This document shows, in pieces, positions 1-64,000 of a DNA stretch of 64,000 nucleotides. Both the position numbers and the translations under genes were made by a program. The notes under the pieces are model-generated. The model worked only from the letters and a program-made list of their open reading frames with translations. It had not been told where the DNA came from and searched no databases. Origin of the DNA: Roseiarcus fermentans (GTDB taxonomy: Bacteria; Pseudomonadota; Alphaproteobacteria; Rhizobiales; Beijerinckiaceae); contig NZ_QNRK01000013.1 in assembly GCF_003315135.1 (NCBI RefSeq), positions 62,001 through 126,000 on the forward strand, read 5' to 3'. The stretch's first letter is position 1. Each line of letters starts with the position of its first letter.

Positions 1-1
1 G

Positions 2-499
<498 letters not shown>

Positions 500-526
500 C
501 GCAAACGTTAAGCCGAGGCACAGCCA

Positions 527-925
527 ATGGCCCTGTTTCCTTTTGAACTCGTCTCGCCGGACAAGGTCCTGTTCAGCGGGGCGGCGCAGGCGGTGCTCGT
601 GCCGGGACACGAGGGCGACTTCCAGGTCCTCAGCGACCACGCCCCGACCATGTCGGCGATCCGCCCCGGCGTCGTCGGCATCGACGACGCCAACGGCAAG
701 CATTTTCGTGTCTTCGTGCGCGGCGGCTTCGCCGACGTGCATCCGCTCGGCCTGACCATCCTCGCCGAGACCGCGATCCCGTTCGAGGAATTGAACGCCG
801 CGCATCTCGAGCAGGAGATCAAGAACGCGGAAGAGGACGTGGCCGACGCCGCCGAGGACCAGAAACAGGCGGCCCAGGAAAAGCTCGACCGCATGCGCGA
901 ATTGCGGGATTCGATGAAGCTGTGA
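527..925 (+). CDS. atpC: ATP synthase F1 subunit epsilon
   Basis: This 132-residue protein is the epsilon subunit of the F1 central stalk, which links rotor and catalytic head and can inhibit ATP hydrolysis. The N-terminal beta-sandwich is clear (FELVSPDKVLFSG, then VPGHEGDFQVLSDHAP, residues about 5-45). The last 45 residues form the usual charged two-helix hairpin rich in Glu, Ala and Gln. Length is typical. It directly follows atpD, and a strong hairpin terminator begins 4 bases after its stop, so it is the last gene of the operon. Confidence 0.97.
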   Translation: MALFPFELVSPDKVLFSGAAQAVLVPGHEGDFQVLSDHAPTMSAIRPGVVGIDDANGKHFRVFVRGGFADVHPLGLTILAETAIPFEELNAAHLEQEIKNAEEDVADAAEDQKQAAQEKLDRMRELRDSMKL

Positions 926-929
926 TGGG

Positions 930-957
930 AAGCGGGGCCGGGCGCCCCGCTTTCGTT
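930..957 (+). terminator. Rho-independent terminator of the atp operon
   Basis: A perfect 9-bp stem (AAGCGGGGC with GCCCCGCTT) and 5-base loop is followed by a short T-rich tail (TTTCGTT). It starts 4 bases after the atpC stop, and the next gene comes from the opposite strand. Confidence 0.85.
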
Positions 958-1016
958 GTCGAGGCGGTCGGGAAGCGGCGGAAGCGCTTCTCGGCGGACG
1001 GCCTTTGCGAGTCCCT

Positions 1017-2111
1017 TCACGAGGCCGACCCGATCAACGGGATCCAGAGGCGGGACGTCTCGCCCCCGGGCACGGCCGAGATAGGCCTTGACCCGCCGTA
1101 GGCGGTTTCGTCGTCGGCGCGGTCGCGACCACGCGTCTCGGTCGCGCGCAATTCCTGCAGGGCGCTCGGCGAATCAACGGATTGGGTGCCGAAACCTGTC
1201 ACGAGATCCGTCCCGGCCGCTCCGTGCGCGTCGCCTTCCGATTGCGTGGCCCCCTCCGCGCTCCCGTCGTCGGCGTGGTCGCGAGCGCCCTGCCCGCTCG
1301 CCTGCGTTTCTGGCAGGCGAGCCGATAGATCAACGGCTTGGGCGCGCAAACCCGTCACGAAATCCGTCTCGGACGCGCCCGGCGCCGCGGCGTGCGATTG
1401 CGTCCCGGCGTCCGCCGTCCCATCGCCGGCGTGGTCGCTCGCCTGCGGTTCTGGCAGCCCAGGCGACCCATCAATGGCTTGCGCGCCCAAAGCTGTCACA
1501 AAATCCGTTTCGGGCGCGCCCGGCGCGGCGGCGTGCGGTTGCGGTCCGGCGCCCCATCTCCCATTGTCGGCGTGGTCGCTCGCCTGCGGGTCTGGCAGGG
1601 CCGCCGAAAGATCAACGGCTTGGCCGCCCAAACCTGTCACAAATTCGCGTTCAGCCGCCGGCTCCGGAGCGAGCGCCGGCGCAGCGCTGGTCAATTGCAG
1701 GGGCGGCGCGGGCAGAGCCGGCGCGACGGGCGCGGGCGGGGCCATGAGGACGCGCGCGGGCGCCTCGGGCGGGTGGTAACGATCGAGCGCCCTGACTACC
1801 TTCAGCATCGGGCCGACCGCTTTCAGCTCTCCCCGGTCGAGCGCGTCGTCGGCGACGCGCAACGCCTTGGTGAGCCGGGCGACCTGCAAGTGGGCGTAGC
1901 GATCGGGGGCGTCCAGCCGCCGCTCGGCGAGCGTGCGGTCGACCTCGCGACGTACGGTGCGCGGACTGACTTTTCGGAGCTCCGCGATCTGCTCGATCGA
2001 CCAGCCGGCCGCCAACGCATCGAACACGACCTGGCGCACGGCCGCGCCCGCCTCGCGCCGCGCCTTGGCGGACAGCCGCTTCTGCGTGCGGCCGGAAGGG
2101 GCTTGCATCAT
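1017..2111 (-). CDS. HTH protein with four long tandem repeats
   Basis: I do not recognise a characterised family. Residues about 20-60 form a helix-turn-helix-like segment (WSIEQIAELRKVSPRTVRRE) resembling the domain that opens resolvase-like or phage small-terminase proteins; an Arg/Leu-rich helical stretch follows to about residue 115. A Pro/Ala linker leads to four imperfect repeats of about 50 residues, each beginning with a form of DFVTGLGxQAVD and carrying an acidic QASDHADDG motif. I chose the ATG at 2111 because an AAAGGAA ribosome-binding site precedes it; an in-frame ATG at 2150 lies in AT-rich DNA without such a site. The first half suggests DNA binding. The function of the repeat half is unknown. 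Confidence 0.6.
   Translation of the reverse strand: MMQAPSGRTQKRLSAKARREAGAAVRQVVFDALAAGWSIEQIAELRKVSPRTVRREVDRTLAERRLDAPDRYAHLQVARLTKALRVADDALDRGELKAVGPMLKVVRALDRYHPPEAPARVLMAPPAPVAPALPAPPLQLTSAAPALAPEPAAEREFVTGLGGQAVDLSAALPDPQASDHADNGRWGAGPQPHAAAPGAPETDFVTALGAQAIDGSPGLPEPQASDHAGDGTADAGTQSHAAAPGASETDFVTGLRAQAVDLSARLPETQASGQGARDHADDGSAEGATQSEGDAHGAAGTDLVTGFGTQSVDSPSALQELRATETRGRDRADDETAYGGSRPISAVPGGETSRLWIPLIGSAS
1075..1646 (-). repeat. Four-unit in-frame tandem repeat
   Basis: About 150-165 bp per unit, inside the HTH gene. Units share the core (D/E)FVTGLxxQAxD and a DHADDG-like acidic motif but have diverged, most strongly in the C-terminal unit, so this is an old in-frame expansion rather than a fresh duplication. 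Confidence 0.7.
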
Positions 2112-2530
2112 CGGATTCCTTTCTTTGACGACCAGAATACAATTATACATGCATCCGGAAATTCAGGAAGAAAATGTTGATGGGAGAGCCCAAAATACTG
2201 ATGCATATGGCATTTTCGGACCGATGGCCGGTCCGGCCGGGAGCCGGATGAGACGCGACGATGACAGCGGCCCCCGATCCTGTAGTATGAACTCGGCGGG
2301 CGCGGACAAAGGAGGTCACGGGCTGTCCAGGCGCCCGCGGGACAGTTCTTCCTCTTTCCTCGCGCGCGCCTGCCGGCGGCAGAAATGGTGAACCAGACAC
2401 GGCGCCCGCCGAAAAGGACTGTCGTTGGTGGATAGCGCTTTCGCGGTCGCGTGATTGAAGATTGAAGTCCATTCAGAAACTCGACCTGTTCCCAGCTAGC
2501 GGGTAGACGGTCAAGTCAGGCGCGAAGAGT
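2112..2530. other. Intergenic region with AT-rich promoter-like DNA
   Basis: No credible gene here. The first 100 bases (about 2115-2215) are clearly more AT-rich than the surroundings and lie upstream of the minus-strand HTH gene, so they probably hold its promoter. The rest is GC-rich without recognisable structure up to the dispersed repeat. Confidence 0.5.
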
Positions 2531-2700
2531 GCCGTCATTGCGAACGAAGCGAAGCGACCCAGGCCGCTTGCGCTGTTGTTGCGCCCTCTGATCGTCCCGC
2601 CGCCCTTGGTTGCGAGCAGAAGACTGAGCGATTTCTTACCGCGGGGCGTAGAAGGCGACGTTGATGGCTTCGTCGCTCTGCTCCTCGCCATGACGGGGCG
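2531..2700. repeat. Dispersed palindromic repeat, copy A
   Basis: A block of about 170 bp that opens with GCCGTCATTGCGAACGAAGC and closes with a near-complement (GCTTCGTCGCTCTGCTCC, then CCATGACGG). The arms can pair, and the core carries CCCTCTGATCGTCCCGCCGC. Further copies lie at 14279-14447 and 52557-52746, with a partial copy at 39753-39813. Translating it gives the ARSKATK-type peptide often seen when such alphaproteobacterial repeats are mis-called as genes. It ends 29 bases before the amidohydrolase start. Confidence 0.85.
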
Positions 2701-2728
2701 GGAGCGACGCCCGCAGGAGAACCGAGCC

Positions 2729-4591
2729 ATGTGCATTGGTTGCAATCCGGAATTCGCGAACGCCATCCGCGCGCTGAGCGTCACGTCGCGGCGTCAGTTG
2801 CTGGCCGCGGCGGCGGCGACAGCGGCCGCGTTCGTCGCCGAGGCGGTGGGGCCGGCGCTCGCCGACGGCTCGCTCGACGAAACGCTCGCCTCCGGCCTCG
2901 CGATGACGCCGGTCACGATCTTCGTCGCCAGGAAGATCGTCACCATGGAGCGCGACAATCCGACCGCGACCGCCGTCGCGGTCGAGGGCGACAGGATCAC
3001 CGCGGCGGGCTCGCTCGACGAGGTCACGGCGGCGCTCGGCGGGCGCCCCTACCGGATCGATCGGACCTTCGCCGGCAAAGTCGTCCTGCCGGGCCTCATC
3101 GACCAGCATCTTCATCCGATTCTCGGCGCGCTGACGCTCGCGGTCGAGGTGATCGCCCCCGAAGACTGGGTCCTTCCGGACAGGACCTACAAGGCGGCGA
3201 TGACGCCCGCGGACTACCGCGCGCGGCTCGAGGCCGCTGTCGACCCCTCGAAGGATTCGACCGACTGGTTCTTCACCTGGGGCTATCACGGCCTCTGGCA
3301 TGGGCCGCTCGCGCGCGCCGACCTCGACACGCTCAGCACGACGCGCCCGATCGCCGTCTGGCAGCGTTCTTGCCACGAGTTCTATCTGAACGACGCCGCC
3401 ATCGCCGCGCTCGGGGTCACCGAGGAGGCGACCCGGGGCAAGGGCGCGTGGAGCGATCAGGTCGATTTCGCCAACGGCCATTTCTGGGAGGGCGGCCTCA
3501 ACTTCATCATCGGACCGATGATCAAAGCGCTGGCGACGCCCGATCGCCTCAGCTTCGGTCTGAAGCAGATGGTCGCGTATCTGCACGCCAACGGCGTCAC
3601 CGCCTACAACGAGCCGGGCGCGCTCTACACCCCCGACATGTGGACGCTCTACGAGCAGATTCTCGGGGCGCCCGACACGCCGATGTATGCGACCTTCCTC
3701 GCCGACGGGCGCGGCATCCTCGACCGCGTCGGCCTCGACAAGGGACTCCAGGCGGTCGAACAGCAAATCGCGGTGGCGCCCGCCGCCCCGGGCAAGAAGC
3801 TGATGTTCTTCCCGGGCCAGATCAAGCTCTTCGCCGACGGGGCGATCATTTCGCAGCTCATGCAGATGAAGGACGGCTATCTCGACCGCCACAAGGGCGA
3901 GTGGATCATTCCGCCCGACGAACTCGAAAAGCGGATGCGCCTGTTCTGGAACGCCGGCTACCAGATCCACATCCACGTCAACGGCGATCTCGGCCTCGAG
4001 GCGCTCCTCGACATCATCGAGACGCTGATGGCTGAGACCCCGCGCGCCGACCACCGCACGGTGATTGTCCATTTCGCCAATTCGACCGAGCAGCAGGTCG
4101 GCCGCATCGCGAGGCTGGGCGCGATCGTCAGCGCCAATCCCTATTACCCGGTCGGCTTCGCCGACAAATACGGCGCGGTGGGCCTCGGGCCGGAGCGCGC
4201 CGATGTGATGGTGCGCGCGGCTTCCGTACTCAAGCATGACATCCCGCTCTCCTACCACTCCGACCTGCCGATGGGGCCGGCCGCGCCGCTCGCGCTGGCG
4301 TCGTTCGGCGTCAACCGGCTCACGCCCGCGGGTCGGGTCGCAGGTCCCGAGCAGCGCATCAGCGTCGACGACGCGCTCCGCGCTGTGACGATCGAGGCCG
4401 CCTATTCCTGGCGGCAGGAAGACAGGATCGGCTCGATCGCGCCGGGCAAGATCGCCAATTTCACCGTGCTGGAGGACGACCCCTACGCGGTCGATTCCAC
4501 GAAGCTCGCGGACGTGCCCGTCTGGGGCACGGTGTTCGAGGGCGCGGTCTATCCCGTGGCGCGCCGCCAGCAGCCGCCCCGGGCGCCCTGA
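2729..4591 (+). CDS. Tat-exported amidohydrolase (YtcJ/amidohydrolase-3 type)
   Basis: The 620-residue product looks like a metal-dependent hydrolase of the amidohydrolase superfamily, acting on an unidentified C-N (amide-like) substrate. A twin-arginine signal is visible (SRRQLLAAAAA, Arg21-Arg22, then an Ala-rich stretch), so export is likely. The mature part has the small beta-domain (VAVEGDRITAAGS), the metal-binding LPGLIDQHLHP near residue 130, a central barrel with IHIHVNGD, YHSDLP, and a C-terminal SIAPGKIANFTVLEDDP typical of the YtcJ group. The ATG at 2729 has an AGGAG site 9 bases upstream; the frame stays open further upstream only through the repeat. No partner gene adjoins it. 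Confidence 0.85.
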   Translation: MCIGCNPEFANAIRALSVTSRRQLLAAAAATAAAFVAEAVGPALADGSLDETLASGLAMTPVTIFVARKIVTMERDNPTATAVAVEGDRITAAGSLDEVTAALGGRPYRIDRTFAGKVVLPGLIDQHLHPILGALTLAVEVIAPEDWVLPDRTYKAAMTPADYRARLEAAVDPSKDSTDWFFTWGYHGLWHGPLARADLDTLSTTRPIAVWQRSCHEFYLNDAAIAALGVTEEATRGKGAWSDQVDFANGHFWEGGLNFIIGPMIKALATPDRLSFGLKQMVAYLHANGVTAYNEPGALYTPDMWTLYEQILGAPDTPMYATFLADGRGILDRVGLDKGLQAVEQQIAVAPAAPGKKLMFFPGQIKLFADGAIISQLMQMKDGYLDRHKGEWIIPPDELEKRMRLFWNAGYQIHIHVNGDLGLEALLDIIETLMAETPRADHRTVIVHFANSTEQQVGRIARLGAIVSANPYYPVGFADKYGAVGLGPERADVMVRAASVLKHDIPLSYHSDLPMGPAAPLALASFGVNRLTPAGRVAGPEQRISVDDALRAVTIEAAYSWRQEDRIGSIAPGKIANFTVLEDDPYAVDSTKLADVPVWGTVFEGAVYPVARRQQPPRAP

Positions 4592-4832
4592 TCACCGCCC
4601 GCTCAGGGCGGAGACCGTCCCTTCGGATCCCCGCCCGCCTGCGCTTTCCCGCTCTCCCCTGCACAATCGCCGGCCCTACGCGGCGACCGCCGGGAACGCG
4701 CCCGCCTTCGCCGGTTTCCGAGCCGGCGCGCTTGCAAACGGCCTTCGCCGGGGCTACCCGATGACGTGCGGGGCGGCCAGAGGGACGCCGCGCAAACGCT
4801 CCTTCCCTCGCAACCCATGGACCTCAGCGACC

Positions 4833-5780
4833 GTGCCCGTCACGTCCGCCGACATCCGCGCCGCGCACGCGCGCATCGCGGCCCACATCCGCCGCACGCC
4901 GCTCATCGAGACGCCCTCGCCCGTTCCCGGCGCGTCCCTGTCGCTGAAGCTCGAAGCGCTGCAGCACTCGGGCTCGTTCAAGGCGCGCGGCGCCTTTCAC
5001 AATCTCCTCACCCGCGCTGCCCCCGCCGCCGGCTGCGCGACCGCGTCCGGCGGCAACCACGGCGCGGCGGTCGCTTATGCGGCGCAGCAGCTCGGGATAC
5101 CTGCAAGAATCTTTGTGCCGACGATTTCGACGCCGGCGAAGGTCGCGCGCATCCGGGCCTGCGGGGCCGAGGCGGTGGTCGGCGGCGCGAGCTATGCGGA
5201 AGCGCAGGAGCGCTGCGACGCTTATGTGGCGGACAGCGGCGCGCTGAAAATCCACCCCTACGACGCGCCCGAGACGGTCGCCGGGGCCGGAACGACCGCG
5301 CTCGAATGGCAGGAGGACCTCGATCGGCTCGACCTGCCGGCGCTCGATACGGTCCTCGTCGCGGTCGGCGGCGGCGGGCTGATTTCCGGCGTCGCGGCCT
5401 GGTTCGCCGGCCGGGTGAAGGTGGTGGGCGTCGAGCCAGAGGGCGCGCGGGCGCTCCATGCGGCGCTCGAGGCCGGGGCCCCGGTCGATGTCCCCGTCGC
5501 CTCGGTCGCCGCCGATTCGCTCGGCGCGCGGCGCGTCGGCGACCTCAACTTCGCCCTTGCGCAAAGATTCGTCGCCGAGGTCGCGCTCGTCCCGGACGCT
5601 GCGATCGTCGAGGCGCAGCGCTGGCTGTGGCGCAACGTCTCGGTCGTGGCGGAGCCCGGCGGGGCGGCGGCGCTCGCGGCGCTCCTCGGCGGAGCCTACC
5701 GCCCGGCCGCCGGGGAACGCGTCGGCGTGCTGGTCTGCGGCGCAAACGCCGATCTCGCAGCGTTCGCCGCGCTGTTCTGA
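4833..5780 (+). CDS. PLP-dependent serine/threonine dehydratase
   Basis: A fold-type II PLP enzyme of about 315 residues, probably deaminating threonine or serine to a 2-oxo acid. Seen: SGSFKARGA with the Schiff-base lysine (Lys50 from the chosen start), the SGGNHGAA phosphate-facing loop, and the GGGGLISG PLP-phosphate loop near residue 175. There is no C-terminal ACT domain, so it resembles catabolic or short dehydratases rather than biosynthetic IlvA. The GTG at 4833 places the product at the usual start of the family (VTSADIRAAHARI); an in-frame ATG at 4761 would add 24 residues of unlikely composition. Neither has a convincing ribosome site. Substrate cannot be fixed from sequence. Confidence 0.8.
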   Translation: MPVTSADIRAAHARIAAHIRRTPLIETPSPVPGASLSLKLEALQHSGSFKARGAFHNLLTRAAPAAGCATASGGNHGAAVAYAAQQLGIPARIFVPTISTPAKVARIRACGAEAVVGGASYAEAQERCDAYVADSGALKIHPYDAPETVAGAGTTALEWQEDLDRLDLPALDTVLVAVGGGGLISGVAAWFAGRVKVVGVEPEGARALHAALEAGAPVDVPVASVAADSLGARRVGDLNFALAQRFVAEVALVPDAAIVEAQRWLWRNVSVVAEPGGAAALAALLGGAYRPAAGERVGVLVCGANADLAAFAALF

Positions 5781-5913
5781 GCGCCGCGGTCGCCCCTGCC
5801 CCGATACCGGGGGCGGACCCGGCGGAGGGCGGGCTCTCTGACACCGCCGGCGCGCTCGGCGAGCGCGCGCTGCAGTCGCCGGCAGGCGTCCGCCCGACAT
5901 CGGCCCCTGTCTC

Positions 5914-6363
5914 TCAGGGCGCCCTCACCGCCTTGAACTCGACCCTCGGCTCGCGCCACTCGCCCTTGGCGGGGTTGGTGATGACGGCCAGGAACCCGGG
6001 GGGATCGAAGCGGGCGCCGTAGAACGGATTGGCATGGCTTCCGTCAGAGAGCGTGAAGCCGAAGCCGCCGGCGCTCAGTTCAGGCGGGCGGTCGCGAACG
6101 AGGCCGTCGACCGGCCATCCGTCGTTGCCGGGGATGGCGGTTCCGGCCGGCTGCAGGCCGGTGATGGCGACGCCGTTGGCTTCGCCCGCAATCGCCGTGA
6201 TGGCGTAGAACCCGTCCGTGTCGGGCGCGTCCGCGGTGGTGAGTTCGCCTTTCGCCTCGAACCCCGGCCCCGAGCAGGTCCACCGCCACGAAATCGAAGC
6301 CTCGGCGCTCGCGTCGTCCAGCGCCGCCGCAAAAGCGAGTACAAGAGCGAGCCTCACGAACAT
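5914..6363 (-). CDS. Secreted protein of unknown function
   Basis: The 149-residue product starts with a probable signal peptide (MFVRLALVLAFAAALDDASA) and then has a single-domain, beta-rich sequence with WRWTCSGPGF, a middle DGFYAITAIAGEANG and a C-terminal GFLAVITNPAKGEW. This pattern is seen in small periplasmic proteins of Hyphomicrobiales; I cannot name a family. An upstream frame extension was rejected because the signal peptide fits the ATG at 6363. It is divergent from the TPR-methyltransferase, and a perfect palindrome lies between them. Confidence 0.65.
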   Translation of the reverse strand: MFVRLALVLAFAAALDDASAEASISWRWTCSGPGFEAKGELTTADAPDTDGFYAITAIAGEANGVAITGLQPAGTAIPGNDGWPVDGLVRDRPPELSAGGFGFTLSDGSHANPFYGARFDPPGFLAVITNPAKGEWREPRVEFKAVRAP

Positions 6364-6433
6364 TCCCTCGCCGAGCGCGCCATGACGATATCGCGGAGCG
6401 GGCGCGGCCCGCAAGGATGCTTTGACGCGAGAC

Positions 6434-6460
6434 CGGCATGGGCGATTGTCGCCCATGCCG
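6434..6460. promoter_or_regulatory. Perfect 12-bp inverted repeat between divergent genes
   Basis: CGGCATGGGCGA and its exact complement flank TTG. It sits 23 bases before the methyltransferase start and 70 bases before the divergent secreted-protein start. It could be an operator, or a hairpin in the mRNA leader near the ribosome-binding site. There is no T-run, so a terminator is less likely. Confidence 0.45.
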
Positions 6461-6482
6461 TTCCGCCCGCCGAAAGAGACCC

Positions 6483-7394
6483 ATGCCCCCGGACACCCTC
6501 GTTTCCCAGGACCCGATCGCCGACCGCCGCTACGTCTACGGCAAGGGCGCGGCGGACGACGGGGATTTCCGAACGGCGGCGGACCTGTTCGAGCAGGCGC
6601 TCGAACAGGCGCCTGGTTGGCCCGCGGCTCTGTTCGCGCTCGCCGAGGCGCGGGAGCGCCTGGGCGAACGGGACGCGGCGGTCGCGGCTTTCCGCGGGGC
6701 CCTGGCCGCCGATCCCGGCGATCCGTTCGGGGCGTCGGCGCGGCTCGCCCTGATCGGCGCGACGGCGCAGCCGGACGGGCTGCCGCGCGCCTATGTCACG
6801 CGACTGTTCGACGACTACGCGCCGCGGTTCGAGCGGCATCTCCTCGACGCGCTCGGCTATCGCGCGCCCGCCCTGATCGTCGAGGCGCTGGACGCCGTCG
6901 CGCCCGGCCGCCGCTTCGCTTCCGCCATCGACCTCGGCTGCGGCAGCGGGCTCATGGGCGCGGCGATTCGCGGACGGGTCGGGCGCCTCGACGGCGTCGA
7001 CCTCGCCCCCTCGATGGTCGCCCGGGCGCGGGAGATCGGCGCGTACGACGCGGTGGAGACCGCCGACGCGGTCGAGCGGCTCGACCGCGCCCCGCCTAGC
7101 GCCTTCGACCTGATTCTCGCGGCCGACGCGCTCTGTTACTTCGGCGACCTCGCCCCCGTGTTCGCCGCCTGCCGGGGCGCGCTCGCCGACGACGGCCTCG
7201 TCGCCTTCACGGTCGAGGCCTTCGAGGGCGCCGGCTTCCGCCTGCTCCGGGGCCTGCGATTTGCCCACGCCCCGTCCCATGTCGAGGACGCGGCCCGCGC
7301 CGCAGGCCTTCGCGTGGCGCGACTGCTTACGGCCTCGGCTCGCCGCGAAGCGGACGTCGAAGCGCCGGGTCTGGTGGGCGTACTAACGGCGTAG
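6483..7394 (+). CDS. TPR-containing SAM-dependent methyltransferase
   Basis: The 303-residue product combines about two tetratricopeptide units (residues 15-85, with DFRTAADLFEQALEQAPG) with a class I methyltransferase domain. The SAM motif is AIDLGCGSGLMG near residue 145, then GVDLAPSMV as the acidic motif II and a DLILAADALCYFGDL stretch. This is the 'predicted methyltransferase with TPR repeat' family found across alphaproteobacteria; the substrate is unknown. The ATG at 6483 is preceded by a weak GAAAGAG. The hairpin just upstream could affect translation. Confidence 0.8.
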   Translation: MPPDTLVSQDPIADRRYVYGKGAADDGDFRTAADLFEQALEQAPGWPAALFALAEARERLGERDAAVAAFRGALAADPGDPFGASARLALIGATAQPDGLPRAYVTRLFDDYAPRFERHLLDALGYRAPALIVEALDAVAPGRRFASAIDLGCGSGLMGAAIRGRVGRLDGVDLAPSMVARAREIGAYDAVETADAVERLDRAPPSAFDLILAADALCYFGDLAPVFAACRGALADDGLVAFTVEAFEGAGFRLLRGLRFAHAPSHVEDAARAAGLRVARLLTASARREADVEAPGLVGVLTA

Positions 7395-7423
7395 CGCGCG
7401 TCCGAAGCCGCCGGTGGGCGCTG

Positions 7424-8395
7424 TCAGCCCTGCGCGGCGTAGGCCGGCCGATCGAGGCGCAGGATACCGGCGTTGTCGACATAGGACGCCATTTCCGCGA
7501 TCAGCCCCGCGGCGATCCGGAAACACACCCATTCGTCGACCTCGGCGACGGCGCCCGAGCCGCGATTGCGAAGCTTGATCGTTCTGTGCGCCGCGACCCT
7601 GTCCCCGTCGGCGACGAACTCGTGGACCTCTCCGCCGAGGTCCTCGTATTCGATGTTGATCAGCCGGAGCGACTCCGCGAACGTCGCGCGGTCGCACGGG
7701 TCCGCCATCAGCGGCGGCTTCGTCCAGTCGCCGCGCGGATTGTGGATGAAGTCCGACGCCAGCCGGCCGAGCATCGCCGGGTAATCCCCCTTTGCGCGCA
7801 GGGCGAAGAAATCGAGCGCGATCCGGCGCAAGTACGCCCGGCGCCGCGCGTCGGCGGCGGGCCCGGGCGAATCGAGCGATCCTTCTGGGCGTTCGCCTGG
7901 TTGCGACGCTTGCGGCCTCGCCCTCCCGTCGGGAGCACGGACTTCGACGAGACCCGCCGGCAGACGTTTCGCGGCTTTCGCCGCGTCGACATAGACGGCC
8001 AACTCGACGATCAGCGCCTCGCGCAGCCGCAGGAAAATCCACAGATCGAAGTCGCCCGGCGCGCCCGCGCCGCGGGCGCCGGCGTGACACGTCACGTGGG
8101 CCGCGGCCGATTCGCCGTCGGTCAGGAACTCGTGGATGTCCGATCCCAGGAGTTCGACCTCGGCGCTGAACCTCCGCGAGGCTTCCAAGAATTGCGCGCG
8201 ATCGAGCGGGCCGCGGCGGTACGGCCACATCGGCCATGAGCCGTGGGCGCGATAAAGGAAGTCGGGCGCGAGGCGCGCCGCCATCGCCGGCGTCTCTCCC
8301 CTCTCCCGCTCGGCGAAAAGCGCGCGCACCAGCAATGCGACTTCCTGCCTGCGCCCTGTCGCACGGTCGATCGAGATGGTTGGAAGATCCAGCAT
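7424..8395 (-). CDS. Protein with two SnoaL/NTF2-like domains
   Basis: The 323-residue product looks like an internal duplication: two domains of about 130 residues share the order F-A-R-D-Y / W-P or W-TKPPL / DRATF / SDIHEFxxDGDxxAAH / DEWVCFRI / AxYVD. Each resembles a SnoaL-like NTF2-fold cup, a fold used both for small-molecule enzymes and binding. An Arg/Pro-rich linker separates them (about residues 150-180). The ATG at 8395 has GGGAAC upstream. No neighbour suggests a pathway and the gene appears monocistronic. Confidence 0.65.
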   Translation of the reverse strand: MLDLPTISIDRATGRRQEVALLVRALFAERERGETPAMAARLAPDFLYRAHGSWPMWPYRRGPLDRAQFLEASRRFSAEVELLGSDIHEFLTDGESAAAHVTCHAGARGAGAPGDFDLWIFLRLREALIVELAVYVDAAKAAKRLPAGLVEVRAPDGRARPQASQPGERPEGSLDSPGPAADARRRAYLRRIALDFFALRAKGDYPAMLGRLASDFIHNPRGDWTKPPLMADPCDRATFAESLRLINIEYEDLGGEVHEFVADGDRVAAHRTIKLRNRGSGAVAEVDEWVCFRIAAGLIAEMASYVDNAGILRLDRPAYAAQG

Positions 8396-8479
8396 TTCGT
8401 TCCCGTCGCCCCCGGGGCGAAGCGCGCCGTGTACCACGGGGTCGGCGCGCCCACATTGATCTCGAACAACATTCGGCCG

Positions 8480-8503
8480 GACAAAAGGACCGGCCCGGGC
8501 CGG
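8480..8503 (-). terminator. Terminator downstream of the YihY-family gene
   Basis: Read on the minus strand, the 14-bp palindrome CCGGCCCGGGCCGG is followed by TCCTTTTGT. It lies just beyond the minus-strand stop at 8511 and has the GC-stem plus T-run form of an intrinsic terminator. Confidence 0.55.
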
Positions 8504-8510
8504 CGCGGCC

Positions 8511-9347
8511 TCAGAGGGACGGCTGGCGCGAGCGCATGATCGCCGCGTTCAACTCCCCGCCGAACACGAACAGGAGGGCGACCCAGTAGAGGTACACGAG
8601 CGCGATCATCGCCGAGGCGAGCCCGGCGTACATCGAGATGTAGTTGCGCAGGTACTCGGTCAGATACGCCCCGAACGCCTCGCCGAACGCGATGCTGGTC
8701 ACGAACGTCAGCAGCACCCCCGGCAGCAGGTCGATGAATCTCGGCCGGTGGGCGGGCAGGATCCGGTGAGCCAGGAACAGCGACACCGCCAGCATGAAGG
8801 CGGCGACGCCGAGGCGCGCGAAATTCAGCACGAAGCGCGCCGTCGCGAGCGAGGGCATGAATTCGGTGAGCGCATCGAGGATCAGCGGCCCGAGCACGAC
8901 CAGGAAGGCGAGCGCGAGCAGCGCCAGCGAGCCGACGAGAACGAGCCCGAGCGACTGCAGTCTCAGCAGCCACCAGGGCCGGCGCTCGATCAGGCCGTAG
9001 GCGCGGTTCAGGCCGACTCGCAGCGCCTCGATGGCGCTCGAGGCGAACCAGAACGACAGCACCGCGCCCAGCGTGAGCAGGCCGCCGCGCGGCGCGGTCA
9101 GGACGTTCGACACCTCGTTGGCGATCGGCCGGGCGACGACGTCCGGCCACTCGGCGAACACCAGCTTCGCCGCCTCCTCGGCCAGTTCCGCCGAACCGAG
9201 GAACCCGGCCACCGCGCCCACGAAGATCAGGAAAGGAAACAGCGACATCAACAGGGTCAGGCCGATGTAGCTGGCGATCGCCCAACCGTCGTCGGAGAGG
9301 AACTTCTCCCCAGCGCTCCAAAGGATCGACGCCGTCCTGCTCACCAC
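8511..9347 (-). CDS. YihY/BrkB-family inner-membrane protein
   Basis: The 278-residue product belongs to the YihY/virulence-factor BrkB family (often mislabelled ribonuclease BN). About six hydrophobic segments are visible, starting with IASYIGLTLLMSLFPFLIF. The family signature region (FWFASSAIEALRVGLNRAY) is near the middle, and ALVYLYWVALLFVFGGELNA near the end. The role is uncertain; transport or envelope functions have been proposed for relatives. I chose the GTG at 9347 because a GGAGGGG site lies about 5 bases upstream. The frame continues to an ATG at 9422, but that adds a Gly/Arg-rich segment unlike the family. Confidence 0.85.
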   Translation of the reverse strand: MVSRTASILWSAGEKFLSDDGWAIASYIGLTLLMSLFPFLIFVGAVAGFLGSAELAEEAAKLVFAEWPDVVARPIANEVSNVLTAPRGGLLTLGAVLSFWFASSAIEALRVGLNRAYGLIERRPWWLLRLQSLGLVLVGSLALLALAFLVVLGPLILDALTEFMPSLATARFVLNFARLGVAAFMLAVSLFLAHRILPAHRPRFIDLLPGVLLTFVTSIAFGEAFGAYLTEYLRNYISMYAGLASAMIALVYLYWVALLFVFGGELNAAIMRSRQPSL

Positions 9348-9527
9348 CTGTCCCCTCCGGCCGCCGGTCACGCCGCCTCCTGAAACACTTAGCCCGGACG
9401 GCGACTCGAACGCCACCCGCACGGCGCGGTTCCGTTCCCTTCACGACCAAAGAACGCATTGCAACACCGCGAGCGCAGACGCATGCTGCGCCGCAAAAGT
9501 CCGAAGCCCAGTCAAGGAGAAGCGCTC

Positions 9528-11174
9528 GTGACGCTCGACGATCTCGCCCGCCAGGCCCAGATGACAGCCGAAGGCCTGCTGGAGTGCGCCGTGATGGCCG
9601 TGCGCGAGCGGGTGAGCGCGCACGGGAAACTGAGCGCCGCGAAGATCGAGGCCGAACAGCACGCCGCGCACGGCATCGCCTGGCTCGCCACCTACGTCGA
9701 AGCGATCAAGGAGCTGGCCGCCTACGTGCGCCGGATGCACGAGGATGGCCGCCTCGGCCAGACCGAAGAGCTCCTCTGCCGCATCGGCCTCGGCGAATAT
9801 CTCGCCCAGATCTTCGGCGGCATCCCGATGAACCAGGGCGAGATCGTTCGCCTCGCCGATTTCGGCCTCGCGGAGGCCGACATCGAGCCGTTCCGCGACG
9901 AGCCGGTGATCGATGCGCTGATCCGCTCCGGCAATACCCCGGACAATCGCGCGGCGCTCGCCGACCTCATCCGGCACGCGCCGGACGGGGCGATCGGCGA
10001 TCCGGGCCTCGACGAAACCTTCGAGGCGATCCGCGGCGAGATGCGTCGCTTCGCCGACGCCGAGGTCGTCCCGAACGCGCAGGGCTGGCACCGCGCCAAC
10101 GCCTACATCCCGCTCGACGTGATCGACGGGCTCGCCGCCATGGGCGTGTTCGGACTGACCATTCCCGAGGCCTACGGCGGCATGGGCCTGGGCAAGGTCG
10201 CCATGTGCGTCGTGTCCGAGGAGCTGTCGCGCGGTTACATCGGCGTCGGATCGCTCGGCACCCGGTCGGAGATCGCGGCCGAACTCATTCTGGTCGGCGG
10301 AACCGAGGCGCAGAAGGAAAAGTACCTGCCGGGGCTCGCGAGCGGCGCCATCCTGCCGACGGCGGTCTTCACCGAGCCCAACACCGGTTCGGACCTCGCG
10401 AGCCTCAGGACCCGCGCGACGCGCGAGGGCGACGCCTACGTGGTCAACGGGAACAAGACCTGGATCACCCACCCGGTGCGCGCCGACCTGATGACCCTGC
10501 TCGTGCGCACCAACCCGGACGAGAAGGGCTACAAGGGCCTCTCGATGCTGCTCGCCGAAAAGCCTCGCGGCAACGACGAAAACCCCTTCCCGGCCGAGGG
10601 CATGTCCGGCGGCGAGATCGAGGTGCTGGGCTATCGCGGCATGAAGGAATACGAGATCGCGTTCGACGGTTTTCGCGTTCCGGCCGACGCGCTTCTGGGC
10701 GGCGTCGAGGGCCAGGGCTTCAAGCAGCTGATGGAGACCTTCGAATCGGCCCGGATCCAGACGGCGGCGCGCGCGGTCGGGGTGGCGCAATGCGCCTTCG
10801 AGCTCGGCCTGCGCTACGCGCGGGAGCGCGTCCAGTTCGGCAAGACGCTGATCCACTTCCCGCGCGTCGCCGACAAGCTGGTGATGATGGCGGTCGAGAT
10901 CCACATCGCCCGCCAGATCACCTATTTCGCCGGGCGGGCCAAGGACGCCGGCCGTCGCTGCGACCTCGAGGCCGGCATGGCGAAGCTGCTCGCGGCGCGC
11001 GTGGCCTGGGCGGCGGCCGACAATGCGCTGCAGATCCACGGCGGCAACGGCTTCGCGCTGGAATACCCGATCTCCCGCGTGCTCTGCGACGCGCGCATCC
11101 TCAACATTTTCGAGGGCGCGGCCGAAATCCAGGCGCAGGTGATCGCCCGACGTCTGCTCGAAGGCGGGAACTGA
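9528..11174 (+). CDS. mcd: Acyl-CoA dehydrogenase, probably (2S)-methylsuccinyl-CoA dehydrogenase
   Basis: The 548-residue length is well above the roughly 380 of ordinary acyl-CoA dehydrogenases. The extra 150 residues are an N-terminal helical domain with LGEYLAQIFGGIPMNQGEIV, as in methylsuccinyl-CoA dehydrogenase of the ethylmalonyl-CoA pathway, where it oxidises (2S)-methylsuccinyl-CoA to mesaconyl-CoA. The core has the flavoprotein signatures AVFTEPNTGSDLASLRT and LQIHGGNGFALEYP, and IFEGAAEIQ near the C-terminus. The GTG at 9528 has AAGGAGA 8 bases upstream; an ATG at 9483 is possible but lacks such a site. The pathway regenerates glyoxylate in serine-cycle methylotrophs, which fits the xox island; the specific assignment is from family resemblance. 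Confidence 0.82.
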   Translation: MTLDDLARQAQMTAEGLLECAVMAVRERVSAHGKLSAAKIEAEQHAAHGIAWLATYVEAIKELAAYVRRMHEDGRLGQTEELLCRIGLGEYLAQIFGGIPMNQGEIVRLADFGLAEADIEPFRDEPVIDALIRSGNTPDNRAALADLIRHAPDGAIGDPGLDETFEAIRGEMRRFADAEVVPNAQGWHRANAYIPLDVIDGLAAMGVFGLTIPEAYGGMGLGKVAMCVVSEELSRGYIGVGSLGTRSEIAAELILVGGTEAQKEKYLPGLASGAILPTAVFTEPNTGSDLASLRTRATREGDAYVVNGNKTWITHPVRADLMTLLVRTNPDEKGYKGLSMLLAEKPRGNDENPFPAEGMSGGEIEVLGYRGMKEYEIAFDGFRVPADALLGGVEGQGFKQLMETFESARIQTAARAVGVAQCAFELGLRYARERVQFGKTLIHFPRVADKLVMMAVEIHIARQITYFAGRAKDAGRRCDLEAGMAKLLAARVAWAAADNALQIHGGNGFALEYPISRVLCDARILNIFEGAAEIQAQVIARRLLEGGN

Positions 11175-11177
11175 GAT

Positions 11178-11207
11178 GGCGGCGGCCGCGACAAAGCGGC
11201 CGCCGCC
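11178..11207. terminator. Strong hairpin between convergent genes
   Basis: A perfect 12-bp stem (GGCGGCGGCCGC and its complement) with loop GACAAA, 3 bases after the acyl-CoA dehydrogenase stop and before the end of the convergent RlpA-like gene. It has no T-run; probably a bidirectional terminator or mRNA 3' stabiliser. Confidence 0.55.
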
Positions 11208-11251
11208 AGCCCGGAAGCGAACGCGTCAGATCCGGACGAGAACGAAGAGGC

Positions 11252-11560
11252 TCACAGCTTTTCGAGCCGCACGTGGGCGACGCCCGCCTGCCTGAATCCC
11301 AGCGCGGCGGCGGCCGGGATCGATACGTCGATGACCCGGCCACGAATGAACGGCCCACGGTCGACGATCCTGACGACCGCCGTGCGGCCGTTGTCGAGGT
11401 TGGTCACTCGCACCTGCGTCCCGAACGGCAGGGTCCGATGCGCGGCGATGAGGCCGCTCTTGTGAGGATAACTATAGTAGGAGGCCATTCCGAATTCGGC
11501 GGCCGAAGCCGGGAAGGCTAATGAAGTGGCAATTGCGAAGATCGTTACGAGTTTCTGCAT
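11252..11560 (-). CDS. Short RlpA-like double-psi beta-barrel protein
   Basis: The 102-residue product has a signal peptide ([20 protein letters not shown]) followed by one RlpA-type double-psi beta-barrel: [13 protein letters not shown], then [17 protein letters not shown] and VRIVDRGPF, ending in AAAALGF. RlpA proteins bind or cleave peptidoglycan at the septum. Here there is no SPOR domain and the protein is much shorter than E. coli RlpA, so it is a minimal secreted form, and ASYY replaces the usual ASWY. The ATG at 11560 has AAGG upstream; a longer TTG start would add only two residues. Confidence 0.85.
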
Positions 11561-11794
11561 CCGCAAAACCTTTTTCCATTGATATGCTCGATCCCCCTGT
11601 AGGTTTTATACGGCGGAAAGATGGCGCTGTCCTGTGAACAGCAAGACAGTTCAACTCGGGCCGCGGCGGTCTCGCGCCCGCGTCGAGCGATCCACCGGCA
11701 AGCGGCGCCGACGTCCGGTCACTCACGCCGACGGCGGTTTTCCGCCATAATGCGCGCCTATTTCGCAGACGGTTCGAAGGAACGAAGGAAGCCG

Positions 11795-13333
11795 ATGCTC
11801 GATTTGCCGACGCGCGGGAACAGAGCGAGCGGCGTCGTTTCGACGGCGGCCGGGTTCGCGTCGGCGCGTCCGGCGCAACGCGAACCGGACTCGCGGGCGC
11901 GTTTCGGCCTCGCCGGGCGGGTTCTCGTCGTCACCATCGGCTTTGCCTTGCTCGCGATGGGACTGTTCTACGTCGCCCGGCTGGCCTCCTATCGCGAGAC
12001 CTGGTTGCACAACAAGATAACGGTTGCGCAGACCGCGCTGGAGGCGTTCGACGCGGTCGGCTCCCACGAGCTTTCTCCCGACATCGCCCGAAAAGTGCTG
12101 GAGAGCATCGGCTTGAAGGCGATCGTCGTGTCGACGCCTTCGGGGCGAAGGACAGTTTCCGCGTCGCCGCAGCCCGCAGCGGACATTTCGATTGATCCGA
12201 CCCGCGAGGCGTTCCTCGACAGCGTCGGCGCCGCGTTCCGGACCCTCGCCGCCGGTCGGGGCCAGGTGGTCGCCGTCACCGAGGCGACGGCGGCCGACGG
12301 CGGCCGGATCGAGGTCACGCTGGATGAAACGCCGTTGGTCGCGGCGCTGTGGCGCGTCTCGAACACGTTCCTCAACATCGCGCTTCTGATCGCAACCGTG
12401 GTCGCCAGCGTCCTCTGGACGGCCCTGTGGATCATGGTTCTGCGGCCGATGCGGCGGTTGACGTCGAACATCATCGCCTTCGGCCAACGACCGCAGGACG
12501 TGTCGCGCATCATCGCGCCGAGCGGACGCGACGACGAGATCGGCCGCGCCGAGAAAGCGCTCGCGGCCATGCAGAAGACGCTCGCGCATGAACTCGCGCA
12601 ACGCAAGCGCATGGCCGAGCTCGGGCTTGCGGTCGCCCGAATCAATCACGACTTGCGCAACATTCTCTCGGCCGCCCAGCTCATCTCCGACCGCCTCGCG
12701 ACCATCCCCGACCCGCAGGCGCAGCGGCTGGCGCCGAGGCTCGTGGCGACGCTGGATCGCGCCATCCAGTTCTGCCAGACCACCCTGACCTACGGGGCCG
12801 GAAGCGAACAGCCTCCCGAACGCCGGCCGTTCGACCTGAACAAGATGGTGCAGGACGTCGCGGAGACGGCGCGCGACGAGCACGGCGAGGACATCGACTA
12901 TCACGTCGACATCCCGCCGCGCTTCGAGGTCTACGCCGACCCGGATCATATCCTTCGCGTGCTCGAGAATTTGAGCCGCAACGCCGCCCAGGCGCTGCTC
13001 GAGAAGGGCGTTGCGGGCGGACGGCCGAAGTCGATCCGCTTCGCGGCGATCCGCACCGACGGCGAGGCGCTGATCGAGATCAGCGACACCGGCCCCGGCT
13101 TTCCGCCTGACCGTAAGGAGCGGATCTTCGAGCCGTTCCAGAAATCGACCAGCCAGGCGGGGACGGGCCTTGGCCTGTCGATCGCCGCGGACCTCGTCAC
13201 CCGCAACGGCGGCTGCATCGACCTCGCGCCCGCCAAGGCCGACGACTTCTATTGCGGAGCGCGTTTTCTCATCAAGCTTCCAACCCCGGAACGCGCCGCC
13301 CTGACCAACGCCCGGCCCGGCGTCGAGGCTTAG
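11795..13333 (+). CDS. Membrane sensor histidine kinase
   Basis: The 512-residue product has a cytoplasmic N-terminus, a first membrane segment ([19 protein letters not shown]), a periplasmic sensing region of about 130 residues, a second membrane segment ([20 protein letters not shown]), a HAMP-like linker, and a kinase core. The phosphoacceptor motif is [11 protein letters not shown]. The ATP-binding domain shows an N-box [12 protein letters not shown], the G1 motif [17 protein letters not shown] and GTGLGLSIA. No response regulator is adjacent, so the partner is elsewhere. The ATG at 11795 is preceded by GAAGGAA. The signal is unknown. Confidence 0.88.
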
Positions 13334-13457
13334 CGAAGCCCTTTTCCCCCGGAACGTCATGCGCGCCGCGCGGCGCTTCCGCGCGACGCGCGGCTCCGCT
13401 ATGAGTGCCCTGTCGCGGCGAGACCAGTGGGGTCCGATGCGCGCGGAGAGCGAAATC

Positions 13458-14249
13458 ATGTCCATCGCCAGCGCCGCCGCCGCCCGGACGCGGGATATCG
13501 CCTTTCTGTCGTCCGGATCGCAGGAAGCCGAAGACGCCCGCGACGCCCTCGTCGCGCGGTACGGCAACGTCCAGCCCGAAGAGGCGGACGTCATCGTCGC
13601 CCTCGGCGGCGACGGCCTGATGCTGCAGACCCTGCACCGCACGATGAGGGCGCCCAAGCCGATCTACGGCATGAACCGCGGCTCGGTCGGCTTCCTGATG
13701 AACGAATATGCCGAGCACAACCTTCCCGAGCGGCTCGCGGCGGCGCTGCCGTCGATCATTCATCCCCTCTTCATGCGGGCCGTCGACGTCAGGGGCGTCG
13801 AGACGACCGCGCGGGCGATCAACGAGGTCTCGCTTTTGCGCCAGACCTATCAGGCGGCCAAGCTCAGCATCGAAGTCGATTCGGCGACGCGGCTCAGCGA
13901 GCTCATCGCCGACGGCATTCTGGTGGCGACGCCGGCCGGATCGACCGCCTACAACCTGTCGGCCAACGGGCCGATCCTGCCGCTCGCCGCGCCCCTGATG
14001 GCCCTGACGCCGCTGTCGCCCTTCCGACCGCGGCGCTGGCGCGGGGCCCTGCTGCCGGACGCCGCGCGCGTCGTGATCGAGGTCCTCGAAGCCGACAAGC
14101 GCCCGGTCGCCGCAGCGGCCGACCATTACGAGATCCGTCGGGTGACCCGGGTCGAAGTGTCGATGGACCGGGCGACGTCGCTCATCATCATGCACGACCC
14201 GGGCCACTCGCTCGACGAGCGCATCTTGCGCGAGCAGTTCCGCTACTAG
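13458..14249 (+). CDS. nadK: NAD kinase
   Basis: This 263-residue enzyme phosphorylates NAD to NADP. The diagnostic GGDG motif ([16 protein letters not shown]) lies near residue 50, followed by [27 protein letters not shown] and the conserved [18 protein letters not shown]. Length and motif order are those of compact alphaproteobacterial NadK. An in-frame ATG at 13437 would add seven residues; neither start has a decisive ribosome site. A dispersed repeat follows about 30 bases after the stop, then nudK. Confidence 0.93.
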
Positions 14250-14278
14250 AGTATCTCCCAAGATCGACCCGGAAGGAC

Positions 14279-14447
14279 GCCGTCATCGCGAGCGAAGCGA
14301 GGCGATCCAGGGGCCGCTGGCGCCGCCTCTCAATCGTCCCGCCGGCCCTCGGGATTCGTCGCGAGCAGAAGACGGAGCAATGCTTACCGGAGGGAGCAAG
14401 CGGCGGCGCGGATTGCTTCGTCGCTTTGCTCCTCGCAATGACGGGGT
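14279..14447. repeat. Dispersed palindromic repeat, copy B
   Basis: It begins GCCGTCATCGCGAGCGAAGC and ends TTGCTCCTCGCAATGACGGG, with the same core as copy A (AATCGTCCCGCC, then GCGAGCAGAAGACGGAGCAA). It fills the nadK-nudK gap and ends 12 bases before the nudK ATG, so it forms the nudK mRNA leader. Confidence 0.88.
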
Positions 14448-14458
14448 TGGGAGCATCC

Positions 14459-15034
14459 ATGGTCAAGTCAGCGCGCGTTCTGGGCGAACAGGTTCTGTCG
14501 CGCGGCCGCTTCGATCTCACCCGAACCGACATCGAGGTGGTCGAGGACGACGGCGAAACGCGGCGGCTGTCGCACGAGGTCTATCGCCACGGCCTCGCCG
14601 CCGCGGCGCTCCTCTACGATCCCGACCGCGCGGTCGTGACGCTGGTCAGGCAGTTCCGCGGCGGGGCGTACCTGTGCGACGGGACGCTCGCGACGATCGA
14701 GGCCTGCGCCGGCATGCTCGACGGAGACCAGCCCGCGGATTGCGTCGTCCGCGAAGCGCTCGAGGAGACCGGCCTCGCCATCGACGCCCCGCGGCACGCC
14801 TTCGACGCCTTCATGAGCCCAGGCGGCATGACCGAGAAGATCGCCTGCTTCGTCGCCCGCTACGACGCGTCGAGCAGGGTCGGCGCCGGCGGCGGCGTCG
14901 ACGACGACGAGCACATCGTGGTTCTGGAGCTGCCGTTCGCCGAGGCGCTCGCAATGATCGGACGCGGTGAGATCGCTGACGCCAAGACGATCGCGCTGCT
15001 CTACTACGCCCGGGCGACCGGCTTGATGGACTGA
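14459..15034 (+). CDS. nudK: Nudix hydrolase, NudK (GDP-mannose pyrophosphatase) type
   Basis: The 191-residue product hydrolyses a nucleoside diphosphate sugar or related compound. The Nudix helix reads CAGMLDGDQPADCVV followed by REALEETGL, and FMSPGGMTEKI comes shortly after; this AGMLD...REALEETG...MSPGG order is typical of NudK. Upstream are the N-terminal strands (LSHEVYRHGLAAAALL) and VTLVRQFRGGAY, as in E. coli NudK. The ATG at 14459 lies just after the palindromic repeat; GGGAG at the repeat border is the only visible ribosome site. Substrate preference is inferred from family. Confidence 0.87.
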   Translation: MVKSARVLGEQVLSRGRFDLTRTDIEVVEDDGETRRLSHEVYRHGLAAAALLYDPDRAVVTLVRQFRGGAYLCDGTLATIEACAGMLDGDQPADCVVREALEETGLAIDAPRHAFDAFMSPGGMTEKIACFVARYDASSRVGAGGGVDDDEHIVVLELPFAEALAMIGRGEIADAKTIALLYYARATGLMD

Positions 15035-15068
15035 GGGTCGCCGCCACAGGCGAGCCGGAGGCGAGGGC

Positions 15069-15091
15069 GCGCCGCCGGAGGTCGGCGGCGC
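15069..15091. terminator. Hairpin downstream of nudK
   Basis: A 9-bp perfect stem (GCGCCGCCG and its complement) with a 5-base loop, 34 bases after the nudK stop. No T-run follows, so the evidence is structural only. Confidence 0.4.
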
Positions 15092-15301
15092 TTCCGCTTG
15101 CGGATAGCCCCGTTCCGCCTGCAGGCGTCGGCGCGCGCATCCTTTGCGAAATCCGAGGCGCGCACGCCGCACAAGATTCCGATGCGAGTCCCGTCACGGG
15201 ACTTTCAAGCGGGTATGGAAATGGTCTTTATAGGCCGCGAATCGTGACCGGTGGCCGGGACGTGTCTTTCGCGGCGGCGGCCAAATATGGAAGGAACCGC
15301 G

Positions 15302-17362
15302 ATGGCGCTGTTTGACGCCCTGATCGACGACGTGGGACATCGCTTCGGACTCGGCGCGAAGGCCGAGCCGCTGGTGCGGGAGGCCCTGGCCCTGATTCTC
15401 GGGGCGGAGGGCGGGATCGGCGGCTTTGTCGGCGCGTTCAAGCGCGCCGGCCTCGGCCCGCTCGCCGCATCCTGGCTCGGACGGCCGGACGCAGCGCCGC
15501 TCGCGGCCGGCGACGCGGCGAAGGCGCTCGGCGCATTTCCGCTCGACGGCGTCGCCCACCGGCTCGACATCGCCCTGCCGGCCGTTTCCGGCGCCCTCGC
15601 CTATGCGCTGCCGAAGCTCGTCGGCCTGCTGACGCCGGGCGGCGCCATACCGGCCGCCCTTCCGGCCGAAGCGACGAACTTCCTCGCGCCGCAAGCCCCC
15701 CACGCCGCCTCCGGCGACGACCACGGCCACGGCGACGCCGTCAAGCGCATCCGCGCCGGCGCGACCGCGCCGGTCTGGCTCTGGCCGCTCGTCGGCGCCG
15801 GAGCGATCGTCGGCCTCGGCTGGGGCGTCTGGCCGATCCTGGTCCCGAACCCGCCGCTGACGGCGGCGCCGCGGTCGGCCGCGCCCGCGACGGCCGCCGC
15901 TCCGACGGCCGCCGCTCCGGCGGTCGCATCCGCTGCGGCGCCGACTGCGCCGGGCGCGACCGCTGCGGCGCCCTCGCCGGCCGCTGCGTCCGCCGCAGCT
16001 CCGGCGGCGACGACCGCCGCCGCGCCCGCTCCGACTGCGGCGCCCGCAGCGACTGCGGCTCCGACTGCTGCCGACGCGACCGCCGCGGCGTCCGCTTCGG
16101 CGCCGGCGCCCGCCGCCGCTGCGGCTCCGGCCGCGGCGGCTTTGGCCACGGCGGCTCCGGCCACAACGGCTCCGGCCATGACGACCGCTGCGCCGGTTGC
16201 GGCTCCCGTCGCAAGCCCGGCGGCGACGACCGCCGCGTCTCTGGCGCCGGCGCCCGCCCCGGCGACTGCCGAGGCCGCGGCGGTTGCGCCGGCCGCGACC
16301 GCCGCGGCGCCCGCTCCGGCTGCGGCGCCCGCCGCTGCTCCGGCTCCGGCCGCTGCGCCCGCTTCCGCTGCCGCCACGACGACGGCTGCGCCGGTTGCGG
16401 CGCCCGCCGCCGCTGCGACTCCGGCCGCTGCGCCCGCCGCTGCTCCGGCTCCGGCCGCTGCGCCCGCCGCCGCTGCCGCCACGACGACGGCTGCGCCGGT
16501 TGCGGCGCCCGCCGCCGCTCCGGCGCCCGCGCCCGGGACGCCTGCGACGCTCACGATCGACGACGAGAAGGGCCTGGGCGTGGCCCAGGTGTCCGGGGCG
16601 GTGCGCGACGAACAGACCCGCGCCTCGATCCGCGACGCGCTGACAGCGACGTTCGGGGCCGAAAACTTCAAGGGCGACGTTGCGGTCGACCCGGGCCGCG
16701 CTTCGGCGCCGTGGCTCGCAAAACTGGGCGACGCGCTCAAGGCGGTCCGCGTCCCGGGCCTCAAGGCGGCCTTCGACGGCGCCTCGATCCAGCTCGAGGG
16801 GGCGATCCCCTCGATGGGACGCCAGCAGGTCGCAGCCCTGCTCGGGTCGATCTATGGCGACGCCGTCACGGTCGCGGGCCCCGGCGCGAAGCCGGCTCCG
16901 GCCGCCGCGTCGCCCGCGACGCCGTCGATCGAGGAGCGCGCCGCCGCGGCCAACGCCAAGGCGGAAGCTGCGCTCGGCGCGCTCACCTCCGGCTCCGGCG
17001 CCAAGGAGGTCGCGTCGGCGCTCAACCTATCGGTGATCAATTTCGCCTCCTCCAGCGCGGAGACGCCGGAATCGGTGACGGCGCTGCTGAACGACGCCGC
17101 ACGATTGTTCAAGACGCTGCCGGAGGGGACGGAGATCGAGATCGCCGGCTACACCGACAACACCGGCGACCCCGACGCCAACCTCGTCCTGTCGCGCCAG
17201 CGCGCCGAGTCGGTGCGCGCCGCGCTGGTCAAGGCCGGCGCGCCGGAAGCCATGCTGACCGCGAAGGGCTACGGGGCGGCCGATCCGGTCGACAGCAACG
17301 ACACGGAGGAAGGCCGGTTCCACAACCGCCGCATCGAGTACCACGTCCTCACGGCGCCGTAA
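15302..17362 (+). CDS. YidB-like / Ala-Pro linker / OmpA-domain fusion
   Basis: The 686-residue product has an unusual layout. Residues 1-115 resemble the YidB/DUF937 family (FDALIDDVGHRFG, then GGIGGFVGAFKRAGLG and SWLG). One membrane segment follows near 157-178 (VWLWPLVGAGAIVGLGWGVW). About 230 residues of Ala/Pro-rich low complexity come next, then a BON-like alpha/beta region (about 418-520). The last 115 residues form an OmpA peptidoglycan-binding domain with INFASSSAE, EIEIAGYTDNTG and LVLSRQRAESVRAAL. This suggests an inner-membrane protein reaching through the periplasm to hold the wall. The ATG at 15302 has GGAAGGAA upstream. No neighbour explains the YidB part. Confidence 0.82.
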   Translation: MALFDALIDDVGHRFGLGAKAEPLVREALALILGAEGGIGGFVGAFKRAGLGPLAASWLGRPDAAPLAAGDAAKALGAFPLDGVAHRLDIALPAVSGALAYALPKLVGLLTPGGAIPAALPAEATNFLAPQAPHAASGDDHGHGDAVKRIRAGATAPVWLWPLVGAGAIVGLGWGVWPILVPNPPLTAAPRSAAPATAAAPTAAAPAVASAAAPTAPGATAAAPSPAAASAAAPAATTAAAPAPTAAPAATAAPTAADATAAASASAPAPAAAAAPAAAALATAAPATTAPAMTTAAPVAAPVASPAATTAASLAPAPAPATAEAAAVAPAATAAAPAPAAAPAAAPAPAAAPASAAATTTAAPVAAPAAAATPAAAPAAAPAPAAAPAAAAATTTAAPVAAPAAAPAPAPGTPATLTIDDEKGLGVAQVSGAVRDEQTRASIRDALTATFGAENFKGDVAVDPGRASAPWLAKLGDALKAVRVPGLKAAFDGASIQLEGAIPSMGRQQVAALLGSIYGDAVTVAGPGAKPAPAAASPATPSIEERAAAANAKAEAALGALTSGSGAKEVASALNLSVINFASSSAETPESVTALLNDAARLFKTLPEGTEIEIAGYTDNTGDPDANLVLSRQRAESVRAALVKAGAPEAMLTAKGYGAADPVDSNDTEEGRFHNRRIEYHVLTAP
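16325..16534 (+). repeat. Recent 105-bp tandem duplication in the Ala/Pro linker
   Basis: Two nearly identical units start at 16325 and 16430 (GCGCCCGCCGCTGCTCCGGC), inside the Ala/Pro-coding region. Each carries the block coding for TTTAAPVAAPA. The period is a multiple of three, so the frame is kept. The whole 15870-16550 stretch is made of degenerate shorter Ala/Pro repeats. Confidence 0.75.
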
Positions 17363-17377
17363 TTCTGCAAGGCCGGG

Positions 17378-17394
17378 GGCGGCGAGACGCCGCC
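17378..17394. terminator. Hairpin between convergent genes
   Basis: A 7-bp stem (GGCGGCG with CGCCGCC) and 3-base loop lie between the OmpA-fusion stop and the end of the convergent membrane-protein gene. A plausible but short bidirectional terminator. Confidence 0.35.
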
Positions 17395-17402
17395 GCTCCC
17401 GA

Positions 17403-17879
17403 TTAGGAGAAGAACCCTCCGCGCGCGCCGGCGACCGCGCCGAGAATCGTGATCGCCGCCGCCGTCAGCAGGACGAGGTGGACGCGGTGGAGCCTGCGCA
17501 GCACGCCGGCCGGATCGCGCGCCGCCTCGGCTTCGAGAAAGCGATGCGCCGCGGGTTCGATTCCGAACACCAAGATCATGAAGATCGCCCAGACCAGCGC
17601 CATCGCGTCCATCCACCAGAACGACGGGTCGGCGAAGCGGGACCACAGGTCCAGCCGCCAGATCATCCACAGTCCGGTGAGGCCCGCGAGCGGAATCGAC
17701 CACCGCACCTGGGCGGCGAAGCGGTTCTCGATCGATTCGAACAGCGCCCAGCCCTGCTGCGCGGACGCAGCGGCCCGCGCTAGCGGCAGGGCGACGAGCG
17801 TCACCATGCCGACCCCGCCGATCCAGTGAACCACGGCCAGCACGTGCAGGGCGCGCGCGACTTCGACGTCGTCGATCAT
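17403..17879 (-). CDS. Four-helix integral membrane protein (CopD-like)
   Basis: The 158-residue product has about four hydrophobic segments: ALHVLAVVHWIGGVGMVTLVALP, a middle WSIPLAGLTGLWMIW, a WMDAMALVWAIFMILVFG segment and a C-terminal LVLLTAAAITILGAVAG. The conserved His and Trp in the first helix (HVLAVVHWIGG) recall CopD/DUF2269-like membrane proteins, some of which bind haem or copper, but I would not assign a function. The ATG at 17879 has AAGGA about 6 bases upstream. It lies downstream of folD on the same strand. Confidence 0.65.
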   Translation of the reverse strand: MIDDVEVARALHVLAVVHWIGGVGMVTLVALPLARAAASAQQGWALFESIENRFAAQVRWSIPLAGLTGLWMIWRLDLWSRFADPSFWWMDAMALVWAIFMILVFGIEPAAHRFLEAEAARDPAGVLRRLHRVHLVLLTAAAITILGAVAGARGGFFS

Positions 17880-17896
17880 GGGAATCCTTGTCCAGT

Positions 17897-17949
17897 GGCG
17901 AATAGCGAGCCGGGGTCCGCCACGCCCCACTCGCCATTCGCTATTCGCC
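17897..17949. repeat. 11-bp inverted repeat at the folD 3' end
   Basis: GGCGAATAGCG and its exact complement are separated by 31 bases and overlap the folD stop. It could form a hairpin between folD and the downstream membrane gene, perhaps limiting readthrough. Confidence 0.4.
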
Positions 17950-18852
17950 CGCGGGCGCGGCCCGCCTCGCCGCCTCCAGCGTATTCGCCATCAGCATGGC
18001 GACGGTCATGCGGCCGACGCCGCCGGGAACCGGCGTGATCGCGCCGGCGACCTCCGCGGCCTCGGCATAGGCGACGTCGCCGACGAGGCGGGTCTTCGGC
18101 TTGCCCGAAGCGTCGAGCCCCTCGCCCGCCACGCGGTTGATGCCGACGTCGATCACGATCGCGCCCGGCTTGACCCAGTCGCCGCGCACCATCTCCGGCT
18201 GGCCGACTGCGGCGACGAGCACGTCGGCGCGGCGGGCGACGGCGGCGAGGTCTCGGGTGCGCGAATGGGCGATCGTGACCGTGCAGTGGCGCTGGAGCAG
18301 CAATTGCGCCATCGGCTTGCCGACGATGTTGGAGCGCCCGATCACCACCGCCTCGGCGCCGGCGAGCGTCCGCCCGAGCGCGGCGCAGGCCTTGTCGAGC
18401 ATGATCATCGATCCCGCCGGGGTGCAGGGGACGATCGCGCGATCCATCTCGCCCACCGACAGCAGGCCGACGTTGACCGGATGGAAGCCGTCGACGTCCT
18501 TGCGGGGGTCGATCAGCTCCAGCACGCGCGCGGCGTTCATCGTCTTGGGCAGCGGAAGCTGGACGAGGATGCCGTGAATCGTCGGATCGGCGTTGAGGGA
18601 TTCGACGAGCGCAAGGAGGTCCAGTTCGTCCGTCGTCGTGGGCAGCGTGTGCTGCACGGAGTGGAAGCCGCAGGCCCTGGCCGCTTTGCCCTTGGACGCG
18701 ACGTAGGACTGGCTCGCCGGATCCTCCCCGACCAGCACCGTGGCGAGGCCGGGCGTCACCCCGCGCGCGCGAAGCGCCGCGGTTTCCCGCGCCACCCGCC
18801 CGAGCGTTTCCTCCGCGATCGCCTTGCCGTCGAGCAGGTAAGCCTTGGTCAT
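17941..18852 (-). CDS. folD: Bifunctional methylene-H4F dehydrogenase / methenyl-H4F cyclohydrolase
   Basis: The 303-residue FolD interconverts methylene-, methenyl- and 10-formyl-tetrahydrofolate using NADP. Signatures seen are [17 protein letters not shown] with the catalytic Lys, [18 protein letters not shown], the NADP-binding [17 protein letters not shown], and the C-terminal [17 protein letters not shown]. In methylotrophs FolD can link C1 assimilation to folate pools, so it may matter for the methanol metabolism encoded 20 kb away. The gene stands alone apart from a small membrane protein downstream. Confidence 0.95.
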
Positions 18853-18968
18853 CCCGATTCTCGCATGCTTTCGCGCGCTTATAGCAAACGCCCGGCGCGG
18901 AGGGCGAGGCCTCGCGACGGGAGGGACGGCGCAACGGAGTCGCAGGCCGCGAGATCGTGCGATCGCGC

Positions 18969-19844
18969 CTACAGGGACGGCGCCGCCCGGAAGACGAAGC
19001 GCGCCTCGTGGCGGGCGCGCTCGCCGGGCTGCAAGGTCAGCATCGACGGCTTTTCAAAGAGGTCGCCGGCGAAGCCTTCGGGATCGCTGTAACCCGTCCA
19101 GGCCTCGAGGCACAGGAACGGCGCGCCGGGGCGGGTCCAGAGCGCGGCGTGGCGGAAACCCGGAAAGTCCATCGCGATCGAAGCCCCCGAGGCGTCGTGG
19201 AAAGCGAGGCTCCGGCTCGTGCAGTCGAGGAAGCAGACCGCGTCGTTGGCGAATAGCGCGTCGGACAGCGGAAGGTCGCGGCCGTTCAGCGCAACCCGCT
19301 TGACGCCGCGCCCGATCAGGCCGCCGGGCGCGATCGCCGGGACCGTGTCGCGTTCCGGCTGCTCGAAGCGCACGAACGCGCCGTCGCGCCCGGCGCCCGC
19401 GAGCGGCCAGCGGAAGCCCGGATGAAGGCCGCAGGCGTAGGGCGCGACCGCGTCGCCGGGATTGGCGACCTCGATCGCGACCGCGAGGGCGTCGTCGCCG
19501 AGCCGGTATTCCATCGCGAGCGCGAAGGCGAAGGGATAGACCGCGCGAGTCCGTTCGCTGTCGGCCAGCGTCAGCCGGACGAAATCCGGGCCGGACGCGG
19601 CGACGGCGAACGTTTCGAAGCGGGCGAAGCCGTGCAGGCCGAGGGCGTATGGCTTCCCGCCGACGCGGGCGCCGTCGCGCGTCCAGCCGACCACCGGATA
19701 AAGGATCGGGCTGATTTCATTCCAGATCGCGGCATCGCCCGGCCACAAGAGGTCACGGCCGCCGACCGACCACGCCCGCGCCTCGGCGCCTTCGAGCGCG
19801 ACGGTCGCGCGCGCGCTGCCGTGGACCAGTTCGACCGCGCTCAC
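18969..19844 (-). CDS. Aldose 1-epimerase family protein
   Basis: The 291-residue product has the galactose-mutarotase-like fold: [25 protein letters not shown] and [15 protein letters not shown] are conserved positions in the LacX-type aldose epimerase group. It probably interconverts sugar anomers; the specific sugar is unknown. The start is a GTG at 19844 that overlaps the stop of the upstream suhB-like gene by 4 bases (GTGA), so translation is likely coupled. The open frame extends further upstream only within suhB. Third gene of the thiL-suhB-epimerase operon. Confidence 0.83.
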
Positions 19845-20644
19845 AGCACGATCCCCTCGATCTCCACCGCGGCGATCAGCGCCTCCTTGACGCCGGGGGC
19901 GCAGGCGATCAGCGGATTGCCCTTGGCGAGCCCATCGCCGGCGAGGAAATTGCTGACGTAGCCGCCGGCTTCCTGCACGAGCAGGATGGCGGCGAGGCAG
20001 TCCCAGGCGTTGATGTGGTGCTCGACGTAGCCGTCGCGGCGGCCGGCGGCGACATAGGTTATGCCGAGGGCGCCCGAGCCGGTGCGGAAGGGCGAAGCGC
20101 CCCAGAGCGACACGCGGCGCAGGAGATCGAGGTATTTCGCCACGCCCGCGCGCATGTTCCAGCCGACCTCGATGGTCGAGTTGGCGAGCGCGGTCGCGTC
20201 GGAGGCGCGAATAGGCGCGCCGTTGAGAAAGGCGCCGCCGCCGCGCCGCGCGGCGAACAATTCCTCGCGCATCGGATCGTAGATCACGCCGATTTCGACC
20301 GCGTTGTCGAGGACGCAGGCGATCGAGACGCAGAAGTGCGGCACGCCGCGGGCGAAATTCGCGGTGCCGTCGATCGGGTCGACCACCCACACCGCGCCGC
20401 CGTCGCGCACCGGACGCCCGGCCGTCTCCTCGCCGATGAAGCCGTCGCGCGGAAAGGCGCCGTGCAGGCGGGCCGCGATCAGGTCCTCGGTCTCGCCGTC
20501 GACCTCGGTCAGGTAGTCCTGCGGCCCCTTGAAGCCGACATGGAACGAGGAATCGAGGAAGCGCTTGCGCGCGAGCGCTCCAGCCTCGCGCGCCACGGCC
20601 TGGGCGCCAAGCCAGCGCAACTGCATCACATCGGCGTCTTGCAT
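19841..20644 (-). CDS. suhB: Inositol-monophosphatase-family phosphatase (SuhB-like)
   Basis: The 267-residue enzyme is a lithium-sensitive, magnesium-dependent phosphatase family member. Metal-binding motifs are clear: FIGEETAG, VVDPIDGTANFARGVPHF and, near the C-terminus, INAWDCLAAILLVQEAGG. Substrates of relatives include inositol phosphate and sugar phosphates; in enterobacteria SuhB also affects rRNA transcription, which cannot be judged here. It starts 10 bases after the thiL stop and overlaps the next gene by 4 bases, so it is the middle gene of an operon. Confidence 0.88.
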   Translation of the reverse strand: MQDADVMQLRWLGAQAVAREAGALARKRFLDSSFHVGFKGPQDYLTEVDGETEDLIAARLHGAFPRDGFIGEETAGRPVRDGGAVWVVDPIDGTANFARGVPHFCVSIACVLDNAVEIGVIYDPMREELFAARRGGGAFLNGAPIRASDATALANSTIEVGWNMRAGVAKYLDLLRRVSLWGASPFRTGSGALGITYVAAGRRDGYVEHHINAWDCLAAILLVQEAGGYVSNFLAGDGLAKGNPLIACAPGVKEALIAAVEIEGIVL

Positions 20645-20654
20645 CGAAATCCCC

Positions 20655-21635
20655 TCAAAAGTGGCTGTAGGCGCCGCGGGCGAAGGCGAGCGCGCTCCCG
20701 TCCGGGCCGACGAAGGTCGGCGGCGCGTGGCCCTCGGCCGCCTCGCCGAAGCAGACCAGCGGCACGCGCGCCGCGGCCGCCGCCGCTTCGAACGCCGCCG
20801 CCGCCGCGGGCGGAACCGCGGCGAGGATCTCGTAGTCGTCGCCGCCGGTCAGCGCGACGGTAAAGAGATCGGAATTGGCGCAGATCGCCGCGCGCGCGGC
20901 GCGCGACAGCGGCAGGCGGTAGACCGCGACGCGGGCGGTGACGCCGGAGACGGCGAGCATCTTGGTCAGATCGCCGACGAAGCCGTCGGAGACGTCCATG
21001 CCGCCGTTGGCGTGCGCCGCCATCGCCGACGCCAGCGCCAAGCGCGGCTGCGGCTCGAGATAGCGCCCGACCAGGAAATCGAGCTCCGTGCGGGGGATGT
21101 CCGGCCCCCGGCCCTCGCGAATCAGGAGGCCGATTGCCGCGTCGCCGATCGTGCCGGTGACATAGAGCCGGTCGCCGGACTTGACGCCGGTGCGCGCCGC
21201 CATCCGTCCCGACGGCACGGCGCCGAAGGCGGTGATCGAGAGCGTCAGCGGCCCCGTCGTCCTGACCGTGTCGCCGCCGAGCAGCGGACAGCCGTACGCG
21301 GCGCCGTCGACCCCGAGCGCGGACGCGAAGGCCTCGAGCCACGGCTCCGTCCAGTCCGGCGGCAGGGCGAGCGACAGCAGGAACCCGAGCGGCGCCGCCC
21401 CCTTGGCGGCGAGATCGGAGAGGTTCACCCTGAGCGCCTTGCGCGCGATCGAGGACGGCGGATCGTCGGCGAAGAAGTGGACGCCCGCCACCAGCGCATC
21501 GCTGGTCAGCACCAGATCGCAGCCCGGCGGCGGCGTCAGCAGCGCCGCATCGTCGCGCAGGCCCAGTCCCGCCGCGCCGGCATGGGGCGAGAAATAGCGT
21601 GCGATCAGCGCGTCTTCGCCTGGACGGGAGGACAT
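20655..21635 (-). CDS. thiL: Thiamine-monophosphate kinase
   Basis: The 326-residue ThiL phosphorylates thiamine monophosphate to the diphosphate cofactor. Typical features are GEDALIARYF at the start, GLRDDAALL, the metal site LTSDALVAGVHF, VNLSDLAAKGAAPLGFLLSLALP, LLGGDTVRTTGPL, GMDVSDGFVGDL and LTGGDDYEI. I use the ATG at 21635; the frame stays open to 21746, but that part is not family-like. First gene of the operon with the SuhB-like phosphatase and epimerase. Confidence 0.93.
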   Translation of the reverse strand: MSSRPGEDALIARYFSPHAGAAGLGLRDDAALLTPPPGCDLVLTSDALVAGVHFFADDPPSSIARKALRVNLSDLAAKGAAPLGFLLSLALPPDWTEPWLEAFASALGVDGAAYGCPLLGGDTVRTTGPLTLSITAFGAVPSGRMAARTGVKSGDRLYVTGTIGDAAIGLLIREGRGPDIPRTELDFLVGRYLEPQPRLALASAMAAHANGGMDVSDGFVGDLTKMLAVSGVTARVAVYRLPLSRAARAAICANSDLFTVALTGGDDYEILAAVPPAAAAAFEAAAAAARVPLVCFGEAAEGHAPPTFVGPDGSALAFARGAYSHF

Positions 21636-21809
21636 GAAGCGGTGGAACCCCGGGCTACGGTCGGCGCCGGACGAGCCGGCCGGCTCTCTTAGCGCTTTCG
21701 TGAACCGCTGTCTGCCGCAAGCGCCTCGCCTGCCGGCAGAGCTCATGACGATTCTGCGACAGCGCCCGCGCCGAAGACGGCGCGAGCCCGGACCTGTCGC
21801 GCCGCGCGG

Positions 21810-22619
21810 CTACTTCGCCGAAGCGGGCGCCAGGGCGACGACGGCTTCCGTGGTCAGCGGCAGGAACGTCAGCGTCTCCTGAAGGTAGAGGCGCACCGCG
21901 CTGTCGCTGTGGCTCAGGTAGCCGATCGAGATGTCCTGGCCGATGTGCAGGGCGAAATCGCCGCCGCGGGTGGTGAGCACGAAGGCGCCGTCGATCGCCG
22001 GCGCCCAGACGATCTCGGCCTTGACGAGTTCCTTGACGTGATCGAGCACCGGATAGCCGTTGTCGTTGGTCTCGGCGAGGGCGGTATAGGCCGCGGCGCC
22101 GAGCACGATCGCGTAAGGCCCATTGACGCCGGCGAGGCGAAGCTGGTTCATGGCTTGGGCGATCGCGACCGGATACTCGCGCACGTCGGCCGGGAGCGTG
22201 AGGACCGGGTTGCTGGTCGCCTGCCGGACGCCGACGACGTCCCCCGCCGCATAGCCTTCGAAGATGGCGCGGTCCTCGGCGAAGGCGATCGTCTTGGCCG
22301 CGTCCTTCACCGGCTGCCAGTCCGAATCGTTCGCGCCCCGCTCGACGTCGTCGATCTGCTGGCGATCGAGTTCGAAGGGAACCCTCAACTCGACGAGGGC
22401 TTTCGCCTCGCGCTGGCGCGCCAGAACGCCTTGGCCCGGCGCATCGATCGCCTTCAGGTGGCCCGTGCCGACCGCCGAAAGGCCGGGCCCGGCGGGGCCG
22501 TTCACGTCGACCACGCGCCGGCCGGCGAGGTAGCGCTTCAGCGTGCGCGCCGCCTCCTCCTCGATGCTCGCCCAGGCCGCGTCGGAAATCGGCGCGAGCT
22601 CGCGGTGCAGATTATTCAT
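21810..22619 (-). CDS. Encapsulin shell protein (family 1)
   Basis: The 269-residue product is a family 1 encapsulin (linocin-M18/CFP29 type) with the HK97 phage-capsid fold. Sixty copies usually form a shell of about 24 nm. Evidence is MNNLHRELAPISDAAW at the N-terminus, the RRVVDVNGPAGPGLSAVGTG core, RVPFELDRQQIDDVERGAND, and the C-terminal DISIGYLSHSDSAVRLYLQE with LTFLPLT, all at family positions. Its start overlaps the upstream DyP peroxidase stop by 8 bases, so shell and cargo are made together. An apparent longer start at 22727 is only the DyP gene in another frame. Confidence 0.93.
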   Translation of the reverse strand: MNNLHRELAPISDAAWASIEEEAARTLKRYLAGRRVVDVNGPAGPGLSAVGTGHLKAIDAPGQGVLARQREAKALVELRVPFELDRQQIDDVERGANDSDWQPVKDAAKTIAFAEDRAIFEGYAAGDVVGVRQATSNPVLTLPADVREYPVAIAQAMNQLRLAGVNGPYAIVLGAAAYTALAETNDNGYPVLDHVKELVKAEIVWAPAIDGAFVLTTRGGDFALHIGQDISIGYLSHSDSAVRLYLQETLTFLPLTTEAVVALAPASAK

Positions 22620-23682
22620 GGCCCTTTTCTCCTTTGAGGGAGCCGATTCCGAGCGAACCGTCAGAGGCCGGGAACGGCGGCGTTTCGCTCGCCCGCGCCG
22701 CAACGGGCGTCGCACCCGCCGGGCCATCGGGAGTCACGGAATCGAGGAACGTCAGGGACGGCGCGAAGAACAGGGTTCCCGTAACTGCACGGCTGAAGTC
22801 GAGCAGCCGATCGTAGTTGCCGGGCGGCCGCCCGACGAACATGTTCTCGATCATCTGCTCGGTCACCCGCGGGGTGCGGCAATAGCCGATGAAGTAGGTG
22901 CCGTATTCGCCTGCGCCGGCCTGGCCGAAGGGCATGTTGGCGCGCAGGATCTGAAGTTCCCGCCCGTTCTCGGCGATCACGTTCAGCGCATTGTGCGCGC
23001 AGGTCGGCTTGACCGCATCGTCGAGCTCGATGTCGGCGAGCTTGGTGCGGCCGATGATGCGCTCCTGCGCCTCCGTGGCGAGCGCGTTCCAGGCGGCGAG
23101 GTCGTGCAGGTACTTCTGCACGATCACATAGCTGCCGCCGGCGAAGGCCGCGTCCTCGGCGCCGACGAGCGCGGCTTCCGCCATCTCGGCGCCGCGCGGA
23201 TTTTCCGTGCCGTCGACGAAGCCCAGAAGATCGCGGTCCTCGAAGTAGCGGAAGCCGTGAACCTCGTCGACCGCGGCGACCGAATCGCCGAGCCGGGCCA
23301 TGATCTGCGTCGCCATCTCGAAGCAGAGGTCCATCCGGCTCGCACGGATATGAAACAGGAGGTCGCCGGGCGTGGAGACAGCCTGGCGCGCGCCGGCGCG
23401 AAACTCGCGGAACGGGTGAAGCTCGGCGGGCCGGGGGGCGCCGAACAGCCGGTCCCAGGCGTCGGACCCGATCGCCATCACCGAGCAGAACCCGGCTTCG
23501 ACGTCGCGAAACTCGATGGCGCGAGCGAGCCCGGAAAAGTCGGCGCAGAACGACCGCACGGCGGCGGCGCTCTCCGGACCCGGATCGATGGTCGCCACCA
23601 GAAAGATCGCGGCGCGGGTGAGCGGCGTCGTCACCGGCTGCGCGACAGCCGCGGCGTCAGTCCCGGAAGCTGCAGAAATCAT
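22612..23682 (-). CDS. DyP-type peroxidase with encapsulin targeting peptide
   Basis: The 356-residue product is a haem-dependent dye-decolourising peroxidase. GFVDGTENP carries the catalytic Asp of the GxxDG motif, TCAHNALN the probable haem-ligand His, and FFAPSLTFLD the C-terminal family signature. After a Pro/Ala linker the last residues are SDGSLGIGSLKGE, a close match to the known cargo-loading peptide that docks DyP enzymes inside encapsulin shells. Gene order is cargo then shell with an 8-base overlap. It likely protects against peroxide or oxidises a small substrate inside the compartment. Confidence 0.93.
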   Translation of the reverse strand: MISAASGTDAAAVAQPVTTPLTRAAIFLVATIDPGPESAAAVRSFCADFSGLARAIEFRDVEAGFCSVMAIGSDAWDRLFGAPRPAELHPFREFRAGARQAVSTPGDLLFHIRASRMDLCFEMATQIMARLGDSVAAVDEVHGFRYFEDRDLLGFVDGTENPRGAEMAEAALVGAEDAAFAGGSYVIVQKYLHDLAAWNALATEAQERIIGRTKLADIELDDAVKPTCAHNALNVIAENGRELQILRANMPFGQAGAGEYGTYFIGYCRTPRVTEQMIENMFVGRPPGNYDRLLDFSRAVTGTLFFAPSLTFLDSVTPDGPAGATPVAARASETPPFPASDGSLGIGSLKGEKGHE

Positions 23683-23897
23683 CGCCCCTCCTGAGGATCG
23701 CAGGCATGTCGCAAGATTCCTTTCGGGGCAACCGATTTCTTCGCCTCGACGCGACGGTCGGCGCCCGATCCGGCCAGTCGCTCCGAAGGCCGGCGGGTGA
23801 CAACCGGGACGCTCTGTGCTCCTTATGCCCGCCCGACGCCGGGGCGGGACGCAGCCCCTCCCGGAAGGGCGGCGCGACAGGAAAAGTGGGGGCGAGC

Positions 23898-24542
23898 ATG
23901 CGCAAATACCCAGACGACATCTTCACCGAGCCGGACAACGTCGATCCCGATACGCTCGCCAACCTCGGACCGCTGCGCCCGCTCGCGGGGGTGTGGACCT
24001 CGAACGCGGGCGTGGACATCCATCTCGCCGGCCATGGCGCGAACACCCAGGCCTTCGTCGAGCGCCTCGAGCTCCAGCCGATCGACCCGCAGACCAACGG
24101 GCCCCAGCTTCTCTACGGGCTGCGCTATCATCAGCGCATGGTGAAGCCCGGCGAGGTCGAGACCTATCACGACCAGATCGGCTACTGGCTGTGGGAGCCC
24201 GCGACCGGCGCGATTGTCCAGACCCTCGCCATTCCGCGCGCCCAGGTGGCGCTGGCGATCGGCGAGGCGAAGCCCGACGACACGGAATTCGAACTCGTCG
24301 CCAAACGCGGCGAGACCGTGAACGGCATCGCCTCGGGGCCGTTCCTGGAGCACGCGTTCAAGACGATCCACTACCGCATCAAGGTGACCGTTCATGCCGA
24401 CGGCCGCTGGTCGTACGACGAGACGACGCTGCTTCAGGTGAAGGGCCGGGCCGAGCCGTTCGAGCACACGGACACGGCGACGCTGGTCAAGATCGCCGAA
24501 CCGACGCCCAACCCCGCGGCGCGGAAAGCCGCGTCGGCGTAA
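23898..24542 (+). CDS. Nitrobindin-like haem-binding beta-barrel protein
   Basis: The 214-residue product resembles the FABP/nitrobindin-like family (haem-binding beta-barrel). Seen are LGPLRPLAGVWTSNAGVDIH at the start, ELQPIDPQTNGPQLLYGLRYH, GYWLWEPATGAIVQTLAIPR and the C-terminal YDETTLLQVKGRAEPFEHTD. Relatives bind haem or fatty acid; the distal function is not established here. It is divergent from the DyP-encapsulin operon, with 215 bases between starts that could carry shared regulation. The ATG at 23898 has a weak GGGGGCG upstream. The open frame before it is not conserved-looking. Confidence 0.75.
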   Translation: MRKYPDDIFTEPDNVDPDTLANLGPLRPLAGVWTSNAGVDIHLAGHGANTQAFVERLELQPIDPQTNGPQLLYGLRYHQRMVKPGEVETYHDQIGYWLWEPATGAIVQTLAIPRAQVALAIGEAKPDDTEFELVAKRGETVNGIASGPFLEHAFKTIHYRIKVTVHADGRWSYDETTLLQVKGRAEPFEHTDTATLVKIAEPTPNPAARKAASA

Positions 24543-24556
24543 CGGGCGGCGACGCA

Positions 24557-24583
24557 GCTGACGCGGTCGGCGACCGCGTCAGC
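24557..24583. terminator. Perfect hairpin between convergent genes
   Basis: A 12-bp stem (GCTGACGCGGTC and its complement) with loop GGC, between the nitrobindin-like gene and the end of the convergent membrane-protein gene. A likely bidirectional terminator, although no T-run follows. Confidence 0.5.
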
Positions 24584-24590
24584 AGGGGCG

Positions 24591-25067
24591 TCACAGACTG
24601 CCGGCCGACGCCAGCGTCGCGGCGACCAGAAGGACGAAGGCGAGCGTCGAGGCGAGCGCCCGGCAGACGTGGGACAATTCCCAACGCTCGCGGAGCGCGA
24701 TCCGCTCGTTGCGATCGGCCTCCGCCGGCGCGGGACGCGCGTCTCCGGCGAGCAAGAGCCCGTTTACTGGGGCGATCAGCACCCAGTAGAGGAGGTGGGA
24801 CAGCGCCTCGGCCGCGAGCGCCAGCGCGATCAACCAGAACGGCCAGGTTTCGCGCGCGACCGAGGCGAGGAGCACGCCGAGCGCCAGGATCGCCAGCGGC
24901 TCGGCGACGCCGGCGATGGTGAAACCCGGATAGTACAGCCCGCCGATCGCCACGTAGCGGTCTGCCGAAAAACTCGCATCGCCCGGAACCTCGAAGGCGC
25001 CGGCGAGCGGCGACACGATCGTCACCGAGGCCAAAACCAGCGCCGCAGCCATCATGATCAGGTTCAT
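24591..25067 (-). CDS. Four-helix membrane protein of unknown function
   Basis: The 158-residue product has hydrophobic segments at MNLIMMAAALVLASVTIVSP, GVAEPLAILALGVLLASV, WPFWLIALALAAEALSHLLY and a C-terminal STLAFVLLVAATLASAGS. The arrangement resembles DUF1772/anthrone-oxygenase-like membrane proteins, but no catalytic residues can be pointed to. The ATG at 25067 is preceded by GGAGG at about 9 bases. It follows the DUF4239-like gene on the same strand with 92 bases between. Confidence 0.55.
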   Translation of the reverse strand: MNLIMMAAALVLASVTIVSPLAGAFEVPGDASFSADRYVAIGGLYYPGFTIAGVAEPLAILALGVLLASVARETWPFWLIALALAAEALSHLLYWVLIAPVNGLLLAGDARPAPAEADRNERIALRERWELSHVCRALASTLAFVLLVAATLASAGSL

Positions 25068-25159
25068 CGTCGGCCGCCTCCGGGACGAGAGGCGCGCCGC
25101 GCCTGCCTCGCCCCGTCCGGAAACGTCGAGCCTCGGCCAAGGTTCCCGGGCGAACAGGC

Positions 25160-25912
25160 TCAGCGCGCCATCTCGACGAGCGCCTTGCGCAGAGGATCGG
25201 ACGAGACCCGGATGACGCCCGAGAAGGAGGAATCGAATTCCAGGATCATCACGATCCCGCCCGATATCGCCAGCGCGCACAGCAGCATGGCGGCGACGAC
25301 GGTCGCGTTCGGCGGCGCGAACAGACCGAAGCTGGCGAACACCAGGACGAGCCAGAAGATCAGCAGGACGAGGAACGGCGCCGGGATGCTGCTTTGCTGC
25401 TGAAACAGCTTCCAACGCGCGTCGAACACCTGGTCGGTGAGCGTCAAGGCATGCGAGCGCGCAAACTCCTGCTGCGGAGTCCGGGCCGCCAGCGCGATGA
25501 CCGCGTCCTGCGCCGCCTCGATCAGGGCGAGCGTGTCGTCGTTGGAGACCGGCGGCTCGCCAGACTGCGGAAACAGCTCCTGCGCCTTGGCCGTGGCGTA
25601 GGCTCGCAGTTTCACGCGCGCGCCGTTCGCCTCCGGCCCGTAGCGGATCAGGATCCGGTCGGCCCGGATCAGACTGGACGACAATTCCGTCAAGGCGTCC
25701 GAGCGGTCGGAGAACGACCGGCTCGCGGTCGAGATCAGGAGGCCGATCACCAGGGCGGCCAGCGTGCCGACGACCGCCACCGCCACCGACACCGCATCGC
25801 GGGTGTTCGAACTGAGGTGGTCCTCCGGCAGCAGCCTCGCGGCGAGCAGTCCCGTTAGCGCGCCGCCGAAGATGACCGCGAAGGCGATCAAGCCGACAAA
25901 CTCATTGCCCAT
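25160..25912 (-). CDS. DUF4239 (bestrophin-like) membrane protein
   Basis: The 250-residue product has two N-terminal membrane segments (GLIAFAVIFGGALTGLLAA and VAVAVVGTLAALVIGLLIST), a soluble helical middle with RADRILIRYGPEA, and two C-terminal segments (PFLVLLIFWLVLVFASFGLF and VVAAMLLCALAISGGIVMIL). LIGLLIST followed by SRSF, and the DSSFSGVIRVSSDPL ending, are typical of DUF4239 proteins annotated as bestrophin-like. Function is unproven. Confidence 0.8.
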   Translation of the reverse strand: MGNEFVGLIAFAVIFGGALTGLLAARLLPEDHLSSNTRDAVSVAVAVVGTLAALVIGLLISTASRSFSDRSDALTELSSSLIRADRILIRYGPEANGARVKLRAYATAKAQELFPQSGEPPVSNDDTLALIEAAQDAVIALAARTPQQEFARSHALTLTDQVFDARWKLFQQQSSIPAPFLVLLIFWLVLVFASFGLFAPPNATVVAAMLLCALAISGGIVMILEFDSSFSGVIRVSSDPLRKALVEMAR

Positions 25913-26043
25913 CGATGCGACGTTCCCAACCCGGAGTGCGATGCTATCCCGGCGCCGGCGCCCGCGCCAACGCGGAGTTGCGCTTCCGCCTCCCCTTCCC
26001 TAAAGCGACGCCGACCCTTTCTTCCTGCTGAAGGACAGCCCGC

Positions 26044-27306
26044 GTGACCGACGCCTTCGAGCCCCGATCCGACTTCCTGCGGGCGATGCAGGCCCGCGGC
26101 TTCATCCACCAGGGCTCCGACCTTCAGGGTCTCGACGAGAAGGCGCGCTCGGGCGACCTCGTCGCCTACATCGGCTTCGACTGCACCGCGCCGTCGCTGC
26201 ACGTCGGCTCGCTGGTGCAGATCATGATGCTGCACTGGCTGCAGGAGACCGGCGGCAAGCCGGTGGCGCTGATGGGCGGCGGCACGACCCGGGTGGGAGA
26301 CCCGTCGGGCAAGGACGAGAGCCGGAAGCTCCTCACCGTCGAGGCGATCGAGGACAACAAGGCGGGCATCAAAAAGGCCTTCGCCCATTTCGTCCGCTTC
26401 GGCGACGGCCGCCACGACGCGATCATGCCCGACAACGCCGAGTGGCTGTCGAAGCTCAACTACATCGACTTTTTGCGCGACGTCGGCCGCCACTTCTCGG
26501 TCAACCGCATGCTGGCGATGGATTCGGTCAAACTCCGGCTCGAGCGCGAGCACGAGCTCAGCTTTCTCGAATTCAACTACATGTGCCTGCAGGCCTACGA
26601 CTTCACCGAGCTCTACCGGCGCTACGGCGTGACCCTGCAGATGGGCGGGTCGGACCAGTGGGGCAACATCGTCACCGGGCTCGACCTCGGCCGGCGGATG
26701 GGGCTGCCGCAATTCTACGCCCTGACGTCGCCGCTGATCACCACGTCATCGGGCGCCAAGATGGGCAAGACGGCGGCGGGGGCGGTGTGGCTCGACCCCG
26801 GGATGCTGAGCCCGTACGACTACTGGCAGTTCTGGCGCAACACCGAGGACGCCGACGTCGGGCGGTTCCTCAGGCTGTTCACACTTCTGCCTCTGGACGA
26901 CATCCGCCGGCTCGAGGCGCTCGCAGGCGCCGAGATCAACGAGGCGAAGAAGGCGCTCGCCAACGCTGCGACCACGCTGCTGCACGGGGCCGGCGCGGCA
27001 GAGGACGCGGCCGAGACGGCGCGCAAGACCTTTGAAGAGGGCGCGCTGGCGGACAGCCTGCCGACGGTGGACGTGGCCAGCGCCGAGTTCGACGCCGGCC
27101 TCGGGGTCCTCAACGCCTTCGTTCTCGCCAGGCTCGTCGCCTCGACGGGCGAAGCGCGCCGTCAAATCCGCGGCGGGGGCTTGAGGGTCAACGACGAGGC
27201 GCTCGGCGACGAGAAGGCGACAATCGGCCGCGACGCCTTGCAGGCGGGCGGCGTGGTGAAGCTGTCGCTGGGGCGGAAGAAGCACGTGCTGCTGAGAGCG
27301 GTGTAG
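26044..27306 (+). CDS. tyrS: Tyrosyl-tRNA synthetase
   Basis: The 420-residue class I enzyme charges tRNA-Tyr. The HIGH-like motif reads LHVGSL in [17 protein letters not shown], and the KMSKS-like motif reads KMGKT ([14 protein letters not shown]). [13 protein letters not shown] binds tyrosine and adenylate. The C-terminal S4-like RNA-binding domain includes [13 protein letters not shown]. The start is a GTG at 26044, with GAAGGACA upstream. Single gene. Confidence 0.96.
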
Positions 27307-27401
27307 GGCTGCGCTGGCCCATTGGCGTTCGCCTTGTGATACAACGCCCGTCACGCTTCGGCCTTGCGCCGCGTCGGTTCGACCTGAAACGGGGGAAGGG
27401 A

Positions 27402-28835
27402 ATGGGTAACGTCTGGACGATGGCGGCGGCGCTCGCGGCGGCCGCGCTCGCGCCCCTCGCGGCGCCGGCCGCGGCCGCGCCGCCGCAAAAACCCAACATC
27501 GTCGTGATCATCTCCGACGACCAGGGCTGGAAGGACGTCGGCTTCCACGGCTCCGACATCAAGACGCCGAACATCGACGCGCTCGCGGCGGGCGGCGCGC
27601 GGTTGGAGCAGTTCTATGCCCAGCCGATGTGCTCGCCCACCCGCGCCGCGCTGATGACCGGGCGCTATCCGTTCCGCTACGGGCTCCAGATCGCCATTCC
27701 CTCCGCCCACACCTATGGGCTTTCGACCGACGAGCGGCTCCTGCCGCAGGCGCTGAAGCAGGCGGGCTACGAGACCGACCTGATCGGCAAGTGGCACCTC
27801 GGCCACGCCGACACGAAGTTCTGGCCGCTGAACCGCGGCTTCGACCACCACTACGGGCCGCTGCTCGGCGAGATCGACTATTTCACCCACGAGCAGCACG
27901 GCGTGCTCGACTGGTTCCGCGACGGCGAGCCGGTCAAGGAGCCCGGCTATTCCACGACGCTGCTGGGCGACGCGGCGGTCAAGCTGATCGAGGGCCACGA
28001 CCCGAAAACCCCGCTGTTCCTCGACCTCTCCTTCAACGCGGCGCACGCGCCCTTCCAGGCGCCCGCGGCGGACCTCGAGCGCTACGCGTCCATCGCCGAG
28101 CCGGCGCGGCGCGCCTACGCCGCGCAGGTCACGGCGATGGACGGAGAGATCGGGCGGGTGATCAAGGCGCTCGACGACAAGGGCCTGCGCGACAACACGC
28201 TGATCTTGTTCCAGAGCGACAACGGCGGCACGCGCAACCCGATGTTCTCGGGCGAGGTCGACACGTCGTCGCTGAAGAGCCTGCCGCCCGACAACGGCCC
28301 CTATCGCGAGGGCAAGGGCACGGTCTACGAGGGCGGGACGCGCGTCGTCGCGATCGCCAACTGGCCCGGCCGCATCAAGCCCGGAACCGTGGTCGACGAG
28401 ATGATCCACGAGGTCGACCTCTATCCGACCCTAGTCGGGCTCGCGGGCGGGAGCGCGGCCGGCGGCAAGCCGCTCGACGGGCTCGACGTCTGGGGCACGA
28501 TCAGCGAGGGCCAGAAGAGCCCGCGCACCGAGATCGTCTACGACCTGCAGCCGTTCCGGGCCGGCCTGAGGCGGGGCGACTGGAAGCTCGTCTGGCGCAC
28601 GCCGCTGCCGCAGGCGGTCGAGCTCTACGACATCGCCAAGGACCCGTCGGAGAAGGACAACGTCGCAGCCGCCCATCCCGACACGGTCGCGGCCTTGCAG
28701 GCGCGCGCCAACGCGTTGGCGAAGGACATGGTCCCGCCGCTGCTGCTGCAGACCGAGTTCAAGGCGATGAAGGCGCGCATGAGCCTTCCCCCCGCCCTGC
28801 CCGACGACGACGCGATCGACGGCGCGGCGGAATAG
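27402..28835 (+). CDS. Exported type I sulfatase (arylsulfatase)
   Basis: The 477-residue product starts with a signal peptide (Ala-rich, ending near AAAAPPQ) and has the sulfatase fold. The metal site is VVIISDDQGW. The active-site signature MCSPTRAALMTGRYPFRYG places the Cys that is normally converted to formylglycine at Cys77, and IGKWHLGH is the second signature. DNGGTRNP supplies the later metal ligands. Closest in style to arylsulfatase B/N-acetylgalactosamine-4-sulfatase homologues, so it likely removes sulfate from esters in the periplasm. No formylglycine-generating enzyme is in the window. Confidence 0.9.
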   Translation: MGNVWTMAAALAAAALAPLAAPAAAAPPQKPNIVVIISDDQGWKDVGFHGSDIKTPNIDALAAGGARLEQFYAQPMCSPTRAALMTGRYPFRYGLQIAIPSAHTYGLSTDERLLPQALKQAGYETDLIGKWHLGHADTKFWPLNRGFDHHYGPLLGEIDYFTHEQHGVLDWFRDGEPVKEPGYSTTLLGDAAVKLIEGHDPKTPLFLDLSFNAAHAPFQAPAADLERYASIAEPARRAYAAQVTAMDGEIGRVIKALDDKGLRDNTLILFQSDNGGTRNPMFSGEVDTSSLKSLPPDNGPYREGKGTVYEGGTRVVAIANWPGRIKPGTVVDEMIHEVDLYPTLVGLAGGSAAGGKPLDGLDVWGTISEGQKSPRTEIVYDLQPFRAGLRRGDWKLVWRTPLPQAVELYDIAKDPSEKDNVAAAHPDTVAALQARANALAKDMVPPLLLQTEFKAMKARMSLPPALPDDDAIDGAAE

Positions 28836-28836
28836 G

Positions 28837-28859
28837 CGCGGCGGCGCCCCGCCGCCGCG
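28837..28859. terminator. GC hairpin between sulfatase and mosB
   Basis: A perfect 10-bp stem (CGCGGCGGCG and its complement) with a CCC loop directly after the sulfatase stop and before the convergent mosB end. A likely bidirectional terminator without T-run. Confidence 0.45.
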
Positions 28860-28895
28860 GCGCGCGGGACGCGCGCCCTCCCATTGGTCCTTTCC

Positions 28896-29726
28896 TCAGC
28901 CCGCCCGCGCCCCGGTGCGGATGATCGTGCCGACGTGCTCGCCGCGCAGCGCCGCGGTGAGGCGGCCGGGGACGCGGCCGTTGACGAGTTGCACCCGCTC
29001 GATGTGGCGCGCCGTCGCCATGGCGTCGATCAGCGCGCGGTCGAACGGCAGCGTTCCCGCAGCCTTGGCGAGGTCGGCGGCGCTGGTCTCGCGGATCAGC
29101 GTCGCCTTGTCGCCGCCCGGCGCGTTGGGATCGGAGTCGTAAAGCCCGTCCACGTCCTCGACGATCGTCAGTCCCGCCGCCCCGAGCGCGTCGGCGAGCA
29201 GGAACGCGCCGACGTCCGCCCGGTGAATTGGAATCCGCGAACCGGGGAACTCGTGGTGATGGAACGGCGGGAAGGCGCTGCCGACCACCGCGCGCGCGGC
29301 CGACAGATGGATCGACAGCCGCGACGCGATCGTGTCGTGTTCGACGTAGCTGACGCCGTCCGCCGACAGGAGGGAAGCGAGAATGTGGCCGTTCTGCCCG
29401 GCCTCGCTCGCCGCCAGCGGCGCGAGCGAGCCGACCGGCAGGCCGAGGTCGAGGCCGACGCCGTAGAGGTGGCGGGCGCGGATGCCGGCGCCCGTCAGGA
29501 TCAGCAGGCGGTGCTCGGGCAGGAGCGAGCGAAGCTCCTCCACGATCGGCAGAATCGCCTCGGGCCCCCGATCCATGATCGAGCGGCCGCCGATCTTGAC
29601 GACCTGCACCCAGGGCAGGAGCCGGATCGGGCGCACCCCGGCGACGGGGCGGGTCAGGTCGCCGTCGAGAAGGGTCTGGCGCGCGAGCGGCGAGGCGACG
29701 TGCTTGATGGCGTTGGCGTCGGACAT
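28896..29726 (-). CDS. mosB: Molybdenum storage protein subunit beta
   Basis: The 276-residue product is one of the two amino-acid-kinase-fold subunits that form the molybdenum storage protein (MoSto) cage, which stores polynuclear Mo/W oxide clusters at the cost of [16 protein letters not shown] is the kinase-fold glycine loop; [25 protein letters not shown] and [12 protein letters not shown] (His-rich, in the beta subunit near cluster sites) match Mos[17 protein letters not shown] and [10 protein letters not shown] complete the fold. The ATG at 29726 has a strong GGAGG. It follows mosA by 10 bases. Confidence 0.9.
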
Positions 29727-29736
29727 GAAAACCTCC

Positions 29737-30549
29737 TCAAGCCGCGGTGATGATGGTGCCGACGTGCTCGCCGGCGAGCGCACGGGTCAGGTTTCCCGGC
29801 ACGAGGCCGTTGACGACCTGCACTTCGCGCACGTGGCGCGCCGCCTTCAGGAGATCGAGCATCGGGAACTCGAGGATCGAATCGTGCAATCCCCTCGCCT
29901 TCATCTCGTCGACCGAGATCCTGGCGATGAACTTCGCGTCCTTCGCCGTCTTCGGGTTGGCGTCGTAGAGGCCGTTCTCGTCCTTGACGTAGATCATCGC
30001 CTTGCAGCCGAACTGCTCGGCGACGAGGAAACAGCCCGCGTCGGTGCGGTAGGGCGGAATGACGCCTTCCGGCGCGGGCGGCATCCAGAGGCCATAGGGC
30101 GGCATGCCGGCGAACACGACGGCGTTCACCTCGGCGAGGAACAGCGGCACGGCCGAGAGGCCGGCATTGCTGACGTGCGAAATGCCGTGCTTGGCGAGCA
30201 GTTGCCCGAGCATCTCGGCGTTCTGGTCGGCGACCGAGGCCCCGAGCTGCGACAGCACGCCGGCGGGCAGGTTGAGCGCCGCGGCGATCGAGTAAAGATG
30301 GCGGGCGCGGGTGCCGGCGCCGGTGCCGATCATGAGCTTGTGCGACTTGCGGGCGGCGACGATCTCCTCGACGAGCGGATAGACCGCCGCCCGGCCGCGG
30401 TCGATAACGCTCTGGCCGCCGATCTTGATCACCGTCGCGTCCGGCAGGATGCGGTAGTCGGCCGCCGTCTCCGCCGCGGCCAGAAGCTCGGGATCGGTCA
30501 GCGACCGCTGCATGAGGAGCGCTTCGAGCTCCGTCGTCTCATTCGCCAT
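29737..30549 (-). CDS. mosA: Molybdenum storage protein subunit alpha
   Basis: The 270-residue partner of Mos[47 protein letters not shown] and [19 protein letters not shown] are amino-acid-kinase-fold positions, and [20 protein letters not shown] with [13 protein letters not shown] match MosA. The two subunits are clearly paralogous. The ATG at 30549 has a GGAGA site; an ATG at 30561 would add four residues. It is the first gene of the mosAB pair and lies 78 bases downstream of modC on the same strand, so all five molybdenum genes may be co-transcribed. Confidence 0.9.
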
Positions 30550-30627
30550 CAATCTCTCCATCGCCCCCTCCACGAGGTCGTTGCATGGTTGGTCCCCGTC
30601 CCGCAAGCTGTCGGCGGGCCTGGGCGC

Positions 30628-31752
30628 CTATTCGCCGCGACCGGGTCCGAGCGCCACGGCCTTGACCTGCGCGAACACCGCAACGTCCACGCCGAGCCGC
30701 AGTTCGTCCCAGGACTTTCGCGTCAGCCGCGACAGGACACGCGCCCCCTCGCCGTCCGACCCGAGCGCCACGACCGCGACGATCTCGTTGGAATCGATCG
30801 GCTTCGCCGAGACGATCCGGCCGGGCGACAGATTGAGGATCGAACTCGGGCCCGGCGGCGCGCGCGTCAGACTGACGTCGGTGGAGATGATTCGGATGCG
30901 ACGGCGTTCGCCGACCGGAGACGGCGTCGCCGGCACGAAGAACCGCGAGCCCCGGACCGTCAGCGTCAGCAGGCCGTAGGCCCGGTCGTAGGCTTCGACG
31001 GTCGTGTCGAGGGTGACGGCGGCGTCGCGCGCGGTCGCGAGCGGGAGCGACGGATCGCTTTGCAGGTCCGCGAGCGGGCCGGCCGCGAGCACCCTGCCCT
31101 TCTCCATCAGCACCACCTGATCGGCGAGCCGCTCGACCTCGGCGATGTCGTGGGTGATGTAGACGATCGGCAGCGACAGGCGGTCGCGCAGGCGCTCGAG
31201 GAACGGCAGGATCTCGCTCTTGGTGACGCGGTCGAGCGCCGACAGCGGCTCGTCCATCAAGAGGAGTTTCGGCTGCGACAGCAGCGCCCGGCCGATCGCG
31301 ACCCTCTGGCGCTCACCCCCCGACAGATTGCGCGGGCTGCGGTCGAGCAGCGGCGTCACGCCGAGCAGGTCCGTCACCTCGTCGAAGGCGACAGGGTTGT
31401 TCTTGCCCGCGTCGCCGCGCGGCGCGCCGAACAGCAGGTTCTTGCGCACCGTGAGGTGCGGGAACAGGCTCGCCTCCTGGAACACGTAGCCGAGCGGGCG
31501 CCGGTGGGTCGGGAGAAAAGTCCCGTCGCGGTCCTGCCAGACGTCGCCGTCGATGTCGCAGACGCCGTCGGCGAGCCGGTTGAGGCCCGCGATGCAGCGC
31601 AGCACGGTGGTCTTGCCGCAGCCGGACGGGCCGAACAGCGCGGTCACGCCCTTGGCCGGGGCGGAGAAGCCGGCGTCGAGCGCGAACTTGCCGAGCGTTC
31701 CGCGGAACGCGGCCCGGATCGTGTGCGGATGCGTCCCGGGAGACTGGCTCAT
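30628..31752 (-). CDS. modC: Molybdate ABC transporter ATPase
   Basis: The 374-residue protein powers molybdate import. Walker A is GPSGCGKTT, the signature is [17 protein letters not shown], Walker [13 protein letters not shown], then a switch His in YITHDIAEV. The C-terminal 130 residues carry the molybdate-binding TOBE (Mop) domain ([13 protein letters not shown], then [12 protein letters not shown]) that senses cellular molybdate. Its ATG overlaps the modB stop by 4 bases. The order modA-modB-modC-mosA-mosB links uptake directly to storage. Confidence 0.94.
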
Positions 31753-32432
31753 CCGCGCATCCGTGCGAAGCGCTTTTCGATCAGGATCATCGACAGGATC
31801 ACCACGAACGCGAACGCGACCATCAGCCCCGCGAGGATGTTGGCCTCGCGCCACTGCATCGTCTCGACATAGTCGAAGATGGCGGTCGACATGACCTTGG
31901 TCCGGCCGGGGATGGCGCCGCCGATCATCAGCACCACGCCGAACTCGCCGACGGTGTGGGCGAAGCCGAGCACGGCGCCGCTGAGCAGCCCCGGGCTCGC
32001 CAGCGGCAGGGCGACCGTCCAGAAGGCGCGCGCGGGCGAGGCGCGCAGCGTCGCCGCGACCTCCATCGGGCGGTCGCCGACCGCGGCGAAGGCGTTGCGG
32101 ATCGGCTGCACCACGAAGGGCATCGAGGCGAAGATCGAGCCGATGACGAGGCCCCAGAAGGTGAAGGCGAGCGTGCGCGCCCCCCACAGGCTCGCGACCC
32201 AGCCGCCCGGCCCGTCGGGGCCGAGCGCGATCAGGAGGTAGAAGCCGAGCACGGTCGGCGGCAGGACCATCGGCAGCTGGACGACCGCGGCGACGATCTC
32301 CTTCCAGCCCGCCTTCGACCGCGCCAGCCACCACGCCAGCGGCGTGGCGATCACCAGCAGCGCCGCGGTCGTGATCGCCGCCAGTTCGAGCGTCAGCCGG
32401 ACCGGCTGCCAAACGTGCGAAAACGCGTCCAC
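31749..32432 (-). CDS. modB: Molybdate ABC transporter permease
   Basis: The 227-residue inner-membrane subunit has about five to six hydrophobic segments and the EAA loop typical of ModB ([30 protein letters not shown]), which contacts Mod[19 protein letters not shown] and [11 protein letters not shown] are ModB-specific. The start is a GTG at 32432, 9 bases after the modA stop. The modC start overlaps its stop. Confidence 0.94.
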
Positions 32433-32441
32433 CTCGGGCGC

Positions 32442-33188
32442 TCAGTCGAGCGCGTAGCCGAATCTCTCGATGATCGCCCTCGCCTCGGGGCCCTTCAGGA
32501 ACGCGAGGAAGGCCTTCGCCGCCTCGCTGTCGGCGCCCTTCTTGAGCAGCACCGCGTCCTGGCGGATCGGCGTGTAGAGGGCCTGCGGCACGAGCCAGCG
32601 CGTGCCTTCCGTCACCCCCTTCAGCTGGGACAGCGCGACGAAGCCGACCTCGGCGTTCTTGGTGTCGACGAAGCCGAACGCCTGGGCGATGCTCGCGCCC
32701 TGGACGATCTTGGGGCTGATCGCGTCATAGACGCCGAGCGCCTTCATCGTCTCGATCGCAGCGGCGCCGTAGGGCGCGGCGGCCGGATTGGCGATCGACA
32801 GCTTCGCGAACTTGCCCGCCTTCAGCGCCGCCTCGCCGTCGGTCACGTCAGCGACCTTGCTCCACAGCACGAGCTTGCCGATCGCGTAGGTGAAGACCGT
32901 GCCCGGCACGGCGAAACCCTGCTCGACGGCGGCCTTCGGCCGCTCCTGATCGGCCGACAGGAACACCTGAAACGGCGCGTCGTGCGAAATCTGGGTGAAG
33001 AAGCCGCCCGAGGCCCCGAAGCTCAGCACCGCCTCGTGCCCGGTCTTGGCCTTGAACAGGGCGGCGATCTCTTTCGCCGGCTCGGTGAAATTGGCGGCGA
33101 CCGCGACGTTGGTCTGCGCCGCCTGCGCCGACGTGACCAGCGCCGCGGCGAGCGCCCCGACCGCTACGACGAGATGTCTCCAGTTCAT
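32442..33188 (-). CDS. modA: Periplasmic molybdate-binding protein
   Basis: The 248-residue product has a signal peptide ([23 protein letters not shown]) and the ModA fold: [44 protein letters not shown] with the Ser and backbone ligands for the oxyanion, and [11 protein letters not shown]. The ATG at 33188 has GGGAGAG upstream. It is the first gene of the mod operon and diverges from the mop gene, with a ModE-like site between them. Confidence 0.94.
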
Positions 33189-33271
33189 GATGCTCTCCCA
33201 CCCGCCCGCTTGCCCGCGCCCCATGCCTTGCCCGCTGTCCCCCAGGAAGCTTATGGTCGGCTGAGACGCGC

Positions 33272-33295
33272 CGTTATATCTCGCCATACCCTACG
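33272..33295. promoter_or_regulatory. Candidate ModE (molybdate repressor) operator
   Basis: The 24-base stretch starts CGTTATAT and ends TACCCTACG, resembling the E. coli modA operator as I recall it (CGTTATAT ... TACATAACG), mainly in the outer parts. It lies between the divergent modA (84 bases) and mop (38 bases) starts, where a molybdate-responsive repressor would control both. No modE gene is seen in the window. Confidence 0.5.
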
Positions 33296-33332
33296 CGGGC
33301 GGCGCATCGCAACAGACAATCCGGGGCCTGTC

Positions 33333-33551
33333 ATGAAACTCAGCGCGCGCAACCAGATCGCCGGCACGATCCGGGAGATCCACAAGGGCGCCACCACCGC
33401 CCACGTCGAGATCGAGGTCATGGGCGGGACGATCATCACCGCCGCGATCACCAACGAGGCGGTCGAGTCGCTCAAGCTCGCCAAAGGCCAGAAGGCCTAT
33501 GCGGTGATCAAGGCGTCCGACGTGATGGTCGGCGTCGAGCACGCGGGCTGA
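33333..33551 (+). CDS. mop: Single-domain molbindin (Mop)
   Basis: The 72-residue product is one TOBE/molybdopterin-binding-like domain: MKLSARNQIAGTIREIHKGA, then HVEIEVMGGTIITAAITNEAVESL and VIKASDVMVGVEHA. Such proteins form hexamers that bind several molybdate ions and buffer cytoplasmic Mo. It is divergent from modA and shares the candidate ModE site, so uptake, buffering and the MosAB store probably respond to the same signal. Confidence 0.93.
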   Translation: MKLSARNQIAGTIREIHKGATTAHVEIEVMGGTIITAAITNEAVESLKLAKGQKAYAVIKASDVMVGVEHAG

Positions 33552-33630
33552 AGGCGCAGCCCGTGGTTCGGCGGCGCCGGACATTTTGGGCGGCGCCTGA
33601 AAGGGCGTCGACGCGAGCCGCCGCCGGGCT

Positions 33631-34515
33631 TCAGTAATTCATCGCTTTCAGGTCGCTGACGAGGTCCGGGCCGGTCGGGGTCCAGTTCAGGCGCGCCCGC
33701 GTCCAGGCGCTCGACGCCAGCATGTCCATCGCCACGAAGGGGGCGAGCCAGCCGAAATGGTCGGCGGCTTCCCCGGGCGCCAGCGAGACGACAGGCAATC
33801 CCAGTCCGGCGCCGACGAGTTCGGCGATGTGCCGCAGGCTCACGCCTTCCTCGGCGACCGCATGGTAGCGCGCGCCAGCCTCGTGACGCTCGAGGGCCAG
33901 TCGGTAGAGCCGCGCGGCGTCGTCGACATGCACCGCCGGCCATCGATTGGCGCCGTCCCCCACATAGGCGGACACGCCCCTTGCCCGGCTGACCGCGATG
34001 AACGGCGAGATCAGACCCTGCCTCTCGGTGTCGTGCACCTGGGGAAGGCGCACCACCGCGACCGACACGCCCCTGTTGGCCGCCTCGGCCCCTGCCCGTT
34101 CGCCGGCGATGCGCGGCAGCGGGTGGCGCCAGTCGACCGCCTGCTCGACCGCCGGCTCACCCGGCCTGGTCTTGCCGATGCCGGTGCTCGAGGTGATGAC
34201 GAGCGGCCGGTCCGAGCCGAGGAGCGCGTCCGCCATCGCGCCGATGACGCGGCCGTCCTTCTCGCAATTCTCGGCGAAACGAGAGAAATCGTGATCGAAC
34301 GCCGTGTGGATCACGGCGTCCGCCTGCGCCGCCCCGCGCGCCAGGCTGTCGGCGTCTTCGAGCGCGCCGCGATGGGCCGTCGCCCCCGCCTCCTTCAGCC
34401 AGCGTTCGCCGACCTCGGAACGGGTCAGCCCCAGCACCTGATGACCAGCGCCGAGCAGTTCCCGCAGGACGCGCGAACCAATGAACCCGGTTGCGCCGGT
34501 GAGGAAAACACGCAT
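33631..34515 (-). CDS. NAD(P)-dependent epimerase/reductase (extended SDR-like)
   Basis: The 294-residue product has the Rossmann GATGFIGS nucleotide loop at residues 7-14, GLTRSE after strand 2, and an extended-SDR layout with VITSSTGIGK in the middle. The usual YxxxK active site is not evident where expected, so it may belong to the atypical, isomerase- or NmrA-like SDRs. It diverges from an XRE regulator with about 98 bases between starts, a common arrangement for regulator and target. The substrate is unknown. Confidence 0.8.
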   Translation of the reverse strand: MRVFLTGATGFIGSRVLRELLGAGHQVLGLTRSEVGERWLKEAGATAHRGALEDADSLARGAAQADAVIHTAFDHDFSRFAENCEKDGRVIGAMADALLGSDRPLVITSSTGIGKTRPGEPAVEQAVDWRHPLPRIAGERAGAEAANRGVSVAVVRLPQVHDTERQGLISPFIAVSRARGVSAYVGDGANRWPAVHVDDAARLYRLALERHEAGARYHAVAEEGVSLRHIAELVGAGLGLPVVSLAPGEAADHFGWLAPFVAMDMLASSAWTRARLNWTPTGPDLVSDLKAMNY

Positions 34516-34613
34516 GAAACACCTCCGATTTGGTCGGCGGCGACGATGGCGTTAAAGGTCGGTCCGCTAAAGTCGTGACCTTTTCCTGGTATGAAACCCA
34601 ACAGGATCCGCGC

Positions 34614-35441
34614 GTGACCGGTAACAGGGATTCGCTCGCTTCGTACCTGCGCAATCGCCGCGCCCGCCTCGATCCGACCGCCCTGGGGCTCCCGGCCGGC
34701 CGGCGGCGCACGCCCGGACTGCGGCGGGAGGAGGTGGCGCAGCGCGCCAATATCAGCCCTACCTGGTACACGTGGCTCGAGCAGGGGCGCGGGGGCGCTC
34801 CCTCGGCGGAAGTGCTCGACCGCCTCGCCAAGGGCCTGATGCTGACCGAGCCCGAGCGCGAACATCTGTTCATGCTGGGCCTCGGCCGGCCGCCCGAAGT
34901 GCGCTACCGGCCTGCCGAGGGCGTCACGCCGCGGTTGCAGCGGCTCCTCGACGCGCTGGAGTTCAGCCCCGCCATCGTCAAGACGGCGACGTGGGACGTG
35001 GTCGGATGGAACCGGGCGGCGGCCGCGCTGCTGACGGACTATTCCCGGATGCCTCGCGAAGAGCGCAACATTTTGCGGCTGATGTTCGGCCCCCGCATGC
35101 GCGCCAGACGGGACTGGATCGATGTCGCGCGCTTCGCGGTCGGCGCGTTTCGCGCCGACGTCGTACGCGCCGGGGCCGGCGACAGTGTCGAGGTCTGCAG
35201 GCTGGTGGGGGACCTGCGCCGGCTCAGCCCCGAGTTCGCCGCACTGTGGCGCAGGAACGAGGTGGTCGCGCACGGCGAGGGCGTCAAGTGCATCCACCAC
35301 CCGGAAGCGGGTCCCCTCGACCTGGAGTTCTCCTCGTTCGCGGTCGAGGGACGGCCGGACCTCGGCATGATCGTCTACAATCCCGCGTCGCCCGCGGTCG
35401 CCGATCGCGTGCGCGCGCTGATCCTCGCGCAGCCGGCATGA
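34614..35441 (+). CDS. XRE/MmyB-type transcriptional regulator
   Basis: The 275-residue regulator has an N-terminal helix-turn-helix (LASYLRNRRARLDP, then GLRREEVAQRANISPTWYTW and LEQGRG) and a C-terminal MmyB-like ligand-binding domain with TPRLQRLLDALEFSPAIVKTA, WDVVGWNRAAAAL and SSFAVEGRPDLGMIVYNP. In this family the divergent neighbour, here the SDR gene, is often the target. The GTG at 34614 has AGGA 7 bases upstream. A TTG at 34530 would give a non-conserved extension. Confidence 0.88.
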   Translation: MTGNRDSLASYLRNRRARLDPTALGLPAGRRRTPGLRREEVAQRANISPTWYTWLEQGRGGAPSAEVLDRLAKGLMLTEPEREHLFMLGLGRPPEVRYRPAEGVTPRLQRLLDALEFSPAIVKTATWDVVGWNRAAAALLTDYSRMPREERNILRLMFGPRMRARRDWIDVARFAVGAFRADVVRAGAGDSVEVCRLVGDLRRLSPEFAALWRRNEVVAHGEGVKCIHHPEAGPLDLEFSSFAVEGRPDLGMIVYNPASPAVADRVRALILAQPA

Positions 35442-35582
35442 CGGCGCGCTTTGCGGCTTCGACCGTGACCGTCCGACCCGGCCCCCCCTCCTCCACCATC
35501 CCGGCAGATGGCGGTTCGGGCAAGCGCCAACCGGCTGCGACGACGGATTGGCCGTTCGATTGTCCTGCCCGCCGCGCAGCGC

Positions 35583-35912
35583 TCACGACGCGCCGAACGG
35601 GTCCGGCGGCGCCTGCGCCGACACTGCCCGGATCTGCTCGCGAAGGCATCGCCGCCAGATGCGCGAAACCGCCTCCGCGTTGTCGCCGAGGTCGCGCGCC
35701 GTGGACGCCACGAAGACCGACATCATCAGGCCAGCGTCCCCTTCGGCCGCTGCGCCGAGCAGCTGCGCCCAGTTGTCGAACAGCCTCCTCGACAGGTTGG
35801 CTTGCTCGATCCCGACATCCCGCCATGCGAACGCGGCTTCGAACGCGGGACGAAACGAGGGATGCGGGCGCGTCGAACGCGCCGCCCACAGCGCGCTGCG
35901 GTCATGAAACAT
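35583..35912 (-). CDS. Small helical protein of unknown function
   Basis: The 109-residue product (MFHDRSALWAARS ... LFDNWAQLLGAAAEGDAG) is largely helical with WAARS, FAWRDVG and RRLFDNWAQLL, loosely like phasin-type proteins, but I cannot name a family. The ATG at 35912 is preceded by GGAGG at 5 bases, the main support for its being translated. It sits between the XRE regulator and the AsmA-like gene with no operon partner. Confidence 0.45.
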   Translation of the reverse strand: MFHDRSALWAARSTRPHPSFRPAFEAAFAWRDVGIEQANLSRRLFDNWAQLLGAAAEGDAGLMMSVFVASTARDLGDNAEAVSRIWRRCLREQIRAVSAQAPPDPFGAS

Positions 35913-36006
35913 GGGCGCCTCCATTGAAGCGAATTTTGGGACGCCGTCTGTGACAAGGCCGTCACGGACAGGCAACCGAGGAAAACTACGTAGCGCGCGA
36001 TTGCCG

Positions 36007-39000
36007 CTATCGTCGTGACGATGGCGTCACCTTGCTCGCATCGTCGGGCGCCGCGCTTCGCGGACCCGTCCCGTCCACGGCGCCGAGAATCTTTCTCAGG
36101 ATGCCGGGAGCGATCGCCGACAGCGGGTTCACCGTCAGCTTCGGCTCGCTCAGCGACCCTTGCGCACGGTAGGTGATGCCGAACACGCCCTCGTTCTGCC
36201 CGCCGCCGAGCAGGACGCCGACCAGCGGGATGTTTCCGATCAGGTTGTTGACGGAATAGGCCGGAATGAAGGTCCCCGTGAGGTCGATCGAGTTGCGGGC
36301 GAAATTGACCGTGCCTTCGGTGGTCAGGCCCATGTTCTGGTTGTAGATGACGGCGTCCTTGATGTCGAGCTGTCCCGGCGAGCGGGCGAAGGCGATCGTC
36401 ATCTTCTGGAAGCGCGCCACCTGCGGATCGACCGCCTGGCCGGGGACGGAGGGAGCCGCCGAGACGAGCCGCCGGAACGCCGGCTCGTCGCGCAGGGCGA
36501 AGTTGGTCACCGTCGCCCGGCCGGAACTGGCGGCGCCGCTGGTCTCCAGCGCCAGGTCGAGATCGCCGCCCTCCAGGCGCGCGTAGAGATCGACGAACTT
36601 CGCCAGCGCGCCGGCGTCGCTCGTCGTCAGCCGCAGGACCCCGTCCTGGCCGCGCCCGGCGGCGAGCGTGCCCTGCCCGATGCGGCCCTTGAGCGAGGCC
36701 AGGCGGTCGTCGCCGCCGCGGCGGGAAAAGATGAGGTCGAGGCCGGAAATCGCCTGTCTGTTGGCGCCAGTGACGTTGGCGACCTTCATGTCGAGGTCGA
36801 AGTCCTTTCCGTCCGGCTGCGACGTCGAGCCCTGGTCGGTGATCGACTTGATCAGCGGCCGGGCGTCGAGCGTCGAGCCGCGGACGGTCGCCCTGATTGC
36901 GCCGGCCCCGTTGACCACCTCGGCCTGGAGGTTGTCGCCCGGCGACAAGCGCGCCTGGGTGAATCGCGCCGACTGGATCGCGCCGTCGACGGCGACATCC
37001 GCCGAGCCGCGCAGCGACGCCGAGCCGAAGTCGACCGCGAGATTGCTCACCGCCGCGCCCTCGGCCGAAGGCTTGATCTGGAAGGACGCCTTGCCGGGCT
37101 TTCCGGCGGGCTTGGACACGCCGGGAATCGGATTGTCGATGCCCGCGGGCGTGAGGTCGATGTCCACTTCGGCGGAGGCCCTGGACAACGGCGCCCTGAG
37201 GGTGATCGGCAGCGGTCCGGTGAGCCAGCCGAGGTTGAGGCCCCGCTTGACGCGCGCCGCCTGGTCGAGCGTCGCGGTCACGATCGCCGAGCCGTCGTCG
37301 CCGGGGGCGCGCGAGGCGTCGAGGTGGGCGGGGGAGCCGAACACCTGCCCGTCGCCGGACAGGATCAGCGACGTGCGGTCGGCGGCGAAGGAGAGCGCCC
37401 CCTGGTCCAGCTTCTCCGGCCCGACGAACTTGTCGAGCGTCAGGTCGGTCAGCGATCCGAGGGCGTGGAACTGGCTGTCCTCGGGCCTGGCCGTCTTGCC
37501 GAGCTTCAGGTCGAGCCGGAGGTCGCCCTGCGCCTGGCCCTTGACCAGGGCCGGATCGATCGCCAGGCCGGCCTGCTTGCGCAAGGGCTCGCGGGTGAGG
37601 AGATCGGCGAGCGAATCGGCGGTTCCGGCGAGATGGGCGCGCGCCACGGCGTCGACGATCGGTCGCGGCGTCGTGTCCGGGATCTCGAACGCGAGGCCGT
37701 CGGCCACGATGCGCCGCGCCGGAGTCAGGTCCATCGTCGCGCTGTCGGCGGCGACCTTGAATTCGTGTCCGGTGAACGACCCCGACCCCGAGCCCGACAG
37801 CATGGTCGGCAGGCCCGGCATCAGGTCGAGGCCAACGTTGCGGGTGGAGAACGACCCGTGCACGCTGTCGGGCGCGACCGCACGCTTGTGATCCATCGCG
37901 TCGAGATCGGCGGCGGACCAGTCGGCCACCATGACGCCCTGAATCTGGCCGCCGTGCATGTTGTGCGAGGCCCAGTCGCGCACGTCCGGGTTGATGAACT
38001 GCGGCCAGAGCCGGATGGCGTCCTGGGTGACGCTCGGCCTCAGGTCGAGACGGAGTTTGAGCCGGACGCCCTGCCCGTCCGGAACGACCTCGGCGGCGAG
38101 GGCGCCGTCGAAGGTCGGGCCTTTCGCCGTGACGTTGTCGACGAGGAAGCGCTGCTCGAGCGGCAGGAACCGCATCTGGGCGACGATCGAATCGAGCCGA
38201 ACCGCCTTCTCGCCGCGGCGCTCCGGCCCGAACCGGGCGTTCTTGGCTTCGAGCCGGGCGAGCCAAGGCGCGCCGGGTTCGGCCGGCGGCGCGACGAAGC
38301 CGGACGCGGCGACATGGGTTTCGCCGGCGAGGACCGCGAAATTCTCGATCTCGAGCCGCTTCCGGTCGCGCCGCCAGGCGACGGCGCCCGAGGCCTCGTC
38401 GATCAGGAACGGCGCCGCGTCGGGATTGTTGAGCCGGACCGTGCCGGCCCCCAGAGTGAACCGCCCGGTCAGGACGTCGAGCGTTCCGTCGCCGGCGAGC
38501 CGCGACTCGAGCCGGAACGTCACCGGTCCTTCGGCGAACACGGGCGGCTGCTTCTTGTCGAAGGTCTCGAGGTCAGCCAGGCTGATGTCGCGCGCTTCCA
38601 GCGAGAGCTCCGGCCGATCGCCGGTCGCCGCGCGCGCCTCCATCGTCCAGCGCCCGTTCGGACCGGTCGCCGCGATCCGCGCCCTGCCCTCGTCGGTCCC
38701 GCGATCGAACACGAGGTTGAAATCGCGGTAGATCACCTTGCGCCCGGTCGCCTCGTTGTCGATCTCGAAGCGGGCATTGGCGAGCGTCAGGCGGTCGAGC
38801 GCCTGGCTCGCGCCGGCCATCGCATCCGCGCCGGCGCGCACCAGCGCGGCGACGTTCAGGCTCTCAAGTCCGGAACCGCCGGTCGGCAGGGCGATCGTGG
38901 CGGCCTGCTCGTCCGCCGCCGCCGCGAACGAGAGCGCGCCGGCAGGGTCGACCCGAAGCCTCAGGCCGAGGTCGTCGAGCTCCAGCCGGCGCACCCGCAC

Positions 39001-39390
39001 CTCGCCGAGGAAGGCGACGAACGGATCGACCCCGATCTGCCCGCTCGGCGCCGACACCACCGTGCGGCCCTCCCGGTCCTTGAGCCTCAGGTTGTGAAAG
39101 CCGAGCCCCAGGCCCCAGGAATCGTGCATGACGTAGGTCGGCCCGAGTTCCACCGAGTAGCGGTTCCCGACCCGCTCCTGCAGGCTCGTCGCAATGCTGT
39201 CGCGCAGCCATTCGACGGTGATCGGTCCGCTCGACAGCCGGTAGGCGACGAGCGCCACCGCCGCCAGCGCGACCACCACCATCGCCTCGAGGACGTGGAT
39301 CACGACGTGCCGGACGCGGCGCAGCCTGACCGAGGTTCGGCCGCAGGGGGGCAGACGCGCGCCCCCGGCGCTGTCCGTCATGCGTCGCAT
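36007..39390 (-). CDS. Large AsmA-like / DUF3971 membrane-anchored protein
   Basis: The product of about 1,127 residues has one N-terminal membrane anchor (HVVIHVLEAMVVVALAAVALVAYRL) and a long periplasmic beta-rich body, matching the DUF3971/AsmA-like C-terminal family related to YhdP and TamB, proteins that shuttle phospholipid to the outer membrane. The end (GTVNFARNSIDLTGTFIPAY, then NNLIGNIPLVG and GGGQNEGVFGITYRAQGSL) is the most recognisable block. ATGs at 39390 and 39381 are both possible; no clear ribosome site separates them. Its neighbours do not suggest a specific job. Confidence 0.83.
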   Translation of the reverse strand: MRRMTDSAGGARLPPCGRTSVRLRRVRHVVIHVLEAMVVVALAAVALVAYRLSSGPITVEWLRDSIATSLQERVGNRYSVELGPTYVMHDSWGLGLGFHNLRLKDREGRTVVSAPSGQIGVDPFVAFLGEVRVRRLELDDLGLRLRVDPAGALSFAAAADEQAATIALPTGGSGLESLNVAALVRAGADAMAGASQALDRLTLANARFEIDNEATGRKVIYRDFNLVFDRGTDEGRARIAATGPNGRWTMEARAATGDRPELSLEARDISLADLETFDKKQPPVFAEGPVTFRLESRLAGDGTLDVLTGRFTLGAGTVRLNNPDAAPFLIDEASGAVAWRRDRKRLEIENFAVLAGETHVAASGFVAPPAEPGAPWLARLEAKNARFGPERRGEKAVRLDSIVAQMRFLPLEQRFLVDNVTAKGPTFDGALAAEVVPDGQGVRLKLRLDLRPSVTQDAIRLWPQFINPDVRDWASHNMHGGQIQGVMVADWSAADLDAMDHKRAVAPDSVHGSFSTRNVGLDLMPGLPTMLSGSGSGSFTGHEFKVAADSATMDLTPARRIVADGLAFEIPDTTPRPIVDAVARAHLAGTADSLADLLTREPLRKQAGLAIDPALVKGQAQGDLRLDLKLGKTARPEDSQFHALGSLTDLTLDKFVGPEKLDQGALSFAADRTSLILSGDGQVFGSPAHLDASRAPGDDGSAIVTATLDQAARVKRGLNLGWLTGPLPITLRAPLSRASAEVDIDLTPAGIDNPIPGVSKPAGKPGKASFQIKPSAEGAAVSNLAVDFGSASLRGSADVAVDGAIQSARFTQARLSPGDNLQAEVVNGAGAIRATVRGSTLDARPLIKSITDQGSTSQPDGKDFDLDMKVANVTGANRQAISGLDLIFSRRGGDDRLASLKGRIGQGTLAAGRGQDGVLRLTTSDAGALAKFVDLYARLEGGDLDLALETSGAASSGRATVTNFALRDEPAFRRLVSAAPSVPGQAVDPQVARFQKMTIAFARSPGQLDIKDAVIYNQNMGLTTEGTVNFARNSIDLTGTFIPAYSVNNLIGNIPLVGVLLGGGQNEGVFGITYRAQGSLSEPKLTVNPLSAIAPGILRKILGAVDGTGPRSAAPDDASKVTPSSRR

Positions 39391-39516
39391 GGCCGAACGC
39401 GCACGCGCGCGATGTCCGAGCCCAAACCCAGCGATCAAACGATGCTCGTCCTCTCATGCGCCCGGCGCGTCAGATACGCCGGTGCGACGGCGATTCGATA
39501 GCGGCGCCGCTCCTCT
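39391..39516. other. Intergenic DNA upstream of the AsmA-like gene
   Basis: No gene or clear hairpin is seen. It should hold the promoter of the minus-strand AsmA-like gene. Together with the bcp remnant and partial repeat that follow, it makes a 446-base stretch with no intact gene. Confidence 0.4.
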
Positions 39517-39735
39517 ATCCCCAGCCGACGCCGGGGACGCCTGAAACGCGCCGCCGCTCGCTCCAACGTCCGCGGCTCGGCGCACCTTTCGCTGCGCATT
39601 GAATCGACATTGAGACAAAACGAGGGCGACACGGCCAACGACCTCGACGCGGGCGATCCGGCTCCCGATTTCACGCTGCCGAGCGGAGGGGGAGCCCCGG
39701 CGAGCCTTGCGGATTTCCGCGGGCAACGGGAACCG
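39517..39735 (+). pseudogene. Truncated duplicate of the bcp 5' end
   Basis: About 220 bases resemble the upstream region and first ~38 codons of bcp at about 60053-60250. Shared upstream blocks include GAAACGCGCCGCCG, CCAACGTCCGCGGC and TCGAATCGACAT-like sequence, and the coding part reads DxDAGDPAPDFTLPSGGG against DEGDPAPHFTLPTDGG in bcp. The start codon position has ACG where bcp has ATG. Similarity stops after DFRG, before the catalytic Cys, near a partial dispersed repeat. A dead remnant. Confidence 0.75.
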
Positions 39736-39752
39736 GCGGCGGGCGCCGAACA

Positions 39753-39813
39753 ACGCCGTCACCAGCGAGCGAAGCGATTCAGGGGTCGCTGGGCCCCTGG
39801 ATCGCCCCGTCGC
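39753..39813. repeat. Partial dispersed palindromic repeat, copy D
   Basis: CGCCGTCACCAGCGAGCGAAGCGA continues to CAGGGGTCGCTGG and ATCGCCCCGTCGCC, matching the left arm and part of the core of copies A-C. The right arm is missing. It lies just after the bcp remnant. Confidence 0.6.
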
Positions 39814-39836
39814 CCGACGCGAGGGCGCCGGTTCCG

Positions 39837-40241
39837 TCACGGAGCTTGCGGTTTTTGATGCCCGAGCGCCCAGACATAGGCGACGACCGCGTCGACGTCG
39901 CCCGGAGCGAGCCGGCCGTCCATGCCCGGCGCCATCTTCATGTTGTGCCCGATGGTCGTCTTGATCGCGGTCACGCTGCCGTCGCCCCAGATCCACATGC
40001 CGAGCGTCAGATCGTTGCCGTTGGCGGTGCCTTTGGCGTCGGCGCCGTGGCATTGGGCGCATTTTCCCTCCGCCGCCTCGCCGTGGAAGATCTTGTCGCC
40101 AAGCAGAACCTGCTCGCGCGTTCCGCCCGGCGGAACGGGCAGCGTGTTGGGGTCGAGCCGTCCCTGGTCTGCGATCGCCATGTCCGGGGCCGCAACGGCC
40201 AAGACCAGCGCGACGCCGCTTACGACCGTCCTGCGCGACAT
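39837..40241 (-). CDS. Small periplasmic cytochrome c
   Basis: The 134-residue product has a signal peptide (MSRRTVVSGVALVLAVAAPDMAIA) and one haem-binding CAQCH in KCAQCHGADAKG, with HNMKMAPGMDGRL supplying the probable Met ligand. It diverges from xoxF, with about 300 bases between the starts. A role in carrying electrons from methanol oxidation (as cytochrome cH or an extra acceptor) is plausible but inferred from position. A GGAGG-rich ribosome site precedes the start. Confidence 0.85.
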   Translation of the reverse strand: MSRRTVVSGVALVLAVAAPDMAIADQGRLDPNTLPVPPGGTREQVLLGDKIFHGEAAEGKCAQCHGADAKGTANGNDLTLGMWIWGDGSVTAIKTTIGHNMKMAPGMDGRLAPGDVDAVVAYVWALGHQKPQAP

Positions 40242-40543
40242 CTCCGTCCCTCCTCCACCGGTACGTTACGCGAAACCGGGCGGGAGGACCAGAACCGGGT
40301 CCGGACACTTTTGTACCACGCGGCGACGGCGCCACATCGACGCGACGTCTCGATGCGCGTCGAGCGCGCCGAGAGGTGGTGGCGTCGTCGAAGTATCGGC
40401 GGCGCCAAAGTAGGTAGCTCCGTGTCTGGCGCAAAGGAGATCTGCAAATTATGGTGTGCTCGATTTCGCCTCGTCGTACGGGCGGAACACGACGGGTCCG
40501 TGTGTGAGACGCAGGCTCGCGGGCTGGTTACGGAGGAAACGAA
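40242..40543. promoter_or_regulatory. Divergent cytochrome c / xoxF promoter region
   Basis: The 302-base gap between divergent starts has no gene. A strong ribosome site (GGAGG, 7 bases before the xoxF ATG) is at the right end. I could not identify a convincing -35/-10 pair or operator by eye; xox promoters of methylotrophs commonly respond to lanthanides through regulators not seen in this window. Confidence 0.55.
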
Positions 40544-42256
40544 ATGGCGAAATTTGCGAACGCGCTCCTCGCGAGCGCGGCAGGAGCTTTGTGTGTCGCC
40601 GCCGGGCTGGTTTCGGCCGCGGCGAACGATTCGGTGATCAAGGGCGGCCAGGACCCGAACGAGTGGGCGGTCTATGGCAAAGACTACGCGAATACGCGCT
40701 ATAGCCCTCTGAAGTCGGTTAACACCAGCAACGTCGGCAATCTCAGGCTCGCCTATTCATTCCAGCTTGGATCGCTGCGCTCGAATGAATCGACGCCGCT
40801 GGTTATCGGCGACACGATGTACGTGTCAACTTCCTGGGGCCCCAAGTACGTCTACGCGATCGACGCAGCGACTGGCGCGCGCAAGTGGACCTACGAGCCC
40901 GACATGCCCGACGACACGCTGCAATTCGCCTGCTGCGACGTCAACAGCCGCGGCGTGACCTATGCGGACGGCAAGCTGTTCGTCGGCCGTCTGGACGGCA
41001 AGCTCGTCGCGCTCGACGCCAAGACCGGCAAGGAGCTGTGGAAAGCCGACGTCGTCGACTACACGCAGGGATCGGTCATCACGTCCCCCCCGCTGGTCGT
41101 CAAGGACAAGGTCATCACCGGCTTCGGCGGCGGCGAATACGGCGCGCGCGGCTCGCTCCAGGCCTACGACATGAATACCGGCAAGCAGGTGTGGAAGACC
41201 TACACCGTTCCGACGAAGGACCAGCCGAACGGCGACACCTGGAAGGGCGACACGGCGCAGCACGGCGGCGGCGCGGCCTGGCTGGTCGGCTCCTACGATC
41301 CCAAGACCAACACCGTCTTCTGGGGCACCTCGAACCCGGGCCCGTGGAACACCGCCGTCCGTTCGACCGGCGACGGCGCCATGGGCAAGCTCACCAACCT
41401 CTACACCGCATCGACGCTGGCCCTCGACGCCGACACCGGCGCGATCAAGTGGTGGGTGCAGGGCACGCCGGAAGACGCCTGGGATTACGACGGGGTCAAC
41501 GAACTCGTTCTCGCCGACCTCAAGATAGACGGAGAGACGGTGCCGGCAATGATGAAGGCCGACCGCAACGGGTTCTTCTTCGTGACCAACCGCGAGACGG
41601 GCAAGGTGCTCTCGGCCGAGAAATACGTGCCGACCAACTGGGCCGAGAAGTGGGACGTCAATACGCTGCGCCCGATCGAGGTCGCCGACAAGCGCCCGGG
41701 ACCGAATCATCCGGCCAAGGGCATCTGCCCGAACCTGATCGGCGGCAAGAACTGGCAGCCGATGTCGTTCAGCCCGGACACCGGCCTTGTCTACATCCCG
41801 TCCAACAACGTGTGCATGGACTGGTCGGTCGGCGACGTCTCCTACAAGCGCGGCGTCTTCTATCTCGGCGCCGAGTTCCCGACCCACGAGGGCGACGGAT
41901 ACAACGGCGAACTGATCGCCTGGGATCCGGTCAAGCACGAGAAGGTCTGGGGCCTGAAGTCGGACCTGCCGTTCAACGGCGGAACGCTGACCACGGGCGG
42001 AAACCTCGTGTTCTGGGGCGACCTGCACGGCGACTTCCGCGCGCTCGACGCCAAGACCGGGCAGGAGCTGTTCAAGAAGAACCTCGGCTCCGGCATCGGC
42101 GCGGGCCCGATCACCTACTCGGTGAACGGCAAGCAGTATGTCGCGGTCGTGGTCGGCCGCACGGCTGCGATCCCGGCGTTCCTCGGCGACCTCGGCAAGA
42201 AGATGACGGCGGCGACCCCGGAAGGCGGCGCGCTGTTCGTGTTCGCCCTCGACTGA
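40544..42256 (+). CDS. xoxF: Lanthanide-dependent methanol dehydrogenase
   Basis: The 570-residue periplasmic quinoprotein oxidises methanol using PQQ and a lanthanide. A signal peptide (residues 1-27, ending VSAAAND) precedes an eight-bladed propeller. The vicinal Cys130-Cys131 pair (FACCDV) forms the disulfide next to PQQ. AWDYDGVNE carries Asp314 (catalytic base) and Asp316, the extra Asp that marks lanthanide-dependent XoxF; calcium MxaF has Ala there. No mxaI-like small subunit gene is nearby. It is the first gene of the xox run; the fused XoxJ-cytochrome gene starts 25 bases later. Confidence 0.95.
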   Translation: MAKFANALLASAAGALCVAAGLVSAAANDSVIKGGQDPNEWAVYGKDYANTRYSPLKSVNTSNVGNLRLAYSFQLGSLRSNESTPLVIGDTMYVSTSWGPKYVYAIDAATGARKWTYEPDMPDDTLQFACCDVNSRGVTYADGKLFVGRLDGKLVALDAKTGKELWKADVVDYTQGSVITSPPLVVKDKVITGFGGGEYGARGSLQAYDMNTGKQVWKTYTVPTKDQPNGDTWKGDTAQHGGGAAWLVGSYDPKTNTVFWGTSNPGPWNTAVRSTGDGAMGKLTNLYTASTLALDADTGAIKWWVQGTPEDAWDYDGVNELVLADLKIDGETVPAMMKADRNGFFFVTNRETGKVLSAEKYVPTNWAEKWDVNTLRPIEVADKRPGPNHPAKGICPNLIGGKNWQPMSFSPDTGLVYIPSNNVCMDWSVGDVSYKRGVFYLGAEFPTHEGDGYNGELIAWDPVKHEKVWGLKSDLPFNGGTLTTGGNLVFWGDLHGDFRALDAKTGQELFKKNLGSGIGAGPITYSVNGKQYVAVVVGRTAAIPAFLGDLGKKMTAATPEGGALFVFALD

Positions 42257-42281
42257 TCGAAAGACAAGGGAGGAGACAGGG

Positions 42282-43535
42282 ATGGGTTTCGGAATCATGC
42301 ACAAAGCGGTCGCTGTCTCCGCCTTGGTCGCGGCGTCCTGCGCAAGCGTTTCGCGCGCGCAGGACGCGCCGGCCAGACCTCTGCGCCTATGCGCGGATCC
42401 GACCGACTTGCCGTTCTCGAGCGACGATCCGGCCAAGCCGGGCCTCTACCTCGAGATCGGCGAGGCCATCGGCCGGGCGCTCGGGCGTCCGGTCACGCAT
42501 GTCTGGTATCGCACCTACTTCGGCAAGCGCGCCGTGCGCGTCACCATGCTCGCCAAGCAGTGCGACGCAACCATCGGCCTGCCCGACAGCGCCGACTTCA
42601 TGGGGCCTCGGGTCATTTTCTCGAAGCCGCTGTTCCAGTTGGGCTACGCCATCGTGACGCCGAAAGAGGCGCCGCTCGCGAGCGTGGAAGCGCTCAAGGG
42701 CAAGCGAGTCGCCGTGCAGTTCGAGAGCGAGCCGCAGAACATCGTCGGCCCGCGCGACGACATCGAGGCCGTCACCGTGCTTTCGCCCGAGGAGGGCATG
42801 ACGGCGCTCGCCGACGGCCGCGCCGACGCGGCCTTTGTCTGGGCGCCGATCGCCGGCTATCTCAACAAGACCGCGTACGACGGGCGTTTTGCGATCGTCC
42901 CGGTCGACGGTCCGCGGCTGAATTATCCGACCGCGATCGGCTTTCCCAAGGAAGCGAAGGATCTGCGCGACGCCGTCGACGCCGTGCTCCCGGAGGTGTC
43001 GAAATCCTTCCCGGCGCTTCTCTCCAGGTACGGGGTCGCGCCCGACGGTCCCGTGACCGCGGCGGCCGACAACGCCGCCGTGGTCGAGAAGGCCGCCGTG
43101 GTGGTTGCGCAGAACGCGCCTTCCGACGCTCACGCCGCGGCCTCGACTCCGGCCGGCGCCGCTGCGCCGAGCCAGACCGCGTCTCTCGACGCAGGGGGCG
43201 GCAAGGATCCCGGCAAGCCGGCCGGCGACGGGACGGGCGAATTCGACATCGCCCCCAAAGCGCCGCCCACCACGCCCGAACTCGTCGCCGAGGGCAAGGA
43301 AGTGTTCAACGGCACCTGCGCGCATTGCCACGGCCCCAACGGAGAGCAGAGCGTCAAGAAGATCGACCTGCGCCGCCTGACGCTCCGCTACAGCGACGGG
43401 GCGCACAACATGTACTGGAAAACCGTCCATGAAGGCCGCCCGACCAAAGGCATGCCGACGTGGAAGGACGTGTTCACCGACGAACAGTTCACGCAGATCT
43501 TCGCCTACCTGTCGACGATCCAGTCGACCGAGTAG
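42282..43535 (+). CDS. XoxJ-cytochrome c fusion (XoxJ plus XoxG-like domain)
   Basis: The 417-residue product has a signal peptide (ending VSRA, residue 26), then an XoxJ-type periplasmic-binding domain (about 32-250; LRLCADPTDLPFSS, WYRTYFGKRAVRVTML). A flexible Ala/Pro/Gly linker (about 255-315) leads to a class I cytochrome domain with haem motif Cys346-Ala-His-Cys349-His350 and a probable axial Met391 (KGMPTW). In Methylobacterium xoxG (the cytochrome acceptor) and xoxJ are separate genes. Here one polypeptide probably accepts electrons from XoxF and supplies the XoxJ role; a cytochrome cGJ fusion is known from Methylacidiphilum. A GGAGGAGA site precedes the ATG. Confidence 0.9.
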   Translation: MGFGIMHKAVAVSALVAASCASVSRAQDAPARPLRLCADPTDLPFSSDDPAKPGLYLEIGEAIGRALGRPVTHVWYRTYFGKRAVRVTMLAKQCDATIGLPDSADFMGPRVIFSKPLFQLGYAIVTPKEAPLASVEALKGKRVAVQFESEPQNIVGPRDDIEAVTVLSPEEGMTALADGRADAAFVWAPIAGYLNKTAYDGRFAIVPVDGPRLNYPTAIGFPKEAKDLRDAVDAVLPEVSKSFPALLSRYGVAPDGPVTAAADNAAVVEKAAVVVAQNAPSDAHAAASTPAGAAAPSQTASLDAGGGKDPGKPAGDGTGEFDIAPKAPPTTPELVAEGKEVFNGTCAHCHGPNGEQSVKKIDLRRLTLRYSDGAHNMYWKTVHEGRPTKGMPTWKDVFTDEQFTQIFAYLSTIQSTE

Positions 43536-43704
43536 TCGGCCCGGTTCGCAACGGAAGGCATACACCGCATTGCCGATTTTAGAGGCGCCGATCGATCTGC
43601 GATGGAGGCAACGCGGCGGGTCGTGACGATGGGTCGGAGCATGTCGCGTCGTCCCATCGCCATCGAGAGCCGGTCGCCATCGCAGGAAACAAAGGAAGAA
43701 GGCG

Positions 43705-44910
43705 ATGATCACGAGACGTTCGTTGTTGCAATCCGGCGCCGCGGCGGCGGCCTTGGCCGCGGGTCCACGGGCGGCGCGCGCCGCCACGTCGGGCGCCGCC
43801 GACCCGGAGATCAAGATCGGCCAGACCATGCCTTATAGCGGCCCGGAGTCCGCCTATGGCGTGATCGGCCGCACCGAGGCGGCTTATTTCAAGATGATCA
43901 ACGATCGGGGCGGCGTCAACGGACGCAAGATCAATCTGATCAGCCTCGACGACGGCTACAGTCCGTCCAGGACAGTCGAGTTGGCGCGCCGACTGGTCGA
44001 GGACGAGAAGGTGGCCTTCCTCTTCAATACGCTCGGCACCGCGCCGAACCTCGCGATCCGGCAATATCTCAACGAGAACCAGGTCCCTCAGCTGTTCGTG
44101 GCGACCGGCGCGAACCTGTTTGCCGACCCGGCGCGCTATCCCTGGACGATCGGCTACAATCCCAGCTACCAGACCGAGGCGCGCGTCTACGGCAAGCATA
44201 TCCTGGCGACCCGGCCGGATGGCAAGATCGCGGTCCTGTTCCAGAATGACGGATTCGGCAGGGAATATCTGGACGCCCTCAAGGAGACGCTCGGCGACAA
44301 GGCCGGCGCGATGATCGTCAAGGAGGCCTCCTACGAGACCAGCGAGCCGACCGTCGACTCGCAGGTCGTGACCCTGCAGGGCTCGGGGGCCGACATCTTC
44401 GTGATCGTTGCGACGCCGAAATTCGCGGCCCAGGCGATCCGCAAGTCGTACGATCTCGGCTGGAACGGCGCGCGGTATCTGAGCAATGTCTCGCCGTCGG
44501 TCGCGGCCGTCCTGAAGCCGGCCGGGCTCGAGAAGTCGAAGGGCCTGATCACCGACGGTTACATCATCGACGTCAACGATCCGCACTGGAAGGACCAGCC
44601 GTCGCTGCAGGACTGGAAGGCTTTCACCGACAAATACATGTCGGCGAAAGAGTATGGCGACGCCAACGCGGCCTACGCCTTCGGCGCGGCCGCGACCATG
44701 GTTCAGGTGCTCGAGCAGTGCGGAAACGACGTGTCGCGCGAGAACGTGATGCGGCAGGCGGCGAACCTGAAGGCGTTCGCCGCGCCGATGCTCATCCCGG
44801 GCATCAAGGTCGACACGTCGCCCGACAATTTCAGTCCGATCCGCGAGCTGCAGCTGCTGAGCTTCGACGGGACGAGCTGGCGGATGGAGGGGCCCGTCGC
44901 CCACGACTGA
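43705..44910 (+). CDS. Liv-type ABC substrate-binding protein, orphan
   Basis: The 401-residue product has an apparent Tat signal (TRRSLLQSGAAAAALAAG, Arg4-Arg5) and a type I periplasmic-binding fold of the branched-chain amino acid (LivK) family: KIGQTMPYSGPESAYGVIGR, LISLDDGYSPSRTVELARRLV, GYNPSYQTEARVYGKH and a C-terminal GIKVDTSPDNFSPI. It has no permease or ATPase next to it. Lying between xoxJ-cytochrome and the TonB receptor, it may bind a small ligand of the methanol/lanthanide system, but the ligand is unknown. A GAAGGAG-like site precedes the start. Confidence 0.82.
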   Translation: MITRRSLLQSGAAAAALAAGPRAARAATSGAADPEIKIGQTMPYSGPESAYGVIGRTEAAYFKMINDRGGVNGRKINLISLDDGYSPSRTVELARRLVEDEKVAFLFNTLGTAPNLAIRQYLNENQVPQLFVATGANLFADPARYPWTIGYNPSYQTEARVYGKHILATRPDGKIAVLFQNDGFGREYLDALKETLGDKAGAMIVKEASYETSEPTVDSQVVTLQGSGADIFVIVATPKFAAQAIRKSYDLGWNGARYLSNVSPSVAAVLKPAGLEKSKGLITDGYIIDVNDPHWKDQPSLQDWKAFTDKYMSAKEYGDANAAYAFGAAATMVQVLEQCGNDVSRENVMRQAANLKAFAAPMLIPGIKVDTSPDNFSPIRELQLLSFDGTSWRMEGPVAHD

Positions 44911-44999
44911 CGACGGGGAACCGCCGATGCGCGGCGATCGGGAGATGCTCCCGGCGCGCCATGACGACAAGGCGTAGGCGCCGGGAGGAAGCGGAGAAA

Positions 45000-47315
45000 A
45001 TGACCGAGTCGCCGTGTCGGATCCGCCATGCGCTGGCGCTCTGCGGACTCGCCCTGTTCGCGTGGGAAGCGAAGGCGGACACGATCCAACTGCCGACCTT
45101 CGACGTCGTCGCCACCACGCCGCTCGGCGGGGGAGAGATCGATGTGTCGAGGGTTCCGGGCGCCGTGTGGCAGACGGGCGCCGCCGACATCCAGACCTTC
45201 CACGATTCGACGCTACCGGAAACGTTGGCGCGTCAGGCGCCGGGCGTCACGGTCGGCAATGTCTCGGGCAACGACTTCCAGCCGGACGTCAGCTACCGAG
45301 GCTTCACCGCTTCGCCCGTCAGCGGAACGCCGATCGGCCTCGCCGTCTATCAGAACGGGGTGCGCATCAACGAGGCGTTCGGCGACACGGTCAACTGGGA
45401 CCTGATCCCCGAGAACGCGATCGACAAGATGGCGATCGTGTCCGGCGATCCGATCTACGGCCTCAACGCCCTCGGCGGCGCACTGAACGTCACGATGAAG
45501 AACGGCTTCACCTGGCAGGGATTCGAAGCCGACTTGCGCGGCGGCTCGTTCTATCGCGGGCAGGTGGAGCTTCAGTACGGCAAGCAGGTCGGCGACTGGT
45601 CCGTCTATATCGCGGGCACGCAGATCAACGACGGCGGCTGGCGGCAGGACGGCGCTTCGCAACTCAGCAACGTCTACGGCGACCTCGGCTACAAGGCCAA
45701 CGGGTTCGAGTCGCACCTCCAGCTCACCGCGGGCGCCACCCAGTTCGGCGCGGCGGCCTTCACGCCGCTCCAGGAGCTGCAGACCAACTGGCGCAGCGTC
45801 TACACCGTCCCCCAGACGACCGACAACACGATGGGGATGCTCGCCTGGACCGGAACCTACGCCTGGTCGCCGACCCTGAGCTTCCAGGGCGGCGCCTATG
45901 TCCGCGCCTTCAACCAGGGCCATGTCGACGGCAACGGGACCGAAGCGTCCTCGTGTGCGCCGTACTCCTGCCTCAACGGCAATCCGGTCAACGACCGGAC
46001 CGGGGCGCCGATTCCGGACATCTCGGGGAACGGCGCCTACGACCTCGGCGAGATCGACCGGTCCTGGACTCAGTCGCGCTCGCTCGGCGGTTCTGCGCAG
46101 GCCGTCGACACCGACACGATCTCCGGCCACGACAACACCTTCACGGCCGGCGCCTCGCTCGACTACGGCTGGACGAATTTCACCGGAAACAGCCAGCTCG
46201 GCGTCGTGCCCGGCTTCGTCGACAATGCGTTGCCGGTCATCGGCTTCCCGTTTGTGATCGACCAGCCCGACAGCTACCTCGCCCCGGTCGCGGTCAAGGC
46301 CAACGCCACCTATGTCGGCCTCTACGCGCTCGACACCTTCAACGCGACCGACCGGCTGGCGCTGACCGGCGGCGCGCGCTTCAACTTCGCGGGAATCAAT
46401 CTTTCCGGCGGGAACGGCGCCTTCACCAACGGCTACTCGACCTACTTCCACGTCAACCCGACCGTCGGCCTCACCTACAAGCTCACCCCCGACGTCAACC
46501 TCTACGTCGGCTACGCGATGACCAATCGCGCGCCGACGCCGCTCGAGCTCGGCTGCGCCGATCCCGAAAAACCCTGCATCATCGACAATTTCCTCGTCTC
46601 CGACCCGGCGCTGAAACAGGTGATCGGCCAGACGGTCCAGCTCGGAGTCCGCGGGCGGAACGATCTGGCGCAATGGGGCGAGCTGCATTGGTCGGCGGGC
46701 CTGTTCCGCACCACGCTCGCCAACGACATCCTGCCGGTTCAGAGCGCGTTCACCGGCTTCGGCTACTACACCAACGTCGGCACGACCCTGCGCCAGGGCG
46801 CGGAGGCGGCGGTCCAGTGGACCGGCGAGCGGTGGTCGGCCTACGCCAACTACACCTACATCGACGCGGTCTACCTAACGACGTTCATGGAGCCGTCGCC
46901 GTACAACCCGCTCGCCAACGCGAGCGGAGAGATTCCGATCACCAACGGCATGCCGATCGCCGGCATTCCGAAGAATACGGTCAAGGTCGGCTTCGACTAC
47001 GCCGTGACCCCGAACTGGAAGGTCGGCGGCGATCTGGTCGCGGCCTCGGCTCAGGTGATCACAGGCAACGAGAACGGCGCGCTGCCCCAGGTTCCCGGCT
47101 ACGCGATCTTCGGCGTGCACACCTCCTATCAGGTCGGAAAACAATTGCAGGTCTATGGGCTCGTCCAGAATATTTTTGACCAGCGCTATTATACGGCCGG
47201 CGCCCTCTACGACACCACGTCGTTTCCCAACGCGGCGCCGTTCCTGACTGACCCCAGGACGTACGCGCCCGGGAAGCCCTTCGCCGTCTACGCGGGTCTG
47301 AAATACACACTGTGA
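45000..47315 (+). CDS. lutH: TonB-dependent receptor, probable lanthanide-complex uptake
   Basis: The 771-residue outer-membrane protein has a signal peptide (to about residue 28, WEAKA), a plug domain (ETLARQAPGVTVGN, DVSYRGFTASPV, NALGGALNVTMKNGF) and a 22-strand barrel ending in AVYAGLKYTL with an aromatic-rich end. The position beside xoxF and dedicated exbB-exbD-tonB genes points to LutH-like import of a lanthanide chelate. The ATG at 45000 has GGGAGG then GGAG upstream; the frame extends back to 44718 only across the preceding gene. The name is by context; no metal ligands can be shown. Confidence 0.85.
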   Translation: MTESPCRIRHALALCGLALFAWEAKADTIQLPTFDVVATTPLGGGEIDVSRVPGAVWQTGAADIQTFHDSTLPETLARQAPGVTVGNVSGNDFQPDVSYRGFTASPVSGTPIGLAVYQNGVRINEAFGDTVNWDLIPENAIDKMAIVSGDPIYGLNALGGALNVTMKNGFTWQGFEADLRGGSFYRGQVELQYGKQVGDWSVYIAGTQINDGGWRQDGASQLSNVYGDLGYKANGFESHLQLTAGATQFGAAAFTPLQELQTNWRSVYTVPQTTDNTMGMLAWTGTYAWSPTLSFQGGAYVRAFNQGHVDGNGTEASSCAPYSCLNGNPVNDRTGAPIPDISGNGAYDLGEIDRSWTQSRSLGGSAQAVDTDTISGHDNTFTAGASLDYGWTNFTGNSQLGVVPGFVDNALPVIGFPFVIDQPDSYLAPVAVKANATYVGLYALDTFNATDRLALTGGARFNFAGINLSGGNGAFTNGYSTYFHVNPTVGLTYKLTPDVNLYVGYAMTNRAPTPLELGCADPEKPCIIDNFLVSDPALKQVIGQTVQLGVRGRNDLAQWGELHWSAGLFRTTLANDILPVQSAFTGFGYYTNVGTTLRQGAEAAVQWTGERWSAYANYTYIDAVYLTTFMEPSPYNPLANASGEIPITNGMPIAGIPKNTVKVGFDYAVTPNWKVGGDLVAASAQVITGNENGALPQVPGYAIFGVHTSYQVGKQLQVYGLVQNIFDQRYYTAGALYDTTSFPNAAPFLTDPRTYAPGKPFAVYAGLKYTL

Positions 47316-47349
47316 CGCGCGACGCGCACGTCGGGAGCGAAACGAGGCG

Positions 47350-48015
47350 ATGGCCATGCAGGGTTTGGATCTTTCCCCGGTCGGGCTGTTCCTGTCGGCG
47401 GGCCTCGTCGGCAAGGCGGTGATGGCCGTGCTGTTCGCCGCCTCGCTGTGGTGCTGGGTGCTGATCGTCGAAGGCGTGGTGTCGGTCGTCCGTCTCGGCC
47501 GAGCGGTGCGCGCCGCCCGTTGCGGCGAGACCGTGGCGTCGCTCGCCGGCGTCGTCGCCGCGGGCGAGGCGGAGGCCCACCGGCGCATCGCCGGCGAGAC
47601 GGTGAGCGAGGTGCGGGCGCGGATCGCCGACGGGATGGCCCGGGCGGCGCGGGAACTCATCGCCCGCGCCGAGGGCGGCCTGCCCAATCTCGCCGTCATT
47701 TCCTCGGTGGCGCCGTTCGTCGGACTGTTCGGCACGGTCTGGGGCATCATGTCGAGCTTCGCCGCGATCTCCCAGGCCAACGACACGAGCCTCGCCACCG
47801 TCGCGCCCGGCATCGCCGAATCGCTTGCCGCGACCGCCTACGGGCTCGCCGCGGCGATTCCCGCATCGATCGGCTACAACCGCATCGGCGCCGCCTTCGC
47901 CCGCCTCGGCCAGGAGATGGCGTCTTTCGTCGAGGAGCGCGCGATCGCGCTCGTCTCTCGCCCGGCCGAGGTGGTTCGTGAGGCGAATCCTCGCCGCCGC
48001 AGCGAGGCGCCGTGA
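47350..48015 (+). CDS. exbB: ExbB/TolQ-family proton-channel protein
   Basis: The 221-residue product has three membrane segments: [45 protein letters not shown] and [19 protein letters not shown]. These are the MotA/TolQ/ExbB signature regions. With ExbD and TonB it uses the proton gradient to energise the outer-membrane receptor just upstream. The next gene's ATG overlaps this stop (TGATG). Confidence 0.9.
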
Positions 48016-48467
48016 TGGCGACGCCGCCCCGGAAGATCGGCGAAGGCCTCTACCAGCCGCTGGCCGAGATCAACGTGACGCCGCTCGTCGACGTGATGCT
48101 GGTGCTCCTGATCATCTTCATGGTGACCGCGCCGATGCTGGCGGCCGGGATCAAGGTCAACCTGCCGGCGGCCAGGACCGCTCGGCCGCTCGACGCCAGG
48201 GACCCGGTGATCGTCGCCGTGACCAGGGACGGCGCCGTATCGGTCGGCAAGGACGCCGTATCGCGCGACGGGCTCGTCGCCGCGGTCGAGGCGCGGCTCG
48301 CCGATTCGAACGGCGTCGTGCAACTGCGCGGCGACCGGGAGGCGGCCTATGGCGACGTCCTGTCGGTGATGGACGACCTCGCCGCGGCGGGACTGAACCA
48401 CATCGCGATCGTCGCGAACGGGCGGCGCGCCGCTCCGCCTCCGGCGGACCCGGCGACCCGCCGATGA
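48015..48467 (+). CDS. exbD: ExbD-family protein
   Basis: The 150-residue product has one N-terminal membrane helix with the conserved Asp26 of the proton path ([19 protein letters not shown]) and a periplasmic domain ([21 protein letters not shown], then [10 protein letters not shown]). A GTG at 48012 is also possible but the ATG at 48015 gives the usual coupled TGATG junction with exbB. The tonB start overlaps its stop by 4 bases. Confidence 0.92.
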
Positions 48468-49315
48468 CCGATCTTGCGCTCGGCGGGCGCGCGTTCGAGC
48501 CGCCGGCGTTTCAGCCGTCATGGCTGCGGCCGGCGATCGTCGCCGTGATCGTCGCGCTGCACGCCGCCGCGCTCTCGACCCTGCCCTATCTCGCGCAAAA
48601 GCCGCCGGAACGGCCGAAGGACGTGATGCTCGACGTCGAGCCCGCGCCGCCTGCGCTGGACGCCCAGCCGCAGGCGGCGGCGCCGGAAGCCGTCTCGGAG
48701 CCGCCGCCGCCTCAGGACGTCGCGCCGCCGCCGGTGGAACGGCCGCCGGTTGCGGTCGCGCCGCCGGCCGAGCCTGCGCCGGCGCCGCCGGCGGCCGAGA
48801 CGCCGCCTGCTCGCGCGCCGGCGGAGGCCGCGCCGGCCGCGCCCGCCGCGGCTGAGCTTCAGCCGGCGAAGCCGCCGCCGCGCGTTCAGCGGCAAAGGGC
48901 CGTCGAGCCCAGGCCCGAACAGGCGAAGCCCCAGCCCCTCCGAACGAAACGCGTCGAGGCGCCGCCGCAGCCGGAGCGGGCGACGAAGGCGGAGGCGCCG
49001 GCGGCCGCGAGCGCGCGTCCGGCGGCGCCGGCGAGCGCCGCCTCGCAGGCGGCCTATGTCTCGGCCATGGCGGCGGCGATCCGCAGCCGCCTCTTCTATC
49101 CGCCGGCGGCGCGGGGACGCGGCGCCAGGGGCGTCGTCGCGGTCACGTTCGCCATCGGCCCGTCGGGCGCCCTCGCCTCGTTGGCGATCACCCGGTCCTC
49201 CGGCGACGCCGATCTCGACGCGGCGGCGCGGACGCTGGTCCAGTCGGCGCATTTCCCGCCGCCGCCCGGCGGCTCGGTCCATGTCTCCACGAGCTTCAAC
49301 TATGTCCCGCACTGA
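48464..49315 (+). CDS. tonB: TonB energy-transducing protein
   Basis: The 283-residue product has one membrane anchor ([20 protein letters not shown]), a long Pro/Ala/Glu-rich periplasmic spacer (about residues 45-200) and a C-terminal TonB domain ([62 protein letters not shown]). The ATG at 48464 overlaps the exbD stop. Unusually, the pqqB start lies 14 bases inside its 3' end, tying metal-uptake energisation to PQQ synthesis. Confidence 0.92.
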
Positions 49316-50225
49316 CCTCTCGCGCCTGCGGGCGCTCGTCCTCGGCTCGGGCGGCGGCGGCGGCGTCCCCCAATGGAACTGCGCCTGCCGAGTCTGCCGC
49401 CTCGCCTGGGACGGCGACCCGCGGGTGAAGCCGCGCACCCAGTCGAGCCTCGCGGTCAGCGCCGACGGCGAGCGCTGGCTGCTGCTCAACGCCTCGATCG
49501 ACCTGCGCCAGCAGATCCTCGCGACGCCCGCGATGCAGCCGAAAGGCCGGGGCCGGCAGTCGCCGATCGCCGCCGTGCTGCTCACCAACACCGACGTCGA
49601 TCACGCCGCCGGACTGCTCGCCTTGCGCGAGCGCCAGCCGTTCACGATCTGGGGCACGCGCGCGACGCTCGACACGATCGGCGCGAACCGGATCTTCGAC
49701 GTCGTCGGTCCCGACATCGTCGCGCGCCGCGCCGTCCGCCTCGGCGAACCGTTCGAGCCGCTGCCGGGCCTCGCCGTCGAACTCTTCCCGGTGCCGGGAA
49801 AGGTTCCGCTCTGGCTCGAGGAGGGCGACGTCGAGACCGACGCCATCGGCGAAGGCACGGTCGGCGTTGCGGTCGAGGCCGGCGGGCGCAGGCTCGTGTA
49901 TGCGCCGGGATGCGCCCGCGTCACCGACGCCCTGCACGAGCGCATTGCGAGCGCGCACGCGCTGTTGTTCGACGGCACCCTGTTCACCGACGACGAGATG
50001 ATCGCGAGCGGCCTCGGCGAGAAGACGGGCCGCCGCATGGGCCACAGCCCCGTGTCCGGGCCGGGCGGAACGCTCGACGCGCTGGCGCGGCACGCCGACG
50101 TCCGCCGCATCCTCATCCACATCAACAATTCCAACCCGATCCTGATCGAAGGGTCGCCCGAAGAGACAACGATCAAGGCGGCCGGCTGGGAAGTCGCCTA
50201 CGACGGAATGGAGGTTACCCCATGA
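49302..50225 (+). CDS. pqqB: PQQ biosynthesis protein PqqB
   Basis: The 307-residue metallo-beta-lactamase-fold protein is thought to hydroxylate the Glu-Tyr-derived intermediate in PQQ synthesis. Features are VLGSGGGGGVPQWNCACRVC with the zinc-site cysteines, TNTDVDHAAGLLALRERQPF, LLFDGTLFTDDEM and HINNSNPILIEGS. The ATG at 49302 overlaps tonB by 14 bases, and its stop overlaps the pqqC start by 4. The frame upstream lies inside tonB in another frame. Confidence 0.95.
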   Translation: MSRTDLSRLRALVLGSGGGGGVPQWNCACRVCRLAWDGDPRVKPRTQSSLAVSADGERWLLLNASIDLRQQILATPAMQPKGRGRQSPIAAVLLTNTDVDHAAGLLALRERQPFTIWGTRATLDTIGANRIFDVVGPDIVARRAVRLGEPFEPLPGLAVELFPVPGKVPLWLEEGDVETDAIGEGTVGVAVEAGGRRLVYAPGCARVTDALHERIASAHALLFDGTLFTDDEMIASGLGEKTGRRMGHSPVSGPGGTLDALARHADVRRILIHINNSNPILIEGSPEETTIKAAGWEVAYDGMEVTP

Positions 50226-50962
50226 ACAGGCCTATCGCGTCCGAACCGCTGAGCCCCGAGGCGCTGGAGGCGGCGCTGCGCGCGGTCGGCCCCGAGCGCT
50301 ATCACGACCTTCACCCGTTCCACGACCTCCTGCACGGCGGCAAGCTGACCAAGGGGCAGGTGCAGGCCTGGGCGTTGAATCGCTACGTCTACCAGGCGGC
50401 GATCCCGCGCAAGGACGCGTCTCTCATGGGTCGTTGCGACGACCGGGAGCTGCGCCGCGAATGGCTGCATCGCATCACCGACCACGACGGGTTCGGCGAG
50501 GACAAGGGCGGCGTCGAGCGCTGGCTGATCCTCACCGACGGACTCGGGCTCGACCGCGACTATGTCGTCAGCCAGGAGGGCGCGTTGCCGGCGACCAAAT
50601 TCGCCGTCGAGGCCTACGTCCATTTCGTGCGCGAGAAGCCGCTGCTGGAGGCGGTCGCATCGAGTCTGACGGAATTGTTCGCCCCGTCGATTCACCGCCA
50701 GCGGATCGCCGGCATGCTGGCGAATTACGACTTCATCGACGAGCGGGTGGTCGCCTATTTCCGGCGGCGGCTCGACCAGGCGCCGAAGGACGCGGACTTC
50801 GCGCTCGACTACGTCAAGCGCAACGCCCGCACGGTCGCCGAGCAGAAGGGCGCGCTCGCCGCGCTGACCTTCAAGACCGAGGTGCTGTGGGCGCAACTCG
50901 ACGCGCTGCATCACGCCTATGTGTGCGGGGCGATCCCGCCCGGCGCATTCCGGCCGGAGTGA
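50222..50962 (+). CDS. pqqC: PQQ synthase PqqC
   Basis: The 246-residue cofactorless oxidase performs the last ring closure and oxidation in PQQ synthesis. Conserved parts are YHDLHPFHDLLHGGKLTKGQ, ALNRYVYQAAIPRKDASLM, HRITDHDGFGEDKGGVERWL, LTELFAPSIHRQRIAGMLAN and FALDYVKRNARTVAEQ. Its ATG overlaps the pqqB stop by 4 bases, and pqqD starts 4 bases after its stop. Confidence 0.97.
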   Translation: MNRPIASEPLSPEALEAALRAVGPERYHDLHPFHDLLHGGKLTKGQVQAWALNRYVYQAAIPRKDASLMGRCDDRELRREWLHRITDHDGFGEDKGGVERWLILTDGLGLDRDYVVSQEGALPATKFAVEAYVHFVREKPLLEAVASSLTELFAPSIHRQRIAGMLANYDFIDERVVAYFRRRLDQAPKDADFALDYVKRNARTVAEQKGALAALTFKTEVLWAQLDALHHAYVCGAIPPGAFRPE

Positions 50963-50966
50963 CACG

Positions 50967-51236
50967 ATGGAGACGTCAGCCAAGCCGCGGCTGCCGCGCG
51001 GCGTCAAACTTCGCCACGACGATGTCCGCCAGCGCTGGACGCTCTTGGCGCCGGAGCGGATCTTCGAGGTCGACGGCACGGCCGCGGCGGTGCTGCAGCT
51101 CTGCGACGGCGAGCGCGATCTCGGGCGGATCGTCGCCGAGCTCGCAGCCCGCTACAATGCCCCGCCGGCCATGATCGAGAAGGACGTGGTCGCGATGCTC
51201 GGCGATCTCGAGGCCAAGAGGGTGCTGGACCTATGA
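50967..51236 (+). CDS. pqqD: PQQ peptide chaperone PqqD
   Basis: The 89-residue winged-helix-like protein binds the PqqA peptide and presents it to Pqq[41 protein letters not shown] and [16 protein letters not shown] are PqqD-typical. The stop lies in a run of three near-identical 20-base units that also contain the pqqE start. Confidence 0.95.
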
Positions 51237-51281
51237 CGCAGGTGCTGGAGCCATGAAGAAGGGCGCTGGAAGCATGACCGC
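51221..51281 (+). repeat. Triplicated ~20-bp start region of pqqE
   Basis: Three imperfect copies (GGTGCTGGACCTATGA, GGTGCTGGAGCCATGA, GGCGCTGGAAGCATGA) with a 20-21 bp period, each ending in an ATG. The first ATG (51233) opens a 7-codon mini-ORF overlapping the pqqD stop and ending at 51256. The second (51253) and third (51274) are in-frame pqqE starts. Confidence 0.75.
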
Positions 51282-52374
51282 GCTTGCGCCGCCGATCGGC
51301 GTCCTCGTCGAGCTGACTCATCGCTGCCCGCTCGGCTGCCCGCACTGCTCGAATCCGCTCAAGCTCGAACCCCCGGCCGCGGAGCTCGACACGGAGACGT
51401 GGAAGCGCGTGTTCGAGGAGGCGGCGGCGCTCGGCGCGCTGCACGTGCACCTGTCGGGCGGCGAGCCGACCGCGCGGCGCGACATCGTGGCGTTGACGCG
51501 CCACGCCGCGCAATGCGGGCTGTACACCAATCTCATCACCTCCGGGATCGGGGTCGGCGAGAGACTGTGGGGCGGGCTGGTCGAGGCGGGCCTCGATCAC
51601 GCGCAGCTTTCGTTCCAGGGCGCCGACGAGGGGACCAATGACCGCCTCGGCCATTACGACGGCGCGTGGGCGAAGAAGCGCGCCTTCGCGGCGATGGTGA
51701 CGACGGCCGGCGTGCCGCTGACGGTCAACGCGGTCGTGAGCCGTCCCAATCTGCATCAGGTCAGCGCCTTCATCGACCTCGCGCTCGAGCTCGGCGCCCG
51801 GCGCCTCGAAGTGGCGCACACGCAATATTACGGCTGGGCGCTCGCCAACCGCGCCGCGCTGATGCCGGCGCTGAAGGAGACCGAAGAGGCGATCCGGCTG
51901 GTCGAGGCGGCGCGGCCGAAGCTCGCCGGCCGGCTGGTCATCGACATGGTCGTGCCCGACTATTACGCGCGCTACCCCAAGCCCTGCGCGGGCGGATGGG
52001 GGCGGCTCGCGATCAACGTCTCGCCGTCCGGCAAGGCGATGCCCTGCCATGCCGCCGAAACGATCCCGGGCCTCGAATTCTGGAATGTGCGCGACCGCTC
52101 GCTCGCCGAGATCTGGGCCGACAGCCCGGCCTTCAACGCCTTTCGCGGGACGGACTGGATGCGCGAGCCGTGCCGGACCTGCGACCGGAAGGAGATCGAC
52201 TTCGGCGGCTGCCGCTGCCAGGCGCTGGCGCTCGCCGGCGACGCCGCCGCCACCGACCCGGCCTGCTCGAAGTCGCCCCTTCACGCGCGCATCGGGCGGA
52301 CGGCGGCGGCCGAGGCGGAAGCCGGCTCCGAGGCGATCCGCTGGCGCTCGTACAAGGCGGCGCTCGAGGGCTGA
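51253..52374 (+). CDS. pqqE: PQQ radical SAM enzyme PqqE
   Basis: The 373-residue radical SAM enzyme cross-links Glu and Tyr side chains in PqqA. The iron-sulfur/SAM motif is Cys25-x3-Cys29-x2-Cys32 in [17 protein letters not shown], followed by [13 protein letters not shown]. The C-terminal SPASM region shows [20 protein letters not shown] and [21 protein letters not shown] with auxiliary cluster Cys. The start may be 51253 or 51274, because the initiation region is triplicated; PPIGVLVEL after the second is the family N-terminus. Confidence 0.95.
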
Positions 52375-52556
52375 GGCGGCGCCGAACGCATCGGCGCTTG
52401 CGCGCGTCGGGGCCGAGTCCGGCGCACGCCGCGACGACCGTTCGGCGCCCTTCTGCGCGGCGCGCCCGCGCTGATTCAACCGTCCTGATGTCAACGCGTT
52501 CCGGGGGCATTCGCGAACAGAGGAACAGAGGTAACTCCCAAGGCGGGGGGAAGAAC
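52375..52556. other. Intergenic DNA after pqqE
   Basis: No gene seen. With the repeat at 52557-52746 and the leader that follows, it makes the 523-base gap between pqqE and pqqA. The pqqA promoter should lie in the gap or inside the repeat; I cannot place it by eye. Confidence 0.4.
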
Positions 52557-52746
52557 GCCGTCATCGCGAGCGACCCCCGGGCCGAAGAGCCCGGGGGGAA
52601 GCGATCCAGGGCCGCTGGGCCGCTGTTGCGCCCTCTGATCGTCCCGCCGCCCTTCGTCGCGAGCAGAAGACGGAGCAATTTTTTCCGCAGTCAGCAACCG
52701 GCGGCATGGGTTGCTTCGTCGCTTTGCTCCTCGCAATGACGGGGCG
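52557..52746. repeat. Dispersed palindromic repeat, copy C, with extra hairpin
   Basis: It opens CGCCGTCATCGCGAGCGA and ends TTTGCTCCTCGCAATGACGGG, sharing the core CCCTCTGATCGTCCCGCCGC with copy A. Inside the left arm is an extra palindrome (CCCCGGGC CGAAGA GCCCGGGG, about 52574-52596) absent from copies A and B, which breaks the arm. It separates pqqE from pqqA. Confidence 0.88.
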
Positions 52747-52848
52747 GGCCGTTACCGAGCAGAGTCCGGGCGCGAAGTCGCGCCGGCCGCGGTATGTACC
52801 TTCGGACAGGTGACGACCAGAAACAGCGCTGTTAGGTTCTTTCGCGTG

Positions 52849-52870
52849 AAGGGGGTCTAACACCCTTTTT
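52849..52870 (+). terminator. Possible attenuator hairpin before pqqA
   Basis: AAGGGGGT and ACACCCTT form an 8-bp stem with one mismatch and a CTA loop, followed by a T-run. It ends 27 bases before the pqqA ATG. It could stop readthrough from upstream or act as an attenuator. Confidence 0.4.
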
Positions 52871-52897
52871 GGAAACGCGCCCCCAAGGAGAGAGCCC

Positions 52898-52975
52898 ATG
52901 AGCTGGACCACCCCGGTTGTCGTCGAAATCTGCGCCGGTCTCGAAGTGACCGCCTACGTCAGCGCCGAGATGTAA
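52898..52975 (+). CDS. pqqA: PQQ precursor peptide PqqA
   Basis: A 25-residue peptide, MSWTTPVVVEICAGLEVTAY plus VSAEM. It supplies the Glu16 and Tyr20 (ExxxY) that PqqE cross-links to make PQQ. The sequence matches the PqqA family over its whole length. A strong AAGGAG site lies 7 bases upstream. It is placed downstream of pqqE, not first in the operon as in many organisms, and has its own leader. Confidence 0.95.
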   Translation: MSWTTPVVVEICAGLEVTAYVSAEM

Positions 52976-53150
52976 GCCGCGGTTTCGCCGACCGCGAACG
53001 ACCGCCGCTCTTTCGCCGCGCTGACTGGTCTGCCGTCCGCGCGGCGCTCGAAGGAGCGTTGTCAAGAGACGCGGGAGCGTCGCTTGCGCGGCGCCGGCCT
53101 CTCGGGCTCGGCGCCGCACGCGTCTCAAGAACCCCGATGACCCCTGCCGG

Positions 53151-53483
53151 TCATTTTCTGCAGTCGGTGAGATCCTTGTCCTCGATCACGAACGCCTTGC
53201 CGGCTTCGATCCGTACGGTCCTGGCCATGCAGGTTCGCCCGTCGGCGAGCTTCAGTCGGGCGACATACACGCCGCTGGCGACCCCCTCGACCTTGACCCG
53301 CTCGTCGTGGTCGACGGCCTTGTCGGGGTCGTTGAGGCACTGGTTCGGCCCGAAGACGAGGGTGGCCGCCGGCGCGAGCTCCAGCGACGTCACGGTCGCC
53401 GACGTCAGATTCCAGAAGCGGGTATCCTTGGCCATTGCGGGCTGCGCGAGCGCGGCGATGGCGAGAGCAATCTCGAGGCGCAT
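53151..53483 (-). CDS. Small secreted cysteine-containing protein
   Basis: The 110-residue product has a signal peptide (MRLEIALAIAALAQPAMA) and a small beta-domain beginning with FWNLTSATVTSLELAPA, with three Cys (QCLND, RTCMA, TDCRK) and an acidic NDPDKAVDHDE patch. Small exported proteins of this type occur around PQQ-dehydrogenase ABC clusters, but I cannot name the family. It is antisense to the start region of the lutA-like gene by up to 26 bases. Metal-binding is conceivable from the acidic patch only. Confidence 0.6.
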   Translation of the reverse strand: MRLEIALAIAALAQPAMAKDTRFWNLTSATVTSLELAPAATLVFGPNQCLNDPDKAVDHDERVKVEGVASGVYVARLKLADGRTCMARTVRIEAGKAFVIEDKDLTDCRK

Positions 53484-54771
53484 CCGGCTGTCCTTGTCCT
53501 TTCCGTCCGCCGATCATGGCGGCGGGCGCCGGCGCGCGCAACCCGCGCCATCCCCTCGTCCTGCGGGACGACCGCTTGGCGAGCGCCTCGGGTTCGCGGC
53601 CGCGCTCGTCCTCGCCGCGCTGCTCGGGATCGCGCCCGCCGCCCACGCCGATCCGCTCGCCGTCAGGGTCGGCGTGCTCCGGCAAACCCATTCGCGCGAC
53701 ACGATCTCGATCCTCGACATCCCCGCCGCCGACGATTTCGTCGCCGGGGCGAAGCTCGCAATGGCCGACGACAACACGACCGGGAGATTCCTCGACCAGT
53801 CGTTCGCGATCGAAGACGTGAAGCTTGCTCCAGGCGACGACGCGGCCGCGGCGGCGAAAACGCTTCTCGACTCCGGGATCGGCTTTCTGATCGCCGATCT
53901 GCCGGCGGACGCGCTCCTGAAGGTTGCCGACCTCGCCCGCGCAGGCCGCGCCCTGGTGTTCAACGCCGGCGCGCCGGACGAGCGGCTGCGCGAGGAGGAC
54001 TGCCGCGCCAACCTCGTCCACGTCGCGCCGTCGCGGGCCCAGCTCGCCGACGCCCTCGCCCAATACCTGATCTGGAAACAATGGCCGAAATGGCTGCTCG
54101 TCGTCGGCTCCCATCCCGAGGACGTCGCGCTCGGCGAGGCTTACGAGCGGGCGGCGCGGAAGTTCGGCGCGAAGATCGTCGAGAAGCGGACCTACGCCGA
54201 CGCCGGCGGCGGACGGCGCTCGGATTCGGGCGTCGTGCAGACCCAGCGCCAGATGCCCGTGTTCACCCAGAAGGCCCCCAATTACGACGTGCTGGTCGCC
54301 GCCGACGAGAACCAGGTGTTCGCCGGCTACCTGCCCTACCGCACCTGGGACCCGCGCCCGGTCGCGGGCTCCGGCGGTCTCATGCCCACGAGCTGGGACG
54401 CCTCGCACGAGCTGTGGGGCGCCGTGCAGTTGCAGAACCGCTTCGAGCGCATGGCCCATCGCGGCATGAACGCCCGCGACAATCAGGCCTGGGTGGCGAT
54501 GCGGATGATCGGCGACGCCGTCAACCGGACGAAGTCCGCCGACCCGCAGGCGGCGCGCGACCTGATGCTGTCGCCCGACTTCGACGTCGCCGACTTCAAG
54601 GGCGTGAAGCTGACCCTGAGGCCCTGGAATCTCCAGCTTCGCCAGCCGATCCTGCTGACCGACGGGCGCGGCACGGTCAGCGTCTCGCCGCAGGAAGGCT
54701 TTCTTCATCAGGTGTCGGAGCTCGATACGCTCGGCCTCGACCAGCCGGAGACGAAATGCAAGCTCAAGTGA
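53458..54771 (+). CDS. lutA: Periplasmic binding protein of a lut-type ABC system
   Basis: The roughly 437-residue product is of the 'PQQ-dependent alcohol dehydrogenase system' ABC binding-protein type. A hydrophobic signal (LGFAAALVLAALLGIAPAAHA) is followed by VRVGVLRQTHSRDTISILDI, AGAKLAMADDNTTGRFLDQS, LIADLPADALLKVADLA and AADENQVFAGYLPYRTWDPR. The start is uncertain: the ATG at 53458 is the last in-frame ATG before the signal, but lies within the antisense gene and leaves a long Arg-rich n-region; a TTG at 53494 is an alternative. With LutE/LutF it likely imports lanthanide. Confidence 0.85.
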   Translation: MARAISRRIRLSLSFPSADHGGGRRRAQPAPSPRPAGRPLGERLGFAAALVLAALLGIAPAAHADPLAVRVGVLRQTHSRDTISILDIPAADDFVAGAKLAMADDNTTGRFLDQSFAIEDVKLAPGDDAAAAAKTLLDSGIGFLIADLPADALLKVADLARAGRALVFNAGAPDERLREEDCRANLVHVAPSRAQLADALAQYLIWKQWPKWLLVVGSHPEDVALGEAYERAARKFGAKIVEKRTYADAGGGRRSDSGVVQTQRQMPVFTQKAPNYDVLVAADENQVFAGYLPYRTWDPRPVAGSGGLMPTSWDASHELWGAVQLQNRFERMAHRGMNARDNQAWVAMRMIGDAVNRTKSADPQAARDLMLSPDFDVADFKGVKLTLRPWNLQLRQPILLTDGRGTVSVSPQEGFLHQVSELDTLGLDQPETKCKLK

Positions 54772-54781
54772 AGCGCGCGAG

Positions 54782-54955
54782 ACCCCTTCCCCAGCTTGCT
54801 GGGGAAGGTGGCCGAAGGCCGGATGGGGTGTGGCCCGCTGCATTGACCCCAGTCGGACTGCGCGACCGGCGCCCCGAACCTTCGTGGGACCATGCGCTGC
54901 TTTCCTCACCCCATCCGGCCTCCGGCCACCTTCCCCGCTTCGCGGAGAAGGGGAA
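54782..54955. repeat. Long palindromic repeat at the lut beta-propeller start
   Basis: Left arm CCCCTTCCCCAGCTTGCTGG, then GGAAGGTGGCCGAAGG and CCGGATGGGG; right arm CCCCATCCGGCCTCCGGCC, ACCTTCCCCGCTTCGCGGAG and AAGGGG. The arms are about 48 bp and near-complementary around 77 bases. It differs from the copy A-D family. It fills the gap after lutA and runs into the signal-peptide region of the next gene. Confidence 0.85.
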
Positions 54956-55910
54956 GCTCGCCCTGCTTGCCCTGGCGCTGGCCGCGACCGGGCCGGCCCT
55001 CGCCGGCGCCGCCTACGTCACCAACGAGAAGGGCGATTCGGTCTCGATCATCGACACCGCGAAGATGCAGACGACGAAGACCGTCGCGATCGGCCAGCGT
55101 CCGCGCGGGCTCGCGCTCTCGAAGGACGGCGCCTTCCTGTTCGTCTGCCTCGGCGACGACGACACGATCGCGATCCTCGACACGAAGTCGCTTCGGATCG
55201 TCGGCGCGCTGCCGTCCGGTCCGGACCCGGAGCAGCTTCGGCTGAGCCCCGACGGCGCGACCCTGTTCGTCGCCAACGAGAACGACGCGCTCCTGACCGC
55301 GATCGACGTCGCCTCGCGCAAGGCGATCCGCGAGACGCCGGTCGGCGTCGAGCCGGAGGGCGTCGCGGTCAGTCCGGACGGCAAGACGGTGGTCGTCACC
55401 TCCGAGACGACCAGCATGGCCCATTTCATCGACTGGCCGGGCGGCGAGTCGGTCGCCAATATCCTCGTCCCCTCGCGTCCGCGCTTCGCCGAATTCAAGC
55501 CGGATGGCGCGGAACTCTGGGTGAGCTCGGAAGTGGGCGGCAAGATCTCGGTGATCGATCCCGTCAGGAAGGCGGTCGTCCAGACGTTCGCCTTCGACGT
55601 TCCGGGCCTGCGCAAGGAGGCGATCCAGCCGGTCGGCATCCGCTTCACCCGCGACGGCAGGCTCGGCTTCGTCGCGCTCGGGCCGGCGAACCGGGTCGCC
55701 GTCGTGGATGGCGCGACCAAGGCGGTGCTCAAGTACATTCTCGTCGGGCAACGCGTCTGGCACCTCGCGCTGACCCCGGATGACACGCAACTTTACGCCA
55801 CCAACGGCGTCAGCAACGACGTCACCGTCATCGACGTCGCCTCGCTGAAGGCGCTGAAGTCGATCCCCGTCGGGTCCTACCCGTGGGGCGTGGCGATCGC
55901 CGGGCCATGA
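54828..55910 (+). CDS. lutD: YVTN beta-propeller protein of the lut/PQQ cluster
   Basis: The roughly 360-residue product is a seven-bladed YVTN-type propeller of the PQQ-catabolism-associated family: repeated blocks such as AYVTNEKGDSVSIIDT, RPRGLALSKDGAFLFVC, EPEGVAVSPDGKTVVV and YATNGVSNDVTVIDVASLKA. A signal segment (KLALLALALAATGPALA) precedes it. No ATG exists in frame near the expected start; the candidates are GTG 54828 and TTG 54843, both inside the palindromic repeat. Its stop overlaps the ABC ATPase ATG by 4 bases. Role inferred: periplasmic helper of lanthanide uptake. Confidence 0.82.
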   Translation: MWPAALTPVGLRDRRPEPSWDHALLSSPHPASGHLPRFAEKGKLALLALALAATGPALAGAAYVTNEKGDSVSIIDTAKMQTTKTVAIGQRPRGLALSKDGAFLFVCLGDDDTIAILDTKSLRIVGALPSGPDPEQLRLSPDGATLFVANENDALLTAIDVASRKAIRETPVGVEPEGVAVSPDGKTVVVTSETTSMAHFIDWPGGESVANILVPSRPRFAEFKPDGAELWVSSEVGGKISVIDPVRKAVVQTFAFDVPGLRKEAIQPVGIRFTRDGRLGFVALGPANRVAVVDGATKAVLKYILVGQRVWHLALTPDDTQLYATNGVSNDVTVIDVASLKALKSIPVGSYPWGVAIAGP

Positions 55911-56686
55911 ACGAGACCATGGCCCTCGGCGGGGCGGCGGCCGGACCGGCGGCGCTCGCCGTCGAGCGCGTCTCGCACGCCTATGGCGCGCGCAAGGCGC
56001 TCGACGATGTCAGCTTCTCGGTCCGGCCGGCGACCTTCGCCGTCCTGCTCGGCCTCAACGGGGCGGGCAAGAGCACGCTGTTTTCCGTGATCACGCATCT
56101 CTACGCCGCCCGCGCCGGCGCGGTGCGCATCTTCGGCCACGACGTGGCGCGCCAAAGCGGCGCGGCGCTCGCCGAGCTCGGCGTGGTGTTCCAGAGTCGC
56201 ACCCTCGACCCCGACCTCAGCGTCGAGCAGAACATGCTCTATCAGGGCGCGCTGCAGGGCATTGGACCGCGGCAGGCGCGCGCCCGCGCGCGCGACCTCG
56301 TCGCTCGCATGGGCCTCGCCGACCGACTGAAGGACCGCGTTCGCCAGCTCTCGGGTGGTCAGGCGCGGCGGGTCGAGATCGCGCGCGCGCTCCTGCATGC
56401 GCCTCGTCTGGTGCTGCTCGACGAGCCGACCGCGGGGCTCGACATCAAGGCGCGGGCCGACATTCTGGCGCTCACGCGCCGCCTCGTCGCCGAGGACGGC
56501 GTCGGGGTGCTCTGGACGACGCATCTCGTCGACGAGATCCGCCCCGACGATCAGGTCGTCCTCCTGCACAAGGGCCGTGTGCTCGCCGACGACCGCGCCG
56601 TGGCGGTTATCGCGGCGGCCGGCGCCGACTCGATCGGCGCAGCCTTCTCGCGATTGACCAGCGGCGCCGGCGAGGAGGACGCATGA
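55907..56686 (+). CDS. lutE: ABC transporter ATPase of the lut-type system
   Basis: The 259-residue ATPase has Walker A GLNGAGKST, signature QLSGGQARRVEIARALL, Walker B LVLLDEPTAGLD and a switch His in TTHLVDEI. VVFQSRTLDPDLSVEQNMLYQ is typical of the PQQ-dehydrogenase-associated ABC family. It overlaps both the propeller gene and the permease by 4 bases, so binding protein, propeller, ATPase and permease form one coupled unit. Confidence 0.9.
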   Translation: MNETMALGGAAAGPAALAVERVSHAYGARKALDDVSFSVRPATFAVLLGLNGAGKSTLFSVITHLYAARAGAVRIFGHDVARQSGAALAELGVVFQSRTLDPDLSVEQNMLYQGALQGIGPRQARARARDLVARMGLADRLKDRVRQLSGGQARRVEIARALLHAPRLVLLDEPTAGLDIKARADILALTRRLVAEDGVGVLWTTHLVDEIRPDDQVVLLHKGRVLADDRAVAVIAAAGADSIGAAFSRLTSGAGEEDA

Positions 56687-57522
56687 GCGTGGCGGCGCGC
56701 GACGCGCGCCGGCCGTTCGGCCTCGCCGCCTACCTCGTCTGCCTGCAGGGCATCGTCTGGCGCGAGAGCCTCCGCTTTCTCCATCAGCGCGAGCGATTCG
56801 TCTCCGCGCTGGTCAGGCCTTTGGTGTGGCTGTTCATCTTCGCCGCCGGCTTCCGCCAGACGCTCGGCGTCTCGATCATCCCGCCCTACGAGACCTACGT
56901 CCTCTACGACGTCTACATAACGCCCGGCCTGATCGCGATGATCCAGCTGTTCAACGGCATGCAGTCGTCGCTGTCGATGGTCTACGACCGCGAGATGGGC
57001 TCGATGCGCATGCTGCTCGTCAGCCCCGCCCCACGCTGGTTTCTGCTGACCTCGAAACTGCTGGCCGGCGTCGCGGTGTCGATCCTGCAGGTCTACGCCT
57101 ATCTCGTCATCGCCTATCTCTGGGAGATCGAGCCGCCGACCTGGTGGGGCTACCTGACGATCCTGCCGGCGCTGGCGCTGTCGGGCCTGATGCTCGGCGC
57201 GCTCGGCATGGTGCTGTCGTCGCTGATCAAGCAGCTCGAGAATTTCGCCGGCGTGATGAACTTCGTGATCTTTCCGATGTTCTTCGCCTCGTCCGCGCTC
57301 TATCCGCTGTGGCGGGTGCAGGAGGGAAGCCCCTGGCTCGCGACCGTATGCGCGCTCAATCCGTTCACCTACGCGGTCGAGCTGATCCGCTTCGCCTTCT
57401 GGGGGAAGTTCGAACCGCTGTCGTTCGCGGTCGTGCTCGGCTGCACGATCGTGTTCCTCGCCGCTGCGGTCGTCGCCTACGACCCGTCGCGCGGCATGCT
57501 GATGCGCCGAGGCGGCGGATGA
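56683..57522 (+). CDS. lutF: ABC-2-type permease of the lut-type system
   Basis: The 279-residue permease belongs to the ABC-2 superfamily. Membrane segments include LVRPLVWLFIFAAGF, LAGVAVSILQVYAYLVIAYL, LPALALSGLMLGALGMVLSS, FVIFPMFFASSALYPLW and FAVVLGCTIVFLAAAVVAY. SLSMVYDREMGSMRMLLVSP is the conserved cytoplasmic coupling block. Start and stop both overlap neighbours by 4 bases (ATGA); the downstream partner is the binding protein of a different ABC type. Confidence 0.9.
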   Translation: MSVAARDARRPFGLAAYLVCLQGIVWRESLRFLHQRERFVSALVRPLVWLFIFAAGFRQTLGVSIIPPYETYVLYDVYITPGLIAMIQLFNGMQSSLSMVYDREMGSMRMLLVSPAPRWFLLTSKLLAGVAVSILQVYAYLVIAYLWEIEPPTWWGYLTILPALALSGLMLGALGMVLSSLIKQLENFAGVMNFVIFPMFFASSALYPLWRVQEGSPWLATVCALNPFTYAVELIRFAFWGKFEPLSFAVVLGCTIVFLAAAVVAYDPSRGMLMRRGGG

Positions 57523-58568
57523 AGGGCAATCCAGCGATGAGCGCGACCCTGCTCGCGGGCGCAGAGGACCCGCCCCCGCATGGCTTTGTTCGATCGGCGC
57601 GCATGCAGCTCGTCGCCCTGCTCGCCGGCGCGCTCCTCGCCTCGCCCTGCGCGGAGGCGGCGGACACGATCCGCCTCGCCATGCAGAAGACCGGCACCGT
57701 CGCCTGGGAGATCGCGACGATGAAGGCGCTCGGCCTCGACAAGGCGGCGGATCTCGACATTCAGACGGCCGAGCTCGCCACTCCCGAATCCGGAAAGATC
57801 GCGCTCCAGGGCGGGGCGGCCGACCTGATCGTCTCCGACTGGCTGTGGGCGGCGCGTGAGCGCACGCTCGGCGACAAGCTGCTGTTCGCGCCCTATTCGA
57901 CCGCGCTCGGCGCGGTGATGGCGCCGAAGGAGCAGCCCATCCACGCGCTCGCCGACCTCGCCGGCCGCTCGCTCGGCGTCGCCGGCGGGCCGCTCGACAA
58001 GAGCTGGCTGTTGGTCCAGGCCGCCGCGCGGAAAGAGGGCGTCGATCTCGCCAGGGCCGCCCGCCCGGCCTACGGCGCGCCGCCGCTGATCGCGGAGAAA
58101 CTCGCGAGCGGCGAACTCGACGCGGCGCTGGAATTCTGGACTTTCTCGGTCGCGCTCGAAGCCCGCGGCTTCCGCCGGGCGGTCGACATGGCGGGCGTCG
58201 AAAAGACGCTCGGCGCGACCGGCCCGGTGGCGATGACCGGCTACGTCTTCACCGAGGCCTTCGCTCGCGACCACGGCGACGCGCTGCGGCGCTTTCTCGA
58301 CGCCGCGGCCAGGGCGCGCCAGGCGCTGGCGAGCGATCCAGCGCTGTGGACGCCCATCAAGGCCCGCCTGCGCCTGACCGACGAGGCGGCGCTCGACATC
58401 TACCGGAAGCGCTACGCCGAGGGCGTGCCGAAGCGCTCCGTCGCCGAGGAAGCGCAGGACGCCAAGGCGCTCTATCGCGCGATCGTCGCCGTCGGCGGGC
58501 CGGATCTCGTCGGCGGCGCCGCGGACCTCGACACGGGCCTGTTCTACGATGCGAACGCGGCGAGATGA
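57519..58568 (+). CDS. NitT/TauT-type ABC substrate-binding protein
   Basis: The 349-residue product has a signal segment (MQLVALLAGALLASPCAEA, about residues 29-47) and a SsuA/NitT/TauT-like binding fold: IRLAMQKTGTVAWEIATMKAL, GKIALQGGAADLIVSDWLW, LADLAGRSLGVAGGPLDKSW and GELDAALEFWTFSVALEARG. It overlaps the lutF stop by 4 bases, so it is translated with the lut unit. Permease and ATPase follow. Ligand unknown; relatives take nitrate, sulfonates, taurine or aromatic compounds. Confidence 0.87.
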   Translation: MKGNPAMSATLLAGAEDPPPHGFVRSARMQLVALLAGALLASPCAEAADTIRLAMQKTGTVAWEIATMKALGLDKAADLDIQTAELATPESGKIALQGGAADLIVSDWLWAARERTLGDKLLFAPYSTALGAVMAPKEQPIHALADLAGRSLGVAGGPLDKSWLLVQAAARKEGVDLARAARPAYGAPPLIAEKLASGELDAALEFWTFSVALEARGFRRAVDMAGVEKTLGATGPVAMTGYVFTEAFARDHGDALRRFLDAAARARQALASDPALWTPIKARLRLTDEAALDIYRKRYAEGVPKRSVAEEAQDAKALYRAIVAVGGPDLVGGAADLDTGLFYDANAAR

Positions 58569-58571
58569 CCG

Positions 58572-59312
58572 ATGGCCGCGCGGCTCCTTTCGCTGCTTTC
58601 GCTGCTGGCGCTGTGGATCGTCGCGGCCCGTTTCGGCGACCCGCGCCATCTGCCCGGCCCGCTCGCCGTGTTCGCCGCGATGGGCAAGGCCGCCGCTTCG
58701 GGCGAGCTGTTCGCGGCGATGGCGATCACCATGGCGCGCGTGGCCGCGTCCTTCCTGCTCGCCATGGCGGCGGGCGCCGCGCTCGGCTATGCGATGGGGC
58801 GGCGCGCGCTCGTCGACCGTCTCGCCGATCCGTGGGTCGTCGTGCTGCTCAACCTGCCGGCCCTCGTGATCATCGTCCTGCTTTACATCTGGGCGGGCCT
58901 GAACGAGGCGGCGGCGATCGCCGCGGTGGCGCTGAACAAGCTGCCGAACGCCACCGTGACCATCCGCGAAGGCGCGCGCGCCCTCGATCCCGCGCTCGAC
59001 GAGATGGCGCGCGCATTCGCCTTTTCGCCCTGGAAGCGGCTTCGCCACGTCGTCCTGCCGCAGCTTGCGCCCTATATCGCCGCCGCGACCCGCTCGGGTC
59101 TGTCGCTGGTGTGGAAGATCGTGCTGGTGGTCGAACTGATCGGCCGCCCGAACGGCGTCGGCTTCGAGATCAACGAGGCCTTCCAGCTTTTCGACGTCGC
59201 CATGCTGCTCGCCTACGCCCTGCCGTTCACCGCGGCGATGCTGGTCGTCGAAGCCCTCGTGGTGCAGCCGTTTGAACGCCATGTCTCCCGCTGGCGCCCC
59301 CGGCCCGCTTGA
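58572..59312 (+). CDS. NitT/TauT-type ABC permease
   Basis: The 246-residue product has about six hydrophobic segments and the BPD_transp_1 EAA-type loop (DEMARAFAFSPWKRLRHVVLPQLAPYIAAATRSG). SsuC/TauC-like ordering is clear: FLLAMAAGAALGYAMG, LLNLPALVIIVLLYIWAGLNE and AMLLAYALPFTAAMLVVEAL. It starts 3 bases after the binding-protein stop; its end overlaps the ATPase gene by 32 bases. Confidence 0.88.
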   Translation: MAARLLSLLSLLALWIVAARFGDPRHLPGPLAVFAAMGKAAASGELFAAMAITMARVAASFLLAMAAGAALGYAMGRRALVDRLADPWVVVLLNLPALVIIVLLYIWAGLNEAAAIAAVALNKLPNATVTIREGARALDPALDEMARAFAFSPWKRLRHVVLPQLAPYIAAATRSGLSLVWKIVLVVELIGRPNGVGFEINEAFQLFDVAMLLAYALPFTAAMLVVEALVVQPFERHVSRWRPRPA

Positions 59313-60000
59313 CGTTCGCATCGCGCGCAAGCGCGTCGCGAGCGTCGCCGGGCTCGAGGTCGAGATCCTCTCGAACCTCGCCTTCCGGCTCGACGCCGGC
59401 GAGGTCGGCGCGCTGATCGGGCCGTCCGGCTGCGGCAAGTCGACAGCCATGCGGATCGTCGCCGGCCTCGATTCGGCGTTCGAAGGCGCGGTCGCCCGCC
59501 CGCAGGGCCCGCTCGGCATGGTGTTCCAGGAGCCGCGCCTCCTGCCGTGGCGCAGCGTCGAGGACAACATTCGCCTCGCCGCGCCTGACATCGGCGAGGC
59601 GGAGTTCGCGGCCCTGCTGAAGCGGCTCAGCCTCGCCGACCACCGGGCGCATTTCCCCAGCGAGCTGTCGCTCGGGCTGGCGCGTCGCGTGGCGCTGGCG
59701 CGCGCCTTCGCCGTGCGCCCGTCGCTGCTGCTGCTCGACGAGCCGTTCGTCTCGCTCGACGCGCCGCTCGCGCGGGCCTTGCGCGGCGAACTCCTGGCGC
59801 TCGTCGGCGAGCGCGCCGTGACCACGGTTCTGGTGACCCACGACGTCGAGGAAGCCATTCGCCTCGCCGACCGCATTTTCGTGCTCTCGCCGCGGCCGGC
59901 GCGGGTGATCGGCGAGATTCGCGTCCGACCGCCCCGGGAGGGGATGAGCGCGGCGGAGGCGCGATCGATCAAAGCCGATATCGACGCGCTGTCGCCGTGA
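59281..60000 (+). CDS. NitT/TauT-type ABC ATPase with degenerate signature
   Basis: The 239-residue ATPase has Walker A GPSGCGKST, Walker B LLLLDEPFVSLD and the switch His in VTHDVEEAI. The usual LSGGQ signature reads LSLGLARRVALARAF, a known variation in some SsuB relatives but one that removes the canonical Gly-Gly. The ATG at 59281 overlaps the permease by 32 bases; an upstream TTG at 59272 is less likely. Last gene of the island. Confidence 0.87.
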   Translation: MSPAGAPGPLDVRIARKRVASVAGLEVEILSNLAFRLDAGEVGALIGPSGCGKSTAMRIVAGLDSAFEGAVARPQGPLGMVFQEPRLLPWRSVEDNIRLAAPDIGEAEFAALLKRLSLADHRAHFPSELSLGLARRVALARAFAVRPSLLLLDEPFVSLDAPLARALRGELLALVGERAVTTVLVTHDVEEAIRLADRIFVLSPRPARVIGEIRVRPPREGMSAAEARSIKADIDALSP

Positions 60001-60164
60001 ACGCCGGGCTCTCGCGGGGTGCGAGCGACGCCCGTGCGGCCGCGATTGTTTATCCCCACCGCCGCCGGACCGCTTGAAACGCGCCGCCGTCCGATCCAAC
60101 GTCCGCGGCGCGAGCGCAGCTTTCGCTGGGCGTCGAATCGACATCGAGACAGGACGAGGGCGAC

Positions 60165-60635
60165 ATGGCCAAGGAACTCGACGAGGGCGATCCCGCCCCC
60201 CATTTCACGCTGCCGACCGACGGGGGGGCGCGGGCGGACCTCGCGGATTTCGCCGGAAAGCCGGTCGTCCTCTACTTCTACCCGAAAGACGACACCTCCG
60301 GCTGCACCGCCGAGGCGATCGCGTTCAGCGGCCTGAAGCCGGAGTTCGACGCGGCCGGCGCCGCGGTGATCGGCGTGTCGCCCGACAGCGCCGCCAGCCA
60401 CGACAAGTTCAAGGCCAAGCACGCGCTTTCCGTGGCGCTCGCGGCCGACCCCGAGCGCTCGGCGATCGAGGCCTATGGGGTGTGGAAGGAAAAGAGCATG
60501 TACGGGCGCAAATATTTCGGCGTCGAGCGCTCGACCTTCCTGATCGGCCGCGACGGGCGAATCGCGAAAATCTGGCGCAAGGTGAAGGTGCCGAAGCACG
60601 CCGAGGACGTGTTGAAGGCGGTCCGGGCGCTCTGA
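60165..60635 (+). CDS. bcp: Thioredoxin-dependent peroxiredoxin (Bcp)
   Basis: The 156-residue PrxQ-type enzyme reduces peroxides. LDEGDPAPHFTLPTDGG opens the thioredoxin fold, VVLYFYPKDDTSGCTAEAI carries the peroxidatic Cys47, and FGVERSTFLIGRDGRIAKIW is typical. The usual resolving Cys five residues after Cys47 is absent, so it is of the 1-Cys or atypical PrxQ type. A truncated copy of this gene and its upstream region lies at 39517-39735. Confidence 0.93.
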   Translation: MAKELDEGDPAPHFTLPTDGGARADLADFAGKPVVLYFYPKDDTSGCTAEAIAFSGLKPEFDAAGAAVIGVSPDSAASHDKFKAKHALSVALAADPERSAIEAYGVWKEKSMYGRKYFGVERSTFLIGRDGRIAKIWRKVKVPKHAEDVLKAVRAL

Positions 60636-60684
60636 GCGGGCGCGCGATCCCATTTTCGCTTAGCATTGCGGCGCAGGAGAAGGC

Positions 60685-61995
60685 ATGGCGATTCCGACCG
60701 ACGAGCGTGCGCCGCGGCCTGTTCCCGACGGGGTCGTCCTCAGCGTGGTCGCGGCTTATGCGGCCGCGTTCGTGCTGTTCGGCCTCGCCGTCGAGCCCCC
60801 GGGAAAGGTTCTCGGCGGACTGTGGGCGATCCTGACCACCCGCGACGCCCTGCTCACCGACTATTTCGGCGTCGGCGGCATCGGCGGCGGCTGCGTCAGC
60901 GCCGGGTTGCTCACGCTCGCGGCGGCGTTCGTCTACCGGCGCGCCGGCGCTCCGATGACCGGCGCCGCCGTCGCCTGTCTGTTCCTGGTGCTCGGCTTCG
61001 GCCTGTTCGGCAAGAACCTCCTGAACGTCTGGCCGATCGTCGCCGGCGTCGCGCTCTACGCCCGCTTTCGCGGCGAACCGTTCCGCGTCCATATCAACAC
61101 CGCCTTCTTCGGCGCGGCCCTGGCCCCGATCGTCTCCGAGATCCTGTTCTCGACCACGCTTGCGCCGCTCGCGAGCGTCCCGCTGGCGCTCGCGACCGGG
61201 CTCGCGATCGGGTTCATCCTGCCGCCCGCGGCCGCTCACCTGTTTCGGACGCACATGGGGTTCAGCCTCTACAACATGGGCTTCGCCGCCGGCATCGTCG
61301 GCACCCTGGTCGTGGCCATGTACAAGGCGTTCGGCTATGTGCCGAACCCCGTCTTCATCTGGACGACCGGCGCCAACCTTCTCCTCTCGGCGTTCCTCGC
61401 CGTGGTCTTCGCCTCGATGGCGGCGGTCGGCTATGGGCTCGACCGCGGCGCCTTCAGGCGGCTCGCCGTCATCTTCGCCGCCCCCGGGCGGGCGCCGACC
61501 GATTTCGTGGCGCTCGCCGGCTTCGGCGCGACGCTCACCAACATGGGACTGGCCGGCGCGCTCGGCGCCGCCTATGTGCTCGCCACCGGCGGCGACCTCA
61601 ACGGCCCGAGCATCGGCGCGATCCTGACGATCGTCGGCTTCGCCGCCTTCGGCAAGCATCCGCGCACCATCGCGCCCGTCATGCTCGGTGTTTTCCTCGG
61701 CGCGCTCTCTCGCGCGGCCAGTCCGGGCGACCCGTCGCTGACGCTCGCCGCGCTGTTCGGGACGACGCTCGCGCCGATCGCCGGCCGGTTCGGCGCCGGC
61801 TGGGGCGTGGTGGCCGGCTTCGCGCACGCCTCGGCGGCCTTGACGGTCGGGCCGCTGCACGCCGGCCTCAACCTCTACAACAACGGATTTGCCGCGGGCA
61901 TCGTCGCCGCCGTTCTGGTGCCGGTGATCGTCGCCATACGCGCAGGTCTCGGCTATCGTGACGATCTCGACGCCGAGGCGGCGGCCGCGAAGTGA
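60685..61995 (+). CDS. DUF1576 multi-helix membrane protein
   Basis: The 436-residue product has ten or more hydrophobic segments and two internally similar halves: HMGFSLYNMGFAAGIVGTLVV and HAGLNLYNNGFAAGIVAAVLV share the LYNxGFAAGIV motif, so the fold is a duplication. GFGATLTNMGLAGALGAAYVL and GPSIGAILTIVGFAAFGKHP are DUF1576-typical. A transport role is likely but unproven. It converges with the urea-transporter-like gene; only 13 bases separate them. Confidence 0.85.
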   Translation: MAIPTDERAPRPVPDGVVLSVVAAYAAAFVLFGLAVEPPGKVLGGLWAILTTRDALLTDYFGVGGIGGGCVSAGLLTLAAAFVYRRAGAPMTGAAVACLFLVLGFGLFGKNLLNVWPIVAGVALYARFRGEPFRVHINTAFFGAALAPIVSEILFSTTLAPLASVPLALATGLAIGFILPPAAAHLFRTHMGFSLYNMGFAAGIVGTLVVAMYKAFGYVPNPVFIWTTGANLLLSAFLAVVFASMAAVGYGLDRGAFRRLAVIFAAPGRAPTDFVALAGFGATLTNMGLAGALGAAYVLATGGDLNGPSIGAILTIVGFAAFGKHPRTIAPVMLGVFLGALSRAASPGDPSLTLAALFGTTLAPIAGRFGAGWGVVAGFAHASAALTVGPLHAGLNLYNNGFAAGIVAAVLVPVIVAIRAGLGYRDDLDAEAAAAK

Positions 61996-62008
61996 TACGC
62001 GCGCGTCG

Positions 62009-62986
62009 TCAGTCGGAGGCGGGCTTCGCGTCCGGCAGCAGGAACATCCACGACACGAGGATGAACGGCGCGGTCAGCGCGGGGATCGCGAACGGCCTCA
62101 GCGCGACGTTCAGCGCCGCCTGGGCGACGACCGTGAACACGACGCCGAGCGCCGCATAGGCGAGGGCGTTGCGCCCGGGCCTGCGGAAGGTGACGCCGAG
62201 CGCGACCGCGGTCAGGACCGGGCTGAAGCCGAGCAGGCCCTGGCTCACCACGTCGCTCTCAGCGCCGAAGCCGTGGGCGACCGCGACCGCGAGCGCCGCC
62301 CCGCCGAGCGCGTAGAGAGCCGCAGGGATGGAGCTGACCGCGAGCCCGGCCAGAAAAAGCAGCGCCGAGACGAGGCTCGCCTTGAGAAAGACTTGCGAAA
62401 TCGACAGGAGCACCGCGCCCAGATAGCTCGCCACCCCGGCGGAGAGCGCCGGCTCGGGCTCGAAAGGCGCGACGACGCCCGCGGCCGGCAGCCCGGCGCC
62501 GGAAAGGCCAGCGAAGCCGTAGCTCGCCAGCAGCATGATCCAGGTCACCGCCACGAACGGCGCGGTCAGCGCCGGCGCGCCGAGCGGCCTCAGCGCGCCC
62601 GCCGTCGCGAGCGCGGCGACGGTCGAGACGGCGGCGCCGAGCGCGACATAGACCCAGAGCGCCGGGCCGCTGGCGAGGAAGGTCGCGAGCGCCAGCCCGA
62701 CGAGCACGCCGTTGTAGCCGTAGAGGCCGGCTTTCAGCGCGGCCGCGTCGGCCTTCAGCCACATCGCCGTCAGCGTCGCCGCGGCCACGCCGACGAGGCC
62801 GGCGAGAAAGACATGCGGCGCGCCCGCCGCAAGCGAGCCCCACAGGATCGCCGCGAGAAAGAGCGCTCCCGACAGCGGATTGTCCTGGAACATCACCTGC
62901 CCGACGCCGCGCAGGCAGATGTCGACGAAGCGCAGCGCGGGCGACTGCGTGCAAACCTCCTCCCAGCGTGTCAGCGCCGCGTCCAA
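62009..62986 (-). CDS. Urea transporter family protein
   Basis: The 325-residue product has the UT-family repeated half-channel: FVDICLRGVGQVMFQDNPLSG, LYGYNGVLVGLALATFL and APFVAVTWIMLLA in the first half, and VVSQGLLGFSPVLTAVALGV with APFILVSWMFLLPD in the second. Such channels pass urea down its gradient. No urease gene is in the window. Confidence 0.85.
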   Translation of the reverse strand: MDAALTRWEEVCTQSPALRFVDICLRGVGQVMFQDNPLSGALFLAAILWGSLAAGAPHVFLAGLVGVAAATLTAMWLKADAAALKAGLYGYNGVLVGLALATFLASGPALWVYVALGAAVSTVAALATAGALRPLGAPALTAPFVAVTWIMLLASYGFAGLSGAGLPAAGVVAPFEPEPALSAGVASYLGAVLLSISQVFLKASLVSALLFLAGLAVSSIPAALYALGGAALAVAVAHGFGAESDVVSQGLLGFSPVLTAVALGVTFRRPGRNALAYAALGVVFTVVAQAALNVALRPFAIPALTAPFILVSWMFLLPDAKPASD

Positions 62987-63144
62987 GAGCCTCTACCCTC
63001 CTTCGGCGCAGAGTTCGCCGACGCACGCACGATAGGGCTAGCCGCGCCGGTCGGGCAAGGACGCGGCGCCGCGATGAATGACGGGAGGAAATCCTCCTTG
63101 CTCATCTGTAGCCTGCGGGTTACAGTGAGGAGCGGAGGGCGACT

Positions 63145-63737
63145 ATGGCCATCGTCAAAATCAATCCGATTGCTATAGCCGGACACTGGAAATCGGGAGT
63201 CGCGTTGGATCTTCACACGATCAGCAGCACGCCGATCGGCTACAATGATTTCGGATATATGCAGTTTGAAACCGCTCGCCCGGAAATCGCTGAACTGCTG
63301 TTTCGCTTGAAAAATCGATCTGATCGATCTGCCGCCGGCCCCATTGTCGAAACCGTCGCTGATTTTCTCGGGCGTCACCGGGACAAGTTCGATGCAATCG
63401 TCCCCGTTCCGCCCTCCCACCAGCGGGCAGTCCAGCCGGTAATCATCATGGCTGAAGGGATCGGACAGGCGCTGAGAGTCCCGGTTCTCCCCTGCATTAC
63501 CACGACGCGACCAACGGCCAGCTCAAGAACATCACCGACCCCGACGAGCGCAAGGAGCACGTCAAGGGCCTGTATGCGGTCGACACGGCGCAGACGCGGG
63601 GTCGCAAGATTCTCCTGTTCGACGATCTGTTCCGTTCCGGCACCACCATGAACGCAATTACCGATGTCCTTCTGGATGCCGGCAAGGCGGAGGTGGTTCG
63701 GGCGCTCACCATCACCAAGACCCGGAGCAACCAATGA
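63145..63737 (+). pseudogene. Phosphoribosyltransferase (ComF-like), frameshifted
   Basis: The first ~122 codons read KINPIAIAGHWKSGVALDLH ... DAIVPVPPSHQRAVQPV ... VPVLPCITTTR, typical of the ComF-like family. At about 63508-63511 the reading must shift: the next frame gives TNGQLKNITDPDERKEHVKG and the PRPP-binding KILLFDDLFRSGTTMNAI, ending at 63737. One missing base would restore a ~197-residue protein. Whether this is a true mutation or a sequence error cannot be told. A GGAGG site precedes the ATG. Its restored stop overlaps the next ATG by 4 bases. Confidence 0.8.
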
Positions 63738-64000
63738 ACACCATCTTCATCGGCGGCTCGCGACATATTTCCCGCCTTCCGGCCGAGGTCAAAAAGCGCC
63801 TCGACAACGTAATCGCCAGCCGTCATCAGGTCATCGTCGGAGACGCCAACGGCGCCGACAAAGCCGTTCAGAAGCATTTTTTAGACGCCAAATATTCCAA
63901 CGTCACCGTTTTCTGTTCGGGTGATCATCCCCGCAACAATCTCGGATCGTGGATCACGCATCGCGTCGATGTTCCCAAGGAAACGAAAGGCTTTCAGTTC
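63734..64000 (+). CDS. Rossmann-like (SLOG-type) protein, truncated by window end
   Basis: At least 89 residues: MNTIFIGGSRHISRLPAEVK, then HQVIVGDANGADKAVQKHFL and VTVFCSGDHPRNNLGSW. GGSR and GDANGADK are nucleotide-binding-loop-like positions of the SLOG/YpsA-related fold. It is coupled to the phosphoribosyltransferase through an ATGA overlap. Both look less GC-rich than the rest of the window. The C-terminus is outside the window; a role in nucleotide-based stress or conflict signalling is only a suggestion. Confidence 0.75.
   Translation, partial: MNTIFIGGSRHISRLPAEVKKRLDNVIASRHQVIVGDANGADKAVQKHFLDAKYSNVTVFCSGDHPRNNLGSWITHRVDVPKETKGFQF

Follow-up and report, generated by a model that had tools for sequence, protein, structure and literature searches.

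The role of XoxJ proteins is debated, with maturation, docking and regulation under discussion. According to the account in PMC12997753, XoxJ and MxaJ may bind a part-folded apo-enzyme, letting PQQ and the metal in, and PDB entry 9ism is titled an MxaF/MxaJ complex. The closest described relative of the protein considered here is cytochrome cGJ of Methylacidiphilum, named a G:J fusion in PMC6688271. As described there and in PMC8498564, it is a single polypeptide with a XoxJ-type and a cytochrome c part, encoded next to a dehydrogenase of lanthanide type. Two further systems invite comparison. Type II quinohaemoprotein alcohol dehydrogenases (1yiq, 1kv9) pair a PQQ propeller with a small haem domain carried by the dehydrogenase itself. 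ExaF/PedH enzymes, which belong with PedF and PedG, have a lanthanide-type site; in a ped-type cluster of Novosphingobium, PedF and a PedG-like binding protein occupy separate genes, and the latter (our assignment) gives no TIGR03871 match at E 1e-6.

We analysed 64,000 nucleotides of Roseiarcus fermentans (contig NZ_QNRK01000013.1, positions 62,001 to 126,000; hereafter the window), in which a protein with a J-type domain followed by a haem domain is encoded directly behind a PQQ alcohol dehydrogenase. Our search of the open-access literature found no description of such a J-then-haem fusion in Proteobacteria. The arrangement resembles cytochrome cGJ in its parts and its setting but differs from it in three respects. 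By its name and by the description of its operon, cGJ has G before J. Further, Methylacidiphilum is described as having a second, free XoxJ, whereas our search of the source genome gave no further J with an E-value better than 4e-4. The haem domain of our fusion is also not XoxG-like in sequence. With cGJ set apart by description and its order taken from its name, the window's protein has neither a domain of cL type by sequence nor the G:J order. We regard it as a variant of the known G:J fusion with an independent-looking origin. On balance, we think it probable that the fusion is dedicated to the distinct lanthanide-type dehydrogenase encoded upstream, as its assembly or docking factor and as the first protein to accept its electrons, with a C2+ alcohol a likelier substrate than methanol. 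The relevant features of the window are as follows.

39837..40241, minus strand: small cytochrome c of 134 aa, divergent from the dehydrogenase (PF00034; TIGR00782 at 43.3 bits, below cut-off)
40544..42256, plus strand: partner PQQ alcohol dehydrogenase of 570 aa, probably lanthanide-type (TIGR03075, 675.7 bits)
42282..43535, plus strand: J-haem fusion protein of 417 aa, with an ATG start and no internal stop
42372..43037, plus strand: XoxJ/MxaJ-like periplasmic binding domain, residues 31-252 (TIGR03871; PDB MxaJ 9ism and XoxJ 6onp; Foldseek)
43038..43274, plus strand: linker, residues 253-331, most of it predicted to be disordered (pLDDT <50 at 262-319; length varies among relatives)
43275..43532, plus strand: mono-haem cytochrome c domain, residues 332-417 (PF00034)
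43317..43331, plus strand: haem attachment motif C-A-H-C-H, residues 346-350, read from the sequence
43452..43454, plus strand: Met391, candidate axial ligand, read from the sequence
43705-44910, plus strand: Peripla_BP_6 binding protein of branched-chain-amino-acid type, between the fusion and the TonB receptor (Pfam)
44718..48467, plus strand: TonB-dependent receptor (receptor families below their cut-offs), then ExbB- and ExbD-like genes recognised by eye
49425..52374, plus strand: pqqB, pqqD and pqqE (TIGR02108, TIGR03859 and TIGR02109 over cut-off), with a pqqC-like ORF between, recognised by eye
53641..57522, plus strand: ABC system of PQQ alcohol dehydrogenases (TIGR03863, TIGR03866, TIGR03864 and TIGR03861 over cut-off)
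57561-60000, plus strand: NMT1-type binding protein, permease and ATPase

Anatomy and distribution of the fusion

The fusion ORF begins 25 bases after the dehydrogenase stop codon, and its N-terminus looks by eye like a signal peptide. The XoxJ-type NCBIfam model TIGR03871 matches residues 34-252 (E 8e-25), and Pfam Cytochrom_C matches residues 335-413 (E 2e-10). The preliminary description had proposed a XoxJ-like and a haem domain in one polypeptide, and the 417-aa ORF with these matches bears it out. The haem residues that it named (Cys346, Cys349, His350 and Met391) are also where it placed them: C346, H348, C349, H350 and M391 are invariant in an alignment of 30 sequences.

An AlphaFold2 model of the whole fusion, built with 30 related fusions as input, has a mean pLDDT of 80.4. 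By ten-residue blocks, values are 83-98 for the J domain (31-250) and 74-96 from residue 321 on, in the haem domain, which reaches a mean of 92.2 when modelled alone (43257-43532). The predicted protein is thus two confident domains and a flexible linker, with pLDDT <50 at 262-319. In related loci, the stretch between the BLAST-matched domains measures 38-90 aa and has a mean Ala+Pro content of 35%.

The fusion is real, conserved and widespread. Among the best 80 of 124 loci in a contig scan of a genome collection, 79 carry it as a single ORF; in the remaining one (L038, from Roseiarcus) the J half alone is visible and the contig ends there. Bradyrhizobium accounts for 65 of the 80, and the other 15 include Afipia, Rhodopila globiformis and an Acetobacteraceae MAG. 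These counts overturn the earlier impression that such a fusion is unusual in an alphaproteobacterium. When 14 loci from sampled genomes are pooled with the scan, 93 of 94 read as one ORF, L038 again being the exception, and the fusion is consequently no assembly accident of the source genome. The pooled loci are mostly Bradyrhizobium plus duplicates and thus represent non-independent events: the same contig occurs twice in at least four cases (L005/L034, L006/L035, L013/L112 and L157/L053), giving at most 90 distinct loci. The 93 also include L012, counted as a fusion despite an ORF that stops before the Met ligand. The in-frame stop in L012 falls shortly before that ligand, in a 73% complete draft genome (G107), and may reflect either error or decay.

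Within a sample of the family, the fusion occurs in 10 of 149 genomes, and 16 more matched at E 1e-15 in the J half alone. In wider samples, the genomes with a match at E 1e-30 numbered 4 among 385 drawn from the class and 6 among 398 drawn from the phylum; one carrier, G827, belongs to a different class from the window. None of 133 matching plasmid records covers 80% of the fusion query in one place, so these records hold no full-length fusion. In the window's own genus, distribution is patchy (2 of the 6 genomes in the family sample), which suggests loss or transfer. One genome of the family sample, G144, which gave no pmoA-type match, has two copies, of which one (L167) was scanned for protein families. 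Each of its two dehydrogenase-fusion pairs (L167 and L168) has the same kinds of neighbour: genes for a response regulator, a histidine kinase and a FIST protein, and one resembling ExaC, which is partial in L168.

The partner dehydrogenase and its genomic setting

The J gene always has the same kind of neighbour. In all 80 scan loci, a PQQ alcohol dehydrogenase 71-97% identical to the window's lies directly upstream of the J domain. The converse also holds: this dehydrogenase lineage was met at E 1e-140 in seven genomes (6 of 398 in the phylum sample and 6 of 297 in the order sample, five being common to both), and all seven, the source genome included, carry an adjoining fusion. The source genome, which is 99% complete, has one PQQ alcohol dehydrogenase match at E 1e-10 and one strong J. 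Apart from one 153-residue piece in G138 with 84% identity, the remaining PQQ dehydrogenases of 14 family genomes show no more than 46% identity to the window's. Of the 40 dehydrogenase matches, 30 were taken as loci; a later comparison of their sequences left out L130, which has no ORF long enough, and L146. The G138 piece, L146, corresponds to residues 1-153 at the end of contig C771 and overlaps a stretch already found on contig C158 of that genome (97%). G138 may hold a second copy of the fusion-linked dehydrogenase lineage.

We placed the dehydrogenases in a maximum-likelihood tree of 52 rows, for which 11 of 59 rows were dropped (three were contigs of kept rows, the rest thinned without a fixed rule) and four PDB rows added. 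The 22 fusion-linked dehydrogenases form one branch (100/99). XoxF1, XoxF2, XoxF5, cox-linked XoxF3 and MxaF form a separate branch of 23 rows (100/100), while ExaA, PedH and quinohaemoprotein alcohol dehydrogenase form a third of seven (99/97); the root is a midpoint, which leaves the order of the three groups undefined. The tree is without XoxF4 and ExaF, and has one labelled row each for XoxF1 and XoxF2. Its XoxF3 rows were assigned by their cox operon and carry no published label; some xoxF3 operons are described in PMC10875860 as containing cox and ctaG. Judged from this tree, the partner lineage is distinct from XoxF1, 2, 3 and 5, from MxaF and from the ExaA/PedH/quinohaemoprotein group. 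The idea of a partner from XoxF clades 1, 2, 3 or 5 is thus unsupported.

XoxF3 had been a first guess for the partner, because the XoxJ beside xoxF3 in Methylosinus trichosporium OB3b is labelled 'Cytochrome c' in PMC12482762. In two cox-linked loci taken as XoxF3, J and the cytochrome are separate genes; their dehydrogenases share 39 and 41% identity with that of the window, and the tree sets both apart. A study of a Pantelleria metagenome describes 'XoxF6', a group that falls outside XoxF1-5 and whose stated range includes Alphaproteobacteria (PMC7646524). The fusion-linked lineage could be this 'XoxF6', which is known here by its description.

The ligand residues suggest which metal the enzyme uses. 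Residues E198, N264, D314 and D316 of the window dehydrogenase align with the metal ligands of SolV XoxF2, and all four SolV positions agree with PMC11845868, whose kinetics table names MxaF, XoxF, XoxF1, 2, 4 and 5, and ExaF/PedH enzymes. The Glu, Asn, Asp and Asp columns are intact in 22 of 22 fusion-linked rows, and the last Asp is absent from the MxaF, ExaA and 1kv9 rows. The window dehydrogenase, which has both the extra Asp and the Glu and Asn ligands, is therefore probably a lanthanide-type enzyme. In this it differs from the type II quinohaemoprotein 1kv9, which lacks the Asp found at D316 in the window. Further, the 570-aa dehydrogenase has no cytochrome match, and the haem here is on the next gene, that of the J protein.

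Genes nearby fit lanthanide and PQQ use, as judged from their family assignments. We take the ABC genes at 53641..57522 to be of lutA/lutB/lutE/lutF type. The claim that lut-type and pqq genes lie close by was correct, with the ABC system and pqqB, pqqD and pqqE all over their cut-offs. The true start of the TonB receptor probably lies downstream of the listed ORF start, and the receptor and the ExbB- and ExbD-like genes are all conserved in L034. The NMT1-type binding protein, permease and ATPase behind the lut genes have homologues in 9, 7 and 8 of the 80 loci, up to about 6 kb from the fusion. Homologues also occur in L165 and L166 of two f132 genomes, with a weak ATPase match in L165. This transporter may belong to the dehydrogenase-fusion system.

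Affinities of the J and haem domains

The J domain resembles XoxJ and MxaJ and is nevertheless divergent. TIGR03871 is its best NCBIfam family, and it has L-R-x-C-x-D-P and C-D-x-x-I-G stretches in common with XoxJ 6onp. It scores 87.8 bits with TIGR03871 against a curated cut-off of 212.15, and the fusion scores 53.7 bits with TIGR03870 against 258.1, so that neither cut-off is exceeded. Three other fused members reach 91-110 bits with TIGR03871; all four fused proteins thus score 88-110 where 212 are needed, whereas five stand-alone XoxJs pass with 262-308. In a tree of J domains, the XoxJ3, XoxJ5 and MoxJ sequences group together (96/99), and 17 fused members picked for spread branch beside them as their sister group (80/84); the outgroup branches are long. 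The expectation that the N-terminal domain would group with XoxJ is thus borne out in part: it is nearest to XoxJ among the J-type sequences compared, but it lies beside the known groups and not within them. By their sequences, the dehydrogenase and the J domain both appear to mark a lineage apart from the XoxF/XoxJ lines.

The J domain might instead be a binding protein for ligand sensing or transport, with the haem reporting or using the ligand and the dehydrogenase a mere neighbour. Some structural evidence leans this way. PDB sequence scores of the J domain differ by a small margin (MxaJ 35.9, XoxJ 31.8 and an amino-acid binding protein 30.8 bits). When the whole fusion is compared by Foldseek, MxaJ (5sv6 and 9ism_B) appears among many binding proteins, with amino-acid binding proteins fitting at least as well as MxaJ; the 50 matches listed involve the binding-protein half alone. 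Response regulators also lie nearby in 74 of 80 loci. However, the amino-acid binding families score 36.2 bits in NCBIfam, far below the 87.8 bits of TIGR03871. In BLAST comparisons, stand-alone XoxJs score up to 99 bits against the J domain, and the two nearest other binding proteins of its own genome 33-35. In addition, the fusion went with a single dehydrogenase lineage wherever it was encountered, which speaks against a chance neighbour, and we consider the sensing role very improbable.

The haem domain tells a different story from the one proposed at the outset, when it was taken to be XoxG-like. It scores 17.1 bits with the MoxG model TIGR03872, against a cut-off of 147.8, and has no match to the XoxG model TIGR03874 at E 0.01. 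Three cytochromes taken as XoxG by gene position (Azoarcus, cox-linked) also miss the MoxG and XoxG cut-offs, which makes these failures weak evidence on haem type. When a profile built from 22 fused haem domains is searched against PDB structures, the first four include CcoP at 71.4 bits (two haem domains) and 1yiq at 45.3; cytochrome cL 7c90 follows at E 0.003, and 6onq (XoxG) is absent among the 60 of 65 rows listed. In control searches of that library, a MoxG query and a XoxG query do recover cL and XoxG. The C-terminal haem of 1yiq comes first, at 47.3 bits, when an HMM of 94 fused haem domains (L012 left out, L163 added) is scored against 12 references, CcoP not being one of them. XoxG5 of Azoarcus follows at 29.6, PedF at 28.8 and XoxG3 at 27.4 and 23.7, with two further XoxG5 at 16.7 and 15.8 and MoxG at 16.5. 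When the haem domain alone is searched with Foldseek, cytochrome cL and XoxG fit about as well as 1yiq, and no match reached E 0.001. In sequence, then, the haem domain appears nearest to CcoP and to the haem domain of quinohaemoprotein alcohol dehydrogenase, and not to XoxG or cytochrome cL.

These results bear on whether the protein is simply a XoxJ-XoxG fusion of the cytochrome cGJ kind that serves a XoxF methanol dehydrogenase. The XoxJ-like domain and the XoxF-type metal ligands would suit such a role. So would the best PDB sequence match of the dehydrogenase, which is XoxF2 of Methylacidiphilum (466 bits), a genus that also has the G:J fusion. Yet the dehydrogenase lies outside the group of XoxF1/2/3/5 and MxaF, the haem domain is not XoxG- or cL-like by sequence, and the domain order is the reverse of that implied by the name G:J. 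With no Fae in the source genome at E 1e-5 as well, we judge this explanation unlikely.

Electron transfer, substrate and proposed role

We favour a J-haem protein that both assists and drains its dehydrogenase. After export, the J domain would attach to the dehydrogenase in the way that MxaJ binds MxaF, leaving the haem domain free, on its flexible linker, to sit near the PQQ pocket. The haem could then take electrons singly and pass them to a soluble cytochrome and on to the respiratory chain. A haem-carrying J domain could thus remain bound and act as electron acceptor. Functionally, this would resemble a quinohaemoprotein alcohol dehydrogenase with the haem domain shifted from the enzyme onto the helper. 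The preliminary description had allowed for a separate xoxG elsewhere as the true acceptor; a genome-wide search with the MoxG model gave no separate MoxG-type (cytochrome cL) gene over cut-off.

The fusion could otherwise be a relay. The direct acceptor would then be another cytochrome, such as that at 39837-40241, with the fused haem serving assembly, redox sensing or onward transfer. This small cytochrome c gene does adjoin the dehydrogenase divergently, and J-type proteins are thought to act in maturation, as set out in PMC12997753. Against this, a close homologue of the cytochrome was found in 1 of 80 loci (L092; 59% identical, about 5 kb from the fusion), while the J gene is present in 80 of 80. 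The cytochrome count covers up to 6 kb on each side of each locus; for the closest relative, L034, whose sequence starts within the dehydrogenase, the upstream side is out of view. The relay seems to us a rather improbable account. The cytochrome itself resembles the haem domains of CcoP. If the fused haem is the first acceptor, as we prefer, this cytochrome is a possible next electron carrier.

As to the substrate, the genomic evidence favours a C2+ alcohol, for example ethanol, over methanol. The source genome encodes ExaC, an acetaldehyde dehydrogenase (928.8 bits, over cut-off), though on another contig. An ExaC over cut-off adjoins the fusion in G144 and Rhodopila, but ExaC-like genes lie near only 5 of the 80 loci. 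Ethanol-linked neighbours at some loci, together with a lanthanide-type site, recall ExaF/PedH, although PedH sits on a branch separate from the fusion-linked dehydrogenases in our tree, which is without ExaF. Against this, most loci, from Bradyrhizobium, have response regulators and no aldehyde enzyme. Regulators similar to the one in L090 occur in 74 of the 80 loci, and 60 of the 80 have FIST-domain proteins; the best match of the L090 regulator is ErdR, below cut-off, and such regulators are common, making this a weak sign. In G1130, a molybdenum aldehyde-oxidase-type set lies upstream of the fusion in divergent orientation, and G827 has an XdhC-type maturation gene, below cut-off, near its fusion.

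The distribution of Fae is consistent with this view of the substrate. Across 11 genomes searched, Fae was found in six (G138, G056, G044, G144, the fusion carrier G1130 and the non-carrier G126) and was absent from G000, G016, G623, G278 and G827. Six fusion genomes were checked for both Fae and other dehydrogenases. G000 and G016 lack Fae, and the fusion-linked enzyme is the sole such dehydrogenase found in them. G138, G056, G044 and G144 have Fae and also XoxF-type enzymes, a label that is based in G044 on L133 (71-74% identical to XoxF5 rows) and in G144 on a single row of the XoxF3 group. Methanol nevertheless remains a possible substrate where Fae is missing, because Bradyrhizobium growing on methanol is described as oxidising the derived formaldehyde through a glutathione-linked route (PMC12628762). 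Further, G1130 holds the fusion and Fae together.

We tentatively suggest that the dehydrogenase and the J-haem fusion make up an undescribed type of lanthanide system that oxidises C2+ alcohols. It would be a 'split quinohaemoprotein', with a single protein as both assembly factor and electron acceptor, common in Bradyrhizobium and of scattered occurrence elsewhere in the Pseudomonadota; taken as a whole, we hold this to be possible, with some doubt. For the debate on XoxJ, the natural joining of J to a haem domain, in company with one dehydrogenase lineage, suggests that J is still in place at the enzyme when the electrons depart. Should the enzyme act on ethanol-like alcohols, lanthanide-linked oxidation of alcohols in Bradyrhizobium would be broader than the methanol route now studied.
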